DNA of 45,012 nucleotides from Balneolales bacterium (GTDB lineage Bacteria > Bacteroidota > Rhodothermia > Balneolales > Natronogracilivirgulaceae), in NCBI GenBank assembly GCA_007132495.1, contig SLOL01000016.1, forward strand, positions 1 to 45,012. Reading direction: 5' to 3'. The notes below the pieces were generated by a model. The model did no database searches and was not told the origin of the DNA. It worked only from the letters and a program-made list of their open reading frames with translations. Positions 1 through 45,012 of the stretch are shown in pieces; position 1 is the first letter of the stretch; each line of letters starts with the position of its first letter. Both the position numbers and the translations under genes were made by a program.

Positions 1-1254
1 ATAAAGAGTTGGTGCCTGGTTTTTATTCTGTTGACTTCAACTACACTGGCAGCCCAGGAAACAGGATGGGAAGCGAACAGCGATATCATCGAAGCGTCGG
101 AAGAGAATCGCCCGGATTTCATCTGGAGGGAGTCCGAAGTTCCGGAGTATGAGCTGCCGGATTTGCTGAAAGCCCGGGACGGCTCAACCGTTTCATCACC
201 CGAAGAGTGGTCGTCGCGTCGTTGTGAGATATTGGAACTTTTCCGCACTCATATGTTCGGCAACCGGCCGGCCGCGCCTGACCGGCTGTCTTTTCACCTG
301 GTGGAAAAAGAGGACGAAGCGCTCGAAAACCGTGCTTCCATGCGGCGCATATCAGTAACAAGTACTGTCGAAGATCGTGATCATCAGTTTGAATTGATTC
401 TCTTTTTGCCCGCTGAAGCAAAGAAACCGGTTCCGGTCTTTTTACTGATGAATAATCGCGATTCCCGTAACACGGACCCGCATCGCGGGGAGATCTCTGA
501 ATTCTGGCCGGTCGAAGAGGTGATCCGAAGAGGTTACGGAATAGCGGCTATACAAAACAATGAACTGGCGCCGGATGATACAGATCATTACCACGAGGGT
601 GTGATCCGGCTGTTTGAAGGATCGGCGGCTGAAGAGGAGCGTCCACCGGACGCCTGGGGAGCGCTTGCCGCCTGGGGTTGGGGTGCAAGCCGGGTGATGG
701 ATTATTTTGAGACCAATCCGGATGTCGATGAGTCCCGGATAGCACTTCTGGGCCATTCCAGAGGCGGTAAAGCTTCACTCTGGGCGGGTGCCGAAGATGA
801 ACGGTTTGCTCTGGTGATTTCGAATCAGTCGGGTGCCGGTGGTGCCGCCCTGAGCAGGCGTCGTTACGGGGAGACCGTTGAAGCGGTCAACCGGTTTGAA
901 CACTGGTTCAATGACCATTTCAATGCTTTTAACGATCGCGAGGATGAGCTGCCTTTCGACCAGCACATGCTTATTTCACTGCTCGCACCGCGTCCCGTCT
1001 ATATCGGAAGTGCTGATGCGGATCTGTGGGCGGATCCGAGAGGTGAGTTTCTTTCCCTGGTCCACGCTTCCGGTGCGTATGAACTCTGGAACTATCTGCC
1101 GGTTGACCCGGAACAGATGCCCGCTCTGAATACATCCGTCAATTTCGGGCATCGCGGATATCATGTTCGCTCCGGATCACATGATCTGAACATGACTGAC
1201 TGGCACCATTACATGGATTTTGCAGACGCCTTGTGGCTGCGCATCGGAAAATAG
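1..1254 (+). CDS. CE15-type glucuronoyl esterase, 5' end cut off by window
   Basis: Predicted secreted alpha/beta hydrolase of carbohydrate esterase family 15, whose members cleave the ester between 4-O-methyl-glucuronic acid on xylan and lignin alcohols. The frame is open from base 1, and its first codons read as the hydrophobic part of a signal peptide (CLVFILLTSTTLAAQ), so the true start lies upstream and the TTG at 31 is not the start. The nucleophile motif GHSRGGKASLWAG has its Ser at base 757. It is followed by the CE15-like stretches DERFALVISNQSGAGGAALS, DLWADPRGEF (acidic region) and GSHDLNMTDWHHYMDF, with the likely catalytic His at base 1180. Exact substrate is inferred from the family. 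The convergent neighbour starts reading 83 bp downstream. Confidence 0.85.
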   Translation: MKSWCLVFILLTSTTLAAQETGWEANSDIIEASEENRPDFIWRESEVPEYELPDLLKARDGSTVSSPEEWSSRRCEILELFRTHMFGNRPAAPDRLSFHLVEKEDEALENRASMRRISVTSTVEDRDHQFELILFLPAEAKKPVPVFLLMNNRDSRNTDPHRGEISEFWPVEEVIRRGYGIAAIQNNELAPDDTDHYHEGVIRLFEGSAAEEERPPDAWGALAAWGWGASRVMDYFETNPDVDESRIALLGHSRGGKASLWAGAEDERFALVISNQSGAGGAALSRRRYGETVEAVNRFEHWFNDHFNAFNDREDELPFDQHMLISLLAPRPVYIGSADADLWADPRGEFLSLVHASGAYELWNYLPVDPEQMPALNTSVNFGHRGYHVRSGSHDLNMTDWHHYMDFADALWLRIGK

Positions 1255-1337
1255 CCGGATTCAGTGATGTTCTGTCGGCGGTCTGCGGGCTTGATTGAGA
1301 GATTCCGGTTTATCATCAGATCACATTCGGCTGCCGT

Positions 1338-1853
1338 CTACTCCAAGACATCGAAATTCTGGTTAAAAGGATTCACCTCCCCTTTTTCCGTGATCCTGAT
1401 GGTGCCATACCCCGTTGTACCGTGACAGTTGTTGCAGGCGCCAACAAGAATGGCCCGTTTTTCCCGCAGTTGTTCCCAGTGTCCGGCATCCAGCGTCTCT
1501 TCCAGGTCTTCAATAACCGGTTCCAGCATGGTTTCAGTCAGCATGCCGACCGGCTGGTCATGGTAATAGAGATTGGCATCAATGAGTTCTTCAGCGGCCT
1601 CTTCCAACTCGTGCAGGTAGAAGTCGGTCAATTCGGCATTTTCCGCCTCAATGGCATAGTAGAGCTTATGAGTCTGCTGCTGCATGTTGTTCATGACCGA
1701 GTAAAGGTCCGGCTGTTGCAGTTCTGCCAGTGAATCTTCAAGCGTTGATACACGGCTCCAAAGCCAACCTGCCGTTAACAGAAGAATGACGATAAGTGCT
1801 GTCTGGACTGTAAACAGTTTTTTCATGAAGGTAATGTTATAATTGGGTTGCAT
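1338..1853 (-). CDS. membrane-anchored mono-haem cytochrome c, possibly class II (c'-like)
   Basis: 171-residue protein with an N-terminal hydrophobic segment (about residues 12-30) followed by a mostly helical, acidic domain. The single haem-attachment motif CNNCH is at residues 140-144, close to the C-terminus. One CxxCH near the end of a helical domain is the layout of class II cytochromes such as cytochrome c', so a periplasmic, membrane-tethered electron carrier or ligand-binding cytochrome is the best guess. No other haem motif is present. An alternative start at 1826 (MKKLF) would remove nine residues and give a more typical signal anchor. Neither start has a clear Shine-Dalgarno sequence. 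It is divergent from the SGNH gene, and an inverted repeat lies just upstream. Confidence 0.75.
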   Translation of the reverse strand: MQPNYNITFMKKLFTVQTALIVILLLTAGWLWSRVSTLEDSLAELQQPDLYSVMNNMQQQTHKLYYAIEAENAELTDFYLHELEEAAEELIDANLYYHDQPVGMLTETMLEPVIEDLEETLDAGHWEQLREKRAILVGACNNCHGTTGYGTIRITEKGEVNPFNQNFDVLE

Positions 1854-1958
1854 ATGGTTTTACCGATGATGGTAAAACGGGATGGAATGATATCATATAT
1901 AAAATGAATATATTAAAGGAAATACTCTACTACCACCTGTAAACAAAACCATATGCAA
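1848..1958. repeat. 14-bp inverted repeat containing both divergent start codons
   Basis: TTGCATATGGTTTT (1848-1861) and AAAACCATATGCAA (1945-1958) are perfect reverse complements. Each contains the start ATG of a divergent gene: 1853 on minus for the cytochrome, 1953 on plus for the SGNH lipoprotein. Both genes therefore begin with the same leader and second codon. The left arm overlaps the 1857-1878 inverted repeat. Function is unknown. Confidence 0.6.
1857..1878. promoter_or_regulatory. 8-bp-arm inverted repeat, candidate operator
   Basis: GTTTTACC (1857-1864), six bases, then GGTAAAAC (1871-1878) form a perfect inverted repeat. It starts four bases upstream of the annotated cytochrome start, in the divergent promoter region shared with the SGNH esterase. 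The placement suits a repressor site, or a hairpin in the leader if transcription of the minus-strand gene starts further upstream. No regulator is identified. Confidence 0.4.
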
Positions 1959-3281
1959 ATAAAGGATGCAGGTTCTCTACGGATTGCCGGGACAGCTCTG
2001 ATTGTAGCGTTATTGCTGACAACCAACTGCGGGGAGGAACAAAGCCCGGGGGATGTGGACCGGTTGCCACTATCGCCGGATGCTGACCGTTTTGATATGA
2101 CGGTGTTTCTGGATGAGGATACGGTGGCCTGGGGTGATGAACTCATAACTCTTGGAGGAGGCCGGTTGCGCTTGTTGCCCCGGGACGGGGAAGAGCTGGA
2201 GTTGAATTGGCGCGATACCGGATCGGCCGGTTTTCGCTTGACGACCAGGGAGCCATTGGATCTGACCGGTTTCCGCGAGGAGGGGGCGATATCCATGGAG
2301 ATATCTCTTGATACGTTTTCTTTGTCGGGGCTGTCTGTTGGTGTTTCCTGCGGTGACGGATGCTTGCGCTCTTTTTCGCTGAATTCCTATCTGTATGATC
2401 TGGCGGATCAGGTATCGGAAAGGCACATCGATGTACCGGACTGGCATCGCATTTCCGTACCATTATCCTGTTTTGTCAGGGAGGCCGATGATCTGTCAGA
2501 AGTTTCGGTTCCCTTGTTATTGCGTGCCGGTGGCGAAGGGGCGATTCGGGTTCGCAATATGAGTTGGGATCGTCAAGCCGGCACTTCCATAGACTGCCCG
2601 CATTACAGTAAGGCGGCCGTCACACCGGCTCCGTTGCAAGAGCACTGGTCGCGCAGCTGGTGGATGGACCGGTACCGTCAGAAACTGGAAGAATCAGGAC
2701 GGGAGTCCGCCCGGCTTGTTTTTCTCGGTAATTCCATTACCCAGGGGTGGGAAGACCAGGGCCGGGAAGTATGGGAGGAGTATTACGCTGATCGCAATGC
2801 GCTCAATCTCGGATTCAGCGGTGACCGCACTGAAAACGTGTTGTGGCGGTTGCAGCACCGGCATGTCGACGGACTTGATCCCGAACTGGTGGTCCTCATG
2901 GTCGGCACCAACAATACCGGCCATCGCCGGGACCCGCCCGGATCGACTGCGCATGGAATAGAAATGATCGTGGAAGAGTTGAAAACCCGGCTGCCGGAAT
3001 CCCGGATATTGCTGCTGGCGATATTTCCCCGCGGTTATGATCCGGATCATGAGATGCGGCAGCTGAACAACGAGGTCAATAAACGGATTAGCGGTTTCGC
3101 TGACCGGGACCGTGTCTATTATATGGATATCAACGAGGTGTTTCTGGATGAAGAAGGACAGTTGCCGGAGGAGATTATGCCCGACTACCTGCATCCCAAC
3201 GGACAGGGGTACCGGCTCTGGGCCGAAGCGATGGAGCCGATGATGCGGCAGCTGTTGCAAGAGGATGAACAGATACGGTAA
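1953..3281 (+). CDS. exported SGNH/GDSL esterase with N-terminal ExoP-like binding domain
   Basis: 442 residues in two parts. Residues 1 to about 25 form an export signal ending in LLLTTNCGEE. The Cys could be a lipidation site, although Asn before it is atypical. Residues about 40-215 resemble the galactose-binding-like domain found at the C-terminus of ExoP-type glucan hydrolases (PDWHRISVPLSCF, then VPLLLRAGGEGAIRVRNMSW). Residues about 250-435 are an SGNH hydrolase of the PAF-acetylhydrolase-like kind: block I GNSIT with Ser261, NLGFSGDRTENVLWRL, block III GTNN with Asn320, and block V DYLHPNG with Asp411 and His414. It likely removes acetyl or other acyl groups from a polysaccharide at the cell surface. 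The DUF2235 gene follows 46 bp later and may be co-transcribed. Confidence 0.85.
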   Translation: MQIKDAGSLRIAGTALIVALLLTTNCGEEQSPGDVDRLPLSPDADRFDMTVFLDEDTVAWGDELITLGGGRLRLLPRDGEELELNWRDTGSAGFRLTTREPLDLTGFREEGAISMEISLDTFSLSGLSVGVSCGDGCLRSFSLNSYLYDLADQVSERHIDVPDWHRISVPLSCFVREADDLSEVSVPLLLRAGGEGAIRVRNMSWDRQAGTSIDCPHYSKAAVTPAPLQEHWSRSWWMDRYRQKLEESGRESARLVFLGNSITQGWEDQGREVWEEYYADRNALNLGFSGDRTENVLWRLQHRHVDGLDPELVVLMVGTNNTGHRRDPPGSTAHGIEMIVEELKTRLPESRILLLAIFPRGYDPDHEMRQLNNEVNKRISGFADRDRVYYMDINEVFLDEEGQLPEEIMPDYLHPNGQGYRLWAEAMEPMMRQLLQEDEQIR

Positions 3282-3327
3282 ATTGTCCCAATACCCAGAC
3301 TACCCAAAACAAACCGGGAGATATCGT

Positions 3328-4368
3328 ATGGCAAAAAATATCATCGTTTCTTATGACGGAACCGGTCAGGAGGGCGGACGCCGCCAAAATACCAACATCT
3401 ACAAGATGTTCAATATGATTCTGGACCGTTCGCCGGAGCAAGTGGTTTTTTATGCTCCGGGAGTCGGGACGGATGTCCATAAAATTACCGGGAATATCGG
3501 TGGTCTCGGTATTTCGCAAAATATCAAGGCCGGCTACCGTTTCATTTTTGACCATTTTGAAGCCGGTGACCGGATATTTTTGATGGGATTCAGCCGGGGT
3601 GCCGCAACCGTCAGGAGTCTCTCCAGTTTTATTCACTATTTTGGAATTTTACCCCAGGCGCGTCCAGAATTGATCGAATGGGCTTATCGCATTTATGAAA
3701 TTCGTGATCCGGATAAACGCAAAAAGCGGGCCGATGAATTCATAGCGAAAAACCGGACCATGTGGACCACCGTCCGGTTTCTGGGGTGTTACGATACGGT
3801 AGCAGCGTTGGGTTTGCCGTCACCGACACTGAGTGTGCTGCTTGACGGTTTTCCGCTTTTCCGGCACCAATTCCACGATTTCCGGCTGAGTAAAAGTGTG
3901 GAGAACGCCTATCAGGCACTGGCGATTGATGACGAACGCCGGACGTTTCACCCTGTTTTGTGGGATCGTCAGGCTGAACCGGGGCAGACCATCAAACAGG
4001 TATGGTTTTGCGGAATGCATACGGATGTCGGCGGGGGATACCCGCAACAGGAGCTGTCGGATATCCCGCTGGTATGGCTTATACAGCAGGCGATGAAACA
4101 TGGATTGCTGATCTATCCGAAACATAAAGTCAGGATACAGGAAAATGCGGACGGCCACATGCACAACTCCCGGGGAACCTGGCTCACAAAGTGGTATCGC
4201 CGGCAGAGGCGATTTTGGCCGGATGGGCGGGATGATAAACCGGTCGTGCACCGGAGCGTGCTGGAGCGGAGTAAAAATGAATCAAATGGCGATGATCCTC
4301 CGTACAGCCCCTGGATTCTGGATCATGACTACGAAGTAGAGGAGTGGGTGCGTTATGAGGATGGATAA
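3328..4368 (+). CDS. DUF2235 alpha/beta hydrolase
   Basis: 346-residue protein of the DUF2235 family, the fold shared with type VI secretion phospholipase effectors of the Tle1 kind. It opens with a beta-strand and DGT motif (KNIIVSYDGTGQEGG), then VVFYAPGVGTD, and has the nucleophile elbow GFSRGA with Ser89. Further conserved-looking pieces are FLGCYDTVAALG and CGMHTDVGGGYP, the latter resembling the Asp-containing loop of the family. The ATG at 3328 was chosen because GGGAG precedes it by about 7 bases. The frame extends to 3265, but that start would overlap the SGNH gene. There is no signal peptide, so it is probably cytoplasmic. No VgrG, PAAR or immunity gene is adjacent, so an effector role is not supported. 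Substrate unknown. Confidence 0.8.
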   Translation: MAKNIIVSYDGTGQEGGRRQNTNIYKMFNMILDRSPEQVVFYAPGVGTDVHKITGNIGGLGISQNIKAGYRFIFDHFEAGDRIFLMGFSRGAATVRSLSSFIHYFGILPQARPELIEWAYRIYEIRDPDKRKKRADEFIAKNRTMWTTVRFLGCYDTVAALGLPSPTLSVLLDGFPLFRHQFHDFRLSKSVENAYQALAIDDERRTFHPVLWDRQAEPGQTIKQVWFCGMHTDVGGGYPQQELSDIPLVWLIQQAMKHGLLIYPKHKVRIQENADGHMHNSRGTWLTKWYRRQRRFWPDGRDDKPVVHRSVLERSKNESNGDDPPYSPWILDHDYEVEEWVRYEDG

Positions 4369-4490
4369 GGAGTTTCCAGTAAAACAGACGTGGACTAATC
4401 GTGTAAAATGCAGTGGTGATCCGGATGGAAAAGATCCCGGAAAGCAGGAACAAATCGGACCGACATGCAAATACGAAAGGCGAGTCAGTG

Positions 4491-5216
4491 ATGGCCAACC
4501 GTGATACCGAAGTCAGCTGGGGTGTGATTGGAGCAGGCGATGTCTGCCGGAAAAAAAGCGCCCCGGCCATGAACAAGATTCCCCGGTCGCGCATGGTTGC
4601 GGTCATGCGCCGCAATGGGGCAAAGGCGAGGGCCCGCACTTACCGGGAGTGCCGGGAAATGGTCACGGCTTGTGAGCAGGCCGGGATTCCCCTTTTTGTC
4701 GCCTATTACCGCCGCATGCTTCCCAACTACCGCAAGATCAAGGAACTGGTCGATAATGGCACGATCGGCCGGATACGCCATGTACAGATCCGCATGAACA
4801 AAATGTTGCGTCCGGAAACCGACACGGATCCGGGAAACTGGCGGGTGGATCCTGGTCAGGCCGGCGGCGGATATTTCTATGATCTTGGCTCACATCAGCT
4901 CGATTTTCTGGACTACCTGCTGGGCCCTGTCATGGAAGCGCGTGGGTTCTCCGCCAACCAGGCCGGTCTGTATAAAGCTGAAGATATGGTCACCGGATCG
5001 GAAGCAGACCTTGAATATGGTCCGGAAATGGATGGCCTGAAGACATTGCGGTTCCGGTTCGAAATGCCTGAACATATCCAGCAGCCGTTCATCGAGACCA
5101 TAGTGAGTCAGCTGCTCGGTGACAAAGCGGAAGATGGCCGAAGCATCCGTAGTCCGAGTACCGGGGTCACGGCAGCGCGAACCAACCGGGTTATGGAGCA
5201 GTTATGCAGCTCCTGA
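4491..5216 (+). pseudogene. Gfo/Idh/MocA-family oxidoreductase with large internal deletions
   Basis: The start reads as a normal NAD(P)-binding N-terminus (VSWGVIGAGDVCRKKSAPAM, then SRMVAVMRRNGAKARA). It jumps directly to ARTYRECREMVTACEQAG, which in relatives lies beyond the Rossmann fold. About 55-60 residues are missing, including the usual EKP motif of the active and cofactor site. A second shortening occurs around residues 185-205, where KAEDMVTGSEADLEYG runs into a truncated beta-sheet. The total is 241 residues against the family's usual 320-350. The frame stays open, so the deletions are in-frame or recent. A functional dehydrogenase is unlikely, though a shortened protein could be made. 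The ATG at 4491 follows a weak AAGGCGAG site; an upstream in-frame ATG at 4413 lacks family similarity. Confidence 0.7.
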
Positions 5217-5270
5217 AACCGTTGGAAATATCGAATTGCTGAAAAAAAAACACCATATCTGTAGTTGATT

Positions 5271-6038
5271 ATGGGGGATCGGCAAAAACAGAACAAACTG
5301 ACGGTTACCCTGCGCTTTTATGAGGAACTCAACGATTTTCTGAATCCGGGTCGGCGTAACAGTGAGTTTGAACGGCAGTTACCGGAAACCACCTCGGTTA
5401 AAGATCTGATCGAGGGATGTCAGGTTCCGCACACCGAAGTCGATATGATCCTGGTGAACGGAGAGTCGTCCGGTTTTGATCGGCTCGTGCGTGACGGCGA
5501 CCGGGTGAGTGTTTATCCGGTATTTGAGTCGCTGGATATTTCTTCGGCTACACGATTGCAAGAGCGTCCGTTGCGGGACCCGCGCTTTTTGGCGGATGTG
5601 AACCTCGGGAAGCTGGCTAGATATCTCCGGATGGCAGGTTTTGACACCTCGTACCGAAACGATGCCCGCGATGAAGAGCTCGCTGAACAGATGATCCGGG
5701 AGAATCGGACCCTTCTAACCCGGGACCGGCGTCTGTTGATGCGTCGGGTGGTGGAAAAAGGATATCTGGTGCGTTCAGATCGCCCTGTTGACCAGCTTGA
5801 GGAGGTGATGCGGAGATTCGACCTTGCCGGAAAGGTGGCACCTTTCACGCGATGCATGCACTGCAATGGGCTGCTATGCCCCGTCCCCAAAGAGGAGGTA
5901 ACGCAACGGTTGCGTCCGCTTACCCGGAAGTATTATGACAGCTTTTCCCAATGCCGTCAATGCGAACGGGTTTACTGGAAAGGGTCTCATCGCGACCGGA
6001 TCGACCCCAGAGTGCAGGTTCTCCTGGGGATGTCATAA
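5271..6038 (+). CDS. Mut7-C RNase with N-terminal ubiquitin-like domain
   Basis: 255-residue two-domain protein. Residues about 8-90 are a beta-grasp domain of the Ub-Mut7C kind, related to MoaD/ThiS (LTVTLRFYEELNDFLN, MILVNGESSGFDRLVRDGDRVSVYP). Residues about 98-250 are the Mut7-C PIN-like RNase domain (RFLADVNLGKLARYLRMAGFD, LLTRDRRLLMRR). The C-terminal zinc ribbon has Cys195/Cys198 (CMHC) and Cys228/Cys231 (CRQC). The family is predicted to act on RNA, but its substrate is not established. TTG at 5265 is an alternative start two codons upstream. The gene stands alone, with a short A-rich spacer before it. Confidence 0.85.
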   Translation: MGDRQKQNKLTVTLRFYEELNDFLNPGRRNSEFERQLPETTSVKDLIEGCQVPHTEVDMILVNGESSGFDRLVRDGDRVSVYPVFESLDISSATRLQERPLRDPRFLADVNLGKLARYLRMAGFDTSYRNDARDEELAEQMIRENRTLLTRDRRLLMRRVVEKGYLVRSDRPVDQLEEVMRRFDLAGKVAPFTRCMHCNGLLCPVPKEEVTQRLRPLTRKYYDSFSQCRQCERVYWKGSHRDRIDPRVQVLLGMS

Positions 6039-6078
6039 CAGGATTTTGATACTACTTATGAAGTTCTTTTTTTAGTAA

Positions 6079-6136
6079 TGAGACATCTCATCTCTTTGAA
6101 ACAGTCATTTAAAGTTCTATTATTGTAAAAACAATA
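6079..6136. repeat. two short inverted repeats after the Mut7-C gene
   Basis: TGAGA-ca-TCTCA (6079-6090) and TATTGT-aaaa-ACAATA (6121-6136) lie in the AT-rich spacer between the RNase gene and the outer-membrane protein gene. Neither is followed by a clear T-run on the plus strand, so calling them terminators would be weak. They could be operator half-sites. Confidence 0.3.
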
Positions 6137-6186
6137 GTAAAAACGGTTTTGATCATTCATTGACGTTCAAAGGGCTCCGTGCCTGC

Positions 6187-6203
6187 TCCGGATATTATCC
6201 GGA
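6187..6203. promoter_or_regulatory. 17-bp palindrome upstream of outer-membrane protein gene
   Basis: TCCGGATA-t-TATCCGGA is a perfect inverted repeat with 8-bp arms and a single central base. It ends 43 bp before the start codon of the beta-barrel gene at 6247. Position and symmetry suit a dimeric repressor site; a short hairpin in the 5' leader is the alternative. Confidence 0.4.
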
Positions 6204-6246
6204 ATCAGACCGTGCCCCTTCCCCACAATGTAAACTCCTTTCAGCC

Positions 6247-6723
6247 ATGAAAAAAACAATTCTGACCTATCTGCTTTTAACCACCCTTCTGATTTGTGTT
6301 AATTTGTCACATGCCCAGGATCGAAGTTTTAGCCTTGGTACGGCACTGGGCGGTCCGGACGGCCTCAGCTACAAACTCTGGCTGGATGACACGTCGGCAC
6401 TGACCGGACTGGTCTCCTTTGCAATTTCGGAACACAACTCCCGCTTCTATACCCATCTCGATTACCATCAGCACAAGTTCTATGACGAGCTTGACTGGGA
6501 AGAAGGTCGCGTTTATTACTATTATGGGGGAGGAATTGGCTACCAGTGGCTTGAATGGAGCGGTGATGATCTGGTAACCTTGCGTCTGCCCTCCGGCCTG
6601 GGTTTTGATTTCCATGATTTACCGTTTGAAGGGTATCTGGAACTTGCTCCCACTTTTAATATTGCCCCGGAGTTCCGGTTTTCATTTGTAGGAAATTTCG
6701 GATTCCGATTTTATATGAATTGA
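6247..6723 (+). CDS. small outer-membrane beta-barrel protein, unknown function
   Basis: 158 residues. The signal peptide is clear: MKKTILTYLLLTTLLICVNL with predicted cleavage after SHA. The mature part is made of alternating aromatic and polar strands (VYYYYGGGIGYQWLEW, FRFSFVGNFGFRFYMN) and ends close to an aromatic residue, as expected for a barrel folded into the outer membrane. No specific family was recognised. A longer frame begins at 6160, but only the start at 6247 gives an N-terminal signal peptide. No strong Shine-Dalgarno is visible. The gene is preceded by a palindrome at 6187 and appears monocistronic. Confidence 0.75.
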   Translation: MKKTILTYLLLTTLLICVNLSHAQDRSFSLGTALGGPDGLSYKLWLDDTSALTGLVSFAISEHNSRFYTHLDYHQHKFYDELDWEEGRVYYYYGGGIGYQWLEWSGDDLVTLRLPSGLGFDFHDLPFEGYLELAPTFNIAPEFRFSFVGNFGFRFYMN

Positions 6724-6952
6724 ATTTCCACGCTTCAGCGGATTAACCGAAGCCGTTTATTTGATGAGAAGTTTTGCAAAACACTGTAATACTAAGGGAG
6801 GTTTTAAACAGGACTTTAAATGGTGACGTCAGGCCGGGTAACAGCATAAAATCATATACGTATTTATATTATTACCCTTGAACTGTTTTTTATATATTAT
6901 GCGATAATTAATGACGATGTATTGTATATGGTATTGGGTGTAATATGATAAT

Positions 6953-8479
6953 ATGAAAATTAAAAAAAACCATTCGGATACACTTGGAGAAGAAATTGAA
7001 GAAATTATCCGGAAACGGGAGAGTGAAAAGCTAACAGAAGAAGTTAACAGGGAGCATGTACTTGATGTATTGAAACATGCTCGAAGCAGGCTGGCCACAG
7101 CTGCTGAAAAGGATAATATCTACCGCCTTGTTGCTGACCATGCTCACAACCTCGGTTATCTGCTGTCCGGTGACGGAGAAAAAGTGTTATATATAACTCC
7201 TTCATGCAGGCGTATAACCGGGTACCATCCCGAAGAATTCTACAAAAATCCCCGGTTATTGACTGAAATTATTCATCCGGATGATATTTCCCTGATCAAT
7301 AAGAGAATGAATCAGGCTTTTGCGAAAGCGGAATTTCGCATCATCAGAAAAGATGGAGAAATCCGGTGGATCGCATACAACAGTCACAAAATTTACGATG
7401 AAGATGGCACCTGCGCCGGAATTCGTGTTAGTAACAGGGATATTACGGATCAGAAACAGGCCGAAGAAAAGCTTCGGGAAACCGAGCAAAAGTTGCGCGA
7501 TATCATTGAACACAGTACCAACCTGTTCTACAGTCATACGCCGGATCATCAACTGACTTTTATAAGTCCGCAATCCGTCAATTTCCTCGGGTACAATTCC
7601 GAAGAAGCCGCAATGAAATGGACGCAGTTGCTGACGGAGCATCCGGCGAACAAAAGGGGATATGAATTCACACGGCGTGCCATTGATACCGGCCAAAAGC
7701 AGCCCCCCTATGAATTGCAACTGAAGAAAAAAAATGGCGATACTTTCTGGGTTGAAGTTAATGAAGCACCGGTGGTAAAAGACGGCAAGACGGTATCAGT
7801 TGTTGGAGCGCTAACCGATATTACCGACCGGAAAGAGGCTAATGACCTCCTTCGCAAATCTCTTAAAGAAAAGGAGGTGCTGCTGACCGAGATTCATCAC
7901 CGTGTTAAAAACAATATGGCCGTCATATCGGGCATGTTGTCGCTGGAAGCCGAACAACAGCAGGATTCTCAGGTTAAACACCCGCTGCTGAAGAGCGAAA
8001 GTCGAATCCGCTCTATGGCTTTGATTCATGACCAGCTGTATCAACACGAATCCTTTGCGGAAATCGAGTTCGGTTCATATATGAGAGAACTGACGGACAG
8101 GATTTACAAGCATTATTTGAGTGAAGAAACTGCGATTCAGATTGACATAGATGCCGAAGAGGTGTTCATGGATATCACACGTGCCGTACCTTGTGGTTTG
8201 CTGCTTAACGAATTGTTGACCAACGGATTTAAACATGCTTTTCCTTACCGGCCTGAAGGCATGATCCGTCTTGGCCTGCACAATAAAAACGGAAATAACA
8301 TACTGCAGTATAAAGATGACGGCGTAGGTCTGCCGGATAGTGTTGTGAATGAAATCAACTCCGGCCAATCCAGGAGCCTGGGAATGAATCTGATCAATGG
8401 TCTGGCGCAACAGCTGGGCGGAACAATTACTGCCGATAACCGTGAAGGTACCATCCTTGAAGTTTCTTTTGCTGTATAG
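6953..8479 (+). CDS. PAS-PAS-HisKA_2 sensor histidine kinase
   Basis: 508-residue kinase without transmembrane segments. After a charged coiled N-terminus (residues 1-50) come two PAS/PAC modules: about 55-170 (ends VSNRDITDQKQAEEKL) and about 180-300 (ends VVGALTDITDRKEAN). The dimerisation and phospho-acceptor segment is of the HisKA_2 type, EIHHRVKNNMAVISGML, with the acceptor His at about residue 316. The ATPase domain shows an N-box NELLTNGFKHAF (about 419-430) and a glycine-rich GLPDS / SLGMNLINGLAQQLGG region. It probably senses a cytoplasmic or diffusible signal. No response regulator is adjacent, so its partner is unknown. The leader before the ATG is very AT-rich. Confidence 0.9.
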   Translation: MKIKKNHSDTLGEEIEEIIRKRESEKLTEEVNREHVLDVLKHARSRLATAAEKDNIYRLVADHAHNLGYLLSGDGEKVLYITPSCRRITGYHPEEFYKNPRLLTEIIHPDDISLINKRMNQAFAKAEFRIIRKDGEIRWIAYNSHKIYDEDGTCAGIRVSNRDITDQKQAEEKLRETEQKLRDIIEHSTNLFYSHTPDHQLTFISPQSVNFLGYNSEEAAMKWTQLLTEHPANKRGYEFTRRAIDTGQKQPPYELQLKKKNGDTFWVEVNEAPVVKDGKTVSVVGALTDITDRKEANDLLRKSLKEKEVLLTEIHHRVKNNMAVISGMLSLEAEQQQDSQVKHPLLKSESRIRSMALIHDQLYQHESFAEIEFGSYMRELTDRIYKHYLSEETAIQIDIDAEEVFMDITRAVPCGLLLNELLTNGFKHAFPYRPEGMIRLGLHNKNGNNILQYKDDGVGLPDSVVNEINSGQSRSLGMNLINGLAQQLGGTITADNREGTILEVSFAV

Positions 8480-8516
8480 GACGGCACCTCCTTTCCATCC
8501 GCTTGCCAGTCTATGA

Positions 8517-8591
8517 CACTCAGACAGTAAACGGTTTGTTGGAAATACTCATAAATGCGTATTTCTACATATATTTACTGGTGTCTGAGTG
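8517..8591. repeat. 75-bp element of nested inverted repeats between convergent genes
   Basis: The outer arms CACTCAGACA (8517-8526) and TGTCTGAGTG (8582-8591) are perfect complements. Inside them GTAAA (8527-8531) pairs with TTTAC (8574-8578) after a 3-base bulge, and GAAATAC (8542-8548) pairs with GTATTTC (8559-8565). It lies between the 3' ends of the sensor kinase (plus) and the YdbT-like gene (minus). It may be a bidirectional terminator or stem-loop RNA end. A small repeat element is also possible, but no second copy was seen in this window. Confidence 0.6.
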
Positions 8592-8624
8592 ACAGGTAGT
8601 TTTTATACAGGAGTCTTACAGCGG

Positions 8625-10178
8625 TTAATGAACAGATTCTTTGGCCGGTTTGGTTTCCAGCCAATCCGGCCATGTTCCAACCGGGTTCCCGGGGTGTTCT
8701 GTCGAACGGGCCGCACCGTACCATCCCAGCCACTCCCGGCGCACCGACTCGTCCAGGTGGTCGACACGAAACATGGCACCGCCGCTTCCCGAGGCTACCG
8801 TCACCATGACTGAGCACAGCGCTTTCCGCCGCTGAAACCAGTTGGCCAGAACAGAGATCGATTGCACCCGCCTGCGATGGAAGACGACCGTAGTGCGGGC
8901 CAGTCGCCGGAACCGCATGAATCCGTGCTCTCCTTCAAATCCGGCAGCGGCATCCAGGTAGCGGATATAGCCGATCAGACCGGCAACGACAAAGATAGCC
9001 GGGATCAGCCAGTAAAAGGCAAAATACCAGGCGACAGCCGAAGCTGCTATCAGAGCCGGGACCACGGTTTTGATCTGGTAGCGCAGAAAGGCCCGCCCGG
9101 GGGGGCGCACCCCCGGAAGTTCCACATCATAATCCGGCAGCATTTCCTGCAGGAACCGCTTCAGTTCTCCCCGGTGCATCAGCGGGAAGACAACGGTTGT
9201 TTTGCCGCCTTCATCTCCGAAGCCGGCATTTTCAACATAGACCATGGCATAGCCGAATGGCTGGCGTAGTATGCCATCCACCACTCTCACAGCCTGAATC
9301 CGGTGAAACGGTATGGTTATCTGTTTTTTCTCAAAGAGACCGCGTCTGATCTGCAGCTCACGATCGTTGCGTGTCAGTGTAAACCCGGAAAAGCGCAAGA
9401 GAGTGCCGAACAGGGAGAGCAGCCAGGCGGCCACAACAGCTACAATCACAAACGATATCCAGAAGTCGCTGCTGATGCCTCCCGCCCAGGATTCGATGAA
9501 GTCGATCATCTGTTCTTCGGTGACGACCTGGTTTATCTGTGCCATAACGGTACCGACAATCGACAGGGCGATGCCAAAACTTCCGGCGGTACTGGCGGCA
9601 AGCAGCAGCCGGCTTCTTGAAATCCGGTAGACGGGATAGGATGCCGCTTCTTCCGGAGCTTCGCTGCTGCGCGCTTCCACTTTCAGGGCATGTTGAATGG
9701 CACGGGCATCTTGCCGGGTAATGGCACTGATGGCCGCTTCCGGAGCCGACCCACCCGCTGTGAGTACATTCAGCCGGACCAGTCCGAAAAGACGCTGGAC
9801 CGGACCCGAACTGATGTCTATGGCCTGGATCCGGTCGCGCGGGACATACCGTTTCTTGCGCACCAGTAACCCCTGTTCAATACGCAGCTCATCATTCTCC
9901 ACCCGCCAGGTGAAGCGCAGCCAACCGATAAACCCGACGGTCAGCAATGCGAGTATCATCAGTGAAATGCCCCACCAGGTAAACAGCGGAGAATTTCCGC
10001 CCTGCCCGAGAAAGAATACCAGGATGATAGGTATGATCATCTCACGCAGTGTCCGCAGTACAAAAGTCAGTGTGGCCACCGGGTGCTGACGGCGCGGCTC
10101 ACTGATTGGGTTGTTTTTTTCCGGATGATGTTGGTCCGGGATACTTTCTTGCGTTTTTTCTTCCATGGTATGCTGCAT
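8625..10178 (-). CDS. YdbT-like multi-PH-domain membrane protein
   Basis: 517 residues with several transmembrane pairs and three repeats of the bacterial PH-like domain bPH2 (DUF304), recognisable by segments such as LRIEQGLLVRKKRYVPRDRI, LQIRRGLFEKKQITIPFHRI and GFMRFRRLARTTVVFHRRRV, each followed by a stretch like QAIDI / QAVRV / QSISV. This is the architecture of B. subtilis YdbT, which is encoded next to YdbS; in Bacillus the pair has been linked to resistance to antimicrobial compounds. Its ATG at 10178 lies one base after the TGA of the YdbS-like gene, so the two are translationally coupled. An internal ATG at 10166 is possible. The molecular function here is not known. Confidence 0.8.
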   Translation of the reverse strand: MQHTMEEKTQESIPDQHHPEKNNPISEPRRQHPVATLTFVLRTLREMIIPIILVFFLGQGGNSPLFTWWGISLMILALLTVGFIGWLRFTWRVENDELRIEQGLLVRKKRYVPRDRIQAIDISSGPVQRLFGLVRLNVLTAGGSAPEAAISAITRQDARAIQHALKVEARSSEAPEEAASYPVYRISRSRLLLAASTAGSFGIALSIVGTVMAQINQVVTEEQMIDFIESWAGGISSDFWISFVIVAVVAAWLLSLFGTLLRFSGFTLTRNDRELQIRRGLFEKKQITIPFHRIQAVRVVDGILRQPFGYAMVYVENAGFGDEGGKTTVVFPLMHRGELKRFLQEMLPDYDVELPGVRPPGRAFLRYQIKTVVPALIAASAVAWYFAFYWLIPAIFVVAGLIGYIRYLDAAAGFEGEHGFMRFRRLARTTVVFHRRRVQSISVLANWFQRRKALCSVMVTVASGSGGAMFRVDHLDESVRREWLGWYGAARSTEHPGNPVGTWPDWLETKPAKESVH

Positions 10179-10179
10179 T

Positions 10180-10716
10180 TCACAAATCTTCCCGCGCTAC
10201 CCGCGCATATTCCGAGATTTTGTGCCGCAGGTCGTCGGCGACCGGCTCGGACAACGCAGGTATCTCGTGGGTGTCACCGGCCGTGGTGATGGTGACCGAT
10301 GCCAGGCCGAACTGCCGGTAGACCGGACCCTGCCGGGTGTCGACGTGCTGCACCCGTTTGATCGGAATGAGCGTGCGGGTTACGATAAAAAGGCCGTGTT
10401 GCAGATCAATTTCATTGCGGTCCACGCGGTAGCGCCACCTTTTCCAACGGATATACGGAATGAGTGTCGCTTCCAGTATGGTGAAACCCAGGAACAGTGC
10501 ACCCAGGACATAAGAGGGCCACTCGGGCCATCCCGTGCCTCCGGCTACCATTGCGCCGTATCCCAGCGGGATGATCCAGTAGATCAGTGATCCGAGTGAT
10601 CCGGATATTCGCCAGGCATTTACTGCTTCCGGGGAGAGAAAATTGCGGCCAAGTTCATCCTGCTGGAAATCCACTGCCGTATGCTCTGATTTCGTCTCCT
10701 GGTAATCTTCTGTCAT
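10180..10716 (-). CDS. YdbS-like PH-domain membrane protein
   Basis: 178 residues. The N-terminal 45 residues are polar. Two transmembrane segments follow (about 48-62 and 68-88: LGSLIYWIIPLGYG and WPSYVLGALFLGFTILEATL), then one bPH2 domain (YRVDRNEIDLQHGLFIVTRT, LIPIKRVQHVDTRQGPVYRQ, FGLASVTITTAGDTHEIPAL). Size and order match YdbS, the usual partner of YdbT. It is the first gene of a two-gene minus-strand operon and ends one base before the YdbT-like start codon. Confidence 0.8.
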   Translation of the reverse strand: MTEDYQETKSEHTAVDFQQDELGRNFLSPEAVNAWRISGSLGSLIYWIIPLGYGAMVAGGTGWPEWPSYVLGALFLGFTILEATLIPYIRWKRWRYRVDRNEIDLQHGLFIVTRTLIPIKRVQHVDTRQGPVYRQFGLASVTITTAGDTHEIPALSEPVADDLRHKISEYARVAREDL

Positions 10717-10833
10717 ATTAATTTTTGTACTGATTGCTCTGAGATGGTTGATGCTCTGTACATGTCGCCAAAATGATTTGTTCAGCAGTGCCTGACATGA
10801 CCCGCAACTTATGAGATTCCAAAGCCGGTTGAA

Positions 10834-11652
10834 TCATTCCTGTTCGTTGTCACGGTGTAAAATAGCATATCGAATCAGTTCATCAAACAACTGTCTTTGT
10901 GAAGGTACCTGAGGAAGGTATTCCGGGTGCCACTGTATTCCGACCATAAACGGATAAACCGGATTTTCAATTCCCTGCGCTACACCGTCAAGCTCCCTGG
11001 CCACTACCCGGATTCCGTCGCCGGGCCGCTTTACCGCCTGATTATGCAGACTGTTCACCCGGATGATTTCTTCGCCGATGATGTGATAGAGCCGGCTCTC
11101 TTTTTCCAGCCGAACGGCTTTCCGGGGATATATGGTCGTTATTTTAGCCCGTTCACGGTAGTAGGAGGCGAGATCCTGGTACAGTGTACCATTGTGAAAG
11201 ACATTGAGTAACTGTGCTCCGCGGCAGATACCCAGAACCGGGATCTGTCTGGAAACGGCATCCTGCAGAATCCGCCACTCCAGATCGTCGCGGGCCAGAT
11301 CCACTCCGATGGAACCGGCACTGAAAGCTTTTCTCAGCAGCCCGAAAAACGGGGCCAGCAGAAGGGTGATCCAGCGTTGTTTCCGTGGTTCGTTCCGGTC
11401 CGGCTCCGTACGTATATTCTTCAGGTCGGTGATCAGATCCTCATACCGGCCCGGATCGATATCGGCTCCGCCGCCCAGAATGAGAGCATGTGGAGCATCC
11501 GCAGGGGTCTTTCGCCGCACCTTTTCGAAAGTTGCCGGGGTTATCCGGACGGCTTTGCCGCCGCTTCGCCGCACGGCAAAACGGGTAGCCAGCCAGGCCG
11601 CCGTTCCACCTTTTTCCGGGCCTGATACCCAGACGACAGGTTTTTTTTGCAT
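10834..11652 (-). CDS. peptidase C26 / gamma-glutamyl-GABA hydrolase-like amidotransferase-fold enzyme
   Basis: 272-residue class-I glutamine-amidotransferase-fold hydrolase of the PuuD/peptidase C26 kind. The catalytic elbow is GICRGAQLLN with Cys143, and the His-Glu pair is in GIQWHPEYLP near residue 240. GGGADIDPGRY (about 60-70) is typical of this family. It hydrolyses gamma-glutamyl or similar isopeptide bonds. A stretch rich in basic and hydrophobic residues at about 90-115 (QRWITLLLAPFFGLLRKAF) is an insert relative to PuuD and may touch the membrane. It is downstream of the amidoligase gene on the same strand, separated by 196 bp that hold a 20-bp tandem array. This pairing is known from amidoligase gene neighbourhoods, so it may trim or recycle the ligase's product. 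Confidence 0.85.
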   Translation of the reverse strand: MQKKPVVWVSGPEKGGTAAWLATRFAVRRSGGKAVRITPATFEKVRRKTPADAPHALILGGGADIDPGRYEDLITDLKNIRTEPDRNEPRKQRWITLLLAPFFGLLRKAFSAGSIGVDLARDDLEWRILQDAVSRQIPVLGICRGAQLLNVFHNGTLYQDLASYYRERAKITTIYPRKAVRLEKESRLYHIIGEEIIRVNSLHNQAVKRPGDGIRVVARELDGVAQGIENPVYPFMVGIQWHPEYLPQVPSQRQLFDELIRYAILHRDNEQE

Positions 11653-11710
11653 TGTATATCACATTGTTGATCGAAAAGGCACGTTCTGCGGTTTCAATTG
11701 CAGAATCGCT

Positions 11711-11830
11711 GAATTTTCCAGTTGCCGCGTGAATTTTCCAGTTGCCGCGTGAAGTTTGCAGTTGACTGTGAAATTTGCGGCTGCCTTATGAAACTCTCAA
11801 CTGCCGTGTGAAGTTCTCAGTTGCTGTATG
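11711..11830. repeat. 20-bp tandem array, six units
   Basis: Units begin at 11711, 11731, 11751, 11770, 11790 and 11810. The first two are identical (gaattttccagttgccgcgt). The others diverge but keep GAA at the start and a G/CTTG/C-like centre; one unit is 19 bp. The array fills most of the gap between the amidoligase stop (11849) and the hydrolase start (11652) and would be transcribed with them. Twenty is not a multiple of three and no open frame covers it, so it is non-coding. Confidence 0.85.
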
Positions 11831-11848
11831 AAATTATCGGTGGTAAGA

Positions 11849-12895
11849 TTACTCCATGAACAGGGTCCGCATCTCCCGCATCCAGGTTTCGGTCCAGGTT
11901 TTAAAGGGGTGACGTTTCCGCTTGAGATAGAGTTGTTGCAGGTTTTTGATCTTTTCGCCGGATTCCGCCAATCGTTCCACCTCCACCCACACATTCCACT
12001 CCCTGGTAAAACTCCACTCCGGGTCGTCGATTGAGCTGTTGGGCAGCCGGTAGTGAAAGGCGGGACGCGGACGGATCAGCTCATCCGAAAGGCGCTTGCG
12101 AACCCGGTCTTCATCCAGCCATGAAAACAGGGGAAGCATGTCAAGCGGACGATTCCGGGTTGGGTTGTTATCCAGGTAATCATCGATCAGTCCGCCAATA
12201 TCGGGTTCATACAGGGGTTCGAGCACTTTTTCCACGTAGGGGGCTGGAAAGGGATCGATAAACGGGGTGATTTCGCGCATCATATCGATCTCATGGGAGA
12301 GACGAAGCCACTCATACAGCAGTAAAAAAGCCTGAAGATAGCGTAAAATGACCACGGGGTCGTCTGAAGGCGTTTCGGGATTGAGATGGAGTCCAAAGGC
12401 GTGGAACGGTGATGCAGAAGTGCCCTTTCCCTGCATCCGGTGGATGGCGATTCGAAGCTCTTCCAGATCCGCGATTTGATGAAAGGTAACCGGTGGAAAA
12501 GAGACTTCATACGGGACAAAAGGCTCCGCGGTGGATGCCAGCATCCGTTCTGCCGTCTTTTGCCACCGGGAATCAATTTCAATGCCGATCTCCTTTCCGA
12601 TGCTTCGGAAATAATCGGTTTTGGCCATTTTCTGGAGCAGGATCCAGTCCATTTCGATGGTGAAATCACCCAGCCGGGTATTCCTTACATACTTTTTATA
12701 ATCGCTTTCCGATTCTGTTTCGCCCCCGTAGCACATGCGTACCAGGGAGATGATCCGGTCGATGGTTAACCCGGAAAATTCAATTTCCAGGCCCATTTTT
12801 CTGGGTTTGCCGCTACGGTTTTCAAGCCTTGGCGGGAGAAGCACCATCCCGTGAGATTGCTTTTTTTGAAACATTCCGGATATTTTTTCACCCAT
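11849..12895 (-). CDS. amidoligase family protein (Amidoligase_2)
   Basis: 348-residue member of the glutamine-synthetase-like amidoligase family, ATP-dependent enzymes predicted to join a carboxylate to an amine in peptides or cell-surface molecules. Motifs in order are MGLEIEFSGL (residues 34-43, metal-binding Glu), GDFTIEMD (76-83), YEVSFPP (129-135, second metal/ATP region) and HAFGLHLNPE (165-174). A C-terminal helical part contains LFSWLDEDRVRKRL. The family is often encoded beside a class-I glutamine-amidotransferase-like hydrolase, as here. No peptide precursor gene was found nearby. Its product is unknown. It is divergent from lpdA with a 157-bp spacer. Confidence 0.85.
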   Translation of the reverse strand: MGEKISGMFQKKQSHGMVLLPPRLENRSGKPRKMGLEIEFSGLTIDRIISLVRMCYGGETESESDYKKYVRNTRLGDFTIEMDWILLQKMAKTDYFRSIGKEIGIEIDSRWQKTAERMLASTAEPFVPYEVSFPPVTFHQIADLEELRIAIHRMQGKGTSASPFHAFGLHLNPETPSDDPVVILRYLQAFLLLYEWLRLSHEIDMMREITPFIDPFPAPYVEKVLEPLYEPDIGGLIDDYLDNNPTRNRPLDMLPLFSWLDEDRVRKRLSDELIRPRPAFHYRLPNSSIDDPEWSFTREWNVWVEVERLAESGEKIKNLQQLYLKRKRHPFKTWTETWMREMRTLFME

Positions 12896-12991
12896 GTCGT
12901 GTTACAATGTGTATGCAAGGCTATCCGGTATCAATATAGAAACAAACGTTCTCTGATAAAATCCGGTATAATCCGTAAATTGTGCGTGGAA

Positions 12992-13020
12992 TTGACAGGA
13001 AGAATCAGAAATTTTGAAAT
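12992..13020 (+). promoter_or_regulatory. candidate promoter for lpdA
   Basis: TTGACA at 12992-12997 is followed 17 bp later by TGAAAT (13015-13020), a reasonable sigma-70-like pair about 33 bp before the lpdA ATG. The -10 match is partial and bacteria of this phylum often use different core elements, so this is a suggestion only. A ribosome-binding-like GGGATAAGG precedes the ATG. Confidence 0.35.
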
Positions 13021-13052
13021 AATTACAACCAACATAACGGGATAAGGCAATT

Positions 13053-14474
13053 ATGGCGAAAGAATTTGATGTTTGTGTAATCGGCTCGGGTCCGGGCGGC
13101 TACGTGGCGGCTATCCGTGCCAGTCAACTTGGTTTGAAAACGGCCATTGTGGAAAAAAGAGATCTGGGAGGAGTCTGTCTGAACATCGGCTGTATTCCCA
13201 CCAAGGCGCTGCTCAAATCGGCTCAGGTAGCCGAATATCTGGAACATGCCGGAGACTACGGCTTTGAGGCGGGTGATGTAAAAACCGATTTTCCGAAGAT
13301 CATTAAGCGAAGCCGCCGTGCCGCTGACAAGATGAGCAAGGGCGTTCAGTTTCTCTTGAAGACCAACAAGATCGAGGTGCTCAAGGGTAAAGGGGTTTTT
13401 GCCTCCGAATCGGAACTGAAGGTTCTGGATGACAAAGAAAAGGAGACCGAACGGATCAAGGCTAAACATTTTCTGGTGGCAACCGGTGCCCGGGCGCGTG
13501 AATTGCCCAATCTGAAGTTCGATGACAAAACCGTGATCGACTACGAACGGGCGATGAAGCTGGAAAAACAGCCCAAACGTATGGTAATTGTCGGAGGCGG
13601 GGCCATCGGCATCGAGTTTGCCTACTTCTACCATTCGATAGGCACCGAAGTGACGGTTGTGGAGATGCAGAAGAATATTCTGCCGGTTGAGGATGCCGAA
13701 GTCAGCAAGGAGCTGGAGAAGCTCTACAAGAAAAAAGGCATGAACATTCTCACCGAAAGTACGGTTGAAAAGGTCGAAAAGAAGGGCCGGAAAGTGTCGG
13801 TTACGGTTAAAACAAAGAAGGGAGAAGAGAAAATCGAGACCGATGTGGTTCTGTCGGCGGTCGGAGTGGTCGGCAATGTAGAGGGGCTTGGCCTGGAAGA
13901 TATCGGCGTGAAAGTGGAAAATGGCGCCATTCAGGTCGATCGCACGACCTATCAGACCGATGTCAAGGGCATTTACGCCATCGGCGATGTGGCCGGTCCG
14001 CCATGGCTGGCGCATAAGGCATCCCATGAAGGATTGCGCTGCATAGAGCGGATAGCCGGACAGGATCCCCAGCCTATCAACTACAACAACATACCGGGCT
14101 GTACCTATTGTCAGCCGCAGGTGGCATCGGTCGGCATGACCGAAGTCCAGGCGAAGGAAGCCGGACATAAGATCAAGGTGGGTAAATTTCCCTTCCGGGC
14201 CAACGGAAAGGCGGTGGGTGCCGGTCAGACGGACGGCTTTGTGAAGGTGATCTTTGATGAAAAATACGGAGAATGGCTCGGCTGCCACATGATCGGGGCC
14301 GATGTCACCGATATGATCACCGAAGCGGTGGTGGCCCGTGACCTGGAGACGACCGGACACGAAATCATCCAGGCGGTCCATCCCCACCCGACACTCTCGG
14401 AAACCGTCATGGAGGCGGTAGCCGAAGCTTATGGCGAAGGAGTGCATCTGGGAACAAAACCCGGGAAAAAGTAG
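13053..14474 (+). CDS. lpdA: dihydrolipoyl dehydrogenase (E3)
   Basis: 473-residue flavoprotein that re-oxidises dihydrolipoamide with NAD+ in pyruvate, 2-oxoglutarate or branched-chain dehydrogenase complexes and the glycine cleavage system. The FAD site is VIGSGPGGYVAAI (9-21). The redox disulphide is Cys42/Cys47 in GGVCLNIGC. The NAD site is MVIVGGGAIGIEFA, and the second FAD segment is GIYAIGDVAG. The catalytic His-Glu dyad is in HPHPTLSETVMEA. Length and motif order are normal. It lies 24 bp upstream of the first CotH-like gene without a visible terminator. The lipoate-synthesis genes lipB and lipA in this window serve the same cofactor but are 27 kb away. Confidence 0.97.
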   Translation: MAKEFDVCVIGSGPGGYVAAIRASQLGLKTAIVEKRDLGGVCLNIGCIPTKALLKSAQVAEYLEHAGDYGFEAGDVKTDFPKIIKRSRRAADKMSKGVQFLLKTNKIEVLKGKGVFASESELKVLDDKEKETERIKAKHFLVATGARARELPNLKFDDKTVIDYERAMKLEKQPKRMVIVGGGAIGIEFAYFYHSIGTEVTVVEMQKNILPVEDAEVSKELEKLYKKKGMNILTESTVEKVEKKGRKVSVTVKTKKGEEKIETDVVLSAVGVVGNVEGLGLEDIGVKVENGAIQVDRTTYQTDVKGIYAIGDVAGPPWLAHKASHEGLRCIERIAGQDPQPINYNNIPGCTYCQPQVASVGMTEVQAKEAGHKIKVGKFPFRANGKAVGAGQTDGFVKVIFDEKYGEWLGCHMIGADVTDMITEAVVARDLETTGHEIIQAVHPHPTLSETVMEAVAEAYGEGVHLGTKPGKK

Positions 14475-14498
14475 GATGGATATAAATATCTTATTCAA

Positions 14499-17066
14499 AT
14501 GGCACATTGCTGCCGTTTTCTGATATTATTACTCCTGCCTGCAGCAGTTTATGCCGAACCTCTTTTACCACCCGGATTTTCGCACTCTGCAGGCACTTTT
14601 ACGGAGCCGTTTCAACTGGAATTGAGTTTCGGGGAGGGAGAAACCGTTTATTATACAACGGACGGTGAAACGCCCACGAAAACCTCTCTTCCGTATAAAG
14701 AAGATACCGGGATTGAAATATCGGGCTCGATGATGATCCGGGCCCGCGCCTATCATACCGAAGGGGACTCCAGCGCATCGGTGACCCGTATCTATAATCA
14801 GTTGAGTTATAATATTGCTGAATTTGACTCCAACCTTCCACTGGTTATAGTCAATGAGCACAATGAGACCATGCTTTCACAATGTTCGGATATCCCGCCG
14901 ACATGGGGTACCAACTGTGACAGAACCATTGTATATATATCCATCATAGATGTTGATGACAGTGGCAGAGCCCGTCTGTTAACGGATGACTTGCATGTTC
15001 ATGCCCGATCAGAATCCAATTACCGGGGCAACAGCTCGCTGACGTTTCCCAAACGGCAGTTCGGCATCCGCCTTATCGATGAAGAAGGCGAAAATCGCAA
15101 TGAACCGATTCTGGGTATGCCTTCGGAAAATAACTGGATACTGCATAACCCTTATGATGACAAGACTTTGATGCGCAACGCAGTGGCGTTTCAGTTGAGC
15201 AGAGATACGGGGACCTATTCACCCCGGACCCGCTTTGTTGAGCTTTTTCTGCATGACGGAAATGGACCGGTCACCCGGGATCATTACCATGGCGTATACA
15301 TGCTTGTGGAGCGCATCAAATGGGATAATAACCGCGTGGATGTGGCCAAACTGACTCCCGATGACAGCCAGGAACCCGGGATAACCGGCGGGTATATACT
15401 GAACCACGACACTTATGAAACGCATATCCGGGGTTCCCGTCGTAATACCCGTTTCCGGCTGGTCAGGCCCCAGGACGAAGATATTACCAGTGTTCAGCGC
15501 AACTGGTTATCCAACCATATAGGTGAACTTGAGGACGCCCTTTTTGGTGATAACTTTACCGATCCCGAAGTGGGATATGCTGCCTGGCTGGAACCGGAGT
15601 CGTTTATCGATCATCACCTGATCACGGAAGGATTGAAAGAAGTTGACGGATTCCGCAAAAGCACCTATCTGTATAAAGATCGCGGATCACGCATCAAGAT
15701 GGGGCCCTTGTGGGACTGGAATCTCAGCATGGGAAATACCAGTGTCGGGAACCTGAATTTTGGGTGTGAGCCGACACACTGGTACTATGAGGACTTTTTG
15801 GCGCATCCGGATAATTCGCCTGAAAGGTATCTCAATGGCTGGTACACCCGCCTGTTTGAAGATCCGGATTTCCGGGAGCGGTACCGGGAGCGCTGGTGGG
15901 TGCTTCGCCGTGGACCGCTCGCCACCGATCATGTGGTGAACGTGATGCGCGAGTACGCCGAAAAGCTGGACGAGGCGCAGCAGCGCAACTATGAACGCTG
16001 GCCTGTTATGGGAGAATGGGTGATGTTTAATTGCGAAGTTTTTGACACCTATCAGGAGGAGGTGGAGTATATGATTGACTGGACCCGGCAGCGTCTCCAG
16101 TGGGTTGACTACCGGCTGGGTCCTCCTCCGGCGAACACGACCGGAACCGATCTCCGCCATTTTTGGTATTTCGGAGATACTATGCCGAATAACACCCCTC
16201 TGGAGAAACTCGAGGCCCATTATTCATTGCTGGAAAAAGCCCGTCTGCATTATCACTCGGCACTTGAGGGCTATCCTTTTAATGAGGAGCATCCCCAATG
16301 GCGAAAGGCATCGATGGAGCGGCGAAACCGTCCCACAGAACTGAATTATCACGCTGTTGGAAACCACGGCCGGCCCTTTGATGAGAATGCGATGCGGGCC
16401 CTGCAGGTCAGGAAACCGTTAGAAGGCAGCGGGGGAGAAAGCAAGATGATCTTTGACCTGCCGACGACCGGGGTTGAGGATGTCGTATTCCGGTTTGCCG
16501 CTATGGATGAGGGAGCGGCCGATGAATTGATTATCGATTACGCCGCATCTGTGGATGGAGCCGGAGAGCCCGAATGGACGACCGAAGGGCTCCAGGATCG
16601 TGAATATTCGTTAAGCGATGAATACCGGCTTTTTGAACTCGATTTCAGTCCGTTGCCCGAGGTGAACAACAATTCCGATTTCAAAATCCGAATCCGTTTC
16701 GAGGGTGAAGATATGTCAGCCGATGACGGTGGACGTGTAACATTCAACAACTTCAGCCTGACCTCCGAACCGGATGAAGACGCAGAGCGGGGAGCAATAC
16801 CGGAGACTTACAAACTGAAGCAGAATCATCCCAACCCCTTCAATTCAGAGACGGTGATCAGCTACCAGTTACCGGAGGACCGGTTTGTTGTGCTTGAAGT
16901 ATTTGATGTACTCGGACGAAGAGTTGATACACTGGTCAATGAACGGTTGGATGCGGGTGTGCACCAGGTGAAATTTGACGCTGCCGCACTGGCCAGCGGA
17001 ATCTATGTCTACCGTCTTCAGGTCGGAGATATGAGCTCATCCCGTATGATGACGTATATCAAATGA
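14499..17066 (+). CDS. T9SS-exported CotH-like protein, paralogue A
   Basis: 855 residues. A signal peptide (about 1-19, ending VYA) is followed by a chitobiase/hexosaminidase C-terminal-type beta-sandwich (about 24-105: FSHSAGTFTEPFQLELSF, VYYTTDGETPT). A CotH domain (about 115-560) has SNYRGNSSLTFPKRQFGIRL, GVYMLVERIKWDNNRVD and WDWN at 405-408. A conserved block of unknown fold follows (about 565-770), with YHSALEGYPF and FRFAAMDEGAADE, then a T9SS type A sorting domain starting QNHPNPFN (about 775-855). CotH proteins of spore formers are secretory-type kinases; here the domain is predicted to act at or outside the outer membrane. The gene belongs to a four-gene cluster and is a close paralogue of the genes at 20354 and 23046. 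Kinase activity is inferred from the family. Confidence 0.88.
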   Translation: MAHCCRFLILLLLPAAVYAEPLLPPGFSHSAGTFTEPFQLELSFGEGETVYYTTDGETPTKTSLPYKEDTGIEISGSMMIRARAYHTEGDSSASVTRIYNQLSYNIAEFDSNLPLVIVNEHNETMLSQCSDIPPTWGTNCDRTIVYISIIDVDDSGRARLLTDDLHVHARSESNYRGNSSLTFPKRQFGIRLIDEEGENRNEPILGMPSENNWILHNPYDDKTLMRNAVAFQLSRDTGTYSPRTRFVELFLHDGNGPVTRDHYHGVYMLVERIKWDNNRVDVAKLTPDDSQEPGITGGYILNHDTYETHIRGSRRNTRFRLVRPQDEDITSVQRNWLSNHIGELEDALFGDNFTDPEVGYAAWLEPESFIDHHLITEGLKEVDGFRKSTYLYKDRGSRIKMGPLWDWNLSMGNTSVGNLNFGCEPTHWYYEDFLAHPDNSPERYLNGWYTRLFEDPDFRERYRERWWVLRRGPLATDHVVNVMREYAEKLDEAQQRNYERWPVMGEWVMFNCEVFDTYQEEVEYMIDWTRQRLQWVDYRLGPPPANTTGTDLRHFWYFGDTMPNNTPLEKLEAHYSLLEKARLHYHSALEGYPFNEEHPQWRKASMERRNRPTELNYHAVGNHGRPFDENAMRALQVRKPLEGSGGESKMIFDLPTTGVEDVVFRFAAMDEGAADELIIDYAASVDGAGEPEWTTEGLQDREYSLSDEYRLFELDFSPLPEVNNNSDFKIRIRFEGEDMSADDGGRVTFNNFSLTSEPDEDAERGAIPETYKLKQNHPNPFNSETVISYQLPEDRFVVLEVFDVLGRRVDTLVNERLDAGVHQVKFDAAALASGIYVYRLQVGDMSSSRMMTYIK

Positions 17067-17160
17067 ATCAACCTGTCGGGCCGGTTCTTTCCTTTTAGTA
17101 AAGTATCCGGTAAAATGATATTGTCTTTATGTAAATTTCACCGGTGACTTCAACTAAACC

Positions 17161-20100
17161 ATGTTGTTATTATCCGTCGTTTTTGTACGCCAGATTCACT
17201 TCCTCCAGGTCATTGTGACTTTGATGCTGATACCTTCTGCCATTCGGTCATCACCGGAAGTCGTATCACAGATCGCATCTTATGAACCTCAGGTCGTGGC
17301 TAACGAACATCAAAATGTGACCAATGAAGAAAAAGTTGCGGCAAATACACCGCCGTTCCTGATTAACGAATATCAAACCACGACTAATGAACCCCAGGTC
17401 GTGATAAACGAAATCCAGGCCTCCAACAATACGACGATCACTGACGAAGATGGCCATTATGAGGACTGGATCGAACTTTACAACCCCGGTTCGACAGGAA
17501 CCGCCGATCTGAGCCATTACGGACTGTCCGATGACCCGGAACGTCCGTTCCGGTGGGTGATTCCGGAGGGTGTCACTCTGTCACCCGGCGAATTCCTGCT
17601 CATCCGGGCTTCGGGCAAGGATCGGCGCGATCCTGCAGGACCTCTGCACACCAACTTCGCCATTGCCCGTGAGGGAGAGGAGGTTCTGTTGACCCATCCG
17701 ACGCTGCCCGAAGACCGGCATCTCATCGATCATGTGCCTCCTGTGCATATCCCGTCTGACCGCTCTTACGGGCGACTGCCCGACGGTTCCGACGATTGGG
17801 TCTTTTTCGACCGGCCCACGCCCGGAACCACCAATAGCAGCTCAACCGGATTCGGAAAAATTCTTGATCCGCCCGAATTTTCAGCGGACGACGGTTTCCA
17901 TACGGGACCGCTGACTCTTGAAATCACAACCCGCCACGAAGGTGCACAAATCCGCTACACGCTGGACGGCAGCGAGCCGGGTCCCGATGCACCGCTCTAC
18001 CACGGTCCGATATCTATCACCGACCGCTCCGAAGAACTCAATGATCTTTCGGAAATTACGGAAATCTCCCACCAGTACGCTCCGGCGGGCACCCCCGACA
18101 GCAAGGTGTACAAGGGAACGGTGGTCCGCGCCCGTGTCTTCCGCGACGGTGACCTGCCGGGTCCGGCCCGTACCGGAACCTGGTTTATTTATGAGGAAGG
18201 AAACAACCGGTATTCTCTTCCGGTAATAACCATCACCACCGACCGAAACCATCTGTTCGATTTCGATGAAGGGATCTACGTGCTGGGTCGGGTTCACCAG
18301 GAGTGGCGCGATAAAGGCGGTACCACTTTCAACGGTGGAACACCGGCCAACTACAACCGGCAAGGGCGCGACTGGGAACGACCGGCACATCTGGCATTCT
18401 ACGAAACCGACGGGAGCAAGACGATTGATCAGGACATCGGCATCCGCATCCACGGGGGATGGGGGCGCGCCTTTCCACAGAAAAGTTTCCGGCTGTATTC
18501 GCGCAGTGACTATGGGGAAAGCCGGTTCCGTTACCAAATGTTTCCTCATCTGGAACTGGATGATTTCAACCGGCTGATTCTGCGTAATTCAGGTCAGGAT
18601 GTAACCTCTACCATGTTCCGTGATGTCTATATTCAGGAGAGTGTCCGGCATATGCGGTTCGATGTACAGCACGCCCGTCCGGCTATTGTATTTCTGAACG
18701 GGGAATACTGGGGAATCTACAATGTCCGGCAGCGCTATGATCGTCATTACCTGGAGACTCATTACGGTCTGGGACCCGGCGAAATCGATCTGCTCACGCG
18801 TTCGGCCAATAATCCCAAAGAAGGTGACAACACCGACTATCTGGAACTGCGTGACGGTTTGCTGGGCGCCGACACCACGGATATGAACCATCCGGCCAAC
18901 TTCGAAAAAGCCCGGCATCAGATCGACATCGACAATCTGATCGACTATTTCATCGCCCAGATCCATTCGGCCAATACCGACTGGCCGCACAATAATATCG
19001 ACTTCTGGCGGGCGGCCCACGGCGAATACCATCCGGAGGCTGACGTTCCCGAACAAGATGGCCGCTGGCGCTGGCTGATGTATGATACGGACTTCGGTTT
19101 CGGATGGTTTTCCAGGGTTACCGAAAACACATTGGACCGTGCCACGGGAAGCGGACGTTATGCCTGGTCCAACACGCTGTTTGACGGATTGATGTCCGGA
19201 CAACCGTTCCGCGACCGGTTTTACAACCGTTATGCGGATCAGCTCAATACCGCGTTTCAACCCGGCCACATGTCGGCGCTGCTCGACTCGCTCCAGGCGA
19301 TCTATGCTCCGGAAATCGATGAACATATTCACCGGCGTGGCGATGCTGAGTTCAGGTTAAGCGGATCAAACCGTTATCCGATGAGTTACAATGAATGGGT
19401 CGACGATGTTGAGGAGATGAGACAATTTGCCGTTAAGCGGCCTGGGCATCAGTGGGACCATCTGATGCAGTTCGGCAGTCGCGATACGTTGGCGCTTACG
19501 CTCGATGTCGCGGATCCGGCACAAGGATATATCCGGGTCAATACCGTCGATATTCGGCCGGGTGCCGTTGGGGTGGACAAGGATCCCTGGCCGTGGCAGG
19601 GGTTTTACTTCCGGGATCTGCCGGTAACCGTGACCGCCTGGGCCCGTCCGGGCTATGAGTTTGATAGCTGGGAGAAACAGAAACTGTCTCCGCAAAGAAC
19701 CGAAAATTTTTCCGACACCAGGGATTCCTCTAACACCGGAAATTCTTCTGAAACAAGGAATTCTTCCGGCACCGAAAATCTCCCGGACACAAAAGATTCT
19801 TCACAAACCGAATACCTCTCTGAAATAAAGGTCGAACTGCCCATGACCGAACGGGTACGGCTTACCGCTTTGTTTCGCAAAGCCACCGATGCCGACTCCA
19901 CACCGGAACCGGTTCCGGCATCGTTTTCCCTGGATCAGAACTATCCCAACCCCTTCAATACAGGTACCCGGATTACCTTTGAGCTGCCGGAGGAATCTCC
20001 GGTACAACTTGATGTGTTTGATGCGCTGGGCAGGAAGGTGTCGGTACTGGTGGATGATGTGCTCACAGAGGGCCGGCATACGGTTATGTTCGACGGCAGC

Positions 20101-20181
20101 GGACTGGCCAGCGGTGTTTACATATACCGCCTGCAGGCCGGCTCTTTCCGACGGTCAAGGACTATGCTGCTGCTTAAATAG
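17161..20181 (+). CDS. T9SS-exported lamin-tail / CotH protein with tandem-repeat expansions
   Basis: 1006 residues. A hydrophobic N-terminus (signal-like, about 1-27) leads into a 7-residue repeat (41-89, opening NE in most units). A lamin-tail domain (about 80-215) starts VVINEIQASN. Then come a chitobiase C-terminal-type domain (about 230-345), a CotH domain (about 350-765) with IRIHGGWGRAFPQKSFRLY and MYDTDFGFG (Asp642, Asp644), an InlB-like beta-sandwich (WARPGYEFDSWE, VRLTALF) split by an 18-bp repeat (848-889), and a T9SS type A domain from QNYPNPFN. It differs from its three neighbours in having two Asp in the metal-site motif and in its LTD domain. Probably a cell-surface protein; the exact enzymatic role is unknown. 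Confidence 0.87.
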   Translation: MLLLSVVFVRQIHFLQVIVTLMLIPSAIRSSPEVVSQIASYEPQVVANEHQNVTNEEKVAANTPPFLINEYQTTTNEPQVVINEIQASNNTTITDEDGHYEDWIELYNPGSTGTADLSHYGLSDDPERPFRWVIPEGVTLSPGEFLLIRASGKDRRDPAGPLHTNFAIAREGEEVLLTHPTLPEDRHLIDHVPPVHIPSDRSYGRLPDGSDDWVFFDRPTPGTTNSSSTGFGKILDPPEFSADDGFHTGPLTLEITTRHEGAQIRYTLDGSEPGPDAPLYHGPISITDRSEELNDLSEITEISHQYAPAGTPDSKVYKGTVVRARVFRDGDLPGPARTGTWFIYEEGNNRYSLPVITITTDRNHLFDFDEGIYVLGRVHQEWRDKGGTTFNGGTPANYNRQGRDWERPAHLAFYETDGSKTIDQDIGIRIHGGWGRAFPQKSFRLYSRSDYGESRFRYQMFPHLELDDFNRLILRNSGQDVTSTMFRDVYIQESVRHMRFDVQHARPAIVFLNGEYWGIYNVRQRYDRHYLETHYGLGPGEIDLLTRSANNPKEGDNTDYLELRDGLLGADTTDMNHPANFEKARHQIDIDNLIDYFIAQIHSANTDWPHNNIDFWRAAHGEYHPEADVPEQDGRWRWLMYDTDFGFGWFSRVTENTLDRATGSGRYAWSNTLFDGLMSGQPFRDRFYNRYADQLNTAFQPGHMSALLDSLQAIYAPEIDEHIHRRGDAEFRLSGSNRYPMSYNEWVDDVEEMRQFAVKRPGHQWDHLMQFGSRDTLALTLDVADPAQGYIRVNTVDIRPGAVGVDKDPWPWQGFYFRDLPVTVTAWARPGYEFDSWEKQKLSPQRTENFSDTRDSSNTGNSSETRNSSGTENLPDTKDSSQTEYLSEIKVELPMTERVRLTALFRKATDADSTPEPVPASFSLDQNYPNPFNTGTRITFELPEESPVQLDVFDALGRKVSVLVDDVLTEGRHTVMFDGSGLASGVYIYRLQAGSFRRSRTMLLLK
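17281..17427 (+). repeat. in-frame 21-bp tandem repeat in the LTD/CotH gene
   Basis: Seven 21-bp units give heptapeptides such as YEPQVVA, NEHQNVT, NEYQTTT, NEPQVVI and NEIQASN. Units at 17281 and 17386 share GAACC-CAGGTCGTG almost exactly, showing duplication rather than chance. The last unit is the first strand of the lamin-tail domain, so the linker seems to have grown by copying the domain's own edge. Confidence 0.8.
19702..19827 (+). repeat. in-frame 18-bp tandem repeat in the LTD/CotH gene
   Basis: Seven 18-bp units (starts 19702, 19720, 19738, 19756, 19774, 19792, 19810) encode Ser/Thr/Asn/Asp-rich hexapeptides such as ENFSDT, RDSSNT, RNSSGT and KDSSQT. There is a secondary 36-bp alternation. 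The array interrupts an InlB-like domain between WEKQ and KVELPMTERVRLTALF, so it is probably an exposed, flexible loop. Confidence 0.85.
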
Positions 20182-20353
20182 GAAATAATTCCTGATAGTG
20201 AATGAGCGTACTGCGGCATAAAGAAAAAACATTATATCGCGGATCTCGTTTGATAAATTCCAAGGCTGTTACTAACATGGAAACGCGTTTATTCCGTTTT
20301 TCAGGGACCCGAGACTGGTTTTGCTATATTATTCGCTTTATTATCCATCCCGC

Positions 20354-22882
20354 ATGAAATCATTTGTCTTTTTATCTTCTTTATTTGCAGGATTGTTGTT
20401 TGCGTCATCGATTTCAGCCGAACCATTGCCACCACCGGAGTTTTCCCATCCGGCAGGAACGTATGATCAACCGTTTGAGCTGGAAATCATGGCAGAAGAG
20501 GGAGTTGCCATCTACTATACCACCAATGGAAGAGCTCCCACACCGTCTTCCGAAGAGTATAAGCAGGGAGAGCCGATTCCCATTTCCGGATCGGTAATGA
20601 TTCGTGCGCGGGCATATGATGAGGAGGGTATTGCCGGAGAGACCGTTACAAAGATTTACAGTCAGCTTGCACGCAGTGTGGTGGACTTTGACTCAGACCT
20701 GCCCCTGGTTATCGTTCATCAGTTTGATCAGGCCATGCATCCCGAAGGGCATTCCAGGACACCGGCCTATTTTACGGTGATCGATACCGATGAGGACGGT
20801 CGCGCACGCCTGCTCTCTGACGACCTGCACCTGCACAGCCGCACCGAATCCAACTACCGGGGATCCAGCTCACTACAATTTCCCAAGAAACAGTTTGGGG
20901 TTCGGCTGATCGACGAACAGAGTGAAAATCGTAACGAACCGATTTTGGGAATGCCGTCTGAAAACAACTGGATCATGCATGCCCCTTATGATGATAAAAC
21001 GTTGATGCGTAATGCGGTTGCCTACCAGCTGAGCGAAGATATGGGGCGCTATGCTCCACGCACCCGTTTTGTTGAGCTTTTTCTGCATGAGGGGGACGGT
21101 CCGGTCAGTGAGACCCATTATCACGGAGTCTATATGCTGGTGGAACGTATCAAATGGGATAACAACCGGGTGGATATCGCCAAGTTGACGCCGGAGGATA
21201 ATTCAGAGCCGGAGATCACCGGCGGGTACATCATCAACTACGACCGGGATGAACATATCTGGAGCACCGAGCGAAGGACCGGCTTTGCCCTGGTGCGGCC
21301 GCAGGATTGGGATATCACACGGGAACAGCGCAACTGGATATCCGGTTACCTCGGTGATTTGGAGTCGGCGCTGTTCGGACCCGATTTTCGGGATCCCGAG
21401 GAAGGATATGCGGCGTATCTGGAACCGGAGTCCTTTATTGATCATCATTTAATCACCGAGGCTCTGAAGGAGATAGACGGCTACAGGCTGAGCACCTATT
21501 TGCACAAGGATCGGGAAGACCGGCTGGTGATGGGCCCGGTGTGGGACTATAACATCAGTCTTGGTAACGGTGATTACCTGCAGGCCTGGCAACCCCACGG
21601 TTGGTACTATACCCAAATCAGTGAAGAAGACTATCTTAATGGATGGTACAGGCGTATGTTCGAGGATCCGGAGTTTGAGGAGCGATACCGTGAACGCTGG
21701 TGGGAACTGCGTCAGGGACCGTTTGCAACCGAACATATTGTGAACATGATCCGTGACTATGCCGACAAGCTGGATGAGGCGCAGCAACGGAATTTCGAGC
21801 GCTGGCCGATTCTCGGCCATTATGTCTGGCCGAACCACTTCATCGGCGACACATACGAGGAAGAAGTCGAATACATGATCGACTGGGTGGAACGACGCAT
21901 GCGATGGATCGACTCCCGAATGGGTGATCCACCCGATGATCTCCCTGAGAAACGTCTTGCTTATTACTGGGTTTTTGATGAAACACTGCCCAATAACACC
22001 CCGTTTGAGTCTTTGGAAGCCGACTATTCGCTGCTGAACAAGGCATCTCTTCAATTTCATTCGGCGCTTGAGGGTTATCCATTCGATGAAGAGCACCCCG
22101 ACTGGAGAAAAGCGTCTATGGAGCGGCGAAACCGGCCCATAGAGCTGAACTATCGTGAAAAAGGGAACCACAGCCGGCCGTTTGACCACGACGCGATGCG
22201 CGCTTTACAGGTGCGCCAGCCATTCACCGGCGACGGAGGTGAAAACACCCTCGTTTTTGATCTTCCGACTGCCGGTATGGGAAATGTGGTGTTCCGGTTT
22301 GCCGCCATGGACGAGGGGGCGGCCGATGAATTGCTAATCGATTACGCCGCGTCTGTGGATGAAGCCGGAGAGCCCGAATGGACCACCGACGGTCTTTCCT
22401 CGCTGCGTCATCCGCTCAGTTTTGAATATCAACTTTATGAACTTGACTTCAGTGATGTATCTGAGGTTGACAGTAATCCGGAATTCCGGATCCGTATCCG
22501 GTTCGACGGAGAGGACCTGTCGGCAGATGATGGAAATCGCGTGAGCTTCAACAATTTCAGTCTGGATTCAGGCACAGAAGCCGCCGACACGACCGGCAGC
22601 AGCGAAGGAGAGCAAGACTATAACTTCCGGCTGGAGCAGAATTATCCCAATCCGTTCAATGAGAGTACGGTTATCAATTATCAGCTTTCGGAGAGTAGAA
22701 ACGTACTGATTGAGGTCTATGACGTGCTCGGTCGCAGAGTGGCAACCCTTGTTGATGAACCGGTTTCAGCCGGAGAACATCAGGTGCATTTTGATGCAGA
22801 AGGACTGGCAAGTGGTTTGTACGTCTACAAGCTGCAAGCCGGAGAAAAGCACGAATCACGTACGATGTCTCTGATTAAATAG
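20354..22882 (+). CDS. T9SS-exported CotH-like protein, paralogue B
   Basis: 842 residues from the ATG at 20354, chosen because it starts a clean signal peptide (MKSFVFLSSLFAGLLFASS, cleavage after ISA). A TTG 33 bp upstream would add eleven residues. The domain order matches paralogue A: chitobiase C-terminal-type domain (about 22-100), CotH domain with SNYRGSSSLQFPKKQFGVRL and WDYN at 397-400, conserved block with FHSALEGYPFDEEHPDWRKA and FAAMDEGAADELLIDYAASV, and a T9SS type A domain from QNYPNPFNESTV. It lacks the repeats of the gene upstream. It shares a 59-bp identical stretch with paralogue C. Role as for paralogue A: a predicted secreted kinase-fold protein acting at the cell surface. 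Confidence 0.88.
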   Translation: MKSFVFLSSLFAGLLFASSISAEPLPPPEFSHPAGTYDQPFELEIMAEEGVAIYYTTNGRAPTPSSEEYKQGEPIPISGSVMIRARAYDEEGIAGETVTKIYSQLARSVVDFDSDLPLVIVHQFDQAMHPEGHSRTPAYFTVIDTDEDGRARLLSDDLHLHSRTESNYRGSSSLQFPKKQFGVRLIDEQSENRNEPILGMPSENNWIMHAPYDDKTLMRNAVAYQLSEDMGRYAPRTRFVELFLHEGDGPVSETHYHGVYMLVERIKWDNNRVDIAKLTPEDNSEPEITGGYIINYDRDEHIWSTERRTGFALVRPQDWDITREQRNWISGYLGDLESALFGPDFRDPEEGYAAYLEPESFIDHHLITEALKEIDGYRLSTYLHKDREDRLVMGPVWDYNISLGNGDYLQAWQPHGWYYTQISEEDYLNGWYRRMFEDPEFEERYRERWWELRQGPFATEHIVNMIRDYADKLDEAQQRNFERWPILGHYVWPNHFIGDTYEEEVEYMIDWVERRMRWIDSRMGDPPDDLPEKRLAYYWVFDETLPNNTPFESLEADYSLLNKASLQFHSALEGYPFDEEHPDWRKASMERRNRPIELNYREKGNHSRPFDHDAMRALQVRQPFTGDGGENTLVFDLPTAGMGNVVFRFAAMDEGAADELLIDYAASVDEAGEPEWTTDGLSSLRHPLSFEYQLYELDFSDVSEVDSNPEFRIRIRFDGEDLSADDGNRVSFNNFSLDSGTEAADTTGSSEGEQDYNFRLEQNYPNPFNESTVINYQLSESRNVLIEVYDVLGRRVATLVDEPVSAGEHQVHFDAEGLASGLYVYKLQAGEKHESRTMSLIK

Positions 22883-23045
22883 CCGCCTTATATAACTGTA
22901 AAAGGCATTTTCTCAAAAAAAAACATTATTTCACGACTGTTGAGCGTTATATTTACATAGTCTCGAATATGCAGAATCACCCTGGTTCCGGATGTTCAAG
23001 GAGGGGGTGCCTTATTGGTAATTGATATACCGGAACGGTTCATTC

Positions 23046-25649
23046 ATGAAAGTATTTGTCCGATTTCTCCGTCAGCTGAGCCTCCTGGTGCTTGTTGTTA
23101 TATCTTCAGCCGCCATCGTGTCCGGGAGTACCGACGCGTATGGAAAGACTGCTTCAGCAGGTACGTCATTGGCATCCGACCCGCCAGCGGCTCCCGTTTT
23201 TTCCCATTCCGCCGGTACATATGAACAGGCTTTCGACCTGGAGATAACCGCTGAGGAGGGGGCTGCGATATACTATACCACCAATGGAAGAAATCCTTCA
23301 CGGTTCACCGAAACATACCAGGGTCCGATACCGGTATCGGGATCGATGCTGATCCGTGCGCGGGCTTATGATGAAGAGGGCCGGGCCGGCGAAATCACAA
23401 CCAGAGTGTATAGTCAGCTTGATCGCAATGTGAAGGACTTCGACTCGAATTTGCCCCTGGTGATTGTCCATCAGTTCGATGATCCAATGCATCCCGGAGG
23501 TAACATTCGGAGTACGGTCTACTTTTCGGTCATCGATACCAAAGAAGACGGACGTGCCCGGCTGCTGACCGACGATCTGCATCTGCACAGCCGGTCGGAG
23601 TCCAATTACCGGGGATCCAGCTCACTCAGCTTCCCCAAAAAACAGTTCGGCGTACGCTTGATCGATGACCGGGGTGAAAATCGCAACGAATCTATTCTGG
23701 GAATGCCGGCGGAGAACAACTGGATCATGCACGCACCCTGGGATGACCGGACCCTGATCCGGAATGCGGTTGCCTACCGACTCAGTGAGGATATGGGCCG
23801 CTATGCTCCGCGTACCCGGTTTGTGGAGCTTTTCCTGCATGAAGGTGACGGGCCGGTGACCAGGGATCACTATCACGGGGTCTATATGCTGGTGGAACGG
23901 ATCAAATGGGATAACAACCGCGTGAATATCGCCAAACTGACCCCGGAGGATGATTCCGAGCCGGAAATCACCGGCGGATACATCATTAACTACGACCGGG
24001 ACGTCCATTTCCGCAGTACGCACTCTAAAAATACCGGTTTCGCGCTGGTTCGTCCGCAACACGAGGATATCACCCCGGAACAGCGCAGCTGGATTTCCGG
24101 TTATATCGGCGATCTTGAGACGGCGCTCTTCGGCCACAATTTCAGGGATTCCCGGGACGGATATGCCGCCTGGATGGATCCGGAATCGTTTATCGATCAC
24201 CATCTTATCACCGAAGCTCTCAAAGAGATGGACGGCTATCGGCTCAGCACTTTCATGTATAAAGATCGCGGCGGGCGGCTGGTGATGGGACCGCTCTGGG
24301 ATTATAACCTGAGTATAGGAAATCATGACCCGCGAGAGGGATGGGGTGGAGATTCACCCACTGGATGGTACTACACGAATCTATGGGAGGGAGCGTATGT
24401 CAACGGGTGGTATACACGGCTTTTTCAGGATCCGGATTTCAAGAAGCGATACCATGAACGCTGGTGGGAGCTGCGCCAGGGCCCCTTCGCCACCGATCAT
24501 GTGGTGAATATGATCAATGATTATGTGGAAAAGCTGGACGAAGCGCGCAAACGCAATTTTGAGCGATGGCCGATTATCGGCGAGGATGTGTGGAAATACA
24601 GCCGTCCGGGTTTGCCCACTTATGAGGATGAAATCAGGTTTATCATCAACTTTATTGAAGATCGTTTTGAATGGATCGATTCTCAGATACCGGCCCCCGA
24701 CCATCTGCCGCAGACACAGTTGCGCTATTTCTGGTATTTCGGCGAAGAACTTGCCAATAACACACCGTTTGAAGAACTGGAAGCAGGCTACGCACTAATG
24801 GACCAAGCCCGAATCCGCTTCCATTCGGCGCTGGAGGGCTACCCGTTTGATGATGAGCATCCCGATTGGAGAAAAGCGTCGTTGGAGCGCCGCAACCGTC
24901 CCACCGACATCAACTACCGGCCCGTCGGCAATCAGGGCCGCCCGTATGACATCAACACCATGCGGGCACTGCAGGTTTGCCAGCCGTTCACCGGCGGCGG
25001 TGGGGATAATACACTGGTCTTCCATATGCCGACCACCGGTATGGAGGGGGTCGTTATCCGTTTTGCCGCCATGGACGAGGGGGCGGCCGATGAATTGCTA
25101 ATCGATTACGCCGCGTCTGTAGATGGAACCGGAGAGCCCGAATGGACCGGCAACGAGTTGCCGTCTCTGCGGCATTCGCTGAGCTTTGAGTACCAGCTGT
25201 ATGAGATTGACTTCAGTGAAGTGGAAGATGTCAACGACAACCCGGACTTCCGGATGCGAATCCGCTTCGACGGAGAGGATATGTCGGCTGATGAAGGCAA
25301 CCGGGTTACATTCAATAATTTCAGTCTGGAAGCCGGCGTCGCTTCCGCCGACACGTCCGGCAACGGGGGGGAAACAGAGCGCAGCCATTCCTTCCGGCTG
25401 GAGCAAAACTATCCCAATCCGTTCAATCCGGAGACCAGGATCACCTACTCGCTGGAGCGGCAAAGCAATGTGAAACTAACGGTGTATAATGCAATGGGAC
25501 AGCGGGTGCGTGTATTGGTGGATGACTGGCAGAAAGGCGGTGAATATACCTATATTTTTGATGCATCGGACCTGGCCAGCGGAGTGTATATCTATGAACT
25601 TCGTACCGGAAACAACCGAATCAGCCGAAAGATGACATTCGTCAAGTGA
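23046..25649 (+). CDS. T9SS-exported CotH-like protein, paralogue C
   Basis: 867 residues from ATG 23046. An in-frame TTG at 23022 is closer to the purine-rich GGAGGGGG at 23000-23007 and could be the real start, adding eight residues. The signal peptide (MKVFVRFLRQLSLLVLVVIS) is followed by a 30-residue Ser/Ala-rich linker, then the same layout as paralogue B: chitobiase-type domain, CotH domain with SNYRGSSSLSFPKKQFGVRL and WDYN at 418-421, and the conserved block. Its T9SS domain (QNYPNPFNPETRITYSLERQ) differs clearly from those of A and B, suggesting domain replacement. It ends the cluster; the next gene is convergent. Confidence 0.88.
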   Translation: MKVFVRFLRQLSLLVLVVISSAAIVSGSTDAYGKTASAGTSLASDPPAAPVFSHSAGTYEQAFDLEITAEEGAAIYYTTNGRNPSRFTETYQGPIPVSGSMLIRARAYDEEGRAGEITTRVYSQLDRNVKDFDSNLPLVIVHQFDDPMHPGGNIRSTVYFSVIDTKEDGRARLLTDDLHLHSRSESNYRGSSSLSFPKKQFGVRLIDDRGENRNESILGMPAENNWIMHAPWDDRTLIRNAVAYRLSEDMGRYAPRTRFVELFLHEGDGPVTRDHYHGVYMLVERIKWDNNRVNIAKLTPEDDSEPEITGGYIINYDRDVHFRSTHSKNTGFALVRPQHEDITPEQRSWISGYIGDLETALFGHNFRDSRDGYAAWMDPESFIDHHLITEALKEMDGYRLSTFMYKDRGGRLVMGPLWDYNLSIGNHDPREGWGGDSPTGWYYTNLWEGAYVNGWYTRLFQDPDFKKRYHERWWELRQGPFATDHVVNMINDYVEKLDEARKRNFERWPIIGEDVWKYSRPGLPTYEDEIRFIINFIEDRFEWIDSQIPAPDHLPQTQLRYFWYFGEELANNTPFEELEAGYALMDQARIRFHSALEGYPFDDEHPDWRKASLERRNRPTDINYRPVGNQGRPYDINTMRALQVCQPFTGGGGDNTLVFHMPTTGMEGVVIRFAAMDEGAADELLIDYAASVDGTGEPEWTGNELPSLRHSLSFEYQLYEIDFSEVEDVNDNPDFRMRIRFDGEDMSADEGNRVTFNNFSLEAGVASADTSGNGGETERSHSFRLEQNYPNPFNPETRITYSLERQSNVKLTVYNAMGQRVRVLVDDWQKGGEYTYIFDASDLASGVYIYELRTGNNRISRKMTFVK

Positions 25650-25753
25650 GCGGGCTGTGCTCGAATGAAGCAAACGGTGAGTGAGTAGCTTGATCCCGCT
25701 GCCTGTGATGCACGCCGTAACCCCGGCGCAGTTTGCCGCACCTTCCATTATTT

Positions 25754-25780
25754 CGGCACAGGTCACCGTTTACCGTGCCG
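25754..25780. terminator. possible hairpin terminator between convergent genes
   Basis: CGGCAC (25754-25759) pairs with GTGCCG (25775-25780), and inside it GGT pairs with ACC after a one-base bulge, leaving an 8-base loop. It lies between the stop of CotH paralogue C (25649) and the stop of the BASS transporter (25785). No T-run follows on either strand, so it may work poorly or need Rho. Confidence 0.35.
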
Positions 25781-25784
25781 CACT

Positions 25785-26846
25785 TTACCGCTTCTGACTT
25801 GGAGATGTACCCTGACTCGGGTCATGTGCAATTCTCGGCGGAAGGAAACCCTGGGGATAATCGGTGACATACTCCTCTCCGAAAAGCCGGTTGTGCACCA
25901 CGGTGTTGCGGTGAACTTCCCAGTCGAATTTTCCTCTTTTCCGCAGGTAAAGCGTGATAAAGGAGGAGGTCATGACGATAAAGGTAGAGTAGAGGATCGC
26001 GAGCCAAAGCATCTGGTTCTGGATCGACGGTTCGGGAAAGCTCAGCAAGATAATGGCAAAGGATACGGGCCCGTTCTGAATACCGGTCTCCAGGGAGATG
26101 GCCCGCTGAAAGAGTGGCTGCACCCCGAACAGACGTGAAACCCAGTAGCCGAACAGGAAACCGAGCAATCCGACGGAAATGGCCGAGAAGTATACCTGCC
26201 AGGGGGTCTCCAGAAAGAGATTGCTGTGACGGATGAAGGCGGTTCCGAGAAGGTAGAGGATCACTATGATAGCTACAAATCCGGCGGTGTCTTCTGCTGT
26301 TTTGGCCCATCCCGGAGAATATCGGCGCAGTACCATCCCTCCGGCTACCGGCACCAGCACCAACACCAGAGACGAGATGATATTCAAGGTCGGAATCACA
26401 AACTCGGCGCTGGAGTCTGCTCCGGCCGCCACCATGGCCTCGGTAATCTGCCGGGTAAACCCGGTAGTGTATAGCTCGAGCAGGATCGGCATCATAAGAA
26501 GCGCCAGAAGTGTGGATGCGGTGGTCATGGAGATACTGAGGGCGACCGAACCCCGGGCAAAATAGGCAAACATGTTTGAAGTGGTTCCACCCGGCAGGCA
26601 CCCGATGAGGATCAGGGCGATGGCAAATGCGGGAGGAAGGTTGAGCACTACTGCCAAACCGAGAGCAATAAGCGGCATTACGCCGAATTGGGACAGAAAA
26701 CCGATGAGTACCCCGCGCGGACGCCGGGCCACGGCCTTGAAATCATCGACGGTCAGACTACCCCCCATTCCGAACATGATCACAAAGATCATCAGAGCCA
26801 GCAGAATCTGGTCGATAGGGTACAGAAGCTGGGTTTGAATATCCAT
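25785..26846 (-). CDS. bile acid:sodium symporter (BASS) family transporter
   Basis: 353-residue inner-membrane protein with about nine hydrophobic segments. Family features include the N-terminal region FGMGGSLTVDDFKAVARRPR, the Gly/Pro-rich ILIGCLPGGTTSNMFAYFARGSVALSI region split across two helices, and VSFAIILLSFPE with the preceding ISLETGIQNGP, which matches the E-x-G-x-Q-N sodium-site motif of BASS carriers. The last 45 residues are hydrophilic and cytoplasmic. It takes up organic anions with Na+; the substrate here is unknown and need not be a bile acid. It starts 4 bp after the stop of the acyl-CoA ligase and is probably in one operon with it, so a carboxylic acid that is then activated to a CoA ester is plausible. 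Confidence 0.87.
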   Translation of the reverse strand: MDIQTQLLYPIDQILLALMIFVIMFGMGGSLTVDDFKAVARRPRGVLIGFLSQFGVMPLIALGLAVVLNLPPAFAIALILIGCLPGGTTSNMFAYFARGSVALSISMTTASTLLALLMMPILLELYTTGFTRQITEAMVAAGADSSAEFVIPTLNIISSLVLVLVPVAGGMVLRRYSPGWAKTAEDTAGFVAIIVILYLLGTAFIRHSNLFLETPWQVYFSAISVGLLGFLFGYWVSRLFGVQPLFQRAISLETGIQNGPVSFAIILLSFPEPSIQNQMLWLAILYSTFIVMTSSFITLYLRKRGKFDWEVHRNTVVHNRLFGEEYVTDYPQGFLPPRIAHDPSQGTSPSQKR

Positions 26847-26850
26847 ATTC

Positions 26851-28782
26851 TTATACCTTCACTTCTTTGGGATGGAACATATCCCGGATGTTTTTTTCGT
26901 ATTTCTGTTCAACGACATGGCGCTTCAGCTTGAAGAGGTTGGTCAGTTCCTCACCCACTTTGAAGTTGTTGGAAAGCAAGCGGAAATCTCGCACCTGTTC
27001 GAAGTTTTTAATACCATTGCCGGCGGAGAGCATCTGTTTGATCTCATCCCGGATGATCCGTTTAGCCTTGGGATTTTCTGAGAGCTCGGCGAGCGATTCG
27101 GCCTGTATATTTTCTTCCTGGAAGACATCGAGCTTTGGAACTATCAGGGCCCCTACGAATTTCTGATCCTGTCCCACCACCATGCATTGCTCGATGTAAC
27201 GGCTCTGGCGGAGCTGCATCTCGAGTGGCTCGGGCTCAAGATTTTCACCATTGGAGAGGACGATGGTCGATTTACTGCGTCCCAATATTTTAAGCGAGTC
27301 GTTGAAGGTCATCATGCCCAGGTCACCGGTCCGGAACCACCCGCCTTCCAGCAGCACTTTCCGGGTGATTTCCGGCTCCCGGTAGTACCCTTTCATGACC
27401 TGCGGCCCGCGCACCCAGATTTCTCCACGCATGCCGCGTCCGTCGTACGGATATTTTTCATTGGGGTAGAGCACCTCTTCGGTTTCCAGGTCGACGATGC
27501 GTACTTCGGTGTCGGCCACCGGCGGACCCACAGTGCCGTTGACAAGCTTGTCTTCGGTACGCACGGCAATGACCGGTGAGGTTTCGGTCAGGCCGTAGCC
27601 TTCCAGTACGGGGATGCCGATGTAATTAAAGAACTTGTCTATTTCCAGCGGAAGGGCCCCGCCCCCCGAAACGGTCGCCTTGATAGATCCGCCGGCGCTT
27701 TGGCGAACGCTCTCAAGTACTGCCGCATTGAAGAATCCGTACCAGGGTAGCAGAACCAGCAGCCGGAGAGCATGAGCAGCACGTAAAACTCCGCGTTTGA
27801 TCATGGATTCCGGCTTGAGCTGCAGATCGTTATTGGTCAGGTAAAATATGGATTCCTGATAGTAGTGGCCGAGGAAATAGGCGATGTGGAACAGGGCGCG
27901 CCGCACCGGGTGGGCACTCCGTACATTTTCCAGGATGCGCTGATGCAGGCTCTCCCAAAGTCGCGGAGCCGATCCCATGAAAGTGGGTTCCACGTATTTC
28001 AGGTCTTCACCCAACGTCCGGATGCTTGTATAGTAAGTGCAGGTACCGCAACAAATGGTGTATACCTCAAACACCCGCTCGAAAATATGCCAGATGGGCA
28101 GAATGGAGAGAACGCGGTCGGTGCAGGTGAGTTCGATGGGGATGACCTCCATCTGGGACATCATGTTGGAGTGTGTCAGCATCACCCCTTTCGGTTTTCC
28201 GGTAGTCCCTGAAGTGTAGATGAGTGTGAACAGGTCATCCGGACGTATGGCATTCATTCGGTCATTCACGCGTTTGTCGCCATTTTTACGCTGCCAGGTA
28301 CCAATGGCGGCGATTTCTTTGAGCGGCCGGACTCCCTCCAGGGCTTCGCTTTTTGAGCTGAGCAGAATGATCTCGCGCAGATCGGGAAGTTCCGGCCGCA
28401 ACCGGAGAATCTTCTTCTGCAAAGCGTCGTTTTCTACGAAAGCGACACGGATTTTGGCATGGTTAATGATGTAAATCAGCTCTTCATCGGTTACATCCGC
28501 ACCACGTGGAGTGTTGACCGAACCGGACAGTTGTATGGCATAATCGGCCAGCATCCACTCCAGCCGGTTGTCACTGAACAGGCCGACATGTTCGCGCGCC
28601 TTGACCCCGATCTCTATTAGTCCGGCAGCCAAATCCATGCCCTGCTCGTAGATTTCGCGAAATGAGACGGGATTCCAGTCAAGCGCCTTGTGTCGGGTAG
28701 CAAAAGCCGGAAGTGACTCATATTTCTCTGCTGCCTGACGGTACAGATCCGCCAGATTGGAAGCTATGATACGGGATTCCAT
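26851..28782 (-). CDS. long-chain fatty acid--CoA ligase (AMP-forming)
   Basis: 643-residue member of the acyl-activating superfamily, FadD15-like. The P-loop-like motif is YTSGTTGKPKGVMLTHSN (about residues 190-207), followed by LSILPIWHIFERVFE, the A5 motif GYGLTETSPV, RTGDLG and the hinge LKILGRSKSTIVLSNGENLEP. Length suits long-chain enzymes. It makes acyl-CoA from a fatty acid, ATP and CoA on the inner side of the membrane. The A10-like position reads GENLEP where many relatives have a Lys; this is common in some bacterial subgroups and not necessarily inactivating. It is the first gene of a pair with the BASS transporter. The 278 bp upstream hold only weak short inverted repeats. Confidence 0.92.
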   Translation of the reverse strand: MESRIIASNLADLYRQAAEKYESLPAFATRHKALDWNPVSFREIYEQGMDLAAGLIEIGVKAREHVGLFSDNRLEWMLADYAIQLSGSVNTPRGADVTDEELIYIINHAKIRVAFVENDALQKKILRLRPELPDLREIILLSSKSEALEGVRPLKEIAAIGTWQRKNGDKRVNDRMNAIRPDDLFTLIYTSGTTGKPKGVMLTHSNMMSQMEVIPIELTCTDRVLSILPIWHIFERVFEVYTICCGTCTYYTSIRTLGEDLKYVEPTFMGSAPRLWESLHQRILENVRSAHPVRRALFHIAYFLGHYYQESIFYLTNNDLQLKPESMIKRGVLRAAHALRLLVLLPWYGFFNAAVLESVRQSAGGSIKATVSGGGALPLEIDKFFNYIGIPVLEGYGLTETSPVIAVRTEDKLVNGTVGPPVADTEVRIVDLETEEVLYPNEKYPYDGRGMRGEIWVRGPQVMKGYYREPEITRKVLLEGGWFRTGDLGMMTFNDSLKILGRSKSTIVLSNGENLEPEPLEMQLRQSRYIEQCMVVGQDQKFVGALIVPKLDVFQEENIQAESLAELSENPKAKRIIRDEIKQMLSAGNGIKNFEQVRDFRLLSNNFKVGEELTNLFKLKRHVVEQKYEKNIRDMFHPKEVKV

Positions 28783-29060
28783 ATAATCCGTAAGGAGTAT
28801 TTTGATTAAATCCGATTAGAGTCGGGAAAATCCCTGCCAATGGCTCTGAATGCTTGAACCATAAGTCCGGAATTTCGAACTACACTAATAAACCCCACGT
28901 TTCCATCCGGCGCCCCGGGCTCCGATGGGTACGTGTATTCACAGAATTGACAGTTACCGCCTGAATTCTCAGACCCTTATCAGAACGGATTTGACAGCCA
29001 CTAAAATACGTCTTTTTTTCATAGTAACAATACAGAGCGGGCAGTATGCCACTACAGCTA

Positions 29061-30230
29061 TCACTCTTCCTTTAGAACAAGGGATGCCATTACCGTCATT
29101 CCGGTTTTCAGACACCGTTCATCGACATTGTATTTCGGGTGGTGCCAGCCGTATAGACTGTCGGCTTCTTCGCTGCCACTGCCCAGAAAGAAAAACGTGC
29201 CCGGGAATTCTTTTTGGTAAAAGGAGAAGTCTTCACCGGCCATAACGGGTTTCCGGAGTTCAACGGTCACTTCATCGGCGGTTTCAAAAAGGTTCCGGGT
29301 GGTTTCCGGATTATTGATCACCGGGGGGTATCCGGTGATCAGCCGTGACTCTGCACTGCCTCCGGCTGCAGCAGCGGTGTGTTTCCCTATCCCGGATATG
29401 CGTTCAAAGATATGGCGGGTTTGTTCTTCATCAAAAGTGCGAATAGTTCCTTCAAGCATGACTTTTTCCGGGATGATGTTGGGCGCTGTTCCCCCCTGGA
29501 TTTTTCCTACCGTGACAACGGCTGCCTCGGTGGGATCGATACTGCGGCTGATGATGGTCTGAAGCTGCTGCACAATGCCGGCGGCAATAACAATCGGATC
29601 AACGGCCTGGTGCGGGGCGGCGGCGTGTCCCCCTTTCCCATGGATATCCATGTGGAATTCACTGGTTGAGGCCATCAAAGGCCCTTCTCTGGTGGCGATA
29701 CGGCCGGGTTCGAGGTACGGATAGGTGTGGAGTCCGTAGATATGCTGTATCCCCAGCTTCTGCAGGAAGCCGGTTTCGACAAGTAGTTTTCCGCCGCCCG
29801 GAAGCACCTCTTCTGCGGCCTGGAAGATCAGGACCACGGTTCCGGGAACCTCCGGCTTCAACCCGGATATCAGCCTGGCGGTACCAAGCAGGTTGCTGGT
29901 ATGCAGATCGTGTCCGCAGCAGTGCGCCACCCCTTTGTTTTCCGACAAAAACTCCTTTTTGGCCTCGCCCTCCTCCTCAATGGGCAGAGCGTCGATATCG
30001 GCGCGCAGTGCCAGTACCCGGTCTGATGGCCGATCACCTTTCAGAACAGCCACACATCCGGTTTCGCAGGGGTGATGCACCTCGTAGCCCCACTCCCGGA
30101 GCTTTTCGGTGATCCATCGTGTGGTTTCAAATTCGCGGAATCCCGGTTCCGGGTTCCGGTGGAGATGGCGCCGCCAGGATATGGCTTCAGGATACAGATG
30201 ATCGATAAAAGTGTTGAGTTTATCCTTCAT
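29061..30230 (-). CDS. M20-family amidohydrolase (N-acyl-amino-acid or hippurate hydrolase-like)
   Basis: 389-residue metallopeptidase of subfamily M20D. The metal and catalytic residues lie in ALRADIDALPIEE (about 75-87), CCGHDLHTSNLLG (Cys104-Cys105-Gly-His107...His110), QAAEEVLPGGGKLL and AGEDFSFYQ. A lid domain separates the two catalytic halves (GKGGHAAAPHQAVDP). There is no signal peptide. It cleaves amide bonds of N-acylated amino acids or related conjugates. It is on the same strand as the kinase upstream and the ligase downstream but separated by 121 and 278 bp, so it may be independently transcribed. Confidence 0.9.
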   Translation of the reverse strand: MKDKLNTFIDHLYPEAISWRRHLHRNPEPGFREFETTRWITEKLREWGYEVHHPCETGCVAVLKGDRPSDRVLALRADIDALPIEEEGEAKKEFLSENKGVAHCCGHDLHTSNLLGTARLISGLKPEVPGTVVLIFQAAEEVLPGGGKLLVETGFLQKLGIQHIYGLHTYPYLEPGRIATREGPLMASTSEFHMDIHGKGGHAAAPHQAVDPIVIAAGIVQQLQTIISRSIDPTEAAVVTVGKIQGGTAPNIIPEKVMLEGTIRTFDEEQTRHIFERISGIGKHTAAAAGGSAESRLITGYPPVINNPETTRNLFETADEVTVELRKPVMAGEDFSFYQKEFPGTFFFLGSGSEEADSLYGWHHPKYNVDERCLKTGMTVMASLVLKEE

Positions 30231-30351
30231 GGCTCCTGATTCTCTCCGTAATTGTCATGGTTATCCGGTTGGTTGGCGTACAACGTATGAACATCAAGTA
30301 TAATGATTTTCCATCAGCTTTTCGCAGTACGGGTTGGCAGGTCTTATGCAC

Positions 30352-32514
30352 TCAAGGTTCATCGGAATTTGAGGGCTCATCGAACCATACCGGAACTTCG
30401 AACCGGAATGTGGAGCCGACACCATGGGTGCTGTCGAGATGGAGCTTTCCGCCCATTTTTTCCACAAGGTTGTTTGAAATCGTCAGGCCTAGCCCCGTGC
30501 CTCCATACTTTCGGCTCATGGAATTATCGGCCTGGGTAAATGCATGGAAAAGTTTTTTCTGCTGATTTTCGTCAATACCGATGCCGGTATCACTGATACG
30601 GAAATGGTACTTACCATGGTTACGGCCGGTAGCTTCGAAAGTAACGTCCAGCATGACACTACCCTTTTCGGTGAACTTGACGGCATTGCTAAGCAGATTT
30701 ATTACAACCTGCTTCAACCGCATCGGATCGACAACGGCATAACGGGGTACTTCAGGTGAAATGAGAAGCTCCATACTTAAACCTTTTTGATAAGCCTGAT
30801 GACGTATTATCTCCGTTAATTGTTGGAGCAGTGCAACGATATCCGTTTGTGCAGGGTGAAGTTCCAGCTTTCCGGCCTCAATTTTGGACAGATCGAGAAT
30901 GTCATTTACAATATCCAGTAAATGGTTTGCAGATGTCATTACATTATCAAGATAGGATTTCTGCATTTGGTCGGGCGAAGTTCCCATTAGCAGATCTGTA
31001 AACCCGATGATACCATTCAACGGGGTTCGAATTTCGTGACTCATATTGGCAATAAACTCACTTTTTACCTTATTTGCGGCCAGGGCATTCTCTTTTTCAA
31101 TGACTAACTGCTGTTCCAGGTCACCACGACGCTGAACGTTGACCATCATATCGGCAAACAGCTTCAGCAGCGTCTGTTCCGATTCGGTATACTCAAAGTG
31201 TCTGTTTACCGAGTCGAAACGGATGAATCCTGTATATTCACCGCCATGCTTCATGGGAAGTATGATCAGGCTTTTGGTGCTTTCCGTATCCAGTGATATT
31301 CGTATGGGGTCGTCTTGCGGTAACCCGGCAACATCCGGAATGGAAACAGTCCCTTGTTTTTCATTATCATCCAGCCATTGATTCATGATATCGGCAGGGA
31401 TTTTGTCTGCGCCGGTATACTCTGGGCGATGATTACCGGCAAACCAGGCATGTGTGTTCCGGTATACCGGCTGTTCCCGTTCGAGTTCGAAAATGCAGGC
31501 ACGGTCGGCTTTGGCAAATTGTGCAAGTTCAGACAGTGAACGGTCGATCGTATCTGTTAACTGATCCGGTGATACATTGATATAAGTGGAAGCAATGTTC
31601 ATGAGGATATGTTGCAGTGCGGATTGATGCCGGATTTCTTTTTCCGCACGGTTCCGATCCAGAATGAGGCCAATCTGACGGGTGTAGATCTCAATCAGCG
31701 TTTCGTTTTTCAGCTGCTCATTCTCCTGCATGATGATGGTGAAGTCCCCAAGAATGCGTCCGTCTTTCATGATTTTGACCACCACCACCTCACCGACATG
31801 GAAAGTCTTCTCCAACAGGCGGGTGACATGATCGGACAGGACTCCTTCCGTCAAATCACGAAGTTTTGGAAAACGGGTAATGGTTTTTCCGGCTATCTTT
31901 TCAAGACGTTGCGGATCCGGACTCCACTTCTTTCCGACGATTTTGAAGCCCAGATATGCAACAGCTTTCCGGTAGTGCTCTTTAATCCCGGAAAGTGCAA
32001 CCGTGGTAAAACTCCTGCCATTGAGATCAAAAATGTTAAAACCGACATATTTCGCGCCGGAGATAGCGGCAAGATCATCGGAAATCTTTTGATAATCGAG
32101 TTTAACCCCCTTTTGTTTAAGGAAATGAGCCGATGCATTGGCAATCAGCTTCTCTCTGGTGATGTCGGTAAAGATGGTACTGAAATACGCTCCATGAAAT
32201 CCGCTTGCTTGCACTTTATACCACCGCTTCAGAGTGAGCGAATACTGTTCGAACTCTTTCGTTGTTCCGGTTAATGCCACTTTCCCGAACATTGTGATCC
32301 AATCAAACGCGTCGCTGCGGATATCGGGAAGCACCTCGGTAACCCTTTTGCCGATTATCTCATCGGAGGAGAGTCCTGTCAGCTTTTCAAAGGCCTGATT
32401 GACCTCAAGAAAGATGTAATCGGCAGGGGCTCCGGCTTTGTCGCAGACAATCTTGTGATATGCGTACCCGAAAGGTGCGGAATAGATCAGGTCCTTGTGA
32501 TCGAGGCTCTGCAT
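30352..32514 (-). CDS. PAS-GAF sensor histidine kinase (HisKA type), no receiver domain
   Basis: 720 residues without transmembrane segments. Domains in order: PAS (about 10-120: FLEVNQAFEKLTGLSSDEIIGKRV split over two motifs), a GAF-like region (about 130-285), a second GAF domain (about 300-470: ADRACIFELE, SLIILPMKHGGEYTGFIRFD), and HisKA with ANMSHEIRTPLNGIIGF (acceptor His about 493). The ATPase domain has NLLSNAVKFTEKG, DTGIGI and GGTGLGLTISNNLVEKMGG. It is a cytoplasmic sensor. Many kinases of this type carry receiver domains, but this one stops after the ATPase domain. No response regulator is adjacent. The first PAS resembles those that bind small ligands; the signal is unknown. Confidence 0.9.
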   Translation of the reverse strand: MQSLDHKDLIYSAPFGYAYHKIVCDKAGAPADYIFLEVNQAFEKLTGLSSDEIIGKRVTEVLPDIRSDAFDWITMFGKVALTGTTKEFEQYSLTLKRWYKVQASGFHGAYFSTIFTDITREKLIANASAHFLKQKGVKLDYQKISDDLAAISGAKYVGFNIFDLNGRSFTTVALSGIKEHYRKAVAYLGFKIVGKKWSPDPQRLEKIAGKTITRFPKLRDLTEGVLSDHVTRLLEKTFHVGEVVVVKIMKDGRILGDFTIIMQENEQLKNETLIEIYTRQIGLILDRNRAEKEIRHQSALQHILMNIASTYINVSPDQLTDTIDRSLSELAQFAKADRACIFELEREQPVYRNTHAWFAGNHRPEYTGADKIPADIMNQWLDDNEKQGTVSIPDVAGLPQDDPIRISLDTESTKSLIILPMKHGGEYTGFIRFDSVNRHFEYTESEQTLLKLFADMMVNVQRRGDLEQQLVIEKENALAANKVKSEFIANMSHEIRTPLNGIIGFTDLLMGTSPDQMQKSYLDNVMTSANHLLDIVNDILDLSKIEAGKLELHPAQTDIVALLQQLTEIIRHQAYQKGLSMELLISPEVPRYAVVDPMRLKQVVINLLSNAVKFTEKGSVMLDVTFEATGRNHGKYHFRISDTGIGIDENQQKKLFHAFTQADNSMSRKYGGTGLGLTISNNLVEKMGGKLHLDSTHGVGSTFRFEVPVWFDEPSNSDEP

Positions 32515-32698
32515 TACCTTACCTGAACGAATGATGGTGATTGTGGGAAAACATCATTAGCTAACCATTTGCAAAGTTCAATATACACAAAATCTGTTTT
32601 TTTATAAGAATTTGCGCAACAAGAGAATCCACACAATGATCGATTGAAATGAAACAAATGTTTGGGCCGGTCCCGCCATATCGGGAAAACAGAACCCG

Positions 32699-34735
32699 TT
32701 ATAAAAATTCGCGGGGAATCTCCCGGTCCCAGGTCTTACTGAAGATGCGCCGGCTGTTTTCATAGGCATCCAGCGTGGCGTGCACCCGGAACACCTTGCT
32801 GTCACAGGTGAGTATCGTCCGGGTGATGGTTTCGGCGTCCCATTCACCGCGTTTCAGCCTGCGCACCGCACGCACTTCTCCGGTGGGCGACTCGAATTTG
32901 TCCAGCAGATACCGGTACCACTCTTCGGTGTTTTTGGTGATTTCGGTTCCGGTGTCTTCCAGTCGTAGCGTACCATCGTTGTCAATAACATGCAGGGTGG
33001 ACTCTTCAGTGGCCAGGTCCCGGGTGATGACCCAGTTGTGATCCGCCGGCTTGAGGGTGGTGGCCACAAAACCCCGGACCGCTTCCGACTCTTCGAAATC
33101 ACTCATCTGGTTATCGGCCGGAGAGTCATCTTTCCGGACCGGAAGTTCCAGCGTGCTGTTTTCCGGATAGATGGCCAGCCGTGCCGGTTCCGGTGACGGC
33201 CAGGCCAGCGGCCAGTAGGAGGTGGATATGGCCACCCGAAGGCGGTTTCCTTTTGGAAAGTGCTGGGCGATGTCATTCAGTTCCACGGTCACTTTCACTT
33301 TTTTCCCCGGTTCAAGGTATTCCGGCGACTCGTGGCTGTTGCGGTGACACAGGTTCAACAATCCGTAGGTCACGCGTGTGCCTTTGTCGTCTTCGGCAAT
33401 ATCCGAAAGGCGTATGGCGATCATGGCGACCGGTTTGTTGGATGAGAGCTCAAGATGCAGCTTGGGGGCCCCAAGGATGATCAGATCCTTTTTCAGCGGT
33501 TCACTGTCGAATACCAGTGAGCCACCGTCCTCTTCGCGCTGGTCGTAGGGCAGGTCGGGTCCCTTGCTGTAAGAACACCATTTACCGGCAAAAAGCCCGA
33601 CACTGAGTGGTGACTGGATGGTCTGGGGGCCATTGCCGCCCAGACGCTCCTCACCGGGTTTAAGTATGCGCCCCGTGTCCAGCGACCATTTCGTCGATTC
33701 AATATTTGAAGAGGGCCAGGAGTTTTCGGCGACCCAGTACCCCGGCCGCTTTTTGTAGACGGCACGCGGTCTGACACTTTCCTGCATCCAGACGCGGAGA
33801 TCCGGCTCCTCTTCGACCCCCGTTTCTTCGTCCTTGAGCCAGCGGTCCCACCAGCGCAGACACTCCTGGAGGAATCCGATTTGGGGCCCGGGCGAAGCTT
33901 CATGAGGGTAAATATGACTCCACGGTCCGACCAGCCCCTTGCACGGAACTTTGAGATTCCGGACAAGCCGGAAAACGGCGTTGGAGTAACCATCCGCCCA
34001 GCCGCTTACGGCCATGACCGGCGCCTGGATGGCTTCGTAGTCCTCACATACCGATCCGTGCTTCCAATAGTCATCGCGATGCTGGTGGCGCATCCAGGTG
34101 TCGACCCAGAGTCCGCTGCCTTCGAGCCGCTCCATCCACATGTCGCGCCACCGGTCTCCCACAATTTCGGGATCGGGCGGAAGGGAGTTGAAGGCGAACA
34201 TGGTGGAGGCCCAGGAAAGGTTGTCATTGAGAAGACATCCGCCCATGTAGTGGACATCGTCGGCATAGCGGTCGTCGGTGGAGCAGAGGCTGATGACCGC
34301 CTTGAGTTGGGGCGGGCGCATGGCGGCGATCTGGAGGCCGTTGAATCCGCCCCAGGAGATGCCGATCATGCCGGCTTTACCATTGCACCACGGCTGTTCT
34401 TCCAGCCAGTTGAGGATATCGACCCCGTCGTCGAGCTCTGTCTGCAGGTATTCGTCCATCAACACTCCCTCGGAGTCGCCGCTGCCGCGCAGGTCGACGC
34501 GTATGGATGCATAGCCGTGTGCAGCGAAGTAAGAGTGCACCTGGGTGTCCCTTGAGCGCTTGAGATCCCGTTTGCGGTACGGGATATATTCCAGAATGGC
34601 GGGAACCGGATTTTGTTCGGCATCTTCGGGCATCCAGACCCTGGCTGAAAGGCGGCAGCCGTCTCTCATGGGGATCCAGATATGTTCAATGATAGTGATC
34701 AGTTGCGGAAGCGAAGAGACCTTGACTCTGTTCAT
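32699..34735 (-). CDS. CocE/NonD-family alpha/beta hydrolase
   Basis: 678 residues, without a signal peptide. The peptidase S15-type catalytic domain has RGSGDSEG and the nucleophile motif GISWGG (Ser127), with SGWADGYSNAVFRLVRN around the acidic residue and GPWSHIYPHEASPG around the His. The C-terminal jelly-roll domain (about 330 onward) is typical of cocaine esterase and X-Pro dipeptidyl peptidases. It hydrolyses esters or acyl bonds; the natural substrate is unknown. The last 100 residues (NTEEWYRYLLDKFESP...) are an extra tail. It is divergent from the ATP-grasp ligase, with a perfect palindrome 36 bp upstream of its start. Confidence 0.87.
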   Translation of the reverse strand: MNRVKVSSLPQLITIIEHIWIPMRDGCRLSARVWMPEDAEQNPVPAILEYIPYRKRDLKRSRDTQVHSYFAAHGYASIRVDLRGSGDSEGVLMDEYLQTELDDGVDILNWLEEQPWCNGKAGMIGISWGGFNGLQIAAMRPPQLKAVISLCSTDDRYADDVHYMGGCLLNDNLSWASTMFAFNSLPPDPEIVGDRWRDMWMERLEGSGLWVDTWMRHQHRDDYWKHGSVCEDYEAIQAPVMAVSGWADGYSNAVFRLVRNLKVPCKGLVGPWSHIYPHEASPGPQIGFLQECLRWWDRWLKDEETGVEEEPDLRVWMQESVRPRAVYKKRPGYWVAENSWPSSNIESTKWSLDTGRILKPGEERLGGNGPQTIQSPLSVGLFAGKWCSYSKGPDLPYDQREEDGGSLVFDSEPLKKDLIILGAPKLHLELSSNKPVAMIAIRLSDIAEDDKGTRVTYGLLNLCHRNSHESPEYLEPGKKVKVTVELNDIAQHFPKGNRLRVAISTSYWPLAWPSPEPARLAIYPENSTLELPVRKDDSPADNQMSDFEESEAVRGFVATTLKPADHNWVITRDLATEESTLHVIDNDGTLRLEDTGTEITKNTEEWYRYLLDKFESPTGEVRAVRRLKRGEWDAETITRTILTCDSKVFRVHATLDAYENSRRIFSKTWDREIPREFL

Positions 34736-35070
34736 GATGAAAGGATGTATTTGTTTTCGGAATTCGATCTATTTCGTTAAACGAAATTATCAGTTAATGT
34801 TATGTGTTTTCAGACAACCAGGTGTTTATATCACAGCGAAATAATGGACTCACCGTAGCCGTATCGGATTGATACGTAACGGGGTAAAAAAAAATCATAA
34901 AATGCATAAAATCGTTCTCCGGGTTATTAAAAAGCCGTAAATTCGATGAGGTTTTCCAGGAGAAAGGCAAAATGTAATGCAATCGCGATAGCCCGCGCAA
35001 CTTCTGCGTTACGATAACTGGAAGATAGCCTATTTTCACCAATTAACTGGTAACTTAAACGGATATTGTC
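34736..35070. other. 335-bp divergent intergenic region
   Basis: This gap lies between the CocE hydrolase (minus) and the ATP-grasp gene (plus). It contains the 34771-34787 palindrome and a weaker inverted repeat GTATC-ggatt-GATAC (34861-34875). An A-tract near 34886-34894 could fit a promoter. No open frame of convincing size or RNA gene was seen. Confidence 0.6.
34771..34787. promoter_or_regulatory. perfect 17-bp palindrome upstream of the CocE gene
   Basis: ATTTCGTT-a-AACGAAAT has 8-bp arms around a single base and begins 36 bp upstream of the CocE start codon at 34735 in the divergent intergenic region. It looks like a site for a dimeric regulator of the MarR or TetR type. No such gene is in the window. 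Confidence 0.5.
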
Positions 35071-36366
35071 ATGAGCAAGAAACAGGTATTTATCATCGGA
35101 CTGGACGATTTCAACCTTCACAAACTGCAGGCACTCCCGGAAGCCGAGGAGTGTGATTTTCATGCAGCACTTGAGATATCGGAGATCCGGGATGTCGATG
35201 AGTACGATATGGAAAAATTGGTGAATCTCTGTTTTGAGCGGATCGACAAACACGGGAAGATCGATGCCATTGCCTCATACTATGACTTTCCGGGAACGGT
35301 ATTGGTACCCGTAATCGCGGAGAAGTATGGTCTTCCGGGTCCGTCACTGGACAGTATTCTGAAGTGTGAGCATAAGTTCTGGAGCCGGATGGAGCAGCAG
35401 AAAGTGGTTCCGGAACATATTCCCATGTTCAGAGCCTTTGATCCGTTTGACGAAGATGTGTACGAAAAACTGGAGATGATCCCGCCGTTCTGGATCAAAC
35501 CCAACAAGTCGTTCCGGTCATTTTTGGCCTATCGCGTCAGCAGTGAAAACCATTTTTACGAGTGTCTGAAGCCTATCCGGGAAAATATCCACTTTATGTT
35601 GGAACCGTTTCAGAAGCTGATGCACATGTTCGACATCCCCGAAGAGGTTTCCGAAATGAAGGAGAGCTGTATAGCCGAAACGATGATTTCCGGTCATCAG
35701 TGTACCCTGGAAGGATATGTGCATAACGGCAATGTGGTTTCTTATGGCGTTGTGGACTCGCTCCGCGAGGAGAACCGCACGTCATTCTCGCGTTATGAGT
35801 ATCCCTCGGTCCTCCCGCAGGAGGTACAGTTCCGGATGGCGGATGTCACCCGGCGCGCCATCCAGCAGATCGGGCTGGACAATTCGGCCTTTAATGTGGA
35901 GTATTTCTACAACCAGACCGCCGATGAGGTCTATCTGCTGGAGATTAACCCGCGTATTTCCCAGGCTCACACCGATATGTTTGAAAAAGTGCACGGCGTC
36001 TCGCACCACTCCATCATGCTTAACCTGGCCCTGGGTCGGAAGCCCGGGACGCTTTATTATAATGGAGACTTCAGCAAAGCGGCCCATTTCATGCTCCGGA
36101 CCTTTGAGGGCGGTTTAATCAAGAAGGTGCCGACGAAAAGGGAGATCAACATCCTGAAGAAATTCATTCAGGGACTGGAAGTAAAAATTCCGGTGAAAGA
36201 GGGAACCCACACTGCTGATATGCGGGGCCAGGACAGCTACAGTTTTGAGCTGGCCAATGTCTTCATCGGCGGCAGAGACCAGAAGGAGCTGGTGGAGAAG
36301 TACAACAAGGTCGTTGACGGACTCACCTTTGAAATCGAGTACGATGAGTCGGTGCATGTGCACTAA
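35071..36366 (+). CDS. ATP-grasp ligase family protein
   Basis: 431 residues. An N-terminal pre-ATP-grasp Rossmann-like part (QVFIIGLDDFNLHKLQALPE, IDAIASYYDFPGTVLVPVIA) leads to LPGPSLDSILKCEHKFWSRM, where ligases of this superfamily begin to bind ATP. FWIKPNKSFRSFLAYRV provides the phosphate-binding Lys, and FNVEYFYNQ with EINPRISQ (Glu291, Asn293) provides the Mg-binding residues. Such enzymes couple ATP hydrolysis to an amide or thioester between a carboxylate and a nucleophile; the substrate is unknown. The final His-Val-His plus stop is inside the 20-bp array shared with htpG. Biotin carboxylase annotations of such proteins should be treated with caution. Confidence 0.8.
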   Translation: MSKKQVFIIGLDDFNLHKLQALPEAEECDFHAALEISEIRDVDEYDMEKLVNLCFERIDKHGKIDAIASYYDFPGTVLVPVIAEKYGLPGPSLDSILKCEHKFWSRMEQQKVVPEHIPMFRAFDPFDEDVYEKLEMIPPFWIKPNKSFRSFLAYRVSSENHFYECLKPIRENIHFMLEPFQKLMHMFDIPEEVSEMKESCIAETMISGHQCTLEGYVHNGNVVSYGVVDSLREENRTSFSRYEYPSVLPQEVQFRMADVTRRAIQQIGLDNSAFNVEYFYNQTADEVYLLEINPRISQAHTDMFEKVHGVSHHSIMLNLALGRKPGTLYYNGDFSKAAHFMLRTFEGGLIKKVPTKREINILKKFIQGLEVKIPVKEGTHTADMRGQDSYSFELANVFIGGRDQKELVEKYNKVVDGLTFEIEYDESVHVH

Positions 36367-36440
36367 ACCTCAGACATATACACTGAACCTCAGGAATGTG
36401 CACTGAACCTTAGGAATGTGCACTGAACCTCAGGAATGTT
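36361..36440. repeat. 20-bp tandem array across the 3' ends of two convergent genes
   Basis: Four exact-length units at 36361, 36381, 36401 and 36421. The consensus is cactgaacctcaggaatgtg; units 2 and 3 differ at one base. The ATP-grasp stop codon (36364-36366) lies in the first unit, and the htpG stop codon (36430-36432, minus strand) lies in the last. Parts of both genes' final codons are therefore built from the repeat. Confidence 0.95.
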
Positions 36441-38376
36441 TTGTGGCCCGTTCCATCACTTGTGTCATCCGTTTGACGAACTCACCCGGGGACTCCAGAT
36501 CGCCTTGCATCAGCAATGCGCCTTCATAGAGTTGCCGGGCCATCAGTTTTACGGATTCGGTATCGCCTTTTTCGTTCATGCTGCTGAGGTTTTGTATGAC
36601 CGGATGGGAGGGATTGATCTCCAGGACGCGTTTCGACGGACCGGTATCCTGGTCCATCATCTTCATCATGCGCTCGACATGGCTGTCCATGCCTTCCTTT
36701 CCAATGGTCAGGGTGACCGCTGAATCGACCAGCCGCCGTGACGGAACCACATTTTCCACGCGGTCACCTGCCACCTCTTTGAATACGGCAACAAGTTTGT
36801 CGAGGGCGTCGCCGGATACTTTTTCCTTATTCTCTTCGGTGTCGTCGTCAATATCAAGGTCGGCTTTTTCGATGCTCTTGAGCGGTTTTTCTTTATAGGA
36901 TCCGATACCCGGAACAACGAAGGCATCCACCGGGTCCGCCAGCAGCAGGACCTCGATATCCTTCTTCCGGAAATACTCCAGTTTTGGATCGCGTTTCAGT
37001 TCATCGAGATTGTCGCCCGAAAGGTAGTAGATCTCCTTCTGGGTATCGGGCATGCGTTCGACATACCCCGCCAGTGAAACCAGGTCATCCATGCCGCCGG
37101 TTTTGTTCTCTTCACCAGACTCTTCAGCCTGGTCGGCCTTTTTTTGATCCTTGCCGTTTTTATGCTCGCCGGCAGTTTCCACGGTTTTGGTACTGTGGAA
37201 ACAGAGCAGTTCGGTCAGCCGCTCACGATTGGCAAAATCGGAGTTGAGTCCCGATTTGAAGAGCGGACCGAACTCCTCATAAAAAGTGCGGAATTTTTCA
37301 GGCTCTTCTTCTGCCCAGTACTCGATCATGCCGAGGATCTTGTTCACCAGCACATCCTTGATCTTGGCCATGACGGGCGAATACTGTGTAACTTCGCGAG
37401 AAACATTCAGCGGGAGGTCCTCGCTGTCAACCACACCCTCTACAAAACGGAGATATTCCGGAATAAGGTCTTTGCAGTCCTCCTGAACAAATACGCGGTT
37501 GGAGAAGAGCTGCACGGATTTCAAATTTTCTGTGCGGAAGAAGTCGGGTTTGGCTTTTTTCGGTACAAATAAGAGCGCCTTGAAGTTAATCCGTCCCTCC
37601 ATGGCCAGGTGGATATGGTCGAGCGGATCCTGGAAGTCATTGGAAATGAATTTGTAAAACTCCTTGAGCTCCTCATCGGTTACGTCCTTTTTGTTTTTAT
37701 GCCAGAGCGCTCCCTGGGAGTTGACCTCTTCGCCGTTGACCAGAATGCTGTAATCGACGAAGTTGGAATATTTGCGAATGAGCTGTTTGATTCGTTCGGC
37801 TCCGGCAAACTCCTTGTGCTCATCCTTGAATTTGAAAGAGATCCGGGTTCCGCGCTGGGTGCGTTCGGCCTCTTCTATGTCGAAAGTTCCTTTGCCGTCA
37901 GAGATCCAGCGCCATGCTTTTTCATCCGGATCGGCATGACGGGTCTCCACGGTAATCTCTTCGGCGACCATGAATGCCGAATAAAATCCGACACCGAACT
38001 GGCCGATCATATTGCCGTCCAGCTTGTTCTTTTTGTTCTCCTTGAGCTGCTTGATGAACTCCATGGTTCCGGAGCTGGCGACGGTTCCCAGCCGCTCGGT
38101 CAAATCTTCGAAGGTCATGCCGATTCCGGTGTCTTCGATAGCGAAGTTCTGCTTCTCTTCATCCACCTCGATTTTGATTTGTGCCGGAAGTTTGGGTGAC
38201 TGCACCTTTTCTCCGGTTACCTGCTTGAAACGGACTTTGTTCAGGGCATCGGAGGAATTGGATATGAGTTCGCGAAGAAATACTTCGGGATTGGTGTACA
38301 GGGAGTTAACAATCAGATGAAGCAGCTGCTTCATCTCGGCCTTGAATTCAAACTGTTGCCGTGTAGTCTTTGTCAT
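36430..38376 (-). CDS. htpG: molecular chaperone HtpG (Hsp90)
   Basis: 648-residue bacterial Hsp90, an ATP-dependent cytoplasmic dimeric chaperone. The N-terminal ATPase shows FLRELISNSSDALNKVRF, the DTGIGMT motif, GTVASSGTMEFI and IGQFGVGFYSAFMVAEEI. The middle domain includes IFVQEDCKDLIPEYL-like text (RVFVQEDCKDLIPEYLRFVEG split over two motifs) with VDSEDLPLNVSRE. The C-terminal dimerisation domain ends LEINPSHPVIQNL. A charged linker (KNGKDQKKADQAEESGEENK) near residue 425 is within the middle part. Its last codons and stop come from the 36361-36440 array. A 20-bp direct repeat lies in its leader. Confidence 0.97.
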   Translation of the reverse strand: MTKTTRQQFEFKAEMKQLLHLIVNSLYTNPEVFLRELISNSSDALNKVRFKQVTGEKVQSPKLPAQIKIEVDEEKQNFAIEDTGIGMTFEDLTERLGTVASSGTMEFIKQLKENKKNKLDGNMIGQFGVGFYSAFMVAEEITVETRHADPDEKAWRWISDGKGTFDIEEAERTQRGTRISFKFKDEHKEFAGAERIKQLIRKYSNFVDYSILVNGEEVNSQGALWHKNKKDVTDEELKEFYKFISNDFQDPLDHIHLAMEGRINFKALLFVPKKAKPDFFRTENLKSVQLFSNRVFVQEDCKDLIPEYLRFVEGVVDSEDLPLNVSREVTQYSPVMAKIKDVLVNKILGMIEYWAEEEPEKFRTFYEEFGPLFKSGLNSDFANRERLTELLCFHSTKTVETAGEHKNGKDQKKADQAEESGEENKTGGMDDLVSLAGYVERMPDTQKEIYYLSGDNLDELKRDPKLEYFRKKDIEVLLLADPVDAFVVPGIGSYKEKPLKSIEKADLDIDDDTEENKEKVSGDALDKLVAVFKEVAGDRVENVVPSRRLVDSAVTLTIGKEGMDSHVERMMKMMDQDTGPSKRVLEINPSHPVIQNLSSMNEKGDTESVKLMARQLYEGALLMQGDLESPGEFVKRMTQVMERATKHS

Positions 38377-38397
38377 ATTTGTAATGCTCTTGAAGGT

Positions 38398-38437
38398 TAA
38401 TGGGTTTGTCGGTTATCTAATGGGTTTGTCGGTTATC
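38398..38437. repeat. 20-bp direct repeat, two perfect units
   Basis: taatgggtttgtcggttatc at 38398-38417 is repeated exactly at 38418-38437. It sits between the htpG start (38376, minus) and the small membrane ORF, whose stop codon (38436-38438) it partly overlaps. It would be in the htpG leader if the two are co-transcribed. Confidence 0.95.
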
Positions 38438-38522
38438 AGAGTATTTTGACCAATACATTGGTGATAGCTGCCAATACAAGCGTAATTCCTATTAACACCA
38501 GAATATGTTTAAATTGTTTCAT
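38436..38522 (-). CDS. 28-residue single-pass membrane peptide, translationally coupled
   Basis: ATG at 38522 overlaps the TGA of the upstream serine hydrolase (ATGA, four bases), so its translation is probably coupled. The peptide begins MKQFKH, continues with a hydrophobic helix ILVLIGITLVLAAI, and ends TNVLVKIL before TGA at 38438-38436. It has basic residues on both sides of one predicted transmembrane helix. It is too short for family assignment. Candidates are a small membrane protein modulating the secreted hydrolases or simply a remnant. The coupling argues against a random frame, but there is no homology evidence. It would be the last gene of a three-gene operon, upstream of htpG. 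Confidence 0.55.
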   Translation of the reverse strand: MKQFKHILVLIGITLVLAAITNVLVKIL

Positions 38523-40051
38523 TGTTTTCTGAATTCGACTTCTCTGGTTCGGCCCGTCGAGACCAGAAAACCGGTGATCCGGTTGTTTCTATCCCGCTGG
38601 AAGACTATATCCCATGAGCCGGCTTCCCATATGTCACGTTCAGCTTCGGACATGATACCGCTGGGGGAGAGCCGGCGGTTGAGTTTCAGGGCTCCTTGCT
38701 CGACGGTCAGCTCGTATTTCACATCCAGCTCATTATTGTGATAAATGCCACCATACGGGCTCAGAAATGCTTCAAATTTTTCTTTTAATATCATCCTGGC
38801 CAGGGACCGGTTCATTTCCGGGGGATCGGCATCTTCGCGGTTGCACAATGTGATTATGGAGATGCCGTATTCCGGAAATCGCCGGACATCGGTCCGGAAT
38901 CCCATAAAGCTGCCGGGATGCCCCTCCATACGGATACCCTGCCAGGTCTCGATTTCCAGTCCCATGCCATAATCAAGCGTGTCGCCGTTGACAACGGCAC
39001 GTTCTGTCATAAGTTGCTTCAGCGCTTCAAATTCACCGGTATTTTCCGCCGGAAGGTTTTGGTTTCCGCTCCAGAATGCTTCCCAATGCCGCCAGTCACG
39101 CAGTGTGGAATAGAGTCCGCCGGGACCCACACCCTGAAAATTACCCAGATAGGTCTGCCGGTATGCGGGGAGCCGCTCATCGTTGGTTGTGCCGGCGCCT
39201 TCTTCGTCATGGTTTGTCCGGTCGTTCCGCTCTTCCACCGGGGCGTAACTGATCACCCGGTTGGCGATAACGCGGTAGCGGTCATCATGGAAATGGGTCG
39301 CGCTCATACCGAGAGGCTGTAGTATCTCATTATCAACAAACACCGAAAAATCGTTGTTCGTGATGTTTTCAATAATTTTGGCGAGGGCCGTGTATCCACT
39401 GTTTGTATAGCTGTACGTGTTTCCGGGCTGATGCTTAAGGGACTCACCATTTTTTATCACTGAAATATAGTCATCAATATCCATGACATTGCTGAGTGAT
39501 ATTCCGGCAATCTCCATGATATCATACAGGTCGGGCAGTCCGGAAGTATGATTAAAGAGATGTTTGACGCGAACGTCCTCCGCCCAATCGGGCCAGTTGT
39601 CCAGGTAATCCGATACGGGATCATCGGGGGCGATTTCTCCGCGGACGATGAGGAGTCCCGCAGCAGCCGCTGTTACCTGTTTGGAAATCGAGGCCATATA
39701 AAATGCGGAGGAATCGGAAAGCGGTATCTGGTAGTCGAGGTTGGCCATGCCGAAACCATTCCGGTACAGGGTTGCGCCATTCTGGTAGATGGCCACAGCA
39801 CAGCCGGGGGCGTCGGTCCGGTCATATTCCCGGAAGAGCTCATGGATATCAGACAGGGATATCTCCAGCTCTTCATGTTGATGAAGAGCGAGGGTGTCGG
39901 ATGGACGGCTGTCATATGCGGCGCCGGCTTCAGCAGCGCTGAACAGTGTGGTAATTAGCAGGACCGGCAGAACCAGAGTCAACCAAAAAGCCGGGTTAAT
40001 TCCCCAATGTGGCGGGGGGTGGATTACAGTATGCTGTAGGTGTGTAGTCAT
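38519..40051 (-). CDS. exported serine hydrolase, class C beta-lactamase-like (second of pair)
   Basis: 510 residues with a long N-terminus and a hydrophobic export helix (about 20-41, ending FSAAEA). The serine-hydrolase domain has the SxxK motif SISK at 121-124, the YxN motif YSYTNSGY and the third motif GHPGSFMGF in place of KTG, as in penicillin-binding protein 4*/esterase-like members. A C-terminal small beta-domain (about 410-510) with a YHNNELDVKYELTVEQGALK-type strand pattern is the lipocalin-like tail often found in this family. It probably hydrolyses a D-amino-acid or ester bond in the periplasm. Its ATG overlaps the TGA of the upstream paralogue (ATGA), and it overlaps the 28-residue peptide gene in the same way downstream. 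Confidence 0.88.
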   Translation of the reverse strand: MTTHLQHTVIHPPPHWGINPAFWLTLVLPVLLITTLFSAAEAGAAYDSRPSDTLALHQHEELEISLSDIHELFREYDRTDAPGCAVAIYQNGATLYRNGFGMANLDYQIPLSDSSAFYMASISKQVTAAAAGLLIVRGEIAPDDPVSDYLDNWPDWAEDVRVKHLFNHTSGLPDLYDIMEIAGISLSNVMDIDDYISVIKNGESLKHQPGNTYSYTNSGYTALAKIIENITNNDFSVFVDNEILQPLGMSATHFHDDRYRVIANRVISYAPVEERNDRTNHDEEGAGTTNDERLPAYRQTYLGNFQGVGPGGLYSTLRDWRHWEAFWSGNQNLPAENTGEFEALKQLMTERAVVNGDTLDYGMGLEIETWQGIRMEGHPGSFMGFRTDVRRFPEYGISIITLCNREDADPPEMNRSLARMILKEKFEAFLSPYGGIYHNNELDVKYELTVEQGALKLNRRLSPSGIMSEAERDIWEAGSWDIVFQRDRNNRITGFLVSTGRTREVEFRKQ

Positions 40052-41442
40052 TGTCGATAAAACGTGATCTGGCCGGTTTGTGGTGCCTGTATTGTAAAAC
40101 GGTCAAAGCGATTTCCTGAACTTCGGTAATAAGTAATATCCCAGTCGCCGGTCCGGAACCGGTTATTACTATGCCACAGCAGTCGTCGGGGTTCTTCGCC
40201 ATCCCGTTCCATATAGAGATCACCGTCATCCAGGACGATATCAAAACCGGTGTTGAGAGACTCGTTATGGTAACGGCCGGCATAGGCCCGGAACTGTTCG
40301 TTGAAAATATCCCGCAGGTACAGATCAGCAAGCTGGCGGGAGTGGGTGGCCGGATTGATACTACTCTGGTTGCAGAACACGATTACGGCAAACTGATGCT
40401 GCGGGAAGCGCAGGTAATCGGTACGGAAACCCATGTAGCTTCCACCATGGCCAATAGTACGCTGGTCTTTGTACCAGTTGATACGAAGTCCGGAGGCGTA
40501 GTTGATGGTATATCTTTGCCGGACAAATCCGGCACGTGTCATTTTTTCGCTGAAATTTTCGAGATTTGACCGGTTTTCGGTAAAGTTGGCCTCCCATTTG
40601 GCAAAATCCCGGACGGTGGTGAACAGTCCGCGCGCACCGATGCGGTCCAGGTTGTCGCGGTAAAAGCGACCGGGGCCGAATGACCGGGGGCGGTAACTGG
40701 TGACGCGGTTGGGTACAATCCTCCCGGTATCATCATGCCAGTGTGTGTCATCCATCCCGATCGGATCAAGAAAATGTTTCCGGGTATATTCGTTGAGTGA
40801 CATGCCGGTGAGTTTTTCCGCCAATTCGGCCATCAAAATATAGCCGGTGTTGCTGTAGAGATACCGGCTGCCCGGCGAAAAGTTGAGCCGCTGCTGCCGG
40901 CTTATCATTTCCAGGACCTGTTCTCTGGTCGTTGTGTTGTCGAGGCCGATATCCGCCAGCGACAGCAAGTGGTACAGGTCCCGCAAGCCTGAAGTGTGGT
41001 GCATAAGCTGCCGTGCGGTTATCGGAGCATCAAAATGCTGCAGTTCGGGGATATGGGGCCGGATATCCTCGTCCGGATCCAGCAGCCCTTCCTGTTCCAT
41101 CATCAGCAGCGAAGCGGCGGTAAACTGTTTGGAAAGGGAAGCGACCATGAAGCGGGAGTCCGGGCTGATCGGTATCCCGTAGTCCAGATTGGCAATGCCG
41201 TATCCTCCGGAAAAAAGGAGCTCACCCTCTGATACCACAGCTACGGCACAACCGGGGCTGCCGGGACGATCATAGTTGTAGAAAATGCTGTCAATATCAG
41301 ATTCCGAGACATGAGAGAAGGCCTTGTCGGCGGCATTTCTGTCGCCGTCGTTCTCAATACTGCCGGAAAAGGCCGGTACGGCGACCGGTGCGGCAATCAT
41401 GACGGATCCAATGATAAAGGATAACAGTTGATGGAACTTCAT
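40048..41442 (-). CDS. exported serine hydrolase, class C beta-lactamase-like (first of pair)
   Basis: 464 residues. The signal peptide (about 1-25: LLSFIIGSVMIAAPVAVPAF) precedes the same architecture as its downstream paralogue. The SxxK motif is SLSK at 102-105, followed by the YxN motif YLYSNTGY and the HxG motif GHGGSYMGF. The C-terminal domain begins near YAGRYHNESLNTGFDIVLDD. The two genes appear to be a tandem duplication that has diverged considerably, keeping all three catalytic motifs, so both are predicted to be active. It heads the operon, since the 234 bp upstream toward lipB form a divergent promoter region. Confidence 0.88.
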   Translation of the reverse strand: MKFHQLLSFIIGSVMIAAPVAVPAFSGSIENDGDRNAADKAFSHVSESDIDSIFYNYDRPGSPGCAVAVVSEGELLFSGGYGIANLDYGIPISPDSRFMVASLSKQFTAASLLMMEQEGLLDPDEDIRPHIPELQHFDAPITARQLMHHTSGLRDLYHLLSLADIGLDNTTTREQVLEMISRQQRLNFSPGSRYLYSNTGYILMAELAEKLTGMSLNEYTRKHFLDPIGMDDTHWHDDTGRIVPNRVTSYRPRSFGPGRFYRDNLDRIGARGLFTTVRDFAKWEANFTENRSNLENFSEKMTRAGFVRQRYTINYASGLRINWYKDQRTIGHGGSYMGFRTDYLRFPQHQFAVIVFCNQSSINPATHSRQLADLYLRDIFNEQFRAYAGRYHNESLNTGFDIVLDDGDLYMERDGEEPRRLLWHSNNRFRTGDWDITYYRSSGNRFDRFTIQAPQTGQITFYRQ

Positions 41443-41638
41443 TTACGACTTCTGAATGGGGATGGTCATCACGTAATAAAATACAAATAACGATTACTTC
41501 AGGAAACGCAAGTGCGAGGAGAATAATTGGTCAGACCTGTCTGCATTGCGGTCCATTTCCATTTCCGTAATTAGAGACAGTTTTTTGTATTTTACAGGGT
41601 AATACCAATAACACAAAAGAGTACATTTGACCGGCAAT

Positions 41639-41656
41639 AACTGCTTTAATGCAGTT
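41639..41656. promoter_or_regulatory. short inverted repeat upstream of lipB
   Basis: AACTGC-tttaat-GCAGTT is a perfect 6-bp-arm inverted repeat ending 20 bp before the lipB ATG. It lies in the spacer between the serine-hydrolase operon and lipB. It could be an operator or a leader hairpin hiding the ribosome-binding region. No other signal stands out in 41443-41676. Confidence 0.3.
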
Positions 41657-41676
41657 CTTGTCGTGACCATCGGATC

Positions 41677-42474
41677 ATGCAACCTGTTGTTCATACAACC
41701 GATCTTGGAAACCTTCCATACAGTGAAGCCTGGCGCATCCAGGAATCACTGCAGCAAAAGCTGATAACCCGTAAAATGGAGCGGAAAAGGGCCGGTGGCG
41801 CACTACCCCGGTCAAGCCCGGAGCTTCAGGCGGAGCCGGGAAAAGCGCCGGCGGCATCCACTGAAGAGCCGGCTACGGAAACAGCATCAGCATCTGCCGT
41901 GGATGCAGCCGGCTATCTGCTTTTCGTCGAGCATCCGCACGTTTTTACGATCGGAAAGAGCGGTAAATGGGAAAATCTGCTGTTCACCGATGATATTCTG
42001 AAGCAAAAAGGGATCGAGGTCGTGAAGACCGATCGCGGCGGTGATATCACCTATCACGGACCGGGACAACTGGTCGGTTATCCGGTCCTGGACCTCGAGC
42101 TGTTCTCGATGGGGGTGGCCAAATACATCGAGACCCTGGAAGAAGTCATCATCCGCACGGCGGCTCACTTTGGTATAACGGCACAGCGTCTGCCCGACCG
42201 GACCGGTGTCTGGGTCGGCAATAACAAGCTCTGCGCATTGGGTATCAAATGTTCACGGTATGTGTGCATGCACGGTTTTGCTCTGAATATCCGTACCGAT
42301 CTGGACTATTTTCACGGCATCATTCCCTGTGGCATCAACGAGGGGGGCGTCACCAGTTTTGAAAAACTGATGGATGAACCGCCGGACAAAGAACAAATAC
42401 AAAAAGTGATCGTTATGGAATTTGAGAAGGAATTCGGGTGTTCTATCAGCCAAATTGCGGATATTCCGGTGTGA
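41677..42474 (+). CDS. lipB: octanoyl-[acyl-carrier-protein]:protein octanoyltransferase
   Basis: 265 residues. Transfers octanoate from ACP to lipoyl domains in the first step of lipoate synthesis. Motifs: LLFVEHPHVFTIGKSG, RGGDITYHGPGQLVGYPVLD (120-139), catalytic Lys191 in LCALGIKCSR and catalytic Cys218 in IIPCGI. Residues about 33-77 are an Ala/Glu/Pro/Ser/Thr-rich insert between the first helix and the first core strand that LipB proteins of ordinary length (about 210-230) lack. It is likely a flexible loop. The lipA gene follows after 165 bp, completing the pathway. Confidence 0.95.
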   Translation: MQPVVHTTDLGNLPYSEAWRIQESLQQKLITRKMERKRAGGALPRSSPELQAEPGKAPAASTEEPATETASASAVDAAGYLLFVEHPHVFTIGKSGKWENLLFTDDILKQKGIEVVKTDRGGDITYHGPGQLVGYPVLDLELFSMGVAKYIETLEEVIIRTAAHFGITAQRLPDRTGVWVGNNKLCALGIKCSRYVCMHGFALNIRTDLDYFHGIIPCGINEGGVTSFEKLMDEPPDKEQIQKVIVMEFEKEFGCSISQIADIPV

Positions 42475-42639
42475 TGGAGAGCGCCTGCTCTCCTTTTCCA
42501 GAAGTTTTTCCGGATGCTACCGGGATTACCCGTTTTGACCGTATTTGCGGCAATCAGTTTCAGATTGCGCCGGAAGTCCCTATTTTGCACACGCTTATTT
42601 ATCCATTAATTTCACTAATAAAGTATCTGGACACGATTC

Positions 42640-43593
42640 ATGATTAAAGAACTTAATGTCATTTCGTCTCTGTCAAATCCTGATAGTGGCGGCAGCGAAG
42701 CGGCAGGGAAAAGCAGTAATGGCAATGGCAACGGGCAGCAGCGCAAACGACGTCCCGACTGGCTGCGCTCGCAGATTCCGGGCGGTAAAGTGTATAAGGA
42801 GATTTCGGATATCATCGAGGATCACTCCCTGAATACGGTTTGTGCCGAAGCTCGCTGTCCGAATATGGCCGAGTGCTGGAATGCCGGAACCGCAACATTT
42901 ATGATTCTCGGTGATGTATGCACCCGCTCATGCGGATTTTGTGCCGTCAAAACGGGCCGGCCTCCCAAAGAACTTGACTGGGACGAACCGAACCGGGTGG
43001 TGGAGGCGGCCAAACTCATGGATCTGAAGCACGTTGTGATTACTTCGGTGAATCGTGATGAACGAAAGGACGGAGGCGCCCCCATCTTTGCCGAGACCAT
43101 TCACCGGTTGCGCGATGCGATACCGGGGGTGACGGTTGAGGTGCTTATCCCCGATTTTCGCGGACTTTGGGATGCGCTTCAGACCGTTCTGGATGTCAGG
43201 CCGGAAATTCTTAATCATAATCTCGAGACGGTGCCCGGTCTTTACCGTCGGGTGCGTCCACAGGCGAAATACGAGCGCTCTTTGGAGCTGCTCCGTATCT
43301 CCAAAGAGCAGGGATTGCGGACCAAGACCGGCATCATGGTGGGACTCGGTGAATCCCCGGCCGAAGTATTCGAGCTCATGGATGATATTGCCGATATCGG
43401 TGTGCATGTCATGACCATCGGCCAGTACATGCAACCGACCAAGATGCATCTGAATGTCGAGGAGTATGTTCATCCCGACATGTTCAAAACCTATAAAGAG
43501 ATCGGTGAGGGCAAGGGCATTGAACATGTGGAAAGCGGGCCCTTTGTCCGCTCCTCCTACCATGCTCATGAACATTTGGAGACCAAAGCATAG
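42640..43593 (+). CDS. lipA: lipoyl synthase (radical SAM)
   Basis: 317 residues. Inserts two sulphur atoms into protein-bound octanoate. The auxiliary iron-sulphur cluster is bound by Cys68, Cys73 and Cys79 (CAEARCPNMAEC), and the radical SAM cluster by Cys94, Cys98 and Cys101 (CTRSCGFC). The C-terminal RSSYHAHE matches the conserved RSSY region that supplies the fourth auxiliary ligand. The first 35 residues are a Gly/Asn/Ser-rich, low-complexity extension. Downstream, imperfect CCC/GGG arms with A and T tracts (43601-43622) could form a weak terminator. Confidence 0.97.
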   Translation: MIKELNVISSLSNPDSGGSEAAGKSSNGNGNGQQRKRRPDWLRSQIPGGKVYKEISDIIEDHSLNTVCAEARCPNMAECWNAGTATFMILGDVCTRSCGFCAVKTGRPPKELDWDEPNRVVEAAKLMDLKHVVITSVNRDERKDGGAPIFAETIHRLRDAIPGVTVEVLIPDFRGLWDALQTVLDVRPEILNHNLETVPGLYRRVRPQAKYERSLELLRISKEQGLRTKTGIMVGLGESPAEVFELMDDIADIGVHVMTIGQYMQPTKMHLNVEEYVHPDMFKTYKEIGEGKGIEHVESGPFVRSSYHAHEHLETKA

Positions 43594-43718
43594 GATGATC
43601 CCCAAAAATTAATATTTTAGGGATTATCGCGATTACAGGATCAAACAATATCTAACGAATCTTCGGATGACTCCATTACAGGTGGTCCGGGAGGTTCTTC
43701 TATTTTTCAGGAATTCGT

Positions 43719-44408
43719 ATGATTTCTTTCCTCATTATCATCGTGTTGAGTTATCTGCTCGGCTCCATACCTACATCGGTCTGGGTAGGCAAGTTGTTCA
43801 AGGGAGTGGATATACGTGAACACGGCAGTGGCAATCCCGGTGCAACCAATACCTTTCGGATACTGGGGTGGAAATTCGGTACAGCGGTCAGTTTGATAGA
43901 TGTTGCCAAGGGATTTACGGCCGCATATTACATCAGTCAGCTGGGGTATCTCACCGGAGGAGTTCCGGTGATTATAGGGGCCTGGGAGACCGATGTCTTT
44001 ATGAGGCTGCTGGCAGGGTCAGCCGCAGTATGCGGACACATGTACCCGCTTTATGCCCGGTTCAAGGGGGGCAAAGGGGTGATCACCGCCGCCGGTATGC
44101 TCTATGGAATCGAACCGATCTCCATATCCCTGGCACTCATTGTGTTTGCGACGGTGCTTTTCAGCAGTCGATATGTATCGCTGGGTTCCATCCTGGCTAC
44201 GTTTTCCTATCCCCTGTTTCTGTTGATGCTGAGGTACGGGTTTGATCAACCCGTCGACGGAAGCCTGATTGTGATCAGTGCAATCGTGGCGGCCGGCATT
44301 ATTATTAAACATCATTCCAATATACGTCGTCTTTTGGATGGCAATGAAAACCGGATCCGGTCATTCAAGCCTGCCAGAGGACGGTTAAACCAGGAGCAAC
44401 AGTCGTGA
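43719..44408 (+). CDS. plsY: glycerol-3-phosphate acyltransferase
   Basis: 229-residue inner-membrane protein that transfers an acyl group from acyl-phosphate to glycerol-3-phosphate, the first step of phospholipid synthesis. The three family motifs are visible: SYLLGSIPTSVWVGK (motif 1), HGSGNPGATNTFR (motif 2, phosphate binding) and GHMYPLYARFKGGKGV (motif 3). Hydrophobic segments flank them. An 18-20 residue stretch between motifs 2 and 3 (TGGVPVIIGAWETDVFMRLL) is longer than in short homologues. Its TGA overlaps the GTG start of gpsA by four bases (GTGA), so the two are coupled. Confidence 0.95.
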   Translation: MISFLIIIVLSYLLGSIPTSVWVGKLFKGVDIREHGSGNPGATNTFRILGWKFGTAVSLIDVAKGFTAAYYISQLGYLTGGVPVIIGAWETDVFMRLLAGSAAVCGHMYPLYARFKGGKGVITAAGMLYGIEPISISLALIVFATVLFSSRYVSLGSILATFSYPLFLLMLRYGFDQPVDGSLIVISAIVAAGIIIKHHSNIRRLLDGNENRIRSFKPARGRLNQEQQS

Positions 44409-45012
44409 TAGTCAGTATTATCGGTGCCGGAAGCTGGGGAACCGCTTTGTCTCTTCTATTGGCTGAAAACGGTCATGAGGTTCGGCTCTGGGCCCGTGAA
44501 AAGGAGATTGTACAAAACATCCGGAAATTTCATAAAAACGGACTGTATCTGCCGGATGTCGTTCTGCCTGACCATGTGACGGGATATTCAGATTTCAGTG
44601 AGGCCCTGAAGGATGCCGATGTGGTCGTGTTTGCAACACCGTCACATACCATCCGTAATATGGCGCAATCGGTTCGTCCGCATCTGAAAGGGGAAGAGCG
44701 CATCGTCTCGGTTTCGAAAGGTATTGAGATGGACACCTTCCTGACCATGAGTCAGGTACTTTCGGAAGTACTTGAGCCGGTGATCAGTGATGATCATATC
44801 GCCGTACTTTCAGGGCCGAGTCATGCCGAAGAGGTGAGCCGGCGCATGCCGACCACCGTGGTTGCCTCCTCCAACTCAAAACAGACCGCCATGTTTGTTC
44901 AGAAGCTGTTTATGTCTTCGAGCTTCCGGGTCTATGTCAATCGCGATATTGTCGGGGTGGAAGTGTCCGGTGCCGTGAAAAATATCATGGCGATAGCCGC
45001 CGGAATCGGGGA
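44405..45012 (+). CDS. gpsA: NAD(P)-dependent glycerol-3-phosphate dehydrogenase, 3' end cut off by window
   Basis: The frame runs from GTG at 44405 to the window end, 202 codons without a stop, covering most of the N-terminal domain and the start of the C-terminal one. The start shows the NAD-binding site VSIIGAGSWGTALSLLLAEN. Then come VVVFATPSHTIRNMA, SVSKGIEMD, AVLSGPSHAEEV and VGVEVSGAVKNIMAIAAGIG, which contains the catalytic Lys. It reduces dihydroxyacetone phosphate to sn-glycerol-3-phosphate, the substrate of PlsY. The GTGA overlap with plsY indicates an operon and translational coupling. Confidence 0.96.
   Translation, partial: MIVSIIGAGSWGTALSLLLAENGHEVRLWAREKEIVQNIRKFHKNGLYLPDVVLPDHVTGYSDFSEALKDADVVVFATPSHTIRNMAQSVRPHLKGEERIVSVSKGIEMDTFLTMSQVLSEVLEPVISDDHIAVLSGPSHAEEVSRRMPTTVVASSNSKQTAMFVQKLFMSSSFRVYVNRDIVGVEVSGAVKNIMAIAAGIG

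Follow-up and report, generated by a model that had tools for sequence, protein, structure and literature searches.

A four-gene array encoding CotH-domain proteins with T9SS sorting domains in a Balneolales genome, and the carbohydrate-locus context of related genes

Introduction

Bacillus CotH works prior to release from the mother cell, with ATP available. It belongs to the CotH kinase family (PF08757), which includes the spore proteins of B. subtilis and B. cereus (PDB entries 5jd9 and 5jda). The B. subtilis CotH mutants D228Q and D251A are inactive, and the family is distantly related to Fam20C (PMC7821199). CotH modules also occur outside the cell in polysaccharide-degrading machinery. 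Cellulosomal examples are known from clostridia (Cthe_0239 and CseP), the former with an LTD-LTD-Fn3-CotH architecture (PMC6083626), and from Neocallimastigomycete fungi; a structural or regulatory role has been discussed for cellulosomal CotH (PMC12484212).

In the phylum of the bacterium described here, proteins that join a CotH kinase fold to the sorting domain of the type IX secretion system (T9SS) are common, and what secreted CotH domains do is a question common to cellulosomes and to T9SS cargo across the phylum. A literature search for CotH together with T9SS or with polysaccharide utilization loci (PULs) returned nothing useful, and CotH was not found in it as a recognized PUL component. 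Here, four consecutive CotH genes of a Balneolales genome are described; what is added to the known picture is the carbohydrate-locus context of their relatives and a class-wide Ser at the kinase Asn171-type position. Our tentative reading is that the proteins are CotH modules anchored at the surface and associated with glycan, and that they are probably kinases of nearby surface proteins. Cellulosomal CotH would be the nearest functional parallel.

Results

The window is the whole stretch of DNA that was analysed, 45,012 nucleotides of contig SLOL01000016.1. In agreement with an earlier note made from the letters alone, each of four neighbouring ORFs (14499-25649, all + strand) combines a Pfam CotH domain with a chitobiase-type domain and a T9SS sorting domain; CHB_HEX_C_1 was found in all four. 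The genes lie in a slot between lpdA and an SBF-family symporter gene that is conserved in relatives:

13053-14474, + strand: lpdA (dihydrolipoyl dehydrogenase), left edge of the conserved slot
14499-17066, + strand: P0001, 855 aa; putative signal peptide, CHB_HEX_C/Fn3-assoc 31-99, CotH type I 175-536, block, T9SS sorting domain 778-846
17161-20181, + strand: P0002, 1006 aa; N-terminus with INE-type repeat, Lamin Tail Domain (LTD) 74-179, CHB_HEX_C 245-288, CotH type II 428-761, Ser/Thr/Asn-rich spacer, T9SS sorting domain 928-1000; no block
20321-22882, + strand: P0003, 853 aa; CHB_HEX_C 44-113, CotH type I 179-530, block 548-752, sorting domain 775-847
23022-25649, + strand: P0004, 875 aa; CHB_HEX_C 64-130, CotH type I 196-552, block, sorting domain 797-871
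25785-26846, - strand: SBF-family Na+ symporter, right edge of the conserved slot

P0003 and P0004 are listed from TTG codons; with ATG at 20354 and 23046 as candidate starts instead, their putative signal peptides look better. Operon and promoter signals inside the array were not above chance. Adjoining lpdA, a gene pair on the - strand (10834-12895) encodes Amidoligase_2 and peptidase C26/GATase proteins, with apparent synteny in loci L050 and L078.

Over their full lengths, P0001 and P0004 are 63-69% identical to P0003. These three and one copy on contig C211 of the same genome make up the block-bearing CotH class, termed type I, which is a Bacteroidota-wide CotH subclass. P0002 is of a separate class, the common LTD-CotH class (type II): it carries an N-terminal LTD, lacks the block, and its CotH domain is only ~15% identical to that of P0001. 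Its order of LTD, beta domain and CotH resembles that of cellulosomal Cthe_0239; attachment in the window proteins would be by a T9SS sorting domain and not by a dockerin, and type I adds a block resembling carbohydrate-binding modules (CBMs) and adhesins. Within P0002, the Ser/Thr/Asn-rich spacer that precedes the sorting domain is encoded by an in-frame 36-bp minisatellite (19699-19779, 2.2 copies). A Ser-rich repeat was also seen within the CotH region at L005:3396-5693.

For export, P0001 to P0004 were scored against the sorting-domain model TIGR04183, giving 27.5, 37.9, 38.4 and 43.0 bits, respectively (cut-off 23); against the Pfam model PF18962, the P0001 sorting domain reached 26.9 bits with a cut-off of 27. 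The genome encodes the T9SS translocon SprA (1563.6 bits) and the sortase PorU (1065.7 bits), and hydrophobic N-termini ending in AxA-like sites could be recognized by eye. The sorting domains and the T9SS genes support the T9SS export predicted in the earlier note. The proteins share the C-terminal sorting domain of type A cargo and differ from such ordinary cargo in nothing notable. T9SS-tailed CotH is in fact ordinary in the phylum, since ten CotH genes were found on six contigs of this genome and type I CotH in 72 of 395 phylum genomes (E<=1e-40), with a sorting domain in most of those inspected. The nearest named relatives are Balneolales metagenome-assembled genomes, mostly with 'CSSed' isolate names, which we take to denote soda-lake sediments.

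Assignment to the CotH family is far beyond chance: scores against PF08757 were 185.5, 166.5, 192.7 and 196.7 bits for P0001 to P0004 (cut-off 23.8), and the matches span the profile from position 1 or 3 to 319 or 322. Whole P0002 and P0003 found no direct match among PDB sequences; the CotH profile finds B. cereus CotH, 5jd9. In an AlphaFold2 model of P0003 (pLDDT 81), the top PDB fold matches were 5jda, B. cereus CotH with Mg/AMP (E 3.9e-11, TM 0.76 by target), and 5jd9, so that the kinase-like fold proposed earlier is supported by structure prediction. For type I, the model argues for a nucleotide pocket at the level of the fold only. Three codons of P0003 were located by alignment:

21476-21478, + strand: Asp386, equivalent to the catalytic Asp228 of B. 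subtilis CotH
21491-21493, + strand: Ser391, five positions after Asp386; Asn in Bacillus-type CotH and type II
21545-21547, + strand: Asp409, equivalent to the catalytic Asp251 of B. subtilis CotH

A lack of conserved catalytic residues, which would have counted against the earlier note, is not what is seen. Both catalytic aspartates are kept in all four window proteins and are invariant in every sequence aligned. When type I, type II and an Alicyclobacillus sequence (the Bacillus-type CotH reference) were aligned together, eight columns were invariant, and these two aspartates were among them; their spacing of 23 residues is common to B. cereus CotH and type I. Both Asp residues, Glu275 and Lys396 were invariant in 29 type I proteins, the majority of them from the order, and in 23-24 further ones, mostly from outside it and 38-60% identical to P0003. 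The glycine-rich RG..PKK segment of the family is also shared. In it, a candidate ATP-binding Lys is always present, with the first Lys of PKK fixed in type I and the second in type II.

Five residues past Asp228, the classes differ. This position is Ser in every type I protein aligned (29 + 23) and Asn in P0002 and in CotH, where it matches the kinase Asn171-type residue by position and is possibly, but not necessarily, essential. Type I usually has an Asn two residues past the D251 equivalent, as a further difference from spore CotH. With Ser in place of the Asn171-type residue, the type I metal site may differ from that of CotH.

This invariant Ser counts against a kinase and forms part of the case for the main rival reading, in which the CotH fold is kept for binding or as a scaffold and the proteins are surface adhesins or glycan-binding proteins that transfer no phosphate. 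The Asn171-type residue is lost throughout type I, all remaining domains are adhesin- or CBM-like, extracellular ATP is not expected, and a structural role has also been discussed for cellulosomal CotH (PMC12484212). Against this, D386, D409, Ser391 and Lys396 do not vary at all across the phylum; a protein that neither catalyses nor binds nucleotide or metal could hardly account for such constancy, and we consider a pseudokinase or structural module possible but rather unlikely.

The shared fold and catalytic aspartates could also be read as in the spore, with a kinase that patterns a surface layer by phosphorylating Ser-rich structural proteins, as B. subtilis CotH does on CotB and CotG. The Ser/Thr/Asn-rich repeat spacer of P0002 would then be a possible self-substrate. 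However, no gene with CotB/CotG-like Ser/Lys/Arg repeats was recognized among the annotated neighbours, and Bacillus CotH acts at a stage and place where ATP is at hand. Such a patterning role seems improbable. The window proteins differ from spore CotH in being predicted secreted cell-surface cargo with a T9SS tail and beta accessory domains, with no spore coat.

The block of about 200 residues that the earlier note had placed before the sorting domain is real (residues ~556-757 in P0001 and ~548-752 in P0003), and its positions are as follows:

16164-16769, + strand: block equivalent in P0001
21962-22576, + strand: block in P0003, CBM/cleaved-adhesin-like beta-sandwich, model pLDDT 94.5
24732-25355, + strand: block equivalent in P0004

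Searched by sequence, the block had no Pfam model and no PDB relative. As modelled, it is a well-defined beta-sandwich domain, and its best fold neighbours were the cleaved-adhesin domains K1-K3 of the gingipain Kgp and CBM4, CBM22, CBM27 and CBM29, to none of which sequence similarity was detectable. These matches had E values of 4e-6 to 1e-3 with TM scores of only 0.35-0.54, so the likeness is one of kind and not proof of binding. The block thus appears to be a sugar-binding-like beta-sandwich of CBM/adhesin type, for which weak fold similarity suggests glycan binding.

A search of other genomes, as the earlier note had proposed, found the block in 34 of 98 relatives, where it follows type I or type II CotH, stands alone, or is paired without CotH. 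The block is a mobile accessory domain, and the idea that it is unique to these genes was discarded. The earlier note had called it unusual; it is unannotated, is spread across the order and also occurs in proteins that lack CotH. Among the 395 phylum genomes, the full-length block is almost confined to this order, with genome G387 in addition; the N-terminal half has nearly the same restriction, and the C-terminal half is found phylum-wide in adhesin-like proteins. One block protein without CotH (L054:3638-5233, + strand) is a 532-aa T9SS protein with two degenerate block copies, encoded between bipA and a sucrose-phosphate-synthase-like gene.

Recent tandem expansion was examined as the origin of the array and was ruled out by the tree, an AU test and synteny. 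A tree constrained to monophyly of P0001, P0003 and P0004 was rejected (p-AU 9.3e-5; 1.6e-4 with the C211 copy added). P0001 pairs with L043 (support 100/100), P0003 falls near L064, L037 and L036, and P0004 groups weakly with genes of GH16/SusCD loci. In relatives, the lpdA-SBF slot has one type I CotH gene, either by itself (L050) or with a beta-helix T9SS protein (L078), and single type I genes adjoin or lie near the SBF gene in L036, L038 and L045. The array gathers old paralogues of separate lineages whose nearest kin are in other genera; P0003 is likely the resident gene of the slot. The three genes are close paralogues by identity, and not by recent tandem origin. The dedicated four-gene system of the earlier note is unsupported, since relatives have only one CotH gene at this place.

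The earlier note had also suggested tandem diversification with antigenic-like surface variation, for which three related surface genes in tandem, with one of another class, would be a fitting arrangement. The copies, however, are old and of separate lineages with nearest kin in other genera, their monophyly is rejected, and the CotH domain is among their most conserved parts (66-75% identity between copies, vs. 45-67% for N-terminal and sorting domains). Neither the array nor its flanks showed donor cassettes, silent or fragmentary, and antigenic-like variation is accordingly regarded as extremely improbable.

Type I relatives recur in carbohydrate loci, a tendency that is weak outside the order. 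In five Balneolales genomes of two families, a type I CotH gene lies inside a Bacteroidota-type PUL, in the order GH16, type I CotH, GH16 and SusD, together with small T9SS proteins (L040, L042/L072, L052, L063 and L065). In L063, Pfam identifies a SusC-like TonB-plug protein; in the other GH16/SusD loci, a large gene stands at the matching position. Contig C211 of the present genome carries genes for LacI, MFS, type I CotH, type II CotH, GH2 and two T9SS proteins, one of them with a weak GH16-clan match. Elsewhere, the type I gene is flanked by two GH120 genes (L037), lies near ROK and phosphoglucomutase genes (L067) or adjoins an SSF symporter gene (L068); by eye, the neighbour in L069, L070 and L075 resembles that of L068.

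GH16 genes were nearby in 5-6 of 26 type I loci and in 0 of 20 type II loci (Fisher p about 0.03-0.06), a comparison with hand-counted denominators and several short contigs, in which the loci are not independent because the GH16/Sus context comes mainly from one tree branch. Beyond the order, a general rule of glycoside hydrolase neighbours was not found for type I, with scattered cases only (GH85, GH92, fucosidase and two GH16). Most type I loci show no GH16, and the window array has no SusC/SusD pair and sits between lpdA and the SBF symporter gene, outside any PUL; both observations count against the reading preferred here.

Fam20B is a glycan kinase that acts on xylose. By analogy, CotH might phosphorylate the sugars of a polysaccharide chain to which the block docks. 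The distant relationship of CotH to Fam20C (PMC7821199) and the combination of a CBM-like block with carbohydrate-locus context would fit; on the other side, the phosphate-donor problem is the same, and type I genes have no conserved neighbour that handles sugar phosphates. Phosphorylation of the glycan itself is thought quite improbable.

Discussion

The reading that we tentatively prefer, surface-anchored and glycan-associated CotH modules that are probably kinases of nearby surface proteins, draws on features computed here: the fold, the catalytic aspartates, the sorting domains, the T9SS genes, the block fold and the recurring carbohydrate-locus context. T9SS would export the four proteins to the outer surface, each showing a CotH kinase-fold domain beside accessory beta-domains. 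The latter would tether the protein at the cell surface, either to a glycan or to the apparatus that handles glycans. The CotH domain, which keeps both catalytic aspartates, would phosphorylate neighbouring surface proteins, for example glycan-binding or scaffold proteins. The CotH modules of cellulosomes, clostridial and fungal, would be a parallel. On physical grounds, the chief objection to a kinase is that no free ATP is expected outside the cell; the phosphate would come from ATP or another donor.

A narrower proposal, which we rate as unlikely, is that type I CotH-block proteins may be a T9SS-anchored phosphorylating component of polysaccharide utilization in Bacteroidota/Balneolota, a kinase that has an altered metal site, Ser replacing Asn, that perhaps uses a donor other than free ATP, and that modifies extracellular glycan-binding proteins or the glycan. 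The conserved association between type I CotH and GH16/SusCD loci provides concrete candidate partners (SusD, GH16 and T9SS glycan-binding proteins) and makes extracellular phosphorylation in glycan breakdown testable in a cultured relative.

Several further features were seen in passing. In this genome and two relatives, a gene resembling a VTC-type polyphosphate polymerase has a type II CotH gene nearby; these polymerase-like genes were identified by eye, with homologues by phmmer:

L004:8002-8769, - strand: VTC-type-like gene
L139:7397-8173, - strand: VTC-type-like gene
L143:6928-7710, - strand: VTC-type-like gene

Type I-like CotH domains also occur in phage proteins, as P0001, P0003 and P0004 match the phage family phrog_6813 (E about 1e-31 to 1e-33). 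Within the window, a row of genes on the + strand (31-5216) encodes glucuronyl-esterase-like, GDSL lipase (with a galactose-binding-like domain), Tle1-like phospholipase and Gfo/Idh/MocA proteins and is possibly a separate carbohydrate/ester locus. Short 20-bp tandem-repeat arrays, mostly intergenic, lie at 11710-11833, 36356-36439 and 38398-38437, and two tandem genes of the beta-lactamase family (serine hydrolases) are found at 38519-41442 on the - strand.
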